Assembly (NCBI RefSeq): GCF_040958095.1
Contig: NC_091193.1
Span: 30,658,129 to 30,722,128 of the forward strand
Reading direction: 5' to 3'
From: Procambarus clarkii
Taxonomy: Eukaryota; Arthropoda; Malacostraca; Decapoda; Cambaridae
DNA: 64,000 bases
Of the stretch, positions 1-64,000 are shown piece after piece. The translations under genes were made by a program, and so were the position numbers. Below the pieces are notes generated by a model, which saw only the letters and a list, made by a program, of their open reading frames with translations, made no database searches and was not told where the DNA came from. Within the stretch, counting starts at the first letter, position 1. Every line of letters starts with the position of its first letter.

Positions 1-892
1 GGGCTTTTTAGTGTCCCCGCGGCCCGGTCCTCGACCAGGCCTCCACCCCCAGTGTAACACTGTAAAAGTGTTTGGGTTAGTTTATTTAAAATATATATAG
101 AGTACACGAGTCACAGACAAGGATCTGAGAGGCGCCAGTTGTCTGCCTGAGATCTCACACCTCTAACCGTTAATGACCCCAAGTGACCTGAGGTCAGATC
201 ATGATAATTTCACCTTGCTTCCGCTAAGCGTATAATTGGAGCCGGGTAGCCTTCAAACATGCCGACGTTTAAGGAGTGGCTTGGTAGTGCCGGAGGCTAT
301 CTACTTGTGGGCGGAGTTAGCTACTAGGTTCCCCAATATAAACTCGGAGAGCTATCCAGCATGAGGGCATTGACAGACAGAACGGCAGTCAGGAGAGCAG
401 AGCAGACGGGAGGCTGTCGGCCGGCAGGGCGGGAGTCTCCGTCAACTACAAACCCCCCCCCCCCCCTCTCTCTATTCAACTTAGACTCAGTCCTCGGTGA
501 GTGAACATTAAGGTGACTTGTCGTGTTTTACAAGTGTTGTGTGACGATCAGGGGCAGTCAAGTTGTAGGGTTCTCGAATTCTTGGATGATGACTCTCTTT
601 AACATTTGAATTGGATTGCTTATATTATGATACTTCATGTGAAATATAATTATGAATTTATTATTTAAATTGTGTTTAACTTTGTGCCCTAGAGCTTTGA
701 GTTGAGGATTTGAGAAAGCCTCAGTGGTTACTGGGTTCATGATATAAATGAGTACATGTTTGGAGTTGATACATGGTACAGAGGGAACATACTAATAATG
801 AACTCATGATAACATCCTTTGAGAATTTTGTGATACAGGCAAGTTCCATTCCTTGTCTTGTATGTAATGATCATGAATGGATGGTGGCAGCA
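1..892. other. Non-coding flank, nothing recognised
   Basis: No gene is recognised. The only marked feature is a run of 14 C at 453-466 followed by a short CT tract. Open frames here are short, with no domain and no codon-like bias. Confidence 0.5.
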
Positions 893-952
893 TTTCGTCT
901 TCTACTATCTACTCTTCTACTTCTACTATCTACTCTTCTACTTCTACCTATC
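893..952 (+). repeat. Pyrimidine-rich microsatellite
   Basis: Repeats of a TCTACT / CTTCTAC type motif run for about 60 bases. The 74-residue open frame that crosses it (773-997) becomes leucine-rich low complexity and is not a credible protein. Confidence 0.7.
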
Positions 953-974
953 TACTCATTTCCCCCACCCCCCG

Positions 975-1155
975 TTACACCAGGAAGCAGCCCGTGACAG
1001 CTGACTAACACCCAGGTACCTATTTTACTGCTAGGTAACAGGGGCATAGGGTGAAAGAAACTCTGCCCATTGCTTCTCGCCGGCGCCCGGGATCGAACCC
1101 GGGACCACAGGATCACAAGTCCAGTGTGCTGTCCGCTCGGCCGACCTGCTCCAGG
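975..1155 (-). mobile_element. tRNA-derived SINE, minus strand
   Basis: Read on the minus strand, 1152-1081 looks like a tRNA head. A box-A-like stretch is complementary to 1131-1149, and a B box (GGGTTCGATCCC) is complementary to 1089-1100. An anticodon-type loop CTTGTGA sits on a stem ending GGA/TCC, which would read as a Thr (TGT) type. The SINE body follows toward lower coordinates and contains the reverse of CCAGGTACCTATTTTACTG. From memory this body type is common in decapod genomes. The internal pol III promoter appears intact. Confidence 0.75.
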
Positions 1156-1242
1156 CTAGAGGCTCAGAGTTTTCTGAAGAAATGTTTGCATTGCTAGGTT
1201 GATGTTCACTATGTCACCTAATTCAGTCTCCCAGTTGATATT

Positions 1243-1264
1243 AGCAGCAGCAGCAGCAGCAGCA
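1243..1264 (+). repeat. (AGC)n microsatellite
   Basis: About seven AGC triplets in a row, not inside a credible reading frame. Confidence 0.85.
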
Positions 1265-1624
1265 ATAAAGTTGCTTATAGAAGTTTCATTGTGGAGCCTG
1301 AGCCTAACGTTATCTTCATTGTATCTATAGGTAGTTTATTAATATAAATTCTGGAGCCATACAAATATAAATGCAAAGTCCTGGTTAATAAAATGGCAGA
1401 CTCAGGATAATACAAATGTCAAAATCACTAATATAATTGACATTCATATAAATATAACGGTCAGGTTTGGGCTAATATAATTCTCATATATGTCCTATTA
1501 TCAATTTAATGTGTTTTATAACTGCCAGACCCAGAATAATATTATTGCCTGATTCAAGCTAATATAATTGGCAGTCGGGCTAATGTCAAGGGAGTTCTTG
1601 TTAAGCCACAAGCATGCATAGTGT
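1265..1624. other. AT-rich stretch without a gene
   Basis: AT-rich sequence with weak internal repetition of an ATATAATT / CAGACTCAGGATAATA type. No coding region or known element was seen. Confidence 0.5.
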
Positions 1625-1815
1625 TTTGGGCAGGACCTTAATCCTAATTTTTTATGGAATACAAGCCAGCCAATCGTTTAACAACCAGGTACTCATTCAC
1701 TGCTGGGTGAACATAGGCTACAGTTAAGGATTAGCGCCCAGTCAATCCTCCCCGGCCAGGATACGAACCCAGTCCAAAGCGCTCGCGAAGCGTCTGACGA
1801 GTGTTTTACCATGCT
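1625..1815 (-). mobile_element. tRNA-derived SINE, second family, minus strand
   Basis: The B box GGGTTCGTATCC is complementary to 1759-1770. The adjoining minus-strand body (CCGGGGAGGATTG, TTAACTGTAGCC) matches the better preserved plus-strand copy at 32456-32735. The 3' portion has diverged or been truncated. The tRNA-like 5' end abuts the first minisatellite at 1821. Confidence 0.7.
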
Positions 1816-1820
1816 ACAGG

Positions 1821-3106
1821 CTGTGAGGTGAGTGTGACGGGGACAGGCAGGACGGGGGTAGGTTGGGAGGTGTGACGGGGACAGGCCGGACGGGGGTAGG
1901 TTGAGAGGTGTGACGGGGACAGGCAGGACGGGGGTAGGTTGGGAGGTGTGACGGGGACAGGCCGGACGGGGGTAGGTTGAGAGGTGTGACGGGGACAGGC
2001 AGGACGGGGGTAGGTTGGGAGGTGTGACGGTGACAGGCAGGACGGGGGTAGGTTGGGAGGTGTGACGGGGACAGGCCGGACGGGGATAGGTTGGGGGGGT
2101 GTGACGGGACAGGCAGGACGGGGGTAGGTTGGGAGGTGTGACGGGGACAGGCAGGACGGGGGTAGGTTGGGAGGTGTGACGGGGACAGGCAGGACGGGGA
2201 TAGGTTGGGAGGTGTGACGGGACAGGCAGGACGGGGGTAGGTTGGGAGGTGTGACGGGGACAGGCAGGACGGGGGTAGGTTGGGAGGTGTGACGGGACAG
2301 GCAGGACGGGGATAGGTTGGGAGGTGTGACGGGGACAGGCAGGACGGGGGTAGGTTGGGAGGTGTGACGGGGACAGGCAGGACGGGGGTAGGTTGGGAGG
2401 TGTGACGGGGACAGGCAGGACGGGGGTAGGTTGGGAGGTGTGACGGGGACAGGCAGGACGGGGGTAGGTTGAGAGGTGTGACGGGGACAGGCAGGACGGG
2501 GGTAGGTTGGGAGGTGTGACGGGGACAGGCCGGACGGGGGTAGGTTGAGAGGTGTGACGGGGACAGGCAGGACGGGGGTAGGTTGGGAGGTGTGACGGTG
2601 ACAGGCAGGACGGGGGTAGGTTGGGAGGTGTGACGGGGACAGGCCGGACGGGGATAGGTTGGGGGGGTGTGACGGGACAGGCAGGACGGGGGTAGGTTGG
2701 GAGGTGTGACGGGGACAGGCAGGACGGGGGTAGGTTGGGAGGTGTGACGGGGACAGGCCGGACGGGGGTAGGTTGAGAGGTGTGACGGGGACAGGCAGGA
2801 CGGGGGTAGGTTGGGAGGTGTGACGGGACAGGCCGGACGGGGATAGGTTGGGAGGTGTGACGGGGACAGGCAGGACGGGGGTAGGTTGGGAGGTGTGACG
2901 GGGACAGGCAGGACGGGAGAAGGATGGGAGGTCAGTGTGACGGGGACAGGCAGGACGGGAGAAGGCTGGGAGGTCAGTGTGACGGGGACAGGCAGGACGG
3001 GAGAAGGCTGGGAGGTCAGTGTGACGGGGACAGGCAGGACGGGAGAAGGCTGGGAGGTCAGTGTGACGGGGACAGGCAGGACGGGGGACAACTGGGGAGG
3101 TAAGTG
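1821..3106 (+). repeat. 38 bp G-rich minisatellite, changing to 42 bp units
   Basis: From 1821 to about 2905 the unit is 38 bp, with the core GTGTGACGGGGACAGGCAGG followed by ACGGGGGTAGGTTGGGAG. From about 2905 to 3100 the unit becomes 42 bp, with AGAAGGCTGGGAGGTCA replacing the GTAGGTT part. Variants (GGCCGGACG, GGATAGG, a run of 7 G) are scattered. A variant pattern at about 1957-2130 recurs at about 2528-2700, so part of the array was block-duplicated. Because 38 is not a multiple of 3 and the minus strand has few stops, a spurious 432-codon open frame runs through it. Confidence 0.95.
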
Positions 3107-3394
3107 TAACACTTAAGTGGTAACACTTATTTTCTGTTCACTCAAAACCCCTGCTCAACACTGCTACAGCTCAGTAGGACTCCTCACTGAGCTCCCGCGG
3201 GTACAACCTCAAATATTAAATGAGGATGAAACAACGAGATTAGGGATCATTAATTTAAAACTACTAATTTAACCTCATTAAGAACACTGCCACCACCTCC
3301 CCGGTCTAACATACCTGAATGTGTCTATCACTGATCCCCAGGAAGACAAGGTATCAGTAATCATCAACTCCCGGGCAATAGGAACTTCGGTAAT
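3107..3394. other. Non-coding spacer
   Basis: Unique-looking, mostly AT-rich sequence between two arrays. No reading frame or structural RNA was recognised. Confidence 0.5.
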
Positions 3395-6300
3395 AAATAA
3401 ATAAATAAATAAATATAAATAAATATGTTTATTCAGGTAAGGTAGATACATACAAGTGATGTTACATTAATGGATCAATATATAGATGGAGCTAGTACAT
3501 ACAATGCCTAAAGCCACTATTATAGATGGAGCTAGTACATACAATGCCTAAAGCCACTATTATAGATGGAGCTAGTACATACAATGCCTAAAGCCACTAT
3601 TATAGATGGAGCTAGTACATACAATGCCTAAAGCCACTATTATAGATGGAGCTAGTACATACAATGCCTAAAGCCACTATTATAGATGGAGCTAGTACAT
3701 ACAATGCCTAAAGCCACTATTATAGATGGAGCTAGTACACACAATGCCTAAAGCCACTATTATAGATGGAGCTAGTACACACAATGCCTAAAGCCACTAT
3801 TATAGATGGAGCTAGTACATACAATGCCTAAAGCCACTATTATAGATGGAGCTAGTACACACACTGCCTAAAGCCACTATTATAGATGGAGCTAGTACAC
3901 ACAATGCCTAAAGCCACTATTATAGATGGAGCTAGTACATACAATGCCTAAAGCCACTATTATAGATGGAGCTAGTACATACAATGCCTAAAGCCACTAT
4001 TATAGATGGAGCTAGTACATACAATGCCTAAAGCCACTATTATAGATGGAGCTAGTACATACAATGCCTAAAGCCACTATTATAGATGGAGCTAGTACAT
4101 ACAATGCCTAAAGCCACTATTATAGATGGAGCTAGTACATACAATGCCTAAAGCCACTATTATAGATGGAGCTAGTACATACAATGCCTAAAGCCACTAT
4201 TATAGATGGAGCTAGTACATACAATGCCTAAAGCCACTATTATAGATGGAGCTAGTACATACAATGCCTAAAGCCACTATTATAGATGGAGCTAGTACAT
4301 ACAATGCCTAAAGCCACTATTATAGATGGAGCTAGTACATACAATGCCTAAAGCCACTATTATAGATGGAGCTAGTACATACAATGCCTAAAGCCACTAT
4401 TATAGATGGAGCTAGTACATACAATGCCTAAAGCCACTATTATAGATGGAGCTAGTACATACAATGCCTAAAGCCACTATTATAGATGGAGCTAGTACAT
4501 ACAATGCCTAAAGCCACTATTATAGATGGAGCTAGTACATACAATGCCTAAAGCCACTATTATAGATGGAGCTAGTACATACAATGCCTAAAGCCACTAT
4601 TATAGATGGAGCTAGTACATACAATGCCTAAAGCCACTATTATAGATGGAGCTAGTACATACAATGCCTAAAGCCACTATTATAGATGGAGCTAGTACAT
4701 ACAATGCCTAAAGCCACTATTATAGATGGAGCTAGTACATACAATGCCTAAAGCCACTATTATAGATGGAGCTAGTACATACAATGCCTAAAGCCACTAT
4801 TATAGATGGAGCTAGTACATACAATGCCTAAAGCCACTATTATAGATGGAGCTAGTACATACAATGCCTAAAGCCACTATTATAGATGGAGCTAGTACAT
4901 ACAATGCCTAAAGCCACTATTATTGATGGAGCTAGTACATACAATGCCTAAAGCCACTATTATAGATGGAGCTAGTACATACAATGCCTAAAGCCACTAT
5001 TATAGATGGAGCTAGTACATACAATGCCTAAAGCCACTATTATAGATGGAGCTAGTACATACAATGCCTAAAGCCACTATTATAGATGGAGCTAGTACAT
5101 ACAATGCCTAAAGCCACTATTATAGATGGAGCTAGTACATACAATGCCTAAAGCCACTATTATAGATGGAGCTAGTACATACAATGCCTAAAGCCACTAT
5201 TATAGATGGAGCTAGTACATACAATGCCTAAAGCCACTATTATAGATGGAGCTAGTACATACAATGCCTAAAGCCACTATTATAGATGGAGCTAGTACAT
5301 ACAATGCCTAAAGCCACTATTATAGATGGAGCTAGTACATACAATGCCTAAAGCCACTATTATAGATGGAGCTAGTACATACAATGCCTAAAGCCACTAT
5401 TATAGATGGAGCTAGTACATACAATGCCTAAAGCCACTATTATAGATGGAGCTAGTACATACAATGCCTAAAGCCACTATTATAGATGGAGCTAGTACAT
5501 ACAATGCCTAAAGCCACTATTATAGATGGAGCTAGTACATACAATGCCTAAAGCCACTATTATAGATGGAGCTAGTACATACAATGCCTAAAGCCACTAT
5601 TATAGATGGAGCTAGTACATACAATGCCTAAAGCCACTATTATAGATGGAGCTAGTACATACAATGCCTAAAGCCACTATTATAGATGGAGCTAGTACAT
5701 ACAATGCCTAAAGCCACTATTATAGATGGAGCTAGTACATACAATGCCTAAAGCCACTATTATAGATGGAGCTAGTACATACAATGCCTAAAGCCACTAT
5801 TATAGATGGAGCTAGTACATACAATGCCTAAAGCCACTATTATAGATGGAGCTAGTACATACAATGCCTAAAGCCACTATTATAGATGGAGCTAGTACAT
5901 ACAATGCCTAAAGCCACTATTATAGATGGAGCTAGTACATACAATGCCTAAAGCCACTATTATAGATGGAGCTAGTACATACAATGCCTAAAGCCACTAT
6001 TATAGATGGAGCTAGTACATACAATGCCTAAAGCCACTATTATAGATGGAGCTAGTACATACAATGCCTAAAGCCACTATTATAGATGGAGCTAGTACAT
6101 ACAATGCCTAAAGCCACTATTATAGATGGAGCTAGTACATACAATGCCTAAAGCCACTATTATAGATGGAGCTAGTACACACACTGCCTAAAGCCACTAT
6201 TATAGATGGAGCTAGTACACACACTGCCTAAAGCCACTATTATAGATGGAGCTAGTACATACAATGCCTAAAGCCACTATTATAGATGGAGCTAGTACAC

Positions 6301-6585
6301 ACACTGCCTAAAGCCACTATTATAGATGGAGCTAGTACACACACTGCCTAAAGCCACTATTATAGATGGAGCTAGTACACACACTGCCTAAAGCCACTAT
6401 TATAGATGGAGCTAGTACACACAATGCCTAAAGCCACTATTATAGATGGAGCTAGTACATACAATGCCTAAAGCCACTATTATAGATGGAGCTAGTACAT
6501 ACAATGCCTAAAGCCACTATTATAGATGGAGCTAGTACACACACTGCCTAAAGCCACTATTACGCAATGTGTTTCGGGCAAGTAA
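3395..6585 (-). mobile_element. LINE 3' end, minus strand, inflated by an internal 40 bp array
   Basis: The two edges of this block are the two halves of one LINE 3' tail. 3428-3455 (TTTATTCAGGTAAGGTA) and 6556-6580 (TTACGCAATGTGTTTCGGGC) are the reverse complements of 37661-37685 and 37573-37595, the tail of the LINE piece nested at 37.05-37.70 kb. The (ATAA)n tract at 3392-3425 is where that element's A-rich terminus would be. Between these halves lies the 40 bp array described separately. Confidence 0.8.
3481..6560 (+). repeat. 77-copy 40 bp satellite derived from a LINE 3' tail
   Basis: There are exactly 3,080 bases, which is 77 units of 40 bp with no length drift. Each unit begins TATAGATGGAGC and ends AAAGCCACTAT. 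The reverse complement of the unit matches the LINE tail at 37591-37630 at 39 of 40 positions. Variants are few: ACAT/ACAC, ACAATG/ACACTG, and one TATT at 4921. They cluster in the first dozen and last dozen units, while 3961-6160 is almost uniform. Consecutive units meet at a TTA overlap shared with the two native flanks. Confidence 0.97.
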
Positions 6586-6678
6586 ATCTTGGGAATTATT
6601 TTGTGTAATTTACTTTACTTATTTAGGTCCAAGGACAACTTAATATCCATTAAATGGAGGAGAAGATGGTGGTATCCA

Positions 6679-8044
6679 AATACCACACAGATATATGTAC
6701 CGCAATACAAACACCACACAGATATATGTACCGCAATACAAATACCACACAGATATATGTACCGCAATACAAATACCACACAGATATATGTACCGCAATA
6801 CAAACACCACACAGATATATGTACCGCAATACAAATACCACACAGATATATGTACCGCAATACAAACACCACACAGATATATGTACCGCAATACAAACAC
6901 CACACAGATATATGTACCGCAATACAAACACCACACAGATATATGTACCGCAATACAAATACCACACAGATATATGTACCGCAATACAAATACCACACAG
7001 ATATATGTACCGCAATACAAACACCACACAGATATATGTACCGCAATACAAACACCACACAGATATATGTACCGCAATACAAATACCACACAGATATATG
7101 TACCGCAATACAAACACCACACAGATATATGTACCGCAATACAAACACCACACAGATATATGTACCGCAATACAAATACCACACAGATATATGTACCGCA
7201 ATACAAATACCACACAGATATATGTACCGCAATACAAATACCACACAGATATATGTACCGCAATACAAACACCACACAGATATATGTACCGCAATACAAA
7301 CACCACACAGATATATGTACCGCAATACAAATACCACACAGATATATGTACCGCAATACAAATACCACACAGATATATGTACCGCAATACAAACACCACA
7401 CAGATATATGTACCGCAATACAAATACCACACAGATATATGTACCGCAATACAAATACCACACAGATATATGTACCGCAATACAAACACCACACAGATAT
7501 ATGTACCGCAATACAAACACCACACAGATATATGTACCGCAATACAAATACCACACAGATATATGTACCGCAATACAAATACCACACAGATATATGTACC
7601 GCAATACAAACACCACACAGATATATGTACCGCAATACAAATACCACACAGATATATGTACCGCAATACAAATACCACACAGATATATGTACCGCAATAC
7701 AAACACCACACAGATATATGTACCGCAATACAAACACCACACAGATATATGTACCGCAATACAAATACCACACAGATATATGTACCGCAATACAAATACC
7801 ACACAGATATATGTACCGCAATACAAACACCACACAGATATATGTACCGCAATACAAATACCACACAGATATATGTACCGCAATACAAACACCACACAGA
7901 TATATGTACCGCAATACAAACACCACACAGATATATGTACCGCAATACAAACACCACACAGATATATGTACCGCAATACAAATACCACACAGATATATGT
8001 ACCGCAATACAAATACCACACAGATATATGTACCGCAATACAAA
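6679..8044 (+). repeat. 31 bp minisatellite, about 44 copies
   Basis: The unit starts AC(or T)ACCACACAGATATATG and ends TACCGCAATACAA. It is almost perfectly conserved apart from one C/T position near its start. A 31 bp unit shifts frame in each copy and contains no stop in most frames, so several open frames of about 460-490 codons run through it on both strands. They are by-products. The flank at 6586-6678 is unremarkable. Confidence 0.95.
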
Positions 8045-8856
8045 CTGCTCAACATTAATAACAAAAGGGACAGAGGTAACTAAACAATAAAAACCAATTT
8101 ATAACTTTATTTAATTTAAACACATATATTGAAATCAAATGAACATATAGCCTCTTATCCTAAGAGGCAAATGGATATCTACCGAGGACATGAATACTCA
8201 GGTGCACATTACCTTAAAACCTCAACCTGGCCAGATGTTGATGGCTGTCTTCAGCCTCTTTGATGCGGGACCGAGTTCCTACCCCCACACCACTCCCAGA
8301 ACACACTCCTCAAATTTTGTTTCACCAGCTTACCGGTGGAAGGAATGCTCCTCCCACAATCTAATACAACCCCAAGGCTCCACCCATTATTTTTGGCTAC
8401 AGCTAACCATTTAAGACTAGGCCTGAGGTCTGGCTCTCCAGGGCCAATAAGGACTAGCCACTTATCTCCCGCCAATCACCTTCCATGACATGCCTGAAGG
8501 TACATGAAAATTCTCGAAGATTGAGTCAGCTCTCCCCAGCTATTGGAAGAGAACAAAGACGCCTCTGTAGCGGACCACCCGAGCCTGGAGCACAATGTTT
8601 ACAGAAACTGATAATTTATGTTCAAACCTGTCTCCTCCAAGATAAAAGGTAGGGACATTTGACTCGCCTGGTTTGGGGGAGGAACCGGTGAGAGGGGAAG
8701 AGAGGGAACTGAGAGGTGGATGGAGAGGAGGGAGCATAGGCACCGAGAGGACCAAGCTAGCAAGACCACCCTCAGGTCAACCTCTTGGCCCTTGACAAAT
8801 GGGCGAAGAGGAGAGAAGGGGGAGGAAAGGAGGGAATCAGCCGTTACAGGAGGTGA
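8045..8856. other. Non-coding spacer between arrays
   Basis: Mixed-composition sequence with small open frames of 70-75 codons, overlapping on both strands and lacking recognisable domains. No SINE or LINE signature was seen. Confidence 0.45.
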
Positions 8857-9955
8857 CTGTGACGGGTACAGGCAGCACGGGGGGTGAGTGTGACGGGGAC
8901 AGGCAGGACGGGGGGTGAGTGTGACGGGGACAGGCAGGACGGGGGGTGAGTGTGACGGGGACAGGCAGGACGGGGGGTGAGTGTGACGGGGACAGGCAGG
9001 ACGGGGGGTGAGTGTGACGGGGACAGGCAGGACGGGGGTGACTGTGACGGGGACAGGCAGGACGGGGGGTGAGTGTGACGGGGACAGGCAGGACGGGGGG
9101 TGAGTGTGACGGGGACAGGCAGGACGGGGGGTGAGTGTGACGGGGACAGGCAGGACGGGGGGTGAGTGTGACGGGGACAGGCAGGACGGGGGTGACTGTG
9201 ACGGGGACAGGCAGGACGGGGGGTGAGTGTGACGGGGACAGGCAGGACGGGGGGTGAGTGTGACGGGGACAGGCAGGACGGGGGGTGAGTGAGACGGGGA
9301 CAGGCAGGACGGGGGGTGAGTGTGACGGGGACAGGCAGGACGGGGGTGACTGTGACGGGGACAGGCAGGACGGGGGGTGAGTGTGACGGGGACAGGCAGG
9401 ACGGGGGGTGAGTGTGACGGGGACAGGCAGGACGGGGGGTGAGTGTGACGGGGACAGGCAGGACGGGGGGTGACTGTGACGGAGACAGGCAGGACGGGGG
9501 GTGACTGTGACGGGGACAGGCAGGACGGGGGGTGAGTGTGACGGGGACAGGCAGGACGGGGGGTGACTGTGACGGGGACAAGCAGGACGGGGGGTGAGTG
9601 TGACGGGGACAGGCAGGACGGGGGGTGACTGACGGGGACAGGCAGGACGGGGGGTGAGTGTGACGGGGACAGGCAGGACGTGGGGTGACTGTGACGGGGA
9701 CAGGCAGGACGGGGGGTAAGTGTGACGGGGACAGGCAGGACGGGGGGTGAGTGTGACGGGGACAGGCAGGACGGGGGGTGACTGTGACGGGGACAGGCAG
9801 GACGGGGGGTGAGTGTGACGGGGACAGGCAGGACGGGGGGTGAGTGTGACGGGGACAGGCAGGACGGGGGGTGACTGTGACGGGGGGTGACTGTGACGGG
9901 GACAGGCAGGACGGGGGGTGACTGTGACGGGGACAGGCAGGACGGGGGGTCAGTG
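8857..9955 (+). repeat. 32 bp G-rich minisatellite
   Basis: The unit is GTGAGTGTGACGGGGACAGG plus CAGGACGGGGGG, with a GTGACTGTG variant spaced irregularly and occasional one-base G losses. It shares the core GTGTGACGGGGACAGGCAGG with the array at 1821-3106. It runs without a break into the next array at about 9950, where ACAGGCAGGACG is replaced by ACTAGCCAGGTGGAGCG. The 245-codon minus-strand open frame across it is low complexity. Confidence 0.95.
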
Positions 9956-12900
9956 TGACGGGACTAGCCAGGTGGAGCGGGCTGGAGGGTCAGTGTGACG
10001 GGACTAGCCAGGTGGAGCGGGCTGGGGGGGGGTCAGTGTGACGGGACTAGCCAGGTGGAGCGGGCTGGAGGGTCAGTGTGACGGGACTAGCCAGGTGGAG
10101 CGGGCTGGGGGGGGGGTCAGTGTGACGGGACTAGCCAGGTGGAGCGGGCTGGGGGGGTCAGTGTGACGGGACTAGCCAGGTGGAGCGGGCTGGGGGGGGG
10201 GTCAGTGTGACGGGACTAGCCAGGTGGAGGGTTGGGGGGGGGTCAGTGTGACGGGACTAGCCAGGTGGAGCGGGCTGGGGGGGGGGGTCAGTGTGACGGG
10301 ACTAGCCAGGTGGAGCGGGCTGGAGGGTCAGTGTGACGGGACAAGCCAGGTGGAGCGGGCTGGGGGGTCAGTGTGACGGGACTAGCCAGGTGGAGCGGGC
10401 TGGGGGGTCAGTGTGACGGGACTAGCCAGGTGGAGCGGGCTGGGGGGTCAGTGTGACGGGACTAGCCAGGTGGAGCGGGCTGGGGGGTCAGTGTGACGGG
10501 ACTAGCCAGGTGGAGCGGGCTGGGGGGGTCAGTGTGACGGGACTAGCCAGGTGGAGCGGGCTGGGGGGTCAGTGTGACGGGACTAGCCAGGTGGAGCGGG
10601 CTGGGGGGGGGGGTCAGTGTGACGGGACTAGCCAGGTGGAGCGGGCTGGGGGGGGGTCAGTGTGACGGGACTAGCCAGGTGGAGGGTTGGGGGGGGGGTC
10701 AGTGTGACGGGACTAGCCAGGTGGAGCGGGCTGGGGGGGGGTCAGTGTGACGGGACTAGCCAGGTGGAGGGTTGGGGGGGGGTCAGTGTGACGGGACTAG
10801 CCAGGTGGAGCGGGCTGGGGGGTCAGTGTGACGGGACTAGCCAGGTGGAGGGTTGGGGGGGGTCAGTGTGACGGGACTAGCCAGGTGGAGCGGGCTGGGG
10901 GGGGGGGGTCAGTGTGACGGGACTAGCCAGGTGGAGGGTTGGGGGGGGTCAGTGTGACGGGACTAGCCAGGTGGAGCGGGCTGGGGGGTCAGTGTGACGG
11001 GACTAGCCAGGTGGAGCGGGTTGGGGGGGGGGGGTCAGTGTGACGGGACTAGCCAGGTGGAGCGGGCTGGGGGGGGGGTCAGTGTGACGGGACTAGCCAG
11101 GTGGAGCGGGCTGGGGGGGGGGGGGGTCAGTGTGACGGGACTAGCCAGGTGGAGCGGGCTGGGGGGGGGGGGGTCAGTGTGACGGGACTAGCCAGGTGGA
11201 GGGTTGGGGGGGGGGTCAGTGTGACGGGACTAGCCAGGTGAGCGGGCTGGGGGGTCAGTGTGACGGGACTAGCCAGGTGGAGGGTTTGGGGGGGTCAGTG
11301 TGACGGGACTAGCCAGGTGGAGCGGGCTGGGGGGTCAGTGTGACGGGACTAGCCAGGTGGAGCGGGCTGGGGGGGGGGGTCAGTGTGACGGGACTAGCCA
11401 GGTGGAGCGGGCTGGGGGGGGTCAGTGTGACGGGACTAGCCAGGTGGAGCGGGCTGGGGGGTCAGTGTGACGGGACTAGCCAGGTGGAGCGGGCTGGGGG
11501 GGGGGGGTCAGTGTGACGGGACTAGCCAGGTGGAGCGGGCTGGGGGGTCAGTGTGACGGGACTAGCCAGGTGGAGCGGGCTGGGGGGGGTCAGTGTGACG
11601 GGACTAGCCAGGTGGAGCGGGCTGGGGGGTCAGTGTGACGGGACTAGCCAGGTGGAGCGGGCTGGGGGGTCAGTGTGACGGGACTAGCCAGGTGGAGCGG
11701 GCTGGGGGGTCAGTGTGACGGGACTAGCCAGGTGGAGCGGGCTGGGGGGGTCAGTGTGATGGGACTAGCCAGGTGGAGCGGGCTGGGGGGGGGGGTCAGT
11801 GTGATGGGACTAGCCAGGTGGAGCGGGCTGGGGGGGGGGTCAGTGTGACGGGACTAGCCAGGTGGAGCGGGCTGGGGGGGGGGTCAGTGTGACGGGACTA
11901 GCCAGGTGGAGCGGGCTGGGGGGGGGGGTCAGTGTGATGGGACTAGCCAGGTGGAGCGGGCTGGGGGGGGGGTCAGTGTGACGGGACTAGCCAGGTGGAG
12001 CGGGCTGGGGGGTCAGTGTGACGGGACTAGCCAGGTGGAGCGGGCTGGGGGGTCAGTGTGACGGGACTAGCCAGGTGGAGCGGGCTGGGGGGGTCAGTGT
12101 GACGGGACTAGCCAGGTGGAGCGGGCTGGGGGGTCAGTGTGACGGGACTAGCCAGGTGGAGCGGGCTGGGGGGTCAGTGTGATGGGACTAGCCAGGTGGA
12201 GCGGGCTGGGGGGGGGTCAGTGTGACGGGACTAGCCAGGTGGAGCGGGCTGGGGGGTCAGTGTGACGGGACTAGCCAGGTGGAGCGGGCTGGGGGGGGGG
12301 TCAGTGTGACGGGACTAGCCAGGTGGAGCGGGCTGGGGGGGGGTCAGTGTGACGGGACTAGCCAGGTGGAGCGGGCTGGGGGGGTCAGTGTGACGGGACT
12401 AGCCAGGTGGAGGGTTGGGGGGGGGTCAGTGTGACGGGACTAGCCAGGTGGAGGGGGCTGGGGGGGGTCAGTGTGACGGGACTAGCCAGGTGGAGCGGGC
12501 TGGGGGGGAGTCAGTGTGACGGGACTAGCCAGGTGGAGCGGGCTGGGGGGGGGTCAGTGTGACGGGACTAGCCAGGTGGAGCGGGCTGGGGGGGGGGTCA
12601 GTGTGACGGGACGAGCCAGGTGGAGCGGGCTGGGGGGGGGGTCAGTGTGACGGGACTAGCCAGGTCTAGCGGGCTGGGGGGGGTCAGTGTGACGGGACTA
12701 GCCAGGTGGAGCGGGCTGGGGGGGGGTCAGTGTGACGGGACTAGCCAGGTGGAGCGGGCTGGGGGGTCAGTGTGACGGGACTAGCCAGGTGGAGAGGGCT
12801 GGGGGGGGGGTCAGTGTGACGGGACTAGCCAGGTCTAGCGGGCTGGAGGGGGTCAGTGTGACGGGACTAGCCAGGTGGAGCGGGCTGGGGGGTCAGTGTG

Positions 12901-15832
12901 ACGGGGACTAGCCAGGTGGAGCGGGCTGGGGGGGGGGGTCAGTGTGACGGGACTAACCAGGTGGAGCGGGCTGGGGGGGGGGTCAGTGTGACGGGACTAG
13001 CCAGGTGGAGCGGGCTGGGGGGGGGCGTCAGTGTGACGGGACTAGCCCGGTGGAGCGGGCTGGGGGGGGGTCAGTGTGACGGGACTAGCCAGGTGGAGCG
13101 GGCTGGGGGGGGGGTCAGTGTGACGGGACTAGCCAGGTGGAGCGGGCTGGGGGGGTCAGTGTGACGGGACTAGCCAGGTGGAGCGGGTTGGGGGGGGGGG
13201 TCAGTGTGACGGGACTAGCCAGGTGGAGCGGGCTGGGGGGGGGTCAGTGTGACGGGACTAGCCAGGTGGAGGGTTGGGGGGGGGGGTCAGTGTGACGGGA
13301 CTAGCCAGGTGGAGCGGGCTGGGGGGTCAGTGTGACGGGACTAGCCAGGTGGAGGGTTGGGGGGGGTCAGTGTGACGGGACTAGCCAGGTGGAGCGGGCT
13401 GGGGGGGTCAGTGTGACGGGACTAGCCAGGTGGAGCGGGCTGGGGGGGGGGGGTCAGTGTGACGGGACTAGCCAGGTGGAGCGGGCTGGGGGGGGTCAGT
13501 GTGACGGGACTAGCCAGGTGGAGCGGGCTGGGGGGTCAGTGTGACGGGACTAGCCAGGTGGAGCGGGCTGGGGGGGGGTCAGTGTGACGGGACTAGCCAG
13601 GTGGAGCGGGCTGGGGGGTCAGTGTGACGGGACTAGCCAGGTGGAGCGGGCTGGGGGGGGTCAGTGTGACGGGACTAGCCAGGTGGAGCGGGCTGGGGGG
13701 TCAGTGTGACGGGACTAGCCAGGTGGAGCGGGCTGGGGGGTCAGTGTGACGGGACTAGCCAGGTGGAGCGGGCTGGGGGGTCAGTGTGACGGGACTAGCC
13801 AGGTGGAGCGGGCTGGGGGGGGGTCAGTGTGATGGGACTAGCCAGGTGGAGCGGGCTGGGGGGGGGGGTCAGTGTGATGGGACTAGCCAGGTGGAGCGGG
13901 CTGGGGGGGGGTCAGTGTGACGGGGACTAGCCAGGTGGAGCGGGCTGGGGGGGGGTCAGTGTGACGGGACTAGCCAGGTGGAGCGGGCTGGGGGGGGGGG
14001 GTCAGTGTGATGGGACTAGCCAGGTGGAGCGGGCTGGGGGGGGGGGTCAGTGTGACGGGACTAGCCAGGTGGAGCGGGCTGGGGGGGGGGTCAGTGTGAC
14101 GGGACTAGCCAGGTGGAGCGGGCTGGGGGGTCAGTGTGACGGGACTAGCCAGGTGGAGCGGGCTGGGGGGGGGGTCAGTGTGATGGGACTAGCCAGGTGG
14201 AGCGGGCTGGGGGGGGTCAGTGTGACGGGACTAGCCAGGTGGAGCGGGCTGGGGGGTCAGTGTGACGGGACTAGCCAGGTGGAGCGGGCTGGGGGGGTCA
14301 GTGTGACGGGACTAGCCAGGTGGAGCGGGCTGGGGGGTCAGTGTGACGGGACTAGCCAGGTGGAGCGGGCTGGGGGGTCAGTGTGACGGGACTAGCCAGG
14401 TGGAGCGGGCTGGGGGGTCAGTGTGATGGGACTAGCCAGGTGGAGCGGGCTGGGGGGGGGTCAGTGTGACGGGACTAGCCAGGTGGAGCGGGCTGGGGGG
14501 TCAGTGTGACGGGACTAGCCAGGTGGAGCGGGCTGGGGGGGGGGTCAGTGTGACGGGACTAGCCAGGTGGAGCGGGCTGGGGGGGGGGTCAGTGTGACGG
14601 GACTAGCCAGGTGGAGCGGGCTGGGGGGGTCAGTGTGACGGGACTAGCCAGGTGGAGGGTTGGGGGGGGGTCAGTGTGACGGGACTAGCCAGGTGGAGGG
14701 GGCTGGGGGGGGTCAGTGTGACGGGACTAGCCAGGTGGAGCGGGCTGGGGGGGAGTCAGTGTGACGGGACTAGCCAGGTGGAGCGGGCTGGGGGGGGTCA
14801 GTGTGACGGGACTAGCCAGGTGGAGCGGGCTGGGGGGGGGGTCAGTGTGACGGGACGAGCCAGGTGGAGCGGGCTGGGGGGGGGGTCAGTGTGACGGGAC
14901 TAGCCAGGTCTAGCGGGCTGGGGGGGGTCAGTGTGACGGGACTAGCCAGGTGGAGCGGGCTGGGGGGGTCAGTGTGACGGGACTAGCCAGGTGGAGCGGG
15001 CTGGGGGGTCAGTGTGACGGGACTAGCCAGGTGGAGAGGGCTGGGGGGGGGTCAGTGTGACGGGACTAGCCAGGTCTAGCGGGCTGGAGGGGGTCAGTGT
15101 GACGGGACTAGCCAGGTGGAGCGGGCTGGGGGGTCAGTGTGACGGGACTAGCCAGGTGGAGCGGGCTGGGGGGGGGGTCAGTGTGACGGGACTAACCAGG
15201 TGGAGCGGGCTGGGGGGGGGGTCAGTGTGACGGGACTAGCCAGGTGGAGCGGGCTGGGGGGGGGGCGTCAGTGTGACGGGACTAGCCCGGTGGAGCGGGC
15301 TGGGGGGGGGTCAGTGTGACGGGACTAGCCAGGTGGAGCGGGCTGGGGGGGGGGGTCAGTGTGACGGGACTAGCCAGGTGGAGCGGGCTGGGGGGGTCAG
15401 TGTGACGGGACTAGCCAGGTGGAGCGGGTTGGGGGGGGGGGTCAGTGTGACGGGACTAGCCAGGTGGAGCGGGCTGGGGGGGGGTCAGTGTGACGGGACT
15501 AGCCCGGTGGAGCGGGCTGGGGGGGGGGGGTCAGTGTGACGGGACTAGCCAGGTGGAGCGGGCTGGGGGGTCAGTGTGACGGGACTAGCCAGGTGGAGCG
15601 GGCTGGGGGGGGGTCAGTGTGACGGGACTAGCCAGGTGGAGCGGGCTGGGGGGGGGGGTCAGTGTGACGGGACTAGCCAGGTGGAGCGGGCTGGGGGGTC
15701 AGTGTGACGGGACTAGCCAGGTGGAGCGGGCTGGGGGGTCAGTGTGACGGGACTAGCCAGGTGGAGCGGGCTGGTGGGGGGGGTCAGTGTGACGGGACTA
15801 GCCAGGTGGAGCAGGCTGGGGGGGTCAGTGTG
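9951..15832 (+). repeat. 40-46 bp G-rich minisatellite, left half
   Basis: The unit is GTCAGTGTGACGGGACTAGC plus CAGGTGGAGCGGGCT followed by a run of about 6-14 G, so length varies mainly through the G run. That makes roughly 135 copies. Marker variants (GGTCTAGCGG, GACGAGCC, GACTAACC, AGCCCGG, GGAGGGTTGG) occur in the same order in two blocks about 2.24 kb apart. Many 60-140 codon open frames read MTGLARW or QCDGTSQVER patterns. They are translations of the unit, not proteins. Confidence 0.97.
15824..15832 (+). repeat. Left 9 bp flanking direct repeat (possible target duplication)
   Basis: GTCAGTGTG lies immediately before the element's first base and recurs immediately after its last base at 27996-28004. 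The same 9-mer begins every minisatellite unit, so it could also arise from the array's own phase. Confidence 0.6.
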
Positions 15833-15883
15833 AGTAGTAGGGAGTACAGTCCACAGACGATTTTTTTTTTGGCCAGAGGACCC

Positions 15884-15905
15884 CTGTGGACTGTACAGTC
15901 CACAG
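15884..15905. repeat. 22 bp perfect palindrome near the left terminus
   Basis: CTGTGGACTGT is followed directly by its reverse complement. It lies at the junction of a local duplication: AGTACAGTCCACAGACGA plus T-run occurs at about 15842 and its core again at 15894. The right end of the element lacks this extra roughly 50 bases. Confidence 0.85.
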
Positions 15906-16439
15906 ACGATTTTTTTTTTTCTGGGAAATATCGTGTGTAGCGCTTTAGAGTTTCTTGGTGAATTTGGGGAGTCACAGATTTGGGATTAAGGATTTCTTAC
16001 GAGTGAGATTTTAGAAGTATGGAATTCTTATGATGAAAATAATTTCCGAGACTTAGAAGTTTGTTAAGGTCTTATGGGAGAAATAGCAATCTGTCGCCTC
16101 ACCTGTGTTTACTTTAGACGTCAGCCAGACACGGCCTTCAGGTCACCTCGGTAATCGTATCTTATCTTCTCCATAATAATATCTGGACCATCCCTTTCTC
16201 TCTCTCTCTCTCTCTCTCCTCCTATTTCCTTACAGCTATTTTCAGAGTTTCAAATAATCATAGAAGTTTATTTATGTGTTTATGACCGAATTTGTAAAAG
16301 GACCATTTTCAGAGAATATTGTCTTAGATGTTTTGTTAAGGAAAACAGACAACTTATCCATAACATTTAGTTTTATATCCATTTACGGCTATTTCACCTG
16401 TAATCTGTGAAAATTGAACAGAGCCCAGTTATAGACAGA

Positions 16440-16925
16440 ATTTCGTCAGAGACCATTTATACCTAAAAATGAATAGAGACCACTTTGTGAGCAAAATTAG
16501 TCAGAGACAGTTTTTAGCTCATATTTCATCAGAGTCCAATTATCAACAGAAATTCGCCAGAGTCTACTTTGCTAGCAAAATTAGTCAGAGACAGTTTTAA
16601 GCTCAAATTTCATCAGAGTCCAATTATCAACAGAAATTCGCCAGAGTCTACTTTGAGAGCAAAATTAGTCAGAGACAGTTTTAAGCTCAAATTTCATCAG
16701 AGTCCAATTATCAACAGAAATTCGCCAGAGTCTACTTTGAGAGCAAAATTAGTCAGAGACAGTTTTAAGCTCAAATTTCATCAGAGTCCAATTATCAACA
16801 GAAATTCGCCAGAGTCTACTTTGAGAGCAAAATTAGTCAGTGACAGTTTTAAGCTCAAATTTCATCAGAGTCCAGTTCATGATCGAAATTAATCAGAGTC
16901 CAATTAAAGACCCAAATTTGACAGA
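16440..16925 (+). repeat. 84 bp tandem repeat inside left arm
   Basis: GCAAAATTAGTCAGAGACAG recurs at 16575, 16659, 16743 and 16827, exactly 84 apart, with decayed copies on both sides. The unit is 28 codons, which gives a repetitive 107-codon open frame. The mirrored region at about 26640-27450 has a different copy number and arrangement. Confidence 0.9.
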
Positions 16926-19900
16926 GACCACATTTTCGCTACTAGCAGCCCAATCCCCCTTAAATTTTAAATAGTCATATTTCAGTCATAGTAAAATAAG
17001 ATCAAGTCAGTTACTGAGCTCCAGCTCTCGTCCCCCCACCCTCTTCCACCCTCAAGTCTTTTGTAAATAACCCATCAATTTCCCCCAAAATTTTACCCTC
17101 TGTATTTCAGACATAGTAAATATGATGTAAACAATTATAAAACTCTAGCTCTTGTCCTCTGTCCAAGTTCACTCCTGTAAATTCATTACTATCAGTCCAA
17201 ATCCCCCTGAGATTTAAACACCCAACTACATTTTCAGACATAGTAAATAAAAACCAGTTCAGTTATCAAGTTTCAACTCTTGTGCCCCAGCTTAGTTCAT
17301 TTTGTACAAGTTCTTTATTTTTCTAACTAAATCACCCTGAGATTTAAGATCACCTTATTTCTAACGTAGTAAAATTAATCTGGACATTAGCCAAGCTCCA
17401 TTTCCTCGGCCTTAGATCATCAGACATAAATATATTCGATCAAGTCCGTCTCCAGCCTAACTCTTATCTGAGTACACACATAACCCAACCTGTGTAATTA
17501 TCTTTCACCCCCTCCCACCTTCCTCCATCTCATCTCACCTTACCCTTTCCCTCCCTTACCTTCTCATCCCCAACTTATCCAAACCTTCAATAATCGTACT
17601 GTATTTGCATATTTTCTCTATATTCACTGTGTTCTTCGTATTCTCATCCGTGTTCACTCCATGTTCTTCAAATGTTCACAGTCCCATTCAGTTCATATTT
17701 TCACAAGTATCTCCATTTTTTCTGTAATCTTTCTCTTAGTCTCATTATGTTCTCTACAAATTCTAGTCATATTTTCTACGTTTTCATGTTCATCACATGT
17801 TCTCTTTACAACTTTTATACTCAATATTCATGCTAACTTCCATATTTTGTGTTTCTTTGTCAATATTCATGTTCCTCTACAAGTTCATGTTCCTCACATG
17901 ATCACTTCGTTTTTCACCTTCACTTACATGTTTTCTACATTATTTGTCATATTCTCCATGTTCTTCACAAGTCCATTGTTCATTCTTTGTATTCCCTATT
18001 CTCCTTATCATGTTTTCATGTTCTCTGTAAGTTCATATTCCCAGCATGTTCACTGTATTCATCAACTTTTCTTACATGTGTTCTTTGCCATGTTCCCCAT
18101 ATGTTCTCTGGGTTTTTCCCCTTACATGTTATTTAACGTTCCTTAACTAAAAAATCTTTCGCCAATCAACTAAAAAACATAAGTCACTTTCGTCATTTCT
18201 CAACTAAACTTATTATCCAGTCAACTAAAAATAGTCAGAAATAGCCTCGTTCAACACTGTTCTTAACTAAAACAACCTTTCTCTTAGCTAAAAATTGTCA
18301 AAGGAAACTTCTTTCAGCACTTTCTTAACAGCCGCTATGTTTCATCAAGTAAGAAAAAATTGTCAAAGGAAACTTTCCAAAACTGTTCTTAACTAAAAAT
18401 CTTTCGCCAATCAACTAAAACATAGTCACTTTCGTCATTTCTCAACTAAACTTATTATCCAATCAACCAAAAACAGTCAGGATTAATCTCATTCAACACC
18501 GTTCTTAATTAAAACAACCTTTCTCTTAGCTAAAAAATTGTCAAAGAAATTTTATCATCACTGTTCTTAACTAAAATAACCTTTCTCTTAGCAAAAATAG
18601 TCAAGGGAAACGTTTCCAATACTGTTCATAACTAACTTTATCCATCGTCATTCAACTAAAAATAATAACTTTCATCATTTCCTAACTAAACTTATTCCAT
18701 AGTCAACAGAAAATAACCGTGTTCATCATATTTCATTATCATTTCTTGTCTAAAAAAATTATCCGCCAATCATCAGAAAAGTCATGTTCATCATGTTTTG
18801 TCTTTTTCCTTAACTAAAGTATTCATCAGTCAACTAAAAATAGTTACTTCATCATGTTTCCTTGTCGTTTCTTAACTGAAATATCACATCTCTCATCTGA
18901 AATAGTCATGTGTAGCCTCTTTCCAACACTGTTCTAACTAAAGTAACCTTTCACATCGCTAAAATAGTCATATTCATCATTGTTCCTAACTAAAATTATA
19001 TGACGTTAAGTAAGAAATATAGTCAAAGACACTCTTCGAGACATCAAGGACTTACTCAAAGACATCAAAGACGCATTCAAATACTACTCATGTTCTCAAA
19101 AGATATTCTCAAAGTCATCAAATTTATTCAAAGAGCTAACAAAAGTTATTCTCAGAGTCACCTTCGTTCTTCAGAGAAACTTTCCAAAACATCTTTGTTC
19201 ATCAAAGTTATTCTCGGAGTCATCAAAAGGTATTCTCTAACTCACTTTTGTTCATTAAAGTTAATTTCTATGTTATAAAAGTTATTCTCAGAGACATCTA
19301 AAGTTAATCTTGCTCATCAAAGTTGTTCTCAGAGTTAACAAAGGTAATCTCTAACTCACTCTCGTTCATCAAAGTTGTTTCAAAGACATAAAAGTTATTC
19401 TCAGAGACATCTAAAGTTAATCTTGCTCATCAAAGTTGTTCTCTAAGACATAAAAGTTATTCTCAGAGTCATCAAAAGTTGTTCTCTAAGACATCAAAGT
19501 TATTCTAAGAGCTATCAAAAGTTTTTCTCAGTCATGATATGTTATTCTCTAAGTAACCTTCCATTCATCAAAGACATTCTCTAAGCCCTCAAAGTTATTC
19601 TCTAAGACAACAAAGTCATTCCCAGAGTCATCAAAAAGTTATTCTCAGAGTCACCTTCGTTATTCAAAGAAGCCTTCTGAGACATCCTCGTTCAACAAAA
19701 CTGTCCTCAGAGCCATCAAAAAAGTTAAATACAGTCATCAAAGTTATTCTCTAAGTATCTTTTCGTTCATCAGAGAAGCTTTCTAAGACATCTTTGTTCA
19801 TCAAAGTTGTTCTCTAAGACATCAATGTTGTTTCTCTAAGGCATCAAAGATGTTCTCTAAATCATAAAAGTTAATCTCTAAGTCTCCTTCGTTCATTAGA

Positions 19901-20159
19901 GAAACTTTCCAATCCATCTTCGTTGATCAAAGTTATTCTCAGAGTCATCAAAGTGATCTCTAATTCATCTTCGTTCTCCAAAAAGTTGTTCTCTAAGACA
20001 CCTTCGTTCATCAAAGAAACTCTCCTTCTTCCATCATGTTATTCTTTAAGACATCTTCAGTCATAAAATTTTCTCTCCAAAATGTAACTAGTTCAGCTTT
20101 TCATACCAAACCTGCATTTCTGTTAAAATATATTTTCGCAGACACTTTACCCTAAAACT

Positions 20160-20860
20160 GTTCTCTGAACTATCCTAACTTAACTTACCTTACCTTAACT
20201 ATCTTACCTAACTTTACCTATCCTAACTTAACTTAACCTAACTTACCTATCTTACCTAACTTTACCTATCTTACCTAACTTAACCTGCATAACCTAACTT
20301 TACCTATCCTAACATAACTTACCTTACCTTACCTATCTTACCTAACTTTACCTATCTTACCTAACTTACCTACATTACCTAACTTAACTTAACCTGCTTA
20401 ACCTAACTTACCTACATTACCTAACTTAACCTGCATAACCTAGCCTGCTTAACTTAACTTAACTAACTTATCCTGCTTAACCTAACTTACCTACATTACC
20501 TAACTTAACCTGCTTAACCTAACCTATCCTAACTTAACTTAACCTAACTTACCTAACTTAACCTAACTTACCTACATTACCCAACTTAACCTGTTTAACC
20601 TAACTTTACCTATCCTAACTTAACTTACCTACATTACCTAACTTAACCTGCTTAACCTAACTTACATAACTTAACCTAACTTACCTTACCTATCTTACCT
20701 AACTTACATAATTTAACCTAACTTACCTTACCTTACCTTACCTAACTTAACCTGCTTAACCTAACTTACATAACTTAACCTAACTTAACTTACATAACTT
20801 ATCTTACCTATCCTAACCTAACCTAACTTGCTTTACCTAACTTAATCTTACATTCCCAAA
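20160..20860 (+). repeat. Degenerate CCTAACTTA / CCTAA-type tract, left arm
   Basis: About 700 bases built from ACCTAACTTA, CTTAACCTAAC and CTTACCTA words. CCTAA is the complement of the arthropod telomere word TTAGG, but the phase is broken by ACTTA and TACC words. This is therefore telomere-like low-complexity sequence, not a telomere. Confidence 0.8.
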
Positions 20861-21544
20861 CTGATGTATCCTAACTTATCTAGTCAAACCAGACATGATC
20901 TAACTTACATAAGTATTCCTGCTTGTCTTTTGTGTTTCGTCAATCATTGTCTCATATTCATTTACTCTTTTCATTAGTTAATTTCTCAAATGGTCACTTA
21001 TGCATTTCAAGTGCTATTTGTTAGAGATTGGATATTTAAGCATTTCAAAGGATTTTTGTTATATATGGGAACTTACTCATTTCAAGGGATAATTTCTCAA
21101 ATGGACGTTTTTGCATTTCAAGTGTTATTTGTTTAAGATTGGGTGTTTAATCATTTCAAAGGATTTTTGTTATATATGGGAATTTACTCGTTTCAAGGGC
21201 TAATTTCTCAAATGGTCATTTTTGCAGATCAAGGGTTATTTGTTAAAGTTCATCAAGTTGCCCATAAGTTGTATTTATTATGTTTGTTATCATTTATTCT
21301 TATTCCCCAACCCCTTAACCTAACCTCTTGTAATCTTAGTGTATTTGGTAGGTTCTATCATATGTTCTTATTCCCCAACCCTTTAACCTAACCTTTCAGA
21401 TGTAGTTTATTGTGTTTTTTGACGTATTTGTTGAATATATTATCCTTTTCCTAACCTTTTAGATGTAGTTTTGTTTCTCCTTTTTGTATATTTTTACCCA
21501 AACCCACCATCCCACTTAACCTTCTTTCCTTCTTTACTTTGATT

Positions 21545-21885
21545 CTCCTACTCCTTCTAACCCTCCTTTTCTATCTCTCTCCCTTATTCTCTCTCTTCCT
21601 CCCCCTCTCTCTCCCTCATTTGCTCAAATGCTCTCTTGTTTCTCAAATTCAAGTCTTAATGCTCCCATTCTCACACCCTCACTCTCATTCCCTTAGTTTT
21701 TCTTTTTTCTCAAATTCAAGTCATAGTGCTCCCATGCTCTTCCTCCCCCCTCTCTCTTACTCTTTTCTCCTCTTTTCATGCTCTCACTCACTTGTTCTCT
21801 TGTTTTTCTCAATTTCAAGTCTTAGTAGATCTGATTCTTTACTATTGTAATTTTTATTACTATGATAAAGAATGAACTTATATGT
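21545..21885 (+). other. Central loop of the 12 kb inverted repeat
   Basis: This is the only part without a mirror copy: pyrimidine-rich (CTCTCTCCCTC, TTCTCAAATTCAAGTCTTA twice), about 340 bases. A 103-codon open frame (21539-21850) is Leu/Ser/Phe-rich from the composition and carries no recognisable domain. Confidence 0.75.
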
Positions 21886-24800
21886 GAAAACAAAGTAAAA
21901 GAAGGAAAGAAGGTTAAGTGGGATGGTGGGTTTGGGTAAAAATATACAAAAAGGAGAAACAAAACTACATCTGAAAGGTTAGGAAAAGGATAATATATTC
22001 AACAAATACGTCAAAAAACACAATAAACTACATCTGAAAGGTTAGGTTAAAGGGGGGGGGGGGGGGGAAATAAGAACATATGATAGAACCTACTAAATAC
22101 AACTTATGAGCAACTTGATGAACTTTAACAAATAACCCTTGATCTGCAAAAATGACCATTTGAGAAAATAACCCTTGAAATGAGTAAATTCCCATATATA
22201 ACAAAAATCCTTTGAAATGGTTAAACACCAAATCTTAAACAAATAACACTTGAAATGCAAAAAACGTCCATTTGAGAAATTATCCCTTGAAATGAGTAAG
22301 TTCCCATATATAACAAAAATTCTTTGAAATGCTTAAATATCCAATCTCTAACAAATAGCACTTGAAATGCATAAGTGACCATTTGAGAAATTAACTAATG
22401 ATATGAGTAAATGAATATGAGACAATGATTGACGAAACACAAAAGACAAGAAGGAATACTTATGTAAGTTAGATCATGTCTGGTTGGACTAGATAAGTTA
22501 GGATACATCAGTTTGGGAATGTAAGATTAAGTTAGGTAAAGCAAGTTAGGTTAGGATAGGATAGGTAAGATAAGTTAAATAAGTTAGGTTAAGCAGGTTA
22601 AGTTAGGTAAAGTAAGGTAAGTTAGGTTAAATTAAGTAAGTTAGGTAAGGTAAGGTAAGTTAAGTTAAGCAGGTTAGGTTATGCAGGTTAAGTTAGGGTA
22701 GGTAAAGTTAGGTTAGGCAGGTTAAGTTAGGTAAATGTAGGTAAGTTAGGTAATGTAGGTAAGTTAGGTAAGATAGGTAAAGTTAGGTAAGATAGGTAAG
22801 GTAAGGTAAGTTATGTTAGGATAGGTAAAGTTAGGTTATGCAGGTTAAGTTAGGTAAGATAGGTAAAGTTAGGTAAGATAGGTAAGTTAGGTTAAGCAGG
22901 ATAAGTTAGGTTAGGTTAGGTAAGATAGGTAAGGTAAGATAGGTAAAGTTAGGTTAGGTTAGGTAAGATAGGTAAGGTAAGGTAAGATAGGTAAAGTTAG
23001 GTTATGCAGGTTAAGTTAGGTAAGTTAGGTAAGATAGGTAAGGTAAGGTAAGGTAAGATAGGTAAAGTTAGGTTATGCAGGTTAAGTTAGGTAAGTAACA
23101 TTGGGTGGAGAGGATAGGTTACGTAGGTTTGAACAGTGTAGTTCAGAGAGCAGTTTTAGGGTAAAGCGACTAAGGAAATATATTTTAACAAGTGCAGGTT
23201 TGGTATGAAAAGCTGAACTAGTTACATTTTGGAGAGAAAATTTTATGACTGAAGATGTCTTAAAGAATAACATGATGGAAGAAGGAGAGTTTCTTTGATG
23301 AACGAAGGTGTCTTAGAGAACAACTTTTTGGAGAACGAAGATGAATTAGAGATCACTTTGATGACTCTGAGAATAACTTTGATCAACGAAGATGGATTGG
23401 AAAGTTTCTCTAATGAACGAAGGAGACTTAGAGATTAACTTTTATGATTTAGAGAACATCTTTGATGCCTTAGAGAAACAACATTGATGTCTTAGAGAAC
23501 AACTTTGATGAACAAAGATGTCTTAGAAAGCTTCTCTGATGAACGAAAAGATACTTAGAGAATAACTTTGATGACTGTATTTAACTTTTTTGATGGCTCT
23601 GAGGACAGTTTTGTTGAACGAGGATGTCTCAGAAGGCTTCTTTGAATAACGAAGGTGACTCTGAGAATAACTTTTTGATGACTCTGGGAATGACTTTGTT
23701 GTCTTAGAGAATAACTTTGAGGGCTTAGAGAATGTCTTTGATGAATGGAAGGTTACTTAGAGAATAACATAACATGACTGAGAATAACTTTTATGTCTTA
23801 GAGAACAACTTTGATGAGCACGATTAACTTTAGATGTCTCTGAGAATAACTTTTATAACAGAAATTAACTTTAATGAACAAAAGTGAGTTACAGAATAAC
23901 TTTGATGACACTGTGAATAACTTTGATGACTTTGAGAACAAGTTTGATAGCTCTGAGAATAACTTTTATGTGTTTGAGAATAACTTTTTGTTAGCTCTTA
24001 GAATAACTTTGATGACTTTGAGAATGTCTTTTATGTCTTAGAGAAGAACATTGATGGCTTAGAGAGAATATCTTGATGAAAGATGATGTCTTGGATTAAC
24101 TTTGACGTCTCTTGGAATAACTTTGATGACTTTGAGAACAAGTTTGATAGCTCTGAGAATAACTTTTATGTGTTTGAGAATAACTTTTTGTTAGCTCTTA
24201 GAATAACTTTGATGACTTTGAGAATGTCTTTTATGTCTTAGAGAAGAACATTGATGGCTTAGAGAGAATATCTTTGATGAAAGATGATGTCTTGGATTAA
24301 CTTTGACGTCTCTTGGAATAACTTTGATGACTTTGAGAACAAGTTTGATAGCTCTGAGAAAGACTTTGTTGTCTTAGAGAATACCTTTGTTGTCTTAGAG
24401 AATAACTTTGAGGACTTAGAGAATTAATATGTTGAACGAAAGTGAGTTAGAGATTACCTTTGTTAACTCTGAGAATAACTTTGATGAACGAGAAAATACT
24501 TTTTGATGGCATCGAGAACAAGTTTGATAGCTCTGAGAATAACTTTTATGCTTCTGAGATTAACTTTAATGAACGAAGATGTCTTAGAAAGATTCTCTGA
24601 TGAACGAAAGGTTACTTAGAGAATAGCATTTTGATGACTGAGATTAACTTTTGATGACTCTGAGAATAACTTTTATGCCTCTGTGATTAACTTTAATGAA
24701 CGAAGATGTCTTAGAAAGTTTCTCTGATGAATGAAAGGCTACTTAGAGAATAGCATTTTGATGACTGAGATTAACTTTTTGATGACTCTGAGAATAACTT

Positions 24801-27800
24801 TGAGGATGCGAGTAAATTTTTAAGTGTTTGAGAGTGTCTTTTGATATCTCGAAGAGTGCCCTTGAAGTCTTAAAGGATGTCTTTGATGTCTCGAAGGATG
24901 TCTTAGAGTGTAACTTTGGTGTCTTTGAGTAAGTCCTTGATGTATTGAAGAGTGTCTTTGATTTCTCGAAGAGTAACTTTGGTGTCACGGAGAGCACCTT
25001 TGACTATTTTTCTTACTTAGCGACATATAATTTTAGTTACGAAAGTGTTGAAAAAGTTACATTTGACTCTTTTAGTTGAGGAAAGACAAGAAAAAAATAT
25101 GACGACAGTGACTATTTTAGTGCTCCACAAAGTATAAATGTCAGTTAAGAACGACGATGATAGATATCTTTGACTATATTTTCTTACTTGACGATGGATA
25201 AAGTTAGTTATGAACAGTGCTGAAAAGATTCCTTTGACAATTTTTAGCTAAGCGAAAGGTTGTTTTAGTTAAGAACGGTGTTGAATGAGATTAATCCTGA
25301 CTATTTTCAGATGAGAGAAGTGATATTTCAGTTAAGAAATGACAAGGAAACATGATGAAGTAACTATTTTTAGTTGACCGATGAATACTTTTAGTTGAGC
25401 AAAAGACAAAACATGATGAACATGACTTTTCTGATGATTGGTGGATAATTTTTAGATAAGAAATGACAATGAAACATGATGAAAACGGTTATTTTCTGTT
25501 GACTATGGATAAGTTTAGTTGAAAAATGACGAAAGTGACTATGTTTTAGTTGATTGGCGAAAGATTTTTAGTTAAGAAGTTACGAGAAAGGTTTGTCTTT
25601 GTAAATTTGGAACTGAATAAAGTGTAGATTTGTTTAAGAACGGGGTTGGTAGAACTATTAAGTTGACTACGAGAATTACTTTGACATAGTTTTGCAAATA
25701 AAAACTTGGTGACTAAAATTGTTGAGGAAACTGTAATGCAGTATAATATTATTTGACAAAGAACTAGTTAGTGAATGGAAGAAACAAATTGGTTTAAAGA
25801 AACAAAGAACATAAAAAATTGAGGTTAAGTAGGGGAATGAACACAGTGAACATACGGTGAACACAGAAAACATGTAAGAAAAAGTTGATGAATACAGTGA
25901 ACATGCAGGGAATATGAACTTATAGAGAATATGAAGACATGATAAGGAACATAGGGAATACAAAGAATGAACACTGAACATGTGAAGAACAAGCTAAGAA
26001 CATTGAGAACATGAATATTGAGTATAAAAGTTATACAGAGAACATATGATGCACATGCAAACATGACAAAGAACATAGTGAACATACGGGGAAAGCGGTA
26101 GAAAAAAATTGAACTGAGCATGCTGTGAACATTTGTAGAACATGGAATGAATGCAGAAAACATGGAAAAAATGTGAAGAATAAGCTAAGAACATTGAGAA
26201 CATGAATATTGGGTATAAAAGTTATACAGAGAACATATGATGCACATGAAAACATGACAAAGAACATAGTGAACATACGGGGAAAATGGTAGAAAACAGA
26301 AAAAATGAGAAAAACAGGTGAAAAAAAATTGAACTGAGCATGCTGTGAATATTTGTAGAACATGGAATGAACACAGAAAACATGGAAAAAATGTGAAGAA
26401 CACAGCTGAATATAGAGAAAATATGTAAATACAGGGGGACAAGAGCTGGAGCTCGGTAACTGACTTGATCTTATTTACTACGTCTGAAATACAGAGGGTA
26501 AAAATTTCAGGGGAATTGATGGGTTATTTACAAATATACGAGAGAGAACTAAGGTGGGGACGAGAGCTGGAGCTCAGTAACTGACTTGATCTTATTTACT
26601 ACGTCTGAAATATGACTGTTTAAAATTTCAGGGGGATTGGACTGCTAGTAGCGAAAATGTGGTCTCTGCCAAATTTGGGTCTTCAATTGGAACTCTGATG
26701 AATTTCGATCATGAACTGGACTCTGAATATTTGGCACAAAGTAGACTCTGGCGAATTTCTGTTGATAATTGGACTCTGATGAAATATGAGCTAAAAACTG
26801 TCTCTGACTAATTTTGCTCACAAAGTAGACTCTGACGAAAATTGGGTATAAAATGGACTCTGTCAAATTTTCGCAGATTACAGGACTCTGATGAATTTCG
26901 ATCAAGAACTGGACTCATGAATTTTGCTATTAAAGTAGACTGGCGAATTTGAGCATAAACTGGACTCTGACGAAAATTGGGTATAAAATGGACTCTGTCA
27001 AATTTTCACAGATTACAGGACACTGATGAAATTTCGATCAAGAACTGGACTCTGATGAATTTTGCTATTAAAGTAGACTCTGGCGAATTTGAGCATAAAC
27101 TGGACTCTGACGAAAATTGGGTATAAAATGGACTCTGTCAAATTTTCACAGATTACAGGACACTGATGAAATTTGCTCTCAAAGTAGACTCTGGCAAATT
27201 TCTGTTGATAATTGGACTCTGATGAAATATGAGCTTAAAACTGTCTCTGACTAATTTTGCTCTCAAAGTAGACTCTGGCGAATTTCTGTTGATAATTGGA
27301 CTCTGATGAAATTTGAGCTTAAAACTGTCTCTGACTAATTTTGCTAGCAAAGTAGACTCTGGCGAATTTCTGTTGATAATTGGACTCTGATGAAATATGA
27401 GCTAAAAACTGTCTCTGACTAATTTTGCTCACAAAGTGGTCTCTATTCATTTTTAGGTATAAATGGTCTCTGACGAAATTCTGTCTATAACTGGGCTCTG
27501 TTCAATTTTCACAGATTACAGGTGAAATAGCCGTAAATGGATATAAAACTAAATGTTATGGATAAGTTGTCTGTTTTCCTTAACAAAACATCTAAGACAA
27601 TATTCTCTGAAAATGGTCCTTTTACAAATTCGGTCATAAACACATAAATAAACTTCTATGATTATTTGAAACTCTGAAAATAGCTGTAAGGAAATAGGAG
27701 GAGAGAGAGAGGGATGGTCCAGATATTATTATGGAGAAGATAAGATACGATTACCGAGGTGACCTGAAGGCCGCGTCTGGCTGACGTCTAAAGTAAACAC

Positions 27801-27995
27801 AGGTGAGGCGACAGATTGCTATTTCTCCCATAAGACCTTAACAAACTTCTAAGTCTCGGAAATTATTTTCATCATAAGAAATCCTTACTTCTAAAATCTG
27901 TGACTGACAAAATTTACCTGAAAACCCTGGCTCACACGCGGGATATTTCCCAGAAAAAAAAAAAAAGTTACCTGTGGCGCTTACACCCTACTACT
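21886..27995 (-). repeat. Right arm of the 12 kb inverted repeat
   Basis: This is the reverse complement of the left arm with the same block order. It is about 400 bases longer and clearly diverged in copy number. A block of about 200 bp beginning TTTGAGAACAAGTTTGATAG is repeated at 23931, 24131 and 24332. A block of about 190 bp around 25990-26180 is also duplicated. The TTAGG-like tract is at about 22500-23100. A long G run (22050-22067) has no match in the left arm. Confidence 0.85.
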
Positions 27996-30900
27996 GTCAG
28001 TGTGACGGGACTAGCCAGGTGGAGCGGGCTGGGGGGGGGTCAGTGTGACGGGACTAGCCAGGTGGAGCGGGCTGGGGGGGTCAGTGTGATGGGACTAGCC
28101 AGGTGGAGCGGGCTGGGGGGTCAGTGTGACGGGACTAGCCAGGTGGAGCGGGCTGGGGGGGGGTCAGTGTGACGGGACTAGCCAGGTGGAGCGGGCTGGG
28201 GGGTCAGTGTGACGGGACTAGCCAGGTGGAGCGGGCTGGGGGGTCAGTGTGACGGGACTAGCCAGGTGGAGCGGGCTGGGGGGTCAGTGTGACGGGACTA
28301 GCCAGGTGGAGCGGGCTGGGGGGGGGGTCAGTGTGACGGGACTAGCCAGGTGGAGCGGGCTGGGGGGTCAGTGTGACGGGACTAGCCAGGTGGAGCGGGC
28401 TGGGGGGTCAGTGTGACGGGACTAGCCAGGTGGAGCGGGCTGGGGGGGTTAGTGTGACGGGACTAGCCAGGTGGAGCGGGTTGGGGGGGGGTCAGTGTGA
28501 CGGGACTAGCCAGGTGGAGCGGGCTGGGGGGTCAGTGTGACGGGACTAGCCAGGTGGAGCGGGCTGGGGGGTCAGTGTGACGGGACTAGCCAGGTGGAGC
28601 GGGCTGGGGGGGGGGGGGGGGGTCAGTGTGACGGGACTAGCCAGGTGGAGCGGGCTGGGGGGTCAGTGTGACGGGACTAGCCAGGTGGAGCGGGCTGGGG
28701 GGGGGTCAGTGTGACGGGACTAGCCAGGTGGAGCGGGCTGGAAGGGGGTCAGTGTGACGGGACTAGCCAGGTGGAGCGGGCTGGGGTGTCAATGTGACGG
28801 GACTAGCCAGGTGGAGCGGGCTGTGGGGTCAGTGTGACGGGACTAGCCAGGTGGAGCGGGCTGGGGGGTCAGTGTGACGGGACTAGCCAGGTGGAGCGGG
28901 CTGGGGGGGGGGGGGTCAGTGTGACGGGACTAGCCAGGTGGAGCGGGCTGGGGGGTCAGTGTGACGGGACTAGCCAGGTGGAGCGGGCTGGGGGGTCAGT
29001 GTGACGGGACTAGCCAGGTGGAGCGGGCTGGGGGGGGGGGTCAGTGTGACGGGACTAGCCAGGTGGAGCGGGCTGGGAGGGGGTCAGTGTGACGGGACTA
29101 GCCAGGTGGAGCGGGCTGGGAGGGGGTCAGTGTGACGGGACTAGCCAGGTGGAGCGGGCTGGGGGGGGTCAGTGTGACGGGACTAGCCAGGTGGAGCGGG
29201 CTGGGGGGGGGGTCAGTGTGACGGGACTAGCCAGGTGGAGCGGGCTGGGAGGGGGTCAGTGTGACGGGACTAGCCAGGTGGAGCGGGCTGGGGGGGGGGG
29301 GTCAGTGTGACGGGACTAGCCAGGTGGAGCGGGCTGGGAGGGGGTCAGTGTGACGGGACTAGCCAGGTGGAGCGGGCTGGGAGGGGGTCAGTGTGACGGG
29401 ACTAGCCAGGTGGAGCGGGCTGGAAGGGGGTCAGTGTGACGGGACTAGCCAGGTGGAGCGGGCTGGGGGGTCAGTGTGACGGGACTAGCCAGGTGGAGCG
29501 GGCTGGGGGGGTCAGTGTGACGGGACTAGCCAGGTGGAGCGGGCTGGGGGGGGTCAGTGTGACGGGACTAGCCAGGTGGAGCGGGCTGGGGGGTCAGTGT
29601 GACGGGACTAGCCAGGTGGAGCGGGCTGGGGGGGGTCAGTGTGACGGGACTAGCCAGGTGGAGCGGGCTGGGGGGTCAGTGTGACGGGACTAGCCAGGTG
29701 GAAGCGGGCTGGGGGGTCAGTGTGACGGGACTAGCCAGGTGGAGCGGGCTGGGGGGTCAGTGTGACGGGACTAGCCAGGTGGAGCGGGCTGGGGGGTCAG
29801 TGTGACGGGACTAGCCAGGTGGAGCGGGCTGGGGGGTCAGTGTGACGGGACTAGCCAGGTGGAGCGGGCTGGGGGGGGGGGGTCAGTGTTACGGGACTAG
29901 CCAGGTGGAGCGGGCTGGGGGTCAGTGTGACGGGACTAGCCAGGTGGAGCGGGCTGGGGGGTCAGTGTGACGGGACTAGCCAGGTGGAGCGGGCTGGGGG
30001 GTCAGTGTGACGGGACTAGCCAGGTGGAGCGGGCTGGGGGGTCAGTGTGACGGGACTAGCCAGGTGGAGCGGGCTGGGGGGTCAGTGTGACGGGACTAGC
30101 CAGGTGGAGCGGGCTGGGGGGTCAGTGTGACGGGACTAGCCAGGTGGAGCGGGCTGGGGGGTCAGTGTGACGGGACTAGCCAGGTGGAGCGGGCTGGGGG
30201 GTCAGTGTGACGGGACTAGCCAGGTGGAGCGGGCTGGGGGGGGGGGTCAGTGTTACGGGACTAGCCAGGTGGAGCGGGCTGGGGGGTCAGTGTGACGGGA
30301 CTAGCCAGGTGGAGCGGGCTGGGGGGGGGGTCAGTGTGACGGGACTAGCCAGGTGGAGCGGGCTGGGGGGGGGGGTCAGTGTGACGGGACTAGCCAGGGG
30401 AGCGGGCTGGGGGGTCAGTGTGACGGGACTAGCCAGGTGGAGGGGCTGGGGGGGGGGGTCAGTGTGACGGACTAGCCAGGTGGAGCGGCTGGGGGGTCAG
30501 TGTGATGGGACTAGCAGGTGGAGCGGGCTGGGGGGGGTCAGTGTGACGGGACTAGCCAGGTGGAGCGGGCTGGGGGGTCAGTGTGATGGGACTAGCCAGG
30601 TGGAGCGGGCTGGGGGGGGGTCAGTGTGACGGGACTAGCCAGGTGGAGCAGGCTGGGGGGTCAGTGTGACGGGACTAGCCAGGTGGAAGGGCTGGGGGGT
30701 CAGTGTGACAGGACTAGCCAGGTGGAGCGGGCTGGGGGTCAGTGTGACGGGACTAGCCAGGTGGAGCGGGCTGGGGGGGGGTTCAGTGTGACGGGACTAG
30801 CCAGGTGGAGCGGTTGGGGGGGGGTCAGTGTGACGGGACTAGCCAGGTGGAGCGGGCTGGGGGGGTCAGTGTGACGGGACTAGCCAGGTGGAGCGGGCTG

Positions 30901-31203
30901 GGGGGGGGGTCAGTGTGACGGGGACTAGCCAGGTGGAGCGGGCTGGGGGGGTCAGTGTGACGGGACTAGCCAGGTGGAGCGGGACTGGGGGGTCAGTGTG
31001 ACGGGACTAGCCAGGTGGAGCGGGCTGGGGGGTCAGTGTGACGGGACTAGCCCAGGTGGAGCGGGCTGGGGGGGTCAGTGTGACGGGACTAGCCAGGTGG
31101 AGCGGGCTGGGGGTCAGTAGTGTGACGGGAATAGCCAGGTGGAGCGGGCTGTGGGGTCAGTGTGACGGGACTAGCCAGGTGGAGCGGGCTGGGGGTCAGT
31201 GTG
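27996..31203 (+). repeat. 40-46 bp G-rich minisatellite, right half
   Basis: Same unit and same orientation as 9951-15832, about 75 copies, beginning with GTCAGTGTG directly after the inverted-repeat element. From about 30370 to the gap many units carry one-base losses or gains in the otherwise constant part (for example AGCCAGGGGAGC, ACTAGCAGG, GACGGACTAG). Confidence 0.97.
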
Positions 31204-31703
31204 NNNNNNNNNNNNNNNNNNNNNNNNNNNNNNNNNNNNNNNNNNNNNNNNNNNNNNNNNNNNNNNNNNNNNNNNNNNNNNNNNNNNNNNNNNNNNNNNN
31301 NNNNNNNNNNNNNNNNNNNNNNNNNNNNNNNNNNNNNNNNNNNNNNNNNNNNNNNNNNNNNNNNNNNNNNNNNNNNNNNNNNNNNNNNNNNNNNNNNNNN
31401 NNNNNNNNNNNNNNNNNNNNNNNNNNNNNNNNNNNNNNNNNNNNNNNNNNNNNNNNNNNNNNNNNNNNNNNNNNNNNNNNNNNNNNNNNNNNNNNNNNNN
31501 NNNNNNNNNNNNNNNNNNNNNNNNNNNNNNNNNNNNNNNNNNNNNNNNNNNNNNNNNNNNNNNNNNNNNNNNNNNNNNNNNNNNNNNNNNNNNNNNNNNN
31601 NNNNNNNNNNNNNNNNNNNNNNNNNNNNNNNNNNNNNNNNNNNNNNNNNNNNNNNNNNNNNNNNNNNNNNNNNNNNNNNNNNNNNNNNNNNNNNNNNNNN
31701 NNN
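31204..31703. other. Assembly gap, 500 N
   Basis: Exactly 500 Ns, a conventional placeholder length, placed inside the G-rich array. The true size of the array is therefore unknown. Open frames running through the Ns are meaningless. Confidence 0.99.
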
Positions 31704-32455
31704 GCAGTTCAGAAAAAGTTAGGGCAGATTAGGGTAGGGTAGGTTAGATTGTTTAGTAATGTGGGGTTAGTGTGTATAGGGTTATGATTTGTTGGAGAAG
31801 GTTTTTTGAGATATATACAAGAGTTGTTACATTCTTGTACAATTTTAAAAAGGTTAATTAAAGATAAGGTAGGTTAGGTTGTCGTAATGCGGATCTTTAC
31901 GTCTGAGATGTAATTGCACGTCTTCCTTCACATGCCAGTAGTACAGCGTGTTGAATATCTCAGTGAGAGGTTGGAGGATGTCTCGTCCCTTCAAGATGTT
32001 GTGTTGATTTAGGGGCGACGACGATCGTGGACAGCGACGACTCGAGTGTTGTTGATGTTGTAAACCGGTCGTTTATGCTCCGTCACCAGCTCATTTTCTT
32101 TGGTATACGGTATTTTACCAAGATTATTTCTAATATTTGAGTTAAAGTTTTCCAGTTTTGTGGTTGAGTGAATTTACTGAATTTAGTTTTAACGATTAAA
32201 CATTTGTTAATTATTCTTCCTCATGCTGGTCCCTTTTATATTATTCTGTCTATTTGTTTTACAATTTGCCAACATGTCTTATTTTATTAGCAAAATTAGG
32301 TATACACAGCAATGTGCTGCTACCCTATTCTATATGAGAGATTACAGAGTGTAAATCAAGAACTAGCTATACGTTCAACTATTATTCCCATCTCACAGGA
32401 TGGTTAGTCATACATGGAATTAGAGGAGATAAAATTAGGAGGAGATAATTTATGC
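31704..32455. other. Post-gap non-coding sequence with a SINE tail fragment
   Basis: The sequence opens with TTAGGGTAGG-like words (31716-31745). At about 31799-31842 it has a minus-strand piece (GAGATATATACAAGAGTTGT) that matches the 3' tail of the SINE at 32456-32735. The rest shows no gene. Confidence 0.6.
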
Positions 32456-32735
32456 AGTCTCCGTGGTGTAGTGGTAAGACACTCGCCTGGCGTTCCGCGA
32501 GCGCTATGTCATGGGTTCGTATCCTGGCCGGGGAGGATTTACTGGGCGCAATTCCTTAACTGTAGCCTCTGTTAACGCAACAGTAAAATGTGTACTTGGA
32601 TGAAAAAAACGATTCTTCGCGCAGGGGATCGTATTCCAGGGACCATAGGATTAAGGACTTGCCCGAAACGCTACGCGTACTAGTGGCTGTACAAGAATGT
32701 AACAACTCTTGTATATATCTCAAAAAAATTAATGT
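32456..32735 (+). mobile_element. tRNA-derived SINE, near full length, plus strand
   Basis: The head at 32458-32535 has TGGTGTAGTGG (A-box-like) and GGGTTCGTATCC (B box, 32513-32524). The body contains CCGGGGAGGATTTACTGGGC, TTAACTGTAGCC and GCCCGAAACGCTACGCGTA. The tail is TGTATATATCTCAAAAAAAT. It is the reference copy for the minus-strand pieces at 1625-1815, 31799-31842 and 43026-43205. The body word GCCCGAAACGC is shared with the LINE tail at 37573, so this SINE may borrow a LINE 3' end for mobilisation. Confidence 0.8.
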
Positions 32736-32864
32736 ATCATGACATACTGTAAATATATAGCTCATGAAATAGAATATTCTCTGTAACTAGCTGACATTGT
32801 AACTATAAGGTGTGAAGGATACATGAAATTGTTTATGTAATAATTTAAGATGAGGTCTGATAAA

Positions 32865-32950
32865 GACCTTTTGTGCCCTCTGTAATGCTTTTTGCGCTAC
32901 CGCTCACAGGATGAGTATGGGTGCACAATAAAACTAGCCGCCTCCGGCGG
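32865..32950 (+). mobile_element. LINE 3' tail fragment (source type of the 30 bp array)
   Basis: Contains GCTACCGCTCACAGGATGAG followed by TATGGGTGCACAATAAA. A minus-strand relative lies at 40925-41030. The CTACCGC-CACAGGATG-GTATG part is the reverse complement of the unit expanded at 42240-42560. No coding part is attached. Confidence 0.65.
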
Positions 32951-33061
32951 CAACAATCAAGATAAAAATGCAAGACACACGCGCCTCTTCTCACCACCAA
33001 ATTCAACTCTCATTGCCCTTTACGTCAATATAATAATAATAATAATATATACGATGTCCAC

Positions 33062-33135
33062 CTAATTACAAAAACGTATTATCTAAACAGGAGGGCGGGC
33101 TGTAACAAGGTAATACCAACCACGTACATCTTTAC
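33062..33135 (+). repeat. Dispersed repeat shared with 40686-40760
   Basis: TAATTACAAAA, CTAAACAGGAG, GGCTGTAACAAGGT and ACCAACCACGTACATCTTT occur in the same order in both places, about 75 bases. It probably belongs to a longer dispersed repeat of unknown class. Confidence 0.6.
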
Positions 33136-33267
33136 AGCAAATATGAACATTGCTTGCAAAAAGCGATGAAGTTTCTGTGGGAGGGAAATGCATGAATATC
33201 GTTTGGCGTTTTTGGACTGAAAAAAACAGTCCATCGGACACCATAAAGATCATTGGTACTATTGCGA

Positions 33268-33702
33268 ACGTGTCAAAGAACTCAACCATAGACTCAACAG
33301 AACAAGAAAGCTATACAAAAAGCAGCCAAGTGACCGCAACAGGATCTTACTTTGTGAGGTCAAGGAACATGTGCATCAAGAGACCAGGATAATAAAATAA
33401 CAAAAGTGGCTGGAATGGTGTTCACACCTGAATGAACACACCTCTCTCGGAGAGATGTGGCAGCAAATTCACCGAGCCAAAGGGAATAAAACCTAAGCTC
33501 CACACCCCAAGGATCCTCAACAGGAAGCCGAAGTACTGGCAACCAGGTTTGCAGAGAGAGCAATCAGCTTCCACCAGATGTATTAGCAGTGCAGGCAGGA
33601 TTAGAGGAAGAAAGATGGCACAGAATCCTTACAGCATGTGCAGAAGTCTCTGACACTAATGTCCCCTTCACACTGGATGAGCTCAATCGGGCTAAGAAAT
33701 AG
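33268..33702 (+). pseudogene. LINE ORF2 linker between endonuclease and RT, decayed
   Basis: Translation in one frame gives RVKELNHRLNRTRKLYKK, then WLEWCSHLNEHTSLGEMW and QQIHRAKG, a pattern known from the endonuclease-RT linker of I/Jockey-type LINEs. At least two in-frame stops interrupt it. In a neighbouring frame the linker continues as TRFAERA, then LAVQAGLEEERWHRILTACA up to DELNRAKK. After a stop at 33700 the homology breaks off, so RT motifs before the catalytic Asp block are missing. Confidence 0.65.
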
Positions 33703-33867
33703 CCACTGCTTTTTCAAAAGTGGTGGGTTTTCTGTGAGAAGAAAACGTATGTTTAAGAGTTTACCTGAATAGACATTTGAATTTTTGAATTTGAGTAGCG
33801 TCTAACCATCTAAGCTGCACGCTCAACGAGCAGGGGTTATTAAGGCAAGCCCGCGGAGTCAGCGGCA

Positions 33868-33893
33868 CGGCCTTTTGGCTAAGATCAAAGTGT
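33868..33893 (+). ncRNA. U2 snRNA 5'-region fragment
   Basis: CGGCCTTTTGGCTAAGATCA and the next six bases equal, from memory, the conserved 5' part of U2 snRNA (about positions 10-35 of the Drosophila form). Upstream and downstream do not continue as U2, so it is a fragment, not a gene. It lies in the roughly 200 bp piece that interrupts the LINE. U2-targeting non-LTR retrotransposons (Keno, Utopia) are known, which offers one explanation. Confidence 0.6.
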
Positions 33894-33908
33894 GTGTGAA
33901 GTGGGGAG

Positions 33909-34430
33909 TCCACTATATTCCTGGACCTCGAGAAAGCCTTTGAACTGGCTAGCGCCCCAGCTATTCTCTGCTGCCTCATTGACAAAGAGGTCAGAGGCAA
34001 CCTGCTCTCCTGGACCAAAAACTGTCTCATAAACAGAGAAGCAAGAGTAAAACTTCATGGCACAGTCTCTGAGTACAAAAGACATGAAAATGGTACACCG
34101 CAAGGAGGTATTCTCAGCCCTCTTCTCTTCAACTGTTTAATGGAAAGAATAATGAGGTTGAAACTCCCACATCACTGCAGGCTGCTAAACTACGCGGACG
34201 ACTTTGTCATCATCATAAAAGGAAGGGATGGGGCGGCGCGCCTTGCACCCAAATGCTTAGACTGCATCAGTAAAGAGGCAAAACAGATTGGGATCAAACT
34301 CAACCCCTCAAAGTCAAAGGCCATGCCCATAAAAATAGCGAAGCCCAACATCCAACTCACAGTACAGGGTCAACCAATTGAATGGGTCGACACCTATCAG
34401 TATCTAGGAATAATCCTGGACACACACATT
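33909..34430 (+). pseudogene. LINE reverse transcriptase, motifs A to post-C
   Basis: One open frame encodes FLDLEKAFELA (motif A catalytic Asp), NGTPQGGILSPLLFN (motif B), NYADDFVIII (motif C, the two catalytic Asp) and the thumb-side YQYLGIILD. The palm is intact in sequence, but upstream RT motifs are absent. After YLGIILDTH the frame is cut by the minus-strand insertion at 34430. The host protein resumes at 36602 with NFNAEVTYLRERTAA. Confidence 0.8.
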
Positions 34431-34954
34431 GAAATTGAAATAAGTTTATTGAGGTAAAATACACACAAAGGGATGAGGTAGCTCAAGCTATTCTCACCCC
34501 GTTCAGTACAACGTGTTCATACATATATAGACACACATCACAAACAATAAACATATTGCTAAACATTCTGAGAAATAAACATATACATTTCCTCCTTCAC
34601 ACAAGTAGTATGGTATCAGACGTACACACAAATACTTTTATGACCTAGGTATACTGTATAGACAATTTGCAAGAGACATGCAGATAATTCAAGAAAAGAT
34701 TACAGTCTTGGTGCAAAATTCTTATATCTCTCTAGAGTACATAACAATGAACATCTGTAACCTTGTTTCTTAAACCATTAACATTCCATGACAACATTTC
34801 AGTCTAGGGTGATCCATTATTAATCAATTCACTTTCTAAGTCATCCCCAATAAGTTCACTGAATGATAGCCATACCGTGTATAACATCTCCCACCTCCTC
34901 CCAACTTCACCAGTAAAAGCCACATTGCGATTCTCAAGAGATTTTTTCAGTCCC

Positions 34955-36401
34955 TAGACGTCCATTATTGGCCCAAATGATTCCTTCATTTTATGTTTAA
35001 TTATAGAGTTCTTCCTTTCACTACGACTATCATCATTCACACTCACTTCACTTTCCTTCATTTCATCACTCATTGTTGCATTATTGCCCTCAACCACTAT
35101 ATCCTGACTTTCCTTCACCGTTTTGTGAGTTTCCTTGACCTCCTGAACGTTTAATTTCGCCTCGATGGACTCGATTCTCTGCCCAAGATTTAGGAGGAAC
35201 TCACCAACTTTTCTAAGTTCAGCCTACACCTCCTTGACCATATTATTATGGCCCTCTTTCTGAGCCACAGTAGCCACTTCACTCACGGTTACATTGTCAC
35301 TGCCAGAGTCCTGAGTGGTGGCGTGGCTGCTCGTTGCTGGAGCCTGACGAAGTAAAGGTGACTCCAATTTACCCACGCATTCGTCCGGTTCACTGGCACT
35401 GTTTGAGGCGGACTGTTCTGCTGTGCTCCCTGTATCTGGGTAAGAGCTCTTGCTTGCTCTGTAACATTCACCGGCCGGATAACACCCATACTCGGCCTCT
35501 TGCTACACACAGCCGAGCTGGCATTGTGAACGCCTCCACAGTTGCAGCATCTGGGAACTATTTTCTCACCCAGATTAAATCTGTTTCTACACACATTAGA
35601 GAGGTGAGACTTTCCGCAGAAACGACATCGTGGATCATGTTGACAGCTCCAGGATTTATGCCCCCATCTGCAGCATTTCAGACATTATGGGCTCTTCTAC
35701 ATACTTTGCTACATGCCTGTAGCCAGCCCCGGTGATGAACACTTTCTCGGGTACTTCACCTCTCACTAGAGCCACCACCTGACTCCTAGCTTCACCTTTA
35801 ATAAGGTGACGCTTGGCCCACACAAATCGTTGGTCGTCGAGGATGAATTCGGGATCTAGAATCTGAGGGTATTTATAGATAATTACCTTCGTCAGCTTCT
35901 CGTTCTTCTCCGGTATTTCCATAACAATTCCATCATATCCTTGCTGGGTAAGATACTCCACTGCCTCCATAGAACCTACCGTTAGTAAGGTCTGTTCACA
36001 CCTTCCTTCAGCAGGGGCTCGAACTTGAGGTGTTCTCTTCCAAGTTTGACTGTCTACAGCAGCTTGTGGTGGTAGGCCAGTGTGCATGAGGCAGGGAAGA
36101 GAAGCCTCCACCTCCGCTGTCCCTCACCTTCCTGACATCGTTCCGTCCTTTCGTCGACACTGGTTTGATCAGTCTCAGCGTCGTTCCTCATTCTCTTGTC
36201 GTTTCCGTCAGGTACACTGTCACTGCCAACACTACGCTCCACATCCTGTCTTCTCCGTTTCTTCTGTTGCCTGGTTAGAACTTCTTGAAAATCACTCTCC
36301 TCTACTGGCTGGCTGCTTTCTGACTCTGTGTCCATGAGAATATTGCCGTGGGGAGTAGCCAGTTCTTCTGTTAACTGATTCTCCATCTCAGTACCCAGCA
36401 T
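34955..36401 (-). pseudogene. LINE ORF1 (gag-like) protein, frameshifted
   Basis: The protein can be followed in pieces. 36401-36054 starts MLGTEMENQLTEE and is acidic/basic and low complexity. 36111-35656 contains a folded-looking segment (SMEAVEYLTQQGYDGIVMEI, RFVWAKRHLIKGEARSQVVA) like the RRM/PRE_C2HC part of LINE ORF1. After a frameshift near 35690 come zinc knuckles: C-x2-C-x4-H-x4-C (CLKCCRWGHKSWSC), CRFCGKSHLSNVC and CCNCGGVH. After another shift near 35350 a coiled-coil-like stretch (LRKVGEFLLNLGQRIESIEA) runs to a TAG near 34955, with one internal TAG. In total there are three frame breaks and one stop. Confidence 0.7.
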
Positions 36402-36534
36402 GGGGGGAGATGTGTAGAATGTGATATGTGCAGAGGTGTTACTCTGGCAAGGGTGCAGGCGAGACGCAGCGGAACGACGTCCTCACCCGTTGACTGTCTT
36501 GTAAACACTCTAAAAAAGGTTAGAAAGTGTGTCC

Positions 36535-36597
36535 CATTCACCTGGGATCTAGGAGACTCGAACCGCAAATCCCACGCGTGTAAGGCCGAAGCTCTAT
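36535..36597 (-). promoter_or_regulatory. tRNA-like segment at the 5' end of the ORF1-only insertion
   Basis: On the minus strand, GCGGTTCGAGTCTCC resembles a pol III B box with one mismatch. Upstream, TAGAGCTTCGGCCTTACACG sits at about tRNA distance. It begins within a few bases of the insertion boundary. It could be an internal promoter or a small SINE piece carried along. Confidence 0.35.
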
Positions 36598-36601
36598 ACA
36601 C

Positions 36602-37047
36602 ATGAACTTTAATGCTGAGGTCACTTACTTGAGAGAGCGAACTGCGGCCCGGACGGTAATCCTCAGGTCGCTAACCTCCCTCTCTGGAGGAGCCAATCTG
36701 CAAGTCCTTCGCACATACTATGTACAGGCAGTCAGATCAATGATCGACTATGCCGCACCTGCACTAACAAGTCTATCACACCAACAGTGGAAAAAGCTTG
36801 AAGTTACCCAAAACAATGCTATGAGAGCTGCACTGGGAGCCCCCATGTGGACCAGGCTTGAAACTCTTAGACTGGAGACGGGTTTGTCCTCTCTTCAAGA
36901 AAGAATATCACAAAGGACAGCTGCAATTATCAGTAAGATAATTGTTTCTCCTGATCCAATCCCAGTACGACAGGCCTTGGTGGTTGGACGAGGCCAAAAC
37001 AATGGAAACTCTTGGGCTGCAAGAGCAGGAAATGTCCTAAACAAACT
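36602..37047 (+). pseudogene. LINE RT C-terminal part (continuation)
   Basis: NFNAEVTYLRERTAARTVIL, YVQAVRSMIDYAAPALTSLS and RLETLRLETGLSSLQERI are the region after the RT thumb in I-group LINEs. Joined to 34430 it continues YLGIILDTH without loss, showing that the sequence between is an insertion. It ends at VLNKLH, where the second inserted LINE begins. Confidence 0.75.
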
Positions 37048-37705
37048 ACATTTAAAAAGCATGATTCTACTCAAATCTCTGAATATGTTAGACATTAAGT
37101 CACTGCACATTCTCTCATGTGTATTATACATATATAAAACGCTGAACTGTAATGCCAATCCTGACCTCAAAAGCGTCATAGAAGGTTGTAACAGAACCCA
37201 TGAGCACCACACCAGAAATAAATACAGTTTTGATATTCCTAGAGTACGACTTAATCAAACTAGAAATGCTCTACAAATCAAGGGACCCAGAATGTGGAAT
37301 GACCTTCCCAATCATGTTAAAGACTGTACCTCTCTCAACCAGTTTAAGATAAAAACTAAGCACTACCTAATAAATTCCCTGTAACCTACCGTATCCCTCT
37401 ATTGTCAACCCATGTCTGATTTCTTAAACGCTGTTTGTCGACCTAATTGTATTTGTGCTGCGTTTTGAGCCATGTTCCCCCCTTTTTTATCTTTATTTTT
37501 TTATTTGTTCTCAACACTTTTTATTCTTTATACTCAATTAGTATTAAGTTTTAGTCATTAATGTTTTTCCTGCCCGAAACGCTTTGCGTAATAGTGGCTT
37601 TAGGCATTGTATGTACTAGCTCTATCTATAAATCGATTAAATTATGTAAAATCTATTGTATGTATGTACCTTACCTGAATAAACATTTTATTTTTTTTTA
37701 TTTGA
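37048..37705 (+). mobile_element. 5'-truncated CR1/L2-type LINE, nested insertion
   Basis: The open frame continues through the junction and hides the boundary. From about 37050 it encodes SLHILSCVLYIYKTLN, HHTRNKYSFDIPRV and ALQIKGPRMWNDLPNHVKDC, ending INSL at a stop at 37384. The GP-x-MWNDLP and FK-x-K pattern is typical of the extreme C-terminus of CR1/L2/Rex-like LINE ORF2. The 3' tail includes TGCCCGAAACGCTTTGCGTA, the 40-base segment 37591-37630 amplified elsewhere in the window, TTACCTGAATAAACATTTTA and an A/T-rich end. ATTT occurs at both junctions. Confidence 0.7.
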
Positions 37706-38225
37706 CAGAGAGGGTGATCAACCACACCCAAATTACACTCCTTCCGCACCGTGGGAAGAGCCTACTTTCAAAATAGTAATAGAAAGTCTCCCAATGAAAA
37801 AGGCTGCCTATGATCCGACAATCCTAAGGCGCATAATAGAAGAGCAAATGTATAGCATAGCAGTAGCAGGAGCCACCCACATCTTCACAGACGGATCGGT
37901 GGACACAGAATATGAGAGTGCTGGCGCTGCTCTTTGCACGGCCAGCGTTCAGGCATATTGGAGACTGGGAGGACTAGTATCATCAACCCAAACAGAGCTG
38001 TTTGCCATACAACAGGCATTCGCATATGTGATTGCGCAAAACACTCAAGATGCAATCATACACACAGATTCAAAAGCTACACTTCAAATATTTGGACAAA
38101 AACAGTGGAAAGATAACGTGGAAATAATTACCACCATTTTGTATCTTGGAGCAGTCGCTAAAGGTAAAAGGACTCAACATAACTTTAAACTGGATCCCAT
38201 CCCATATTGGAATCCCATTAAATGA
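37706..38225 (+). pseudogene. LINE RNase H domain
   Basis: HIFTDGSVDTEYESAGAALC holds the first catalytic Asp, TQTELFAIQQAF the Glu, and AIIHTDSKATLQIF the third Asp. The C-terminal part (WIPSHIGI... HAEE-type) is shifted out of frame: the DNA just after 38160 encodes a LNWIPSHIGIPLNEKAEEIA-like segment in another frame. It belongs to the host LINE, continuing EGDQPHPNYTPSAPWEEPTF after the nested insertion. Confidence 0.8.
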
Positions 38226-38875
38226 AAAAGCTGAGGAAATTGCTAAATTGGCAACTCGTTATCCAGTGATACATAAAACCATTCAACCCAGCCTAGAGAA
38301 CAACCCAGCCTAGAGAACATAAAAAACATCATCACCAAAAAACTCTCACACCTCAACAAAGCCGACCTGCACCAGAGAATAGCTGAAGGTTCGCCATCTG
38401 CAACATGGTATCTTCAGGCAACCAAATTAGAAAGGTAAATATCCCAAAAGGAATCTACAGGGAAATAGCAGTTAGGTTATATAGACTACGTCTAGGTTAC
38501 AGATGCAACTGGAAGACTGGTGAACCCCGACAGAGAGAATGCATCTTCTGTCACAGAACAGCCATTACTTCACTATCTTCTAGAATGTGAAGCAACCAAC
38601 GACCTTAGAAGAGCTTTAAGAGTTCCTGAATCATGCAGTGGCCACCCTGAAGCCATCGACACAGCCACTCTCCTGGTCAACAAAGGTGTTTAGCAGCTGG
38701 ACACCCTCATAAAGACTGTCAAGCAGTATCCTCCCCCGCGATAATAGCTTGACGATTAAATGCGACCTCAGAACACTGAAAATAATTACTGAACAAAAAA
38801 TTGTACCACTTACGGGCTATTCATGCCCGTGCCACCTCTTAGAGGTGGCTTAATCTATATCAATCAATCAATCAG
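38226..38875 (+). pseudogene. LINE ORF2 C-terminal zinc region and 3' end
   Basis: IPKGIYREIAVRLYRLRLGY, then CNWKTGEPRQRECIFC and, after a one-base frame change near 38560, PLLHYLLECEATNDLRRAL. The C-x2-C...H-x4-C arrangement is the usual C-terminal finger of I/Jockey-type ORF2. The 3' UTR contains GGGCTATTCATGCCCGTGCC and ends in (ATCA)n at about 38875. Confidence 0.75.
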
Positions 38876-38976
38876 CGCACTGAACTTGATCACAGACTCT
38901 GCAACTTGTAACCGTCACGGCCGGACGTGTCCTCGCCGCTCTAGCTCACTCTCTCTCTGCACCTAGCTCTGTCGGA

Positions 38977-40458
38977 TGGATAAACAAAAGGCAACAAGAC
39001 TTTCTTTCTCTTGATGGTCAGACCCCACTCTTAACTTGGTGTTCTATGCCGAGTGAAGATGGTAGACCATCTTCAGTGAAGTTCTCTCTTAAAGAGAGAT
39101 CCTTTGTCCACCATGCATCCCAAACGCTGCGAGGTCAAGCAAGCAGGGAACGCCCCCTTGACGAACACCCATTCTCCAAGACATCCCTCCTGCAGCTTTT
39201 AAAAGACGTTGCAAGAGTGACACCGAACGACATCAAACAGGAAGGCGCGGACATCCTTTTCTACTTCTATAGTGATGAGGAAGTCGACAAACCTGTTTTC
39301 CAGCGTTGAGTTTTAGCATCAACACTTTCGTCTCAACTTCCCACGCCAGTACCTGACTGCACGCTCTGTCATTATTCACGATCTCAGCCAAAGGATCGTG
39401 GAACACGACGAAGCGGATGACAGAGCATTCATACGCAACTTCAGGGTATCCAACCCGGGCTTAGGGCTCCACGAAGCTCACTTCTTTAACAGAAATCGCT
39501 CCTTGAAGTTGAACTTCGACACCGTAGAGTCGGCTACTCAGGCTACCAGTTTTTTTTACAGTTTTTACGGCTTACAGCTTCGGTATCCACATTTCCCCAT
39601 TCCGGGTGAAGATGGAACGATCCCACAACGTCAACCAGTGCCTAAGGTGCTACGAGTACACCCACTCCACCAGCAAATGCCAACAGCCCATTCAGAAGTG
39701 CAGCCTCTGCTCAGCCAATCACCACTATTCCATTTGCAAGTCGAAATCACTCTGCTGTTTGCTTTGCAAGGACAATCATCCAGCAATCTCTATTCTTTGT
39801 CCTCATAGACAGGAAATCATCAAGAACATGGAGAAAACTTCATCTTCTGCCGGAGCCAGTTCATCTGCGGCAACCAACCAAGCAACCAACCAACCAGCGT
39901 CTACCACAACTCCGAATTTCAACGTCCAAGCCGCCATTTTCCCGGAGCTTCCGGGAGTACAAACAACTGCTACTGGTACTGCTAGTCACTGGGGGCCCAG
40001 CTCCCAACCAACCAGCAACGCATCGAGCCAGCCGACGCCACTTCCAGCCCACCTCGACCACTCACTGTACAGCATTGACATCAGCGGCCAGTATGATAGC
40101 TGGCAATAACCCCCAGGAATATGTTAGGATTCTAAATATTCTCTACAAGGCAAATGGTCTTCCAACTTCCAACGTTCCTGAGGAAGTTTACAACATCACC
40201 ACTTCATCCTCAAGTTCTCGCGATCCGGATCCGGTCCCTAATATCACCGTGAACGCCGCCGTGCTGACAGATCTACTGTCAACAGCTACAACGCCTGCTC
40301 CTCTTGCAACATCATCACAAGGCACCCAGACGCCGACGCCACCTCCGACGACAACTACCACAGTTACACCTCGGCAGGGTGTATTGACAGGGCTTGGGTG
40401 CATGGGTGAATTGTGTAAAAACCTGGTTTGTGTCTTGGAGAGACTGCAGGACAGGTAG
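38977..40458 (+). pseudogene. LINE ORF1 (gag-like) with three zinc knuckles, frameshifted
   Basis: The likely start is ATG at 38977 (MDKQKATRLSFS), with a frame break soon after. Later pieces are 39046-39309, 39398-39700, 39606-40109 and 40075-40458. 39606-40109 carries knuckles CLRCYEYTHSTSKC (C-x2-C-x4-H-x4-C), CSLCSANHHYSIC and CCLLCKDNHPAISILC, followed by a Ser/Thr/Ala/Pro-rich linker. The last piece ends LGCMGELCKNLVCVLERLQD. Order and knuckles fit ORF1 of I/Jockey-type LINEs. It begins just after the (ATCA)n end of the preceding LINE. No ORF2 follows; sequence after 40460 becomes SINE-like. Confidence 0.7.
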
Positions 40459-40504
40459 GTCAAAATGATTTCCCGGTTGCAATTCTTTTCCATGTCTTAG
40501 CTCA

Positions 40505-40582
40505 GACATATAAGGCAGCGTCTGGGATCCTCTCGGACGTACGTTCGAACCCTCGTCACGGCCCTTGTGGATTTGTTCATTT
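40505..40582 (+). mobile_element. tRNA-like SINE head, plus strand
   Basis: GCAGCGTCTGGGATCCTCTC, then CGTTCGAACCCTCGTCACGG resembles an A/B-box head with a B-box mismatch, followed by CCCTTGTGGATTTGTTCA. This arrangement is, from memory, a frequent decapod repeat. Confidence 0.5.
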
Positions 40583-40676
40583 GCTCAATTATGGTATTTG
40601 TGCTTGGGGTTCTACTACTCAAAATCATCTACGTCCTCTAATTACTCAACACAAATCTGCTATTAGAATATACTAA
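40583..40676 (+). pseudogene. LINE RT C-terminal fragment
   Basis: LNYGICAWGSTTQNHLRPLI and the following residues are typical of the segment after RT in CR1/L2-type LINEs (YGI-x-WG). Only about 30 codons remain. Confidence 0.5.
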
Positions 40677-40685
40677 ATATCTTAT

Positions 40686-40760
40686 CTAATTACAAAAGGT
40701 ACTCTCTAAACAGGAGAATAGGCTGTAACAAGGTTATACCAACCACGTACATCTTTCCCG
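40686..40760 (+). repeat. Dispersed repeat shared with 33062-33135
   Basis: Same word order as at 33062 (CTAAACAGGAG, GGCTGTAACAAGGT, CCACGTACATCTTT). In both places it lies close to LINE remains. Confidence 0.6.
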
Positions 40761-40924
40761 CAATAATAGCGAGCAAAATAACAAGCATGTTCAGCTAGGT
40801 TAAGCCTTGGCACTATATTCATTATTTAAACTCCTCTTCACAAACTTTTCTAATGCGTCTACATCAATGTCTAGACTTTTATTAATGTGAAATATACCGG
40901 TAACTAAGCACCAAACGGGGAGGT

Positions 40925-41030
40925 TTAGTTTAGTTCATTTATTATGCACCCCATACCCCAACAACCCCATCTTGTGGGCGGTAGTGGAAAGGGTTACAGA
41001 GGCACATAATGGGCTCAGGGACTGAACCCC
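40925..41030 (-). mobile_element. LINE 3' tail fragment, minus strand
   Basis: TTATTATGCACCCCATACCC with CTTGTGGGCGGTAGTGGAAA is the reverse complement of the tail type at 32865-32950. It includes one copy of the segment repeated at 42240-42560. Confidence 0.65.
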
Positions 41031-41939
41031 ACAATTCATACAGCTAAGCAAGTTACATGCAAATCCGAAAAAAAATACTTTCAATGAATAAACGCACTAA
41101 ATTTATGCAGCTCAATATATATTGACAATAAATTTTGTCATAATGTAAAGTAGGTTTGAGTTGTATTAATTGTTACTCCCCATAGGGAGCGGACTAACGT
41201 CCTTACTAAAAAAAACCCATGGAAATTCCACAGTTGATTGTGAATCTCACTGCTCAGCCTGTGCAAGCCTCCTCACACCCGGTAAACCGAGAATGAACGG
41301 TCATCAAAGTCCTAGATCAGGGACCTAGAACTGCTTCCCGCTCAGAGGCTTGCACTTAGCTACATCATCACAGTGTGATTCTTTCCAAGTTTCGGACAAG
41401 GAACTCGGCAATCATACTATAGAATTGATCCTATGAAGTATGATCATGTCGAAACACTAGTCAACCCGACGACTCCCATATCGCACTGCGCACCTACGCT
41501 GTACCGGTATCCTTCTTATCTAGTTTATGCTCATATTAATAGCAAACAACAAAAGTAGAAATTATATGCATAAGCATACCATGAACGTATACAAATACAA
41601 TTTATAGCATAGTTAAATAATAAATATTAAGAATTATCTGATTTTTGTGTCCTTTTAAAAGGTTGTATTGATAAAGGCCCATCACCTGAAACGGGCACAA
41701 TTACTGACCAGTATCTACATTATGTTTTGAAATTTACGGACCCTTTTGCAGCCTATTGAGGGCAAGTACTTTGCTTAGGAGAGATCTTGTAGTTCTCAGT
41801 AAATTATAATAAGCATTCTATCAGATATTTAATTTAACGACAATAATTTTATGTGAAAAATAATTTAATATACAATAGTTTATGCTTTAATTAGTTGTAG
41901 AGGATGAGTCTCATATGAAGTGTTATAGAAAACGAATAT
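41031..41939. other. Non-coding, repeat-derived, unassigned
   Basis: AT-rich sequence with no open frame of note. Words such as CCTGAAACGGGCACAATTAC (about 41690) suggest decayed LINE or SINE tails, without a firm assignment. Confidence 0.4.
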
Positions 41940-42229
41940 TCCAAGGCCGCCCCTGGAAAGGGTACACTAAGGGCCCAAGATGGAATTACTGGTGTCGATT
42001 TCACCAGTGAATTTCGTTTAGTTTGCCTCAGATCTACAAGATTTTGTTGAAGTTCTTGGTGTACTACTGCTCTCAGATTGCTCATTGACAATCCAAGGTT
42101 ACACTCAACGTCTCCTTTAAAAGCAGATTCTTTGGCTAACTCATCAGCTCTCTCATCATCAGCAGCTCGTTTAAGGTGCTCCATATGTTTATATAATTGT
42201 TGCATGGCCCGCGTCAGAGATGCCGACAC
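41940..42229 (-). pseudogene. LINE RNase H C-terminal fragment, minus strand
   Basis: The minus strand encodes DERADELAKESAFKGDVEC, then NLGLSMSNLRAVVHQELQQN. The ERADELAKES block is the last RNase H motif (its Asp) of LINE-encoded RNase H. The fragment runs directly into the 30 bp array at its upstream end. Related, more decayed sequence occurs at 56730-56830 and 58490-58640. Confidence 0.6.
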
Positions 42230-42239
42230 TGTTGGCGGT

Positions 42240-42560
42240 AATGAACCTTATACCCATCCTGAGGTGGTAGCTAGTGGACCTCATACCCATCCTGTGGGCG
42301 GTATTAGACCTCATACCCATCCTGTGGGTGGTAGTGGACCTCATACCCATCCTGTGGGCGGTATTAGACCTCATACCCATCCTGTGGGTGGTAGTGGACC
42401 TCATACCCATCCTGTGGGCGGTATTAGACCTCATACCCATCCTGTAGCCGGTAGTGGACCTCATACCCATCCTGTAGGAGGTAGTAGACCTCATACCCAT
42501 CCTCTGGATGGTAGTTGAATCCATATCCATTTCCTGAACTGTAGGTGACCCCATACCCAT
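42240..42560 (-). repeat. 30 bp minisatellite derived from a LINE tail
   Basis: The unit is CCTCATACCCATCCTGTGGG plus CGGTATTAGA or TGGTAGTGGA, about ten copies, with the two versions alternating. As 30 is a multiple of 3 it gives a PHTHPVGG-type open frame on one strand and a TTHRMGMRS-type frame on the other. Neither is a plausible gene. The unit equals the CATACCC-TGTGGGCGGTAGTGG segment of the LINE tail at 40925-41030. Confidence 0.85.
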
Positions 42561-42782
42561 CCCTTGAGTTGCATGTTGTTGTTGTTTTAGATTCAGCTAC
42601 TCAGAACAATAAGTTCCAGTAGCACGGGCTATGGTGAACCCGTAAGTGGAGGCTCTTTGGAGCCATTATCTGTATCAGTGCCTGATACTAGAGATGTGGC
42701 GATGGATGGGGTCTTCATGATGGTTTTCAGCCTGGAGGGCTGGCTATACCAGTTATGGAGCTTGTGGGGTTAGTGTAGACCT

Positions 42783-43024
42783 CTAGGTTTTTCGTTTTTT
42801 CTTTGCCTGCGACTTTGGCTGAGCAGTGCTGTCGTTAGAGTTTGGTGACGTGGCCTCCATGAGGAAGTCTTGAACCGTGTTGGTGTCGTATTTGTGATGC
42901 GGCGGTGGAGCTCCTACTATGATTTCCTCGTCTGAGGAGTCCGTAACTTCCGTAGTGGGCGTTTTTGTCTTTCGCCTCGCAGCCTTATATATAGGTAGGT
43001 TTAGGTGTCGTTGATTGGTGGTTG
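42783..43024 (-). pseudogene. Unrecognised open 3' coding fragment with basic C-terminus
   Basis: The minus strand is open for about 78 codons without an ATG. It reads KAARRKTKTPTTEVTDSSDE, EIIVGAPPPHHKYDTNTV and SQAKKKRKT before TAG at 42783. It is acidic in the middle with basic, nuclear-signal-like ends. Downstream (42565-42782) is a 3' UTR-like stretch ending in (CAA)n, as in non-LTR retrotransposons. Its upstream side is cut by a SINE. The family is not recognised; a LINE ORF1 end is possible. Confidence 0.4.
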
Positions 43025-43025
43025 T

Positions 43026-43205
43026 AGCTATTTACATTCTTGTAGAGCCACTAGTACGCGTAGCGTTTCGGGCAGGTCCCTGGAATACGATCCCCGCCGC
43101 GAAGAATCGTTGTTACAACCAAGTACACATTTTACTGTTGAGTTAAACAGAGGCTACAGTTAAGGATTTGCGCCCAGTAAATCCTCCCCGGCCAGGATAC
43201 GTTTC
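43026..43205 (-). mobile_element. SINE, minus strand, truncated within the tRNA head
   Basis: Matches the 32456-32735 family from its tail (ACATTCTTGTA) to CCGGCCAGGATACG, where the B box ends abruptly at about 43201. A C-rich tract (43213-43236) follows. Confidence 0.75.
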
Positions 43206-43227
43206 ATAAGAATCCCCTCCCCCCTCC

Positions 43228-43375
43228 CCCCCCCTCTTTCTCTCTCTGCTAGGTGAACGAAGGCACTAAAGGAAAGGAAACGTGCCCATCCGTTTACGTC
43301 CCAGCCGGAAATCGAACCGACGATTCCCGATTATGAGTCGAGGACAAAGACAACTCTACTACAAAGCCGCCATGA
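43228..43375 (-). mobile_element. SINE of a third family, minus strand
   Basis: The minus-strand B box GGTTCGATTTCC is complementary to 43307-43318, with a tRNA-like head up to 43375 and a body containing GGGCACGTTTCCTTTCC. A second decayed copy follows the MITE at 43695-43800. Confidence 0.6.
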
Positions 43376-43394
43376 TTAAAGAAAGATGCACAGG

Positions 43395-43690
43395 TTTCGT
43401 AAGTGATTGCGTAAAGGCTTGACGAATCATGGTCCAGGTTACCTGTGGGCTTAAACACCAGTACTCGGATTCACGAAGCAGTTACGCAAGCACCTAAGAA
43501 CCTGTACATCTTTTCTCAATCTTTGGCGGCTTTGTTTACAATTATTAAACAGTTAATGAGCTCCGAAGCACCAGGAGGCTGTTTATAACAATAACAACAG
43601 TTGATTGGCAAGTTTACATGCTTGTAAACTGTTTAATAAATGTAACCAAAGCCGTCAGAGATTGAGGAAAAAGGTACATGTTCGTAATGA
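43395..43690. mobile_element. MITE-like nested palindrome
   Basis: About 43501-43555 (CTTTGGCGGCTTTGTTTACA and ATTATTAAACAGT) is the reverse complement of about 43622-43680, around a 65-base centre. Outside it, GTGATTGCGTAAAGGCTTG at 43401 pairs with CGAAGCAGTTACGCAAGCAC at about 43473. There is no coding capacity. Size and symmetry fit a MITE, or two MITE pieces side by side. Confidence 0.6.
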
Positions 43691-43694
43691 TTGG

Positions 43695-43800
43695 GTATGT
43701 TCCATTAGGTGAAGGAAAATCGTGCCCAACCGTCTTTGTTCTTCTCGGGAATTTAATCTGGTTCTCGGTTGTGAGGTGAGGACGAAGATCACTGCTATGT
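43695..43800 (-). mobile_element. Decayed SINE, third family, minus strand
   Basis: AGGTGAAGGAAAATCGTGCC and CTCGGTTGTGAGGTGAGGAC parallel 43253-43350. The B box is degraded. Confidence 0.45.
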
Positions 43801-43825
43801 ACATTCTAGTAGAAATATGTAAGAC

Positions 43826-45182
43826 CGTTGGTGTTTGACGGTGCCCGTTGGTGTTTGACGGTGACCGTTGGTGTTTGACGGTGACCGTTGGTGTCTGACT
43901 GTGACCGTTGGTATCTGACAGTGACCGTTGGTGTTTGACGGTGACCGTTGGTGTCTGACGGTGACCGTTGGTGTTTGACGGTGACCGTTGGTGTTTGACG
44001 GTGACCGTTGGTGTTTGACGGTGACCGTTGGTGTTTGACGGTGACCGTTGGTGTTTGACGGTGACCGTTGGTGTCTGACGGTGACCGTTGGTGTTTGACG
44101 GTGACCGTTGCTGTCTGACGGTGACCGTTGGTGTTTGACGGTGACCGTTGGTGTCTGACGGTGACCGTTGGTGTTTGACGGTGACCGTTGGTGTCTGACG
44201 GTGACCGTTGGTGTTTGACGGTGACCGTTGGTGTTTGACGGTGACCGTTGGTGTTTGACGGTGACCGTTGGTGTTTGACGGTGACCATTGGTGTTTGACG
44301 GTGACCGTTGGTGTCTGACTGACCATTGGTATCTGACAGTGACCGTTGGTGTTTGACGGTGACCGTTGGTGTCTGACGGTGACCGTTGGTGTTTGACGGT
44401 GACCGTTGGTGTTTGACGGTGACCGTTGGTGTTTGACGGTGACCGTTGGTGTTTGACGGTGACCGTTGGTGTTTGACGGTGACCGTTGGTGTTTGACGGT
44501 GACCGTTGGTGTTTGACGGTGACCGTTGGTGTGTGACGATGACCGTTGGTGTCTGACGGTGACCGTTGGTGTCTGACGGTGACTGTTGGTGTCTGACGGT
44601 GACCGTTGGTGTCTGACGGTGACCGTTGGTGTTTGACGGTGACCGTTGGTGTTTGACGGTGACCGTTGGTGTTTGACGGTGACCGTTGGTGTTTGACGGT
44701 GACCGTTGGTGTTTGACGGTGACCGTTGGTGTCTGACGGTGACCGTTGGTGTTTGACGGTGACCGTTGGTGTCTGACGGTGACCGTTGGTGTTGACGGTG
44801 ACCGTTGGTGTTTGACGGTGACCGTTGGTGTCTGACGGTGACCGTTGGTGTTTGACGGTGACCGTTGGTGTCTGACGGTGACCGTTGGTGTTTGACGGTG
44901 ACCGTTGGTGTCTGACGGTGACCGTTGGTGTTTGACGGTGACCGTTGGTGTTTGACGGTGACCGTTGGTGTCTGACGGTGACCGTTGGTGTTGACGGTGA
45001 CCGTTGGTGTTTGACGGTGACCGTTGGTGTCTGACGGTGACCGTTGGTGTTTGACGGTGACCGTTGGTGTTTGACGGTGACCGTTGGTGTCTGACGGTGA
45101 CCGTTGGTGTTTGACGGTGACCGTTGGTGTTTGACGGTGACCGTTGGTGTTTGACGGTGACCGTTGGTGTTTGACGGTGACA
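43826..45182 (-). repeat. 20 bp minisatellite, about 68 copies
   Basis: The unit is GTGACCGTTGGTGTTTGACG, with TTT/TCT the main variant. A few units lack one base or show ACCATTGG, GTATCTGACA or TGCTGTC. Since 20 is not a multiple of 3 and stops are absent on the minus strand, two 460-470 codon frames arise there (QTPTVTVKHQRSPSNTNGHR). They are artefacts. Confidence 0.95.
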
Positions 45183-45377
45183 TGATTTTCGTAAACTAAG
45201 GCGCCAGAGGGTCACAGGCGACGGCGGGGGAGGACCAAGACCGGCGCCAGCCCGCTGTCTGCTCTATTTTAAAAACTTGCCAAAAACCTTTCCTTCCATG
45301 GCGGTTTGTTGGCCATTTGTTCCTGTCAACGACCCTTCCACAACCAATGTTTACCTGTATTCAAATTAGCCTAATTT
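45183..45377. other. Short non-coding spacer
   Basis: No open frame or element recognised between the 20 bp array and the AT tract. Confidence 0.5.
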
Positions 45378-45535
<158 letters not shown>

Positions 45536-46079
45536 CTTACGAAGAAATACACAGAGCTTTCTGTCCAGGGGAAGAAAGATACAGGCAGCATGGGGCGTTA
45601 AAGTTTATTGAAGATTAAATTCTGCAGAACATGTAAATATATAAAGTAAGAATTAACAGTAACAATTGCAAGTCCGAGGACTAGGTTTAACTTAAAAGGT
45701 ACACCCGTAGTAATTATGAGACCTTAGCCTATAGTGACATGGAACTAATTCTGCAGAAACGTAAAGCATTAACTGGTACTAGAATTAAGGCCGAATGCAA
45801 ATGTGAGTAATTATATAACACTAGGATATAACAGGCAGGACACAGAGTAACTAATAAGTGAGAGACCACATAACACATAATGTACCCGACCAAGAGGCCG
45901 GTAAGACCTAATGAATAAGGAGAAGGGGTTGACTACAAGTAGGGCTTACTAGCACCTAGACTGGGCAAAGTATTAGCTGCGGACAGCGGGACACTTGGGG
46001 ACCGGCGCTGCACCCCCACCGCAGGCCAGCGGCCGGACCCCCCCCCGAAGGGCGAGTGCCAGCTGGCCGCGTGAGGCAC

Positions 46080-46973
46080 TCAAAGTGGCAGAGCAACAAC
46101 GTCCCGCCTGACGTAGGATGTGAAAGCGCTACTCCTCCACCTGCCGACAGCCATTATTTCTGAAGTGGCGAGCCCATCCCGAGACAGCTGAGTGGCCCTG
46201 CCGATACGGAAGGAATGCGGCGCGTAGTCATCTGGAGGCAAGCCTAGCGCCGAGAGGGCAGAGCGTAGGATCTTGGAGAAATCTCGCCTGGTGACAGGAG
46301 CGCCTGCGGCGTGTTTGAATATGGGCCCCGGGCGCAGGCCCCTGAGATTAAAGTATTTAGACAGGGCACGAACCGGGCAGTACTTGCTGGAAGGGTTCGC
46401 TCTCAGGGAGAGGGTGGGCGTGCGCCCTGCACTGTGCTTGTAGGTGTTGAAGACGATATCTACTCCTGCCGTCGTAAGTGATACCTGCTCAAGGTTGAGC
46501 GTGTGTCGTCCATGGTCCACGTAAACCGCCTCACCCGGGCGTAGGCAGGCGTGGAAAGCCAGGGAGAAGAGCGCCCTGTAGCAGGACTTCTCATAGGCAG
46601 AGTTACATACGCCTCCCAGTGCCCGCAGCAGGCGATGCAGGAGGCTCCTCGTCACTGGGAGACGCCGCGCAGGGGCCCGCTGTGCGGAGTTACGTGCCCC
46701 TTTGAGGAGTTGGGTGACCAGGAAGTGCCGAGTTGGGTCCCTCCTACCGTGTAGCTTGCAGACGAAGGCGATGGCCGCTAGATATGCGTGCAGAGAGCGG
46801 TAAGCCAGGCCCCGCGAGAGCAGAGATTGCAGGAAGTTCACCAGAGTCGGAGGTGCAGCATCGAAGGGGCATTCTCCTTGCCGCCCTGCCAAGACGTAGG
46901 CGGCGTACTCCACCCACTTAGCCCTGTAAGTACGCCTCGTCGCTGGCTGCAGGGAGTTGAATAGGGTCCTCAC
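46080..46973 (-). CDS. Tyrosine recombinase of Ngaro-like element
   Basis: This 297-codon frame encodes the integrase that would insert a circular DNA copy, acting in the nucleus. Residues 1-100 look like the core-binding domain (LQPATRRTYRAKW, SLHAYLAAIAFVCKLHG). The catalytic domain has R145 (CLRPGEAV), H253-x-x-R256 (HSFRIGRAT), GRWR at 277-280 and the nucleophile Y287 (AFTSYVRR), so the catalytic set looks complete. The first codon used is GTG and there is no nearby ATG. The frame is open further upstream, overlapping the RT stop (TGA at 46970-46972) in the -1 frame. Expression by frameshifting or splicing from RT is therefore likely. No stop or frame break is seen. Confidence 0.85.
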   Translation of the reverse strand: MRTLFNSLQPATRRTYRAKWVEYAAYVLAGRQGECPFDAAPPTLVNFLQSLLSRGLAYRSLHAYLAAIAFVCKLHGRRDPTRHFLVTQLLKGARNSAQRAPARRLPVTRSLLHRLLRALGGVCNSAYEKSCYRALFSLAFHACLRPGEAVYVDHGRHTLNLEQVSLTTAGVDIVFNTYKHSAGRTPTLSLRANPSSKYCPVRALSKYFNLRGLRPGPIFKHAAGAPVTRRDFSKILRSALSALGLPPDDYAPHSFRIGRATQLSRDGLATSEIMAVGRWRSSAFTSYVRRDVVALPL

Positions 46974-48739
46974 AGTTGCAGGGTGAAGTTGCAGGGCAGG
47001 AGGTGCGCAGGAACTGTTGTCGGCGTCTCGGCGAGGCCTGCTTCTCGCAGGAACAAGGGCGGCAGCGTCTGTAAGCGGGAAAGAGCATCACAAACCCCAT
47101 TTAATTTTCCTGGGAGGTGGGAGGGTAGTAGTGTAATGTTATGGATGAGTAACAGCACTGCCAAGGGCCTGACAATTTGCATTAGTAGTGGGCACCTAGC
47201 AGAGAGTGTGTTGAGCACGCTTACCACTGCACTGTTGTCCGATTTACACACCAGCCTCTTATTGGCCAATACCGGGGCGAAAAGTGCTATGCCCATAAAG
47301 AAAGGGTAGAGCTCGAGCAAAGCAATGTTGAGCCGACCCCAGACCTGAGGCCAGGTTCCCCTGAACCAGGCTGCCCCTAGCGTTAGTCCATACCCCTTGG
47401 AAGAAGCATCTGCACACATTGAAAGTGATGGGGCGTTTCCCCACCCGCCATCTGGGGGAAAAACTGTTACTCCATTGAAATCAGTGAGGAAGGAGCGCCA
47501 GGCGACGAGATCGTGCTTAGCCTCCGCGTCCAAATGGCATAGGCGCGAGGGACGCTGTGGGCCTCGCGTAAGCGGGTGCAGACGACGCAAGAAGGCCCGT
47601 CCTCCCGGGATTACCGCGGTGGCGAATTGCAACTTCCCGATGATCGCCTGCAGATCTCGGAGAGGGATGCGCTCCTGACTCATCGCGACTTCGACCGCTG
47701 CCGTGTACTTCGTTCTCTTGTCCTCTGGTAGTCTTGTTTCCATCCTGTGAGCATCAATCTCCAGCCCCAGGAACGTGAGGCAGGAGCACGGGCCCTGCGT
47801 TTTGTGAGGTGCCAAGGGGACCCCCAGACGCTCGCAGAGGGCAGTGAACACCCTCAGGCTTCGCTGGCACTCGTCGAACGTGAAACTGACGAAGAGGAAG
47901 TCGTCCAATACCTTCACGACGTCGCAGACCCCGTACTTCTCGGCGAGGATCCATTGCAGGGCACTGGAGAAGGACTCGAAGATCCGGCAGGAGGGGGCGG
48001 CTCCCATGCTGAGCATCTTCTCGTAGTAGTACTTGCCCCCATAAGAAAACCCCAGCAGATGGTAGTCGCTCGGGTGTACTGGGACGATCCTGAAAGCTTC
48101 TGCGATGTCGCACTTTGCCAGGTGAGCCCCCGGGGACCGGCTGACAACCATTGTCACCGCGTCATGGATAGACTGGTAGGTGACGGACGTCGATTCCCGT
48201 GGGATGTTGGCGTTCACACTGTCAGGGGAGTAAGGGTAGCTAAGGTTGTGCAGGAGGCGGTACTTGCCCGGCGTAGACTTCTCCCTCAGAGCTATGGGTG
48301 AACACTTGAAATTCTTGAAAGGGGGGACTTCGTAGGGGCCCGCGATGCGTCCTAGACTCAACTCCTTGTCGAGCATGGGCCCGACGATGTGCGGGAGGTC
48401 CGTCGTAGCCTGGGGGTTGCGTGAAGTAAGGGGGGTTCGCACTCCTTCAAAGCCGAGAAGGAACCCCCTTCTGAAACCCCCCACGACGTAGTCTCGCAGG
48501 GGGTAACCCGCCAGCAAAGCGTCAAGGGCGTCGGCGTCCACCGGCGTTGTTACTGCCGGCGCTCTTCTTAGCCTTGTCCCGTGGTTGTCTTCGTGGGCGC
48601 TGGTCATGGGTGGGTCTGTCGCGTAAGTGGGCTGGGGGGCACGAAGTGTAGGCCGGGTGCCGCCCACGGCAGCGCGGGCAGTAGTGCTGGAAGGCGCAGG
48701 AAGTAAAAGTGCAGCCGGGTCCTCTTGAGTGGTAGGCAA
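46970..48739 (-). CDS. Reverse transcriptase / RNase H of Ngaro-like element
   Basis: This 589-codon open frame copies element RNA into DNA and removes the RNA strand. The RT palm has D211 (KCDIAEAFRI), the SMGAAPSC block at 244-251 and the catalytic pair D279-D280 (KVLDDFLF), followed by FLGLEIDA and a thumb with LQAIIGKLQFA. RNase H follows with D444 (CADASSKGYG), E476 (LLELYP), D501 (KSDNSAVV) and D551 (CDALSRL). The frame opens with TTG at 48739; the first ATG is codon 45 at 48607, still upstream of RT. It overlaps gag by 218 bases in a different frame, so gag-RT fusion by frameshift or reinitiation is plausible. LGLEIDAHRMETRLP-type sequence after the palm fits Ngaro rather than DIRS1. 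Confidence 0.88.
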   Translation of the reverse strand: MPTTQEDPAALLLPAPSSTTARAAVGGTRPTLRAPQPTYATDPPMTSAHEDNHGTRLRRAPAVTTPVDADALDALLAGYPLRDYVVGGFRRGFLLGFEGVRTPLTSRNPQATTDLPHIVGPMLDKELSLGRIAGPYEVPPFKNFKCSPIALREKSTPGKYRLLHNLSYPYSPDSVNANIPRESTSVTYQSIHDAVTMVVSRSPGAHLAKCDIAEAFRIVPVHPSDYHLLGFSYGGKYYYEKMLSMGAAPSCRIFESFSSALQWILAEKYGVCDVVKVLDDFLFVSFTFDECQRSLRVFTALCERLGVPLAPHKTQGPCSCLTFLGLEIDAHRMETRLPEDKRTKYTAAVEVAMSQERIPLRDLQAIIGKLQFATAVIPGGRAFLRRLHPLTRGPQRPSRLCHLDAEAKHDLVAWRSFLTDFNGVTVFPPDGGWGNAPSLSMCADASSKGYGLTLGAAWFRGTWPQVWGRLNIALLELYPFFMGIALFAPVLANKRLVCKSDNSAVVSVLNTLSARCPLLMQIVRPLAVLLLIHNITLLPSHLPGKLNGVCDALSRLQTLPPLFLREAGLAETPTTVPAHLLPCNFTLQL

Positions 48740-49883
48740 AACAGTAGCCCGGGGGGAGCCCTGCGGCCCGGGCGCTAGAGAGGGAAAGGGCAGCCGGCCG
48801 ACCTGCCTCCTGTCTGCCTGCCTGGATAGCGACGTGTGCGACCCGCTGTATCGAGCGGAATTCCAGGTCCAGCCTGTAATCGAGCCAAGAACAGTCCGAC
48901 CTCTCCTTGTCCCATCTGAAGGCCTTGTCGTACCACATCCAGTCGTTTTTGAGGGTCACCTTCATGGTCTTGACGTAGCGGGTGTAGGTGAGCAGGGCCT
49001 GAGCCTCGGCCGGGTGCTTCTCTATGTAGAGCGTGGCATAAATGTCGAAGCCGTGCTCCCACTGGGCTGGCGTCAGTGGCATCAGCTTCTTACCAGACGC
49101 CTGGGGGTCAGTGGGGGGCGCGAGGCGTGGCTCGTAGGGCCCTGCTTCTCGCTCATGATTGAGCAACTCCCTGAGGTCAACATACTTTTTAGCCCAGATC
49201 TTTTCACGGAGGGCCTGTGGTACGTGTACGCCCAGGAGTGGGATGGTGGAAGCCTGGGGAGCCCGTAGGGGTCCCAGCCAAGGGCTAGGAGGAGGGGAAG
49301 CAGCGCTCACCCTGGGAGACTCACCATAAGAGGACGGGCTGGAGGAGCTGGCACGGCGCCTCGACGAATGCCCCCTGGCCCTGTATCGTGGGCGACGCTC
49401 AGAGGAGAAGGGCGAGGGGGCTGAGGCGGCCGGAGCAGAGGTGGCCAGGGCAGGGGCGGCCGTGGCACCTCCTCCGTCGCGGAGAGCCGCGCCCGATGGG
49501 GGCCCACGTGCTTGCGCGATGAGGGCCTGCAGCGTCGTCCAATCATCTGCTGAAAGCGGTGGGAGTTGGGTCACTGTGCCACCCGTTGCTTTGCCCGAAT
49601 TGTGCAGCTGAGGAGTGCGCCCGGTGTCCGTGTCCGAGCCAGCCGAGGAGGGCTCTGTAGAGGGTGAGGCAAAGCGTGCGGGCTTGGTCCGCGCCCTGGC
49701 CGGTTGTGTCCGGGCTCCACTACGTTGCTGTCCTCGCGTTGACGCCGTCCGAGCCCTCTTCCTTGTTGCAGATGTAGGGTGGTCCGTCTTCTCGCCACTG
49801 CGGAAAGGGGGAACGTTAGTGACAGCCTGACTAACCTGGCGACAGGCAGGGGGAAAAAACCCGACTGCCGCCCCTGCTAGCAT
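48522..49883 (-). CDS. Gag-like protein of Ngaro-like element
   Basis: Start chosen at ATG 49883 (MLAGAAVGFFPPACRQ), giving 453 codons. The frame stays open to 50090 only because of a 12 bp repeat coding (MLYV)n. The N-terminal half is Ser/Arg/Pro/Ala-rich and probably disordered. The middle (KKYVDLRELLNHE, LTPAQWEHGFDIYATLYI, DWMWYDKAFRWDKE) is a folded helical region as in Ngaro/DIRS gag. The C-terminus has CFAYHSRGPGCTFTSCAFQH (C-x9-C-x4-C-x3-H) and then CPRCRGRHPAYTSC (C-x2-C-x3-H-x5-C), presumably RNA-binding, with a basic tail. It likely packages element RNA. The stop at 48522 lies inside the RT frame. Confidence 0.8.
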   Translation of the reverse strand: MLAGAAVGFFPPACRQVSQAVTNVPPFRSGEKTDHPTSATRKRARTASTRGQQRSGARTQPARARTKPARFASPSTEPSSAGSDTDTGRTPQLHNSGKATGGTVTQLPPLSADDWTTLQALIAQARGPPSGAALRDGGGATAAPALATSAPAASAPSPFSSERRPRYRARGHSSRRRASSSSPSSYGESPRVSAASPPPSPWLGPLRAPQASTIPLLGVHVPQALREKIWAKKYVDLRELLNHEREAGPYEPRLAPPTDPQASGKKLMPLTPAQWEHGFDIYATLYIEKHPAEAQALLTYTRYVKTMKVTLKNDWMWYDKAFRWDKERSDCSWLDYRLDLEFRSIQRVAHVAIQAGRQEAGRPAALSLSSARAAGLPPGYCFAYHSRGPGCTFTSCAFQHYCPRCRGRHPAYTSCPPAHLRDRPTHDQRPRRQPRDKAKKSAGSNNAGGRRRP

Positions 49884-50092
49884 ACCATAACATAACATAA
49901 CATATAACATACATAACATAACATATAACATAACATATAACATAACATATAACATAACATATAACATAACATATAACATAACATATAACATAACATATAA
50001 CATAACATATAACATAACATATAACATAACATATAGCATAACATATAACATAACATATAACATAACATATAACATAAGATAAGCAAACATAA
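49884..50092 (-). repeat. 12 bp microsatellite abutting gag
   Basis: Units of AACATAACATAT, about 15 copies, read (MLYV)n or (ICYV)n on the minus strand in the gag frame and its neighbours. The same word reappears in the hairpin at 54934-54966. It is either the 5' UTR next to gag or a repeat expanded in gag's first codons. Confidence 0.85.
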
Positions 50093-50560
50093 CATAAGCG
50101 AAGTGTAAATTGTGGGAAAAATTTTTTGTAATAAATACGAATCATAATTGCGAGTCCAACCGTAGCAAATTTAACAGATAAGCAGACGTAGGAGGGACCA
50201 AGGGGACGTTTCCCACGGGCGGGCCCGGGCCCCACAGGCACGGCTGGGGGGGGGGGGGCGGAAATGACATATAGGTCCGAAGAGAAGATAACGTCGCCGA
50301 GGCGCGCTGGACGGCACACCACCCGGCTGAGAAAGGACATAGGCCCAAAAACGAGAGGCGACAATCGTAGAATGGGATGGAAGAATGCGGAAGTAAGCGG
50401 GCGAGACCGAGTAAACAGGGAACCAGGGGGGGGGGGGGCAACCGATAAGCCGCGGCTCGCGCACCGCTGGCCATACCTAGACATACCTAGACAGGAAGGG
50501 GAGAAGCATATGAGTAACCCAGCAAAAGACTAGTAAATAGTAATTAGTAACTCTGCAAAT
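50093..50560 (-). other. Ngaro leader segment (5' UTR or terminal region)
   Basis: On the plus strand it contains GCGAGTCCAACCGTAGC, GACGTAGGAGG, CCGATAAGCCGCGGCTCGCG and CAGCAAAAGACTAGTAA. An inverted copy is at 55210-55650. A direct copy lacking an internal stretch of about 230 bp is at 59690-59900. In all three places the 51 bp repeat follows, so this is one structural unit of the element's upstream region. There is no coding potential. Confidence 0.65.
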
Positions 50561-51140
50561 AGCACATCCTGGCTGACTATACTTAATAAATTACTTAGTA
50601 ACTCTGCAACTAGCACATCCTGGCTGACTTTACTTTAATAATTTACTTAGTAAGGCTGCAAAATAGCACATCCTGGCTGACTTTACTTAATAATTTGCTT
50701 AGTAACTCTGCAAGTAGCACTTCCTGGCTGACTTTACTTAATAATTTACTTAGAAGGCTGCAAATAGCACGTCCTGGCTGACTTTACTTAATAATTTACT
50801 TGGGAACACTGCAATAGCGCATCCTGTCTGACTTTACTTACTAATTTACTTAATAACTCTGCAAATAGCACATCCTGGCTGACTTTACTTAATAATTTAC
50901 TTAGTAAGGCTGCAAATAGCACATCCTGGCTGACTTTACTTAATAATTTACTTAGTAACTCTGCAAATAGCGCATCCTGGCTGACTCTACTTAATTTACG
51001 TAGGAACTCTGCAAATAGCCCATCCTGGCTGACTACTTAATAATTACTTGGAACTCTGCAGATAGCACATCCTCGCTGACTTTACTTAAAATTTAATTAG
51101 TAACTCTGCAAATATCACATCCTGGCTGACTTTACTTAAT
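50520..51140 (-). repeat. 51 bp tandem repeat
   Basis: The unit is AGTAACTCTGCAAATAGCAC plus ATCCTGGCTGACTTTACTTA and ATAATTTACTT, about twelve copies, moderately diverged. Further sets occur at 51885-52110, 52520-52600, 54966-55225 (inverted), 59900-60195 and 60870-61050. Being 17 codons long, it yields a VSQDVLFAELLSKLLSK-type translation with no meaning as a gene. Confidence 0.9.
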
Positions 51141-52900
51141 GACGGAAGGCAAGGAAAAAGAACAAACATACTGAACACAGCTACGCAACAATAAACATGC
51201 GGCATGAGCAAGCATCAGCTGACGGAATAAATTAAGGTAGGCTGTTTGGGAAAGGGAACCGTGGTAATCAGAAAGCAGGGGGCATGTTAGTGCTGAAACG
51301 AGAATAAAGAAAGGGGGGGACCCGGCAAGTGCAGGGCCAGAGGCATAAAGCAAGAGGCGAGGGCCCACAACTGCACCTCGCGCATCCTGGCTGCCTAGAA
51401 GCCACAGCGAAGGAAAGGGGACTACTAACTGAAGACACTGCCAAGGAAACAAAGGATGGCTGAAACAAAGAATAACGTAAGCTAAAAGTAACAAATCGCC
51501 CTATAGTAAACAAAAAATGTTTTTATAACAAACATAAAGGATGCACGACACAAGTGTAACCAAATAAGTAACAGGGATGAATAGTGGTGAATGGGACATT
51601 TCGCCCTATAATAAATAGAAACACTTAATGACAACCATAAATGAAGCACAGCACAAATGTTACCAAGTAAGTAAGAAGTATTAAATTGTGGTAGGCTAAA
51701 TGGAACATATCGCCCTAGAATAAATAAAACCAATTTTACATTAAGCAACGGAGGAAAGCATAACATAAATAACCATAGAAGTAACGTGAATAAACTGCAA
51801 TAGCCAAGCATAAACTACTGTAACTACCTATGAATCTAGGCAAATTGCCGGGTCAGGAAACGAAGCTAAAATAAGGGCCCGCGAAACTGCAAATAGCACA
51901 GCCTGTCTGACTTTACTTAATAAATCTAGGAACTCTGCAAAACACTTCCTGTCTGACTTTACTTAATAATTCTAGGAACTCTGCAAAACACATCCTGGCT
52001 GACTTTACTTAATAACTTCTTAGTAACTCTGCAACGAGCACTGCCTGGCTGACTTCACTTAATAATTTTCTTAGTAATTCTGCAAATAGCACATCCTGGC
52101 TGACTTTACTTAATGAGGAAGGCAGGGTAACATAGGCAAGCATACTGAACACAGCAACGTACAAATAAACGTGCGGCAAGCAACGCATCAACTGTCGGGG
52201 TAAATTAAGGAGGCTGGTTGGGAAAGAGAGTCGAGGTAACCTGAAACAGGAGGCATGTTAGCGCTGAAATGTAGAACATAATTATGAAAAGGGCAGGCAT
52301 GTCACGTGGTATCCGCAAGTACAAAATAAGGGTATACAAACGGCGTGGAATATATAGCCATTTTACATTAAGAGAACGGAGGAGATGCATAACATAAATA
52401 TAACCAAATAAGCGACGTGAATAAACTGCAAGGGCCCAGCGAAAGTACTGTAACTACTGAGGAAACTAGGCAAAATGCAGGGCCAGGGAACGTAAAGCAA
52501 ATTAAGGGCCCGCAAATACTGCAAATAGGACGTCCTGTCTGACTTTACTTAATAAATTACTTATAACTCTGCAAATAGGACATCCTGGCGACTTTACTTA
52601 ATGACGTAAGACAAGGACAAGTGAACAAGCAAACTGTGACACAGCGGACGCGAAGATTGAACGTACGACATGCACAAGGCTACGAATGCCTGAGTAAAGT
52701 TAGGCTGGGGCAAAGTGAATCCGAGGTGATCTGAAAGCAGAGGCATGTCGGTGCTGAAATGTAGAACATAAATAAGAATAAGGGCAAGGCATGTCGCGGG
52801 AAGTCTGCTAGTACAAGATAAGAACCTTCCAAATTTTTATTTCACACCAAGTGTGAGAAAGACTTAATTTACAGTGTCTTAAGGAGGCAAAGAATGTGAA
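51141..52900 (-). repeat. Higher-order leader repeats
   Basis: A longer module begins GACGGAAGGCAAGG or GACGTAAGACAAGG and contains AACATGCGGCATGAGCAA, GCTGTTTGGGAAAG and GGCATGTTAGTGCTGAAA. It recurs at 51141, 52110, 52605, 60197 and 61052, each time separated by 51 bp units. TTTCGCCCTATAATAAATAG-type repeats (51490-51740) occur only in the first. No gene was seen. Confidence 0.75.
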
Positions 52901-54930
52901 TCATTAAATATACGACGTTCCCGACGACGCTTCGACGCCGCCATCTGCTGGAGGATACCGTGCCCCAGGCGACGTGGGGGCCACCCCCCTGTCCAGGGCA
53001 CGGCCCCTGGAACCGGACGCCGAGGACTTAACGAACATAACGAAGTCATCCTGGATTGCCGGCGTCAACGCCGAACCCAGGGCCTGTGGGGCGTACCCGT
53101 AGACGTAAACCTGCCGTCGCCGTCGAGCTGATCTCGGGTCCTTGCTCCAACGCCGGCGTCTCCCTCTGACGAAGAAGAACAACAGGCGACACAGGCGGAC
53201 GAACGCAGAACTTACGACGTAGGAGGAATCCCTGCTACGACGGACGTGCAGGGCGCTTAAGACAAACACACCAGGCTACCCTGGCCAGGCGGGGGCGCCT
53301 GGGAACCAACCTGCCGGCAACACCGGCCAGACGGAGGACATGGAGTAACGGCCCTGGCTACCCCCCAGGCAAGCAGGGCACGTACCTGAGAGCCTGGACG
53401 GCGGAAAGCTTGAAATAACACACCGGGCAACACCGGCCAGACGTACGTCTGGGGACTACATGCCGGACTTACACCGGCCGACGGACGTCTGGGGACATCT
53501 TGATCGGCGCCACTCTGGGGAAGACGTACCTGGGGACTCCGGGACACCGAAGGGCCTGGGCTAACACCCCGGGCAACACGGCCGGGCGAGACGTCCGAGG
53601 GCGACGTGCCTAGCAGAGAACACACCACACACGGCAAGGACCCCGTGGCCTACCAACCACGCGCTGCCACACGGCATGCTCAGGGCCTAGACGAAAAGGG
53701 GAGGGGGGGGGGGCCGCACACAGGCGCGGCCGTACGGGCGCAAGGCAGCCCGAGCCCCGACGTGGGAAGCCGTGGCGCAAAGCCACGTGGATTAGCACCC
53801 AAAAGGGGACAGGAAGGGCGGGACACAGCCCAACCGTGCGCGCCACGGAACGCCGTGCCACGTGGCAGCACGACCAGGCGTGTGCCCCGTAGCAGGCCCG
53901 GGCGGAGGGCTGGACCTGGCCACGAGTCGTCGCCAGGGGCGACGCTTGTCCGCACAGGGAGCCCGACCCCTGGGGACATCCCAGGGAAGCCGGCAGACCG
54001 GCAACAGGGAACACCCGAGGGAAAACCAGGAAAGACGCAGAAGCACGCCCTGCCGGCCAGGCACGTGACGACCCGGCAAGGCATGCATGGGCCCCAAGGC
54101 GGGGCCCGCCATAGGGCCGCCCACGCCTGACCACGTGTCGCCGCCGCCGAGAACATGCGCCCCGGGCGTAGGACCGAACCTGGCCACAATCCGTCGCCGA
54201 CGGCGACACATGTCCTCGGACAAGGCGAAACCTGGCCCCCTGAGACACCCAGGGAAACCCGGCGGGCCGGCGACAGGGGGCCCCGAAGGAAAGGCGGGAA
54301 GGACGCCGAAGCACCCCAGACGACCCCAAGGCCAATTAAAAGGAGACGGCCCCAAGGCAGAGCACAAAGGGCGTAGGGCCCACCACGCCTGGCCACATGG
54401 CGGCGCCGGCAAGGGCACGCCTGGCCGCCGACGGGGCCCCGGGCAGGGCGCGCGCCTAGCACGCCGCGCGGCGGGACCCCTTGGGCACGGACGGGCACGG
54501 CTGGACAGGGCCCCACGAGAGAGGAGACCGAACGCAGGCCACTAGGGACGCGGCCCAGGGCACGCCGACCCTAAGCCAGCCACGCGACCAGCACGGCACG
54601 GGGGGCGCCCGGCACAGGCCCAGGAAGGGCGCCCCAGCTCTCCGGGAACAACAGCAGAGAGCCCAAAGGACTAACTAAGGCGGCACACACGCACCGCGAG
54701 GGGAAGGCGCTTGGCACACGCCGCACTGGGGAGACCTGACTAGAACTGAACAGAAAACCTCACCTTGGGTTTAGAAGTGTAGGGCAGGAGGGCCCTGCCG
54801 GAACAGTCTGGGGTGTCGAGGGCCCCAGGATGTCCGTGAGAGAGAGGTCAGGTACCGAGGCAGCTGGCGTGTTGTCCATCTCGTGCGAAGTCGGGCGGCC
54901 GGGGAGTGGTTGCGAGGGCAGCGGCGAGGG
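52900..54930. repeat. GC-rich block with diverged tandem repeats
   Basis: Composition changes sharply to GC-rich for about 2 kb. 53260-53600 is a short repeat around CACCGGCCAGACGTACGTCT. About 53850-54060, 54120-54320 and 54390-54450 are copies of a roughly 260 bp unit (CCTGGCCAC... CGTCGCC...GGCGACA... ACACCCAGGGAA). Open frames up to 278 codons occur on both strands, as expected of stop-poor GC-rich DNA. None has a recognisable domain. The start (GACGTTCCCGACGACGCTTC) recurs at 60497, tying the block to the leader family. Confidence 0.7.
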
Positions 54931-54933
54931 CAG

Positions 54934-54966
54934 AATAACATAACATATGCTATATGTTATGTTATT
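54934..54966. repeat. Perfect hairpin at the junction of the inverted copy
   Basis: AATAACATAACATAT, three bases, then its exact reverse complement. It lies where the GC-rich block ends and the inverted leader copy begins, and uses the same ATAACATAAC word as the microsatellite next to gag. Confidence 0.9.
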
Positions 54967-56970
54967 TTTGTAGAGTTACTATGTAATTATTAAGTAGTCA
55001 GCCAGGATGTGCTGTTTGCAGAGTTCCTAAGTAAATTATTAAGTAAAGTCAGCCAGGATGTGCTATTTGCAGAGTTACTAAGTAAATTATTAAGTAAAGT
55101 CACCCAGGATGTGCTATTTGCAGAGTTCCTAAGTAAATTATTAAGTAAAGTCAGCCAGGATGTGCTATTTGCAGTGTTACTAAGTAAATTATTAAGTCAG
55201 CCAGGATGTGCTATTTGCAGAGTTACTAATTACTAATTACTAGTCTTTTGCTGGGCTACCTTTATGCTTCTCCCCTTCCTGTCTAGGTATGTTTAGGTAT
55301 GGCTAGCGGTGCGCGAGCCGCGGCTTATCGGTTGCCCCCCCCCCCTGGTTCCCTGTTTACTCGGTCTCGCCCGCTTACTTCCGCATTCTTCCACCCCATT
55401 CTACGTTATCGCCTCTCGCTTTTGGGCCTATGTCCTTTCTCAGACCGGGTTGTGTGCCGTCCAGCGCGCCTCGGCGACGTTATCTTTTCTTCGGCCCTCT
55501 GTCATTTCCGCCCCCCCCCCCAGCCGTGCGGGCTCGCCTGTGGGAAACGTCCCCTTGGTTCCTCCTACGTCTGCGTGTCTGTTAAATCTGTTATTGTTGG
55601 ACTCGCAATTTGATTTGTATTTATTACGGCAAATTTTTCTCCCGCAATTTACTCTTTGTTTAAGTTTCACGTTCAATTTGTTATTAAGGGACTATCAATT
55701 AGGATTTGTATTATCCTATTGCTTTGCCTCTCTGCCTTTAAGTTATTTTCAGCTAAGGTACGCTAGTTGCAGTGCATTCGGGTGGGGCCCCCCCCCCCAC
55801 AATTTTTTTTTTTCCCTCTGGTTATTTCGTCCTATTACACTCGTTTCCCTCATTATATATTCTGATTATTGTGCATTATATTTGACCACCCATTCTTCAT
55901 CGTATCGACAGTACATTAAGGTACATTTGGATGCTACCGAGAAGTTTAGCATGGCCTCGTGCACGGTGTCATGCAAAAAACTGGCCATTCGGCCTACGTT
56001 TCGGCAAGCTCAAGCCAGTCAGTTAGCATGACGTCGGCCAGCTTGTGGTTGGCCAGCGCAGCCAGCATGCTGTTGGCCATACGGTCGCTAACGTTCTTTG
56101 GCCATCCGGCCTTCTGGGCTATTTTACTCTTCTTGTTCCTTCGCCATTGTTGTTTCCTACTACGTAATAGTATTCCATTTAATTTTACCTCATCTATCAT
56201 TAGGTTAGGGGCCCTTACCTCCAACCGCTATTCCTTCCACTGCGCTCTGCCCGCTTGGCGCTCAATGCCGGCTTCTTCTGTTCCCTTTATTCGCAGCCAC
56301 GACAAGCCGGAACCCCCCCCCCCTTCCACACCCTACTGCGGCGAGGAAGAGAACGCGAGCCGGATATTCCTCTGATCACCATCAACGCACGCAGCGGTGC
56401 CGGGATGCAGCCGCCCAGGGCCTACGTTAATACTATTATCTTCTCTTTATTTGCTGGGCTATATGGCAGTATTAATATTATTCCGTACCGTCACTGTCAT
56501 TCCAGTATTATTTTATTAAAATATAAATTGCTATTATGGTTTGGCGTTGCTTTCTTAATTTCTTCCATTCTGCGGCACTTGCCGTCATCGGTTATTTACG
56601 ATATTACATTGTAGTCTTCATTGTACGATTATTTACGACATTGTATGCTTATTATTATCCTTATTACAGTTACTGAATGGCAGCTCCCTGCCGTCGATTT
56701 CACTTTGCTCCTGTTCTAAAGATGTTGCCGAAGTTCACGGCGTACTAGCTGCGGCTCGCAGACGCTCATTGACAACACAAGACCACTCTCAGCGGCCACT
56801 TAAGGCAGACTCCTTGGCTTCTATCCAGCCCAATCACCCGTCTGGAGGCAGAGATGGGATAGAGACCAAGGGTAATGTTCCCCGCTCACATTCTACATCC
56901 GCTTAGGACACAAGCATGTTATAGATTTGGCTTTAAGAATTGGTTCTTATTCCATTTTATTGTTTATGTA
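54957..56970 (+). repeat. Left arm of 2 kb inverted repeat (inverted leader copy)
   Basis: Reverse complement of 58385-60195. It begins with five 51 bp units (54966-55225), then the leader segment with its full GC-rich middle (55325-55560). About 1.3 kb of mixed sequence follows, ending ATTTTATTGTTTATGTAT at 56970. Frames of 240 and 138 codons here have no recognisable domain. At 56730-56830 it carries a decayed LINE RNase H remnant on the minus strand. Confidence 0.85.
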
Positions 56971-56971
56971 T

Positions 56972-57985
56972 TTTCTGACCAGGGGGAGAAAGATACTGGC
57001 AGTATGGGGCGTTAAAGTTTATTGAAGATTAAATTCTGCAGAACATGTAAATATATAAAGTTCACATAAAGTAAGTAATTATATAAAGTTTATATTAAAC
57101 ACGGTTTATATTATAGGCGTAACAAAGTTGATATTATATAAAACTTAATATTGAACATGTAAATATACAAAGTTTCAAATATAATTTAAGGAATATATAA
57201 CGTTTATATTAAAATATATAAAGTAAATATATAAAGTAAATATATAAAGTAAGAATTAACAGTAACAATTCCAAGGACTAGATTTAACTTAAAAGGTACA
57301 CCCGTAGTAAGTATGAGACCTTAGCCTATAGTGACATGGAAACTAATTCTGCAGAAACCTAAAGGTTAACTGGTACTAGAATTAAGGCCGAGTGCAAATG
57401 TGTAGTAATTATATAACACTAGGATATAACAGGCAGGACACAAAGAATAACTAATAAGTGAGAGACCACATAACACGTAATGTACCCGGCCAAGAGGCCG
57501 TAAAAGACCTAATGGATAAGGAGAAGGGGGTGTGACTACAAGTAGGGCTTACTAGCACCTAGACTGGGCAAAGTATTAGCTGCGGACAGCGGGACACTTG
57601 GGGACCGGCGCTGCACCCCCACCGCAGGCCAGCGGCCGGACCCCCCCCCCGAAGGGCGAGTGCCAGCTGGCCGCATGAGGCACTCAATGTAGCAGAGCAA
57701 CAACGTCCCATCTGACGTAGGATGTGAGCACTACTCTTCCGCCTGCCGTTTGCCATTATTTCTGATGTGGCGAGCCCGTCCCGCGACAGCTGGGTGCGGA
57801 GCGTAGTCATCTGGAGTCAAGCCTAGCGCCGAGAGGGCAGCGCGTAGGATCCTGGAGAAATCTCGCCTGGTGACAGGAGCGCTTGTAGGATCCGAAGAGT
57901 GTTGATTCCTGACCATGTAAGCGATACCTGGTCCAGTCGGAGCGTGCGTCAATTTTTTGTCGCGTAGCTCACCTCCCCCGGGCTG
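56972..57985 (-). mobile_element. Ngaro-like copy B, 3' part, deleted
   Basis: Collinear with copy A from 45558 (TTTCTGTCCAGGGG against TTTCTGACCAGGGGG) through the 3' non-coding region into the recombinase. Compared with A it has an extra roughly 150 bases of ATATAAAGTTTATATT repeats at 57060-57240. RT and gag are missing. Homology to A ends near 57985. Confidence 0.8.
57660..57985 (-). pseudogene. Tyrosine recombinase remnant of copy B
   Basis: APVTRRDFSRILRAALSALG and LSRDGLATSEIMA match copy A, but in two frames. A deletion removes the HSFRIGRAT block, and with it H-x-x-R. A second deletion removes the region between the APVTRRDF block and the CLRPGEAV area. The tyrosine segment (SYVRR) is changed to an out-of-frame ILRQMGR. 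It is not functional. Confidence 0.8.
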
Positions 57986-58384
57986 AAAGATATAAGGCAG
58001 TAAGGGTGGGCAGAAGCGGCGTGCAGTGTTATCGTGACAGGCAAGAGCACAGACGAGAGGGAAACCCTAGCTGAATCAATACGGAGACGAAAAACGGGGG
58101 AGGGAGCCCGGCAGCAGGAATTAAGAGAAACCTTAATTAACAATCCTGGATGAATAAAGAGCATCCGAATAATTATACTGTAGCAATGAAGGGGGGCTAA
58201 CAAATCTAAGAATCTTCCAGCAAACGGAAGGGGGAAGTACCTTTGCTAAGAGCAAAGGTGGGAGAAAACCGGTAGAACAGCAAGGAGGCACAAAGCAACT
58301 ATAACAGGGTAAGACGAAACACTATAAATCTTGAATATAAACAATACATATACCAAGAAAGGGTATAACAACTAAGCAACATAT
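57986..58384. other. Spacer between copy B and the right arm
   Basis: Unassigned sequence with no homology seen elsewhere in the window. It contains a small CTTTGCTAAGAGCAAAG hairpin near 58241. Confidence 0.5.
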
Positions 58385-60195
58385 ACATAAACAATAAAAT
58401 GGAATAAGAACCAATTCTTAAAGCCAAATCTATAACATGCTTGTGTCCTAATCGGATGTAGAATGTGAGCGGGGAACATTACCCTTGGTCTCTATCCCAT
58501 CTCTGCCTCCAGACGGGTGATTGGGCTGGATAGAAGCCAAGGAGTCTGCCTTGAGTGGCCGCTGAGTGTAGTCTTGTGTTGTCAATGAGCGTCTGCGAGC
58601 CGCAGCTAGTACGCCGTGAACTTCGGCAACATCTTTAGAACAGGAGCAAAGTGAAATCGACGGCAGGGAGCTGCCATTCAGTAACTGTAATAAGGATAAT
58701 AATAAGAATACAATGTCGTAAATAATCGTACAATGAAGAATACAATGTAATATCGTAAATAACAGATGACGGCAAGTGCCGCAGAATGGAAGAAATTAAG
58801 AAAGCAACGCCAAACCATAATAACAATTTATATTTTAATAAAATAATACTGGAATGACAGTAACGGTACGGAGTAATATTAATACTGCCATATAGCCCAG
58901 CAAATAAAGAGAAGATAATAGTATTAACGTAGGCCCTGGGCGGCTGCATCCCTGCACCGCTGCGTGCGTTGATGGTGATCAGAGGAATATCCGGCTCGCG
59001 TTCTCTTCCTCGCCGCAGTAGGGTGTGAAGGGGGGGGGGGGGTTCCGGCTTGTCGTGGCTGCGAATAAAGGGAACAGAAGAAACCGGCATTGAGCGCCAA
59101 GCGGGCAGAGCGCAGTGGAAGGAATAGCGGTTGGAGGTAAGGGGGGCCCCTAACCTAATGATAGATGAGGTAAAATTAAATAGAATACTATTACGTAGTA
59201 GGAAACAACAATGGCGAAGGAACAAGAAGAGTAAAATAGCCCAGAAGGCCAGATGGCCAAAGAACGTTAGCGACCTATGGCCAACAGCATGCTGGCTGCG
59301 CTGGCCAACCACAAGCTGGCCGACGTCATGCTAACTGACTGGCTTGAGCTTGCCGAAAGGAAGGCCGAATGGCCAGTTTTTTGCATGACACCGTGCGCGA
59401 GGCCATGCTAAACTTCTCGGTAGCATCCAAATGTAACTTAATGTACTGTCGATACGATGAAGAATGGGTGGTCAGATATAATGCACAAAATTCAGAATAG
59501 AATATATAATGAGGGAAACGAGTGTAATAGGACGAAATAACCGGAGAAAAAAAAAAAATTGTGGGGGGGGGGGGGCCACCCGAATGCACTGCAACTAGCG
59601 TACCTTAGCTGAAAATAACTTAAAGGCACAGAGGCAAAGCAATAGATTAATACAAATCCTAATTGATAGTCCCTTAATAACAAATTGAACGTGAAACTTA
59701 AACAAAGAGTAAATTGCGGGAGAAAAATTTTTCCGTAATAAATACAAATCAAATTGAGAGTCCAACAATAACAAAATTAACAGACACGCAGACGTAGGAG
59801 GAACCGATAAGCCGCGGCTCGCGCACCGCTAGCCATACCTAAACATACCTAGACAGAAAGGGGAGAAGCATAAAGGTAGCCCAGCAAAAGACTAGTAATT
59901 AGTAATTAGTAACTCTGCAAATAGCACATCCTGGCTGACTTAATAATTTACTTAGTAACTCTGCAAATAGCACATCCTGGCTGACTTCTTAATAATTTAC
60001 TTAGTAACTCTGCAAATAGCACATCCTGGCTGACTTTACTTAATAATTTACTTAGGAACTCTGCGAATAGCACATCCTGGCTGACTTTACTTAATAATTT
60101 ACTTAGTAACTCTGCAAATAGCACATCCTGGCTGACTTTACTTAATAATTTAATTAGTAACTCTGCAAATAGCACATCCTGGCTGACTTTACGTA
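58385..60195 (-). repeat. Right arm of 2 kb inverted repeat (leader of copy B)
   Basis: Mirrors 54957-56970 in full order and ends in 51 bp units at 59900-60195. The leader segment here lacks about 230 bases present in the left arm; the junction GGAACCGATAAG (59800) fuses two AACC ends. 58490-58640 holds a decayed GCCAAGGAGTCTGCC segment, resembling the AKESA motif of LINE RNase H. Confidence 0.8.
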
Positions 60196-61440
60196 ATGAC
60201 GTAAGGCGAGGAAAATGAACAAACATACTGAACACAGCAACGCAAAATTAAACATGCGACATGAGCAAAGCATCAACTGTCGGAGTAAATTAAGGTAGGC
60301 TGTTTGGGAAAAGGAATCCGTGGTAATCTGAAAGCAGGAGGCATGTTAGTGCTGAAATGTAGAACGTAATTAAGAGGAAGGGCAAGGCATGTCGCGAGAT
60401 GTCTGCCAGTACAAAATAAGAAACCTTCCATATAAGCGTATAAAATCTTAATTTACATTGTCTTAGGAAGGCAAAGAACGGGATATTATTAAATATACGA
60501 CGTTCCCGACGACGCTTCGACGCCGCCATCTGCTGGAGTGTACCGTGCCCCAGGCAACGTGGGGGCCACCCCCCTGTCCAGGTCACCTGAATAGGGCAAG
60601 TCATGGCACGTGAAGTCTGCAGGTACAAAATAAGGGTATACAATCGGCGTGCATATATAACCATTTTTACATTAAGAGAACGGAGGGAAAGCATAACAAA
60701 TATAACCTGATAAGTAACGTGAATAAACTGCAAGAGCCAAGCGTAAATACTGTAACCACTGAGGAAACTAAACTGCAAAGCTAAGCATAAACTACTGTAA
60801 CTACCGATGAAACTAGGCAAAAATGCAGGGCCAGGAGACGTGAAGCTAAAATAAGGGCCCGCGAATACTGCAAATAGCACATCCTGTCTGACTTTACTTA
60901 ATAATTCTTAGGAACTCTGCAAATAGCACATCCTGGCTGACTTTACTTAATAATTTACTTAGTAACTCTGCAACTAGCACTGCCTGTCTGACTTTACTTA
61001 ATAAATTACTTGGTAACTCTGCAAATAGCACATCCTGGCTGTCTTTACTTGATGACGTAAGGCAGGGTAAAAGTGGGCAAGCATACTGGACACAGCAACG
61101 CAAAAATAAACATGCGACATGAGCAACGCATCAACTGTCGGAGTAAATTAAGGAGGCTGATTGGGAAAGAAAGTCCGAGGTAACCTGAAACAGGAGGCAT
61201 GTTAGCGCCGAGATGTAGAACATAATTATGAATAGGGCAAGGCATGGCACGTGGTATCTGCAAGTACAAAATAAGGGTATACAATCGGCGTGGATATATA
61301 GCCATATTACATTAAGGGAACAGAGGAGATGCATAACATAAATATAACCAAATAAGCGACGTGAATAACTGCAAGAGCCAAACGAAAGTACTGTAACTAC
61401 TGAGGAAACTAGGCAAACTGTGCTATTATAACATAATTAC
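60196..61440 (-). repeat. Leader higher-order repeats, copy B side
   Basis: Modules starting at 60197 and 61052 match those at 51141, 52110 and 52605, with 51 bp units between (60870-61050). 60497-60590 repeats the start of the GC-rich block (CCGACGACGCTTCGACGCCG) but the block itself is missing here. Confidence 0.75.
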
Positions 61441-61564
61441 AATTAATACAATTATAACAAATAATTATAAATTGCAAAACAAAGTATGCTCAAAATAAAG
61501 CTGGACTATAATTCGTTAGAGAAACGGGATTAACACTTGTAAGTTTCCACAGTCGGTGGCTGTG

Positions 61565-61840
61565 GAAACGTTCCGGGCTACACCGGCAGATGAAACGTCT
61601 GGATAAACCAGCGGCCTGGGGGGGGGGGGCCACTGTGACTTCCGGGCTACCAGGCAGACAACACGTCTGGATAAACCAGCGGCCTGGGGGGGGGGGGGGG
61701 GCCACTGTGACTTCCGGGCTACCAGGCAGACAACACGTCTGGATAAACCAGCGGCCTGGGGGGGGGGGGGGGGCCACTGTGACTTCCGGGCTACCAGGCA
61801 GACAACACGTCTGGATAAACCAGCGGCCTGAAAGACCACA
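61565..61840 (+). repeat. 68-71 bp tandem repeat
   Basis: Four units containing GGGCTACCAGGCAGACAACA, CGTCTGGATAAACCAGCGGC and CTGGGGGGGGG, varying mainly in the G run. Diverged relatives are at 61990-62095 and 62460-62720. Confidence 0.9.
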
Positions 61841-62129
61841 TATTTATATGGCCAATGTAAATAAGATACCTGAATAACATCGCCAGCTTAACTCACCACA
61901 GGAAGAACGTCGGCTGGACATGAACCCCCGAGCGCAGACAGCGAAGACGGCAGCGGCTATGACAACCTTCGTGGCTACATTGGGCAGACAAAACGTCTGG
62001 AGAAACCAGCGGCCAGGGGGGCCGCAGTAGATTCCGGGCTACACCGGCAGACAACACGTCTGGATAAACCCGCGGCCAGAAAGGCCGTGTATTTATATGA
62101 CCAATATAAATATAATACCTGTAGAACAT

Positions 62130-62410
62130 CGTCGGCTTTACTCATCGCAGGAAGGACGTCGGCTTAACTCATCGCAGGAAGGACGTCGGCTTAACTCATC
62201 GCAGGAAGGACGTCGGCTTAACTCATCGCAGGAAGGACGTCGGCTTAACTCATCGCAGGAAGGACGTCGGCTTAACTCATCGCAGGAAGGACGTCGGCTT
62301 AACTCATCGCAGGAAGGACGTCGGCTTAACTCATCGCAGGAAGGACGTCGGCTTAACTCATCGCAGGAAGGACGTCGGCTTAACTCATCGCAGGAAGGAC
62401 GTCGGCTGGG
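62130..62410 (+). repeat. 27 bp tandem repeat, about ten copies
   Basis: The unit is ACTCATCGCAGGAAGGACGT plus CGGCTTA, nearly perfect. It is nine codons, so a SSQEGRRLN-type frame of 108 codons appears. It is not a gene. Confidence 0.95.
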
Positions 62411-62879
62411 GAGCAGCCCCTGAACGCAGTCAGCTAAGACGGCAGCGGCTGTCAACCTTCCTGGCTACGTTGGGCAGACTAAACGTCTGAATAAACCAGC
62501 GGCCTGGGAAGCAGCAGTATCTTCCGGGCTACACTGAGCAGACAATACGTCTGATAACCAGCGGCCTGGGAGGCCGCAGTATATTCCGGGCTACACCGAG
62601 CAGACAATACGTCTGATAACCAGCGTCCTGGGAGGCCACACATGTCTGGATAAGCCAGCAGCCGGGAGGCTGCAGATTCTTCTGGGCTACACCGGGCAGA
62701 CAAAACGACTGTAAAAACGTTTACTGGTACTGGTAAACGAAACTGGTACTGTCTAGCGTCAGTACTTAATAACTTTGACAAAGTCAAGGAAACAAGTATA
62801 AAGGTAAAACAGTAAGTAAAATGACATGCACTTAGGCAATGCATAATTAGTAATAAATTGCTGATGGAACTAATCAATA

Positions 62880-64000
62880 CGAGTCCGAGATAAACTTAAA
62901 GGGAGAGGCATGAGGCCCGAAGACAGCATCTAGGACATCCTAGCTGACTTTACTTAAAGGTGAAGCATAAGTTAAACAATTGTAAACCAGTAAAGTAAAA
63001 ACATGCAGCAAGGGCAATGTAAAATGCAGGACATTTGCTGAGGAAACTAAACATAAATGCAGGGCCAGAAGAAACTTAAAGCAAGAGGCAAGGGGCCCGA
63101 TCCCGACAACTATCACATCCTAGCTGACTTTACATAATAACTTAAAGGCAAAGCAGAGGTTAAACAAACGAATGTAAAACCAGCAAAGAAACTAGCAGCT
63201 TGACACTGCATAAAATTCATTAATAAATTAAGGAAACTTATGGAAAACAAGTCCATAAAAACTTAAAGCTAGAGGCCGGAGGCCTGTGAACACAGCAGCT
63301 AGCATAACCTAGCTGACTTTACATAATAACTTAAAGGCAATAGCAAAAGTTAAACAAACAAATGTAAAACCAGCTAAAGAAAACATGCAGCTTGACACTG
63401 CATAAAATTCATTAATGAAGGAAAGTTATGGAAAACAAGTCCATGAAACAAAGCTAGGAGCCAGAGGCCTGAGACACTGCAGCTAGCCTAACCTAGCCGA
63501 CTTTACCTAATAACTTATAGGCAAGCAAAGTTACACAAACCTAAGTGTAAAACCTGCGAAAGAAAACATGCAGCTTGACACTGCATTAAATTCAATAATA
63601 AATTAAGGAAACTTATGGAAAACACAAGTCCAAGAAAATTTAAAGCTAGAGGCCGGAGGCCTGAGACACAGCAGCTAGCATAACCTAGCTGACTTTACCT
63701 AATAACTTATAGGCAATGACCAAAAGTTAAAACAACCTAAATGTAAAACCAGCTAAAGAAACACGCAGCTTGACACTGCATAAAATTCAATAATAAAATG
63801 AGGAAACTTATGGAAACAAATCCAGAAAACGAAGCTAGGGGCCAGAGGCCTGTGACACTGCAGCTAGCCTAACCTAGCTAACTTTACCTACTAACTTAAA
63901 GGCAATGACCAGAAGTTAAAACAAACCTAAATTTAAATCCAGCTAAAGAAACATGCAGCTTAACACTGCATAAATTTCAGTAGTAAATTAAGGAAACTTG
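62880..64000 (+). repeat. 180-192 bp satellite, continuing past the window
   Basis: TAGCTGACTTTAC (with variants) occurs at 62941, 63121, 63310, 63494, 63686 and 63875. The units contain AAAGCTAGAGGCCGGAGGCC, GTAAAACCAGC, CAGCTTGACACTGCATAAA and GGAAACTTATGGAAA. The anchor ACCTAGCTGACTTTACCTAA resembles ATCCTGGCTGACTTTACTTA of the 51 bp repeat, so the two may be related. No gene. Confidence 0.9.

Follow-up and report, generated by a model that had tools for sequence, protein, structure and literature searches.

What is the inverted repeat of about 12 kb that interrupts a G-rich minisatellite in the decapod Procambarus clarkii, and what kind of mobile element does it represent? The window analysed is a stretch of 64,000 nucleotides at C44:30658129-30722128, and the repeat occupies positions 15833-27995 of it. 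The original prediction, made from the letters of the window, compared it with the Foldback (FB) elements of Drosophila, which have a short middle, long inverted arms in which short tandem repeats are ordered, and 9 bp duplications. The foldback architecture was confirmed; kinship with Drosophila FB was not, since the family of this element makes 6 bp rather than 9 bp duplications, has Polinton termini and has coding relatives among the Polintons. The window element is very probably a copy of a non-autonomous Polinton/Maverick family with a foldback shape, Polintons being virus-like transposons that copy themselves.

Structure of the window element

The element consists of a left arm of 5.71 kb (15833..21544, + strand), a loop of 343 bp between the arms (21545..21887) and a right arm of 6.11 kb (21888..27995, - strand), in agreement with the predicted reverse-complement arms of about 5.7 and 6.1 kb, built of ordered tandem-repeat blocks, and a loop of about 340 bp. 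The predicted 10 bp perfect termini are also present: AGTAGTAGGG, which contains the (AGT)2 Polinton end motif, stands at 15833..15842 (+) and is read on the reverse strand at 27986..27995 (-). The left arm runs through a unique end block, an 84/28 bp minisatellite (16475..16902, +), a ~21 bp minisatellite of the CATCAAAGTTGTTCTC type (19195..19882, +), a TAACTTACC-type array (20176..20850, +) and a 37/111 bp minisatellite (20979..21248, +). The right arm carries this block series in reverse complement with another end subtype; the respective counterparts are at 26828..27444 (-), 23425..24801 (-), 22545..23096 (-, a GTTAGG/TAGGTTAAG-type array) and 22123..22412 (-, a 37/112 bp minisatellite). 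A terminal module at 15846..15894 (+) has a perfect 11 bp stem, ACAGTCCACAG/CTGTGGACTGT, and its first part is repeated from 15895. Similar modules were seen by eye one to three times at the ends of the other copies inspected.

The two arms are 88.5% identical over 4693 aligned columns, with 2777 gap columns, and this non-identity makes a hairpin-read artefact unlikely. The element contains 13 ORFs of at least 80 aa, the longest of 161 aa. Eight of the 13 were scanned against Pfam (E 0.01) and gave no match to a protein-primed polymerase (pPolB) or an rve integrase; the sole match among them was a weak one to DUF3738, on a repeat-derived ORF. A coding role for the element was rejected on these grounds, all 13 ORFs being short and none of the eight scanned having a convincing match.

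Directly outside both ends stands the 9 bp sequence GTCAGTGTG, at 15824..15832 (+), the end of the array half beginning at 9944, and at 27996..28004 (+), the start of the array half 27996-31203. Both halves of the G-rich array keep one orientation on either side of the element, as predicted, and neither flank is the reverse complement of the other. The 9 bp repeat lies within a tandem array whose consensus unit contains GTCAGTGTG.

Copies across the genome and their target-site duplications

The genome (4.03 Gb) was searched with the ends and with the loop. The first 300 bp gave 40 scored places of 3065 first-look candidates and the last 350 bp gave 40 of 3110; by our own count, 24/40 scored places for each end query belonged to facing pairs. 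The 821 bp around the loop gave 40 scored places of 1730 first-look candidates, namely the window copy and 39 others at 93-97% identity. A 24-base end pattern had 730 exact matches (374+356), and the reversed control pattern had none (0+0). The first 100 of the 730 pattern places were examined; 13 in one tandem array on C2 were left out and 87 were kept. Among these 87, there were 30 facing pairs less than 30 kb apart, 26 of which span 9.2-14.8 kb, and the same subtype was found at both ends in 29/30, foldbacks and Polintons being mixed in this count. A check for other copies with different flanks and duplications of their own found them, with duplications of 6 bp, not 9. The window element is a genuine mobile element, one of many in the genome.

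Flanks were compared for 22 foldback-type pairs and one gene-bearing Polinton on C30, and an exact 6 bp match was found in 20/23 before exclusions. C394 and C49:36456285-36467186 (C49b) were then excluded because their flanks are reverse complements of each other and look palindromic; before exclusion, C394 had been counted as a 6 bp case, in an AT array, and C49b as lacking a duplication. An exact 6 bp duplication was found in 18/20 usable foldback-type pairs, eight of which were read at the ends only (two of these eight, C19b and C2, also partly inside). The exceptions are the window copy, with 9 bp, and C58, without any duplication. Counting C33 and C19 once, because their flanks are shared, gives the exact 6 bp in 17/19 independent pairs. 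Because short matches arise more easily inside tandem arrays, sites outside arrays (C47, C12, C49, C2 and C72) were tallied apart, and the 6 bp duplication was present at 5/5. C49, which is counted among the 20, combines ends of Polinton type with a middle that differs and bears genes. The copies begin with AGTAGTAGGG, two of them with one substitution at one end.

A 9 bp flanking repeat, predicted as a duplication, is present at the junctions of the window element but is not usable as the footprint of the family, because the family norm is 6 bp (18/20 pairs). The window copy has no 6 bp duplication, only the 9 bp GTCAGTGTG in its tandem array, and it is therefore classed by its ends and its family and not by its own footprint.

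Polinton termini and gene-bearing relatives

In vertebrate Mavericks/Polintons, the signature given in the relevant passages of PMC8097293 is (AGT)2//(ACT)2 termini with 6 bp duplications. The window element has (AGT)2 at its 5' end and (ACT)2 at its 3' end. The PF03175 profile had 95 matches in the genome (1428 candidates, 91 scored) and no matches in the control genomes (0/14).

The Polinton at C30:29603847-29630440 (left terminus 29603847, right terminus 29630440, duplication CACCAC) has a pPolB match inside an open frame of 1306 codons, bracketed by foldback-type ends; the 561 residues upstream of this match, scanned apart against Pfam, gave no polymerase match. Its last 8 kb encode an integrase with rve and chromodomain matches (PF00665, 36.7 bits; PF00385, 27.3 bits), both above the cut-off; another ORF there, of 185 residues, matches a C48 protease below the threshold. 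ORFs of 150, 301 and 136 residues in this Polinton had no match, and one of 396 residues had sub-threshold matches only. The original prediction had suggested looking for an autonomous relative between similar ends, and gene-bearing Polintons with pPolB are what was found; C30, the one read further, also has the rve/chromodomain integrase. Three other candidates were discarded. The largest pairs, C19 42214459-42235876 and C2 24628204-24652517, look like nested insertions because foldback blocks adjoin foreign content; a 10 kb read of each showed retroelement-like ORFs (by eye) in one and repeats with an unidentified ORF in the other. C394 was dropped for its mutually reverse-complementary flanks.

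Over 534 bp of their inner part, the two terminal repeats of the C30 Polinton share 97.6% identity. Portions of these repeats also align with foldback ends; with C94a, for instance, the identity is 88.6% over 394 columns. In the window element, the segments aligning with this terminal inverted repeat are 16006..16226 (+) in the left arm and 27701..27986 (-) in the right arm. In the Polinton pieces read, which comprised C30 except for about 14 kb and the outer portions of the other Polintons, the match to foldbacks is confined to stretches within the outermost ~0.6 kb of each arm. Four further copies were inspected for termini expected some 3.5 kb upstream of pPolB; all of them (4/4) had such termini, and three of the four are near-identical. 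With the C30 terminal repeat as query, 40 scored places yielded 16 facing pairs, eight of which, among the matches listed, bracket a pPolB that lies 3.46-3.58 kb from one end and points inward; three of these eight lie within 0.23 Mb on C16, are almost equal in length and may be duplicates. Ten Polinton-type TIR pairs were fetched, nine were readable at both ends, and 9/9 had an exact 6 bp duplication; five of the nine are pPolB-bracketed among the matches listed.

Terminal repeats are thus common to the window family and to gene-bearing Polintons of the same genome, and these common termini, together with the same 6 bp footprint, point to a Polinton-derived family. In 60 bp comparisons, the ends of C54 and C44b are nearer to an end of Polinton type than to those of the remaining foldbacks, the closest partner of C44b being C38, a Polinton-type end for which pPolB was not demonstrated. 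Most other foldback ends are not placed in this way, and both window ends are nearer to other foldbacks.

Choice of target sites

In the array test, one copy of the duplication was removed and a tandem array was sought across the junction, some flanks being shorter than 100 bp. An array crossed the junction at 15/20 foldback-type sites (14/19 independent sites) and at 6/10 Polinton-type sites. As a control, an array was found in 9/40 random 200 bp stretches from 25 contigs (3/40 contain N). By one-sided Fisher tests against this control, p was 0.00024 for the foldback-type sites (14/19 vs 9/40), 0.00046 without the window site (13/18 vs 9/40), which was left out because it had been chosen for lying in an array, and 0.03 for the Polinton-type sites alone (6/10 vs 9/40). 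Insertion of the copies favours tandem arrays. The chromodomain of the integrase may have a part in this preference.

Block order and likeness of the arms

The block order of the window element is kept in 8/11 fully read relatives (C47, C12, C94b, C54, C33, C19, C94a and C78), mostly on both arms; the right arm of C94b is without the innermost blocks, and C47 is without the loop and part of the inner block. The series is partial in C20 and C44b and different in C49. The loop is present in 7/11. The arms are 98.6-99.7% alike in 7/12 fully read elements (C47, C12, C54, C33, C19, C94a and C78), identity being taken over aligned columns with gaps uncounted (gap columns number 5268 in C12 and 2098 in C94a). 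Arm identity is 94.6% in C94b and lower in C20, C44b and C49, in each of which an asymmetric middle was divided at the midpoint.

In the tree of block b2b3, to which 11/22 possible rows were admitted after filtering by length, both arms of a copy join in one fork in 4/5 copies represented by two rows, and those of C94b fall in an unresolved fork. The arms of one copy thus seem to have been copied from each other more recently than the copies were; a displaced strand that folds back during protein-primed replication would produce this likeness, and so would gene conversion between arms. In the tree of the inner block, the arms of C54, C78 and C94a pair within each copy, the four arms of C33 and C19 cluster with their two right arms apart, and the two arms of the window element lie apart. 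The outer 250 bp are too conserved to resolve most arms, and the right end of C94b is identical there to the left end of C20.

The window copy as a mosaic

The two ends of the window element are 86% alike over the first 100 bp and belong to two subtypes; those of the other 19 usable pairs are 97-100% alike. The window copy has unlike arms and is a mosaic. Its end subtypes could have been brought together by strand exchange before integration or by recombination between copies afterwards. Unlike outer ends with perfect 6 bp duplications occur in the pPolB-bracketed C30 and C71, which favours exchange before integration. Recombination after integration is favoured by the Galileo chimeras, of which passages of PMC3573991 describe 12 copies with unlike TIRs and no matching duplications.

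For this copy alone, the alternative is that two foldbacks in like minisatellites recombined, and that the 9 bp repeat reflects the phase of the array and not a target duplication. Its chances are not far short of even. The difference between the window ends (86% against 97-100%) and the lack of a 6 bp duplication are what such a hybrid would present, and the 12 Galileo chimeras in the passages of PMC3573991 are a precedent. Against it, C30 and C71 combine unlike ends with a perfect 6 bp duplication, so that the mismatch can arise before integration, and a chance phase of exactly 9 bp in a unit of ~40 bp is unlikely unless target sites within the unit are preferred.

Proposed mechanism and alternatives

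In the mechanism proposed for the Polinton-derived family, Polinton proteins would act in trans on the foldback ends. pPolB would start copying the element at the AGTAGT ends, and insertion, with a stagger of 6 bp and a preference for tandem-repeat arrays, would be carried out by the rve/chromodomain integrase. A displaced single strand could fold back on itself, one arm then being copied from the other by snap-back synthesis. Such copying may be the origin of the long arms and of their continued likeness. Snap-back defective genomes are known in viruses.

A further step, which is tentative and rather unlikely, would regard the foldback as the satellite genome of a virus-like endogenous transposon: a replicon without genes that exploits the protein-primed replication of Polintons, and perhaps their capsids, and is padded by tandem repeats to just below the length of its helper. 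The 12 fully read elements with these ends measure 6.0-13.2 kb; among the eight pPolB-bracketed pairs, six measure 13.0-13.6 kb between repeat matches and the other two 18.8 and 26.4 kb. Under this proposal, snap-back synthesis would rebuild one arm on the template of the other in every cycle, accounting for arms ~99% alike in 7/12 copies though the copies differ, and the chromodomain-bearing integrase would steer both foldback and Polinton into minisatellites.

It is improbable that the foldbacks are Polintons gutted in place and reshaped by local inverted duplication and array growth, with no foldback unit that moves. The ends common to Polintons and foldbacks, and the intermixing of some end subtypes, are compatible with such an origin. 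It is opposed by the ordered block series in 8/11 and the loop in 7/11 fully read relatives, and by the loop region at 39 other scored places at 93-97% identity. The recurrent copies, moreover, have different flanks (except C33 and C19) and duplications of their own, and the foldback form itself therefore seems to have spread.

That the element is a true Foldback of the Mutator lineage, like those of Drosophila, and owes 9 bp duplications to a MULE-type transposase is very unlikely: arms of ordered tandem-repeat blocks and the 9 bp repeat at the window copy are set against 6 bp duplications in 18/20 pairs, Polinton termini and Polinton coding relatives. An assembly or hairpin-read artefact, as the palindromic C394 and C49:36456285-36467186 with their reverse-complementary flanks might suggest, is hardly credible here, given window arms that differ by ~11%, window flanks that are not inverted and direct 6 bp duplications in 18/20 pairs.

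Relation to known elements

With vertebrate Mavericks, as characterised in passages of PMC8097293, the elements share (AGT)2//(ACT)2 termini, 6 bp duplications in the family and terminal inverted repeats. Unlike a Polinton/Maverick, the window element is without recognisable genes and has tandem-repeat arms of 5-6 kb around a loop of ~340 bp; the C30 Polinton, by contrast, has a terminal repeat of ~0.9 kb around genes. Long inverted arms of ordered tandem repeats and a short middle are shared with Drosophila FB, from which the family is set apart, by description, by its 6 bp duplications and Polinton ends. Galileo of Drosophila (P superfamily), according to passages of PMC3573991, likewise has foldback-like copies, long internally repetitive TIRs and chimeras with unlike TIRs, but it has a P-element transposase, 7 bp duplications (6 bp in the family here) and TIRs of ~1.26 kb at the longest. 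Tetris of Drosophila virilis, in the passages of PMC4079207, is likewise a non-autonomous foldback with internal tandem repeats, but it has duplications of 8-10 bp, Mutator was suggested by its authors, and no autonomous partner was found.

Passages of PMC4079207 and PMC3573991 connect most foldback elements with the Mutator superfamily, Galileo being among the exceptions, and a single sentence in PMC3573991 says that inverted-repeat expansion in Polintons has already been reported. A foldback-shaped Polinton is absent from the relevant passages of PMC8097293, PMC4028283, PMC6431247, PMC10454600, PMC3573991 and PMC4079207, and no description of one was found in the literature searched, subscription journals and repeat databases being outside its scope.

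In this genome, a foldback architecture is carried on the ends of Polintons, which are virus-like. Numerous passengers alongside helpers that have long open frames would offer a natural assay of whether Polintons replicate and integrate in trans in animals. The chromodomain integrase may be tied to minisatellites through the preference for tandem arrays, which makes target choice testable.

In the window, the element is surrounded by many long minisatellites (1832-15833, 27996-31203 and 43823-45181), and a gap of 500 N occupies 31204-31703. Two further features lie on the minus strand: a U3 snoRNA at 41249-41447 (114 bits, with the whole model length covered), and a retroelement at 46080-50090 whose ORFs encode a reverse transcriptase (PF00078) and a tyrosine recombinase (PF00589), and which was labelled DIRS/Ngaro-like by eye.

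Elsewhere in the P. clarkii genome, the search with the 24-base end pattern located 13 end motifs on contig C2 (23500572-23517701), all in one orientation and mostly spaced at 1646 bp; this is a satellite-like array containing the element's end. On the same contig, a Polinton of 13.3 kb bearing pPolB (24607787-24621124) is separated by only 7 kb from a foldback-type pair (24628204-24652517). Facing ends with reverse-complement flanks were found at C394:155150-179626 and C49:36456285-36467186, and these are either hairpin mis-assemblies or large palindromes. At C49:31337996-31351179 (L029, L030), the ends are Polinton-type with a 6 bp duplication, CAAAAT, and the middle holds several ORFs, two of them with BIR (IAP) domains; this is possibly a cargo-bearing relative.
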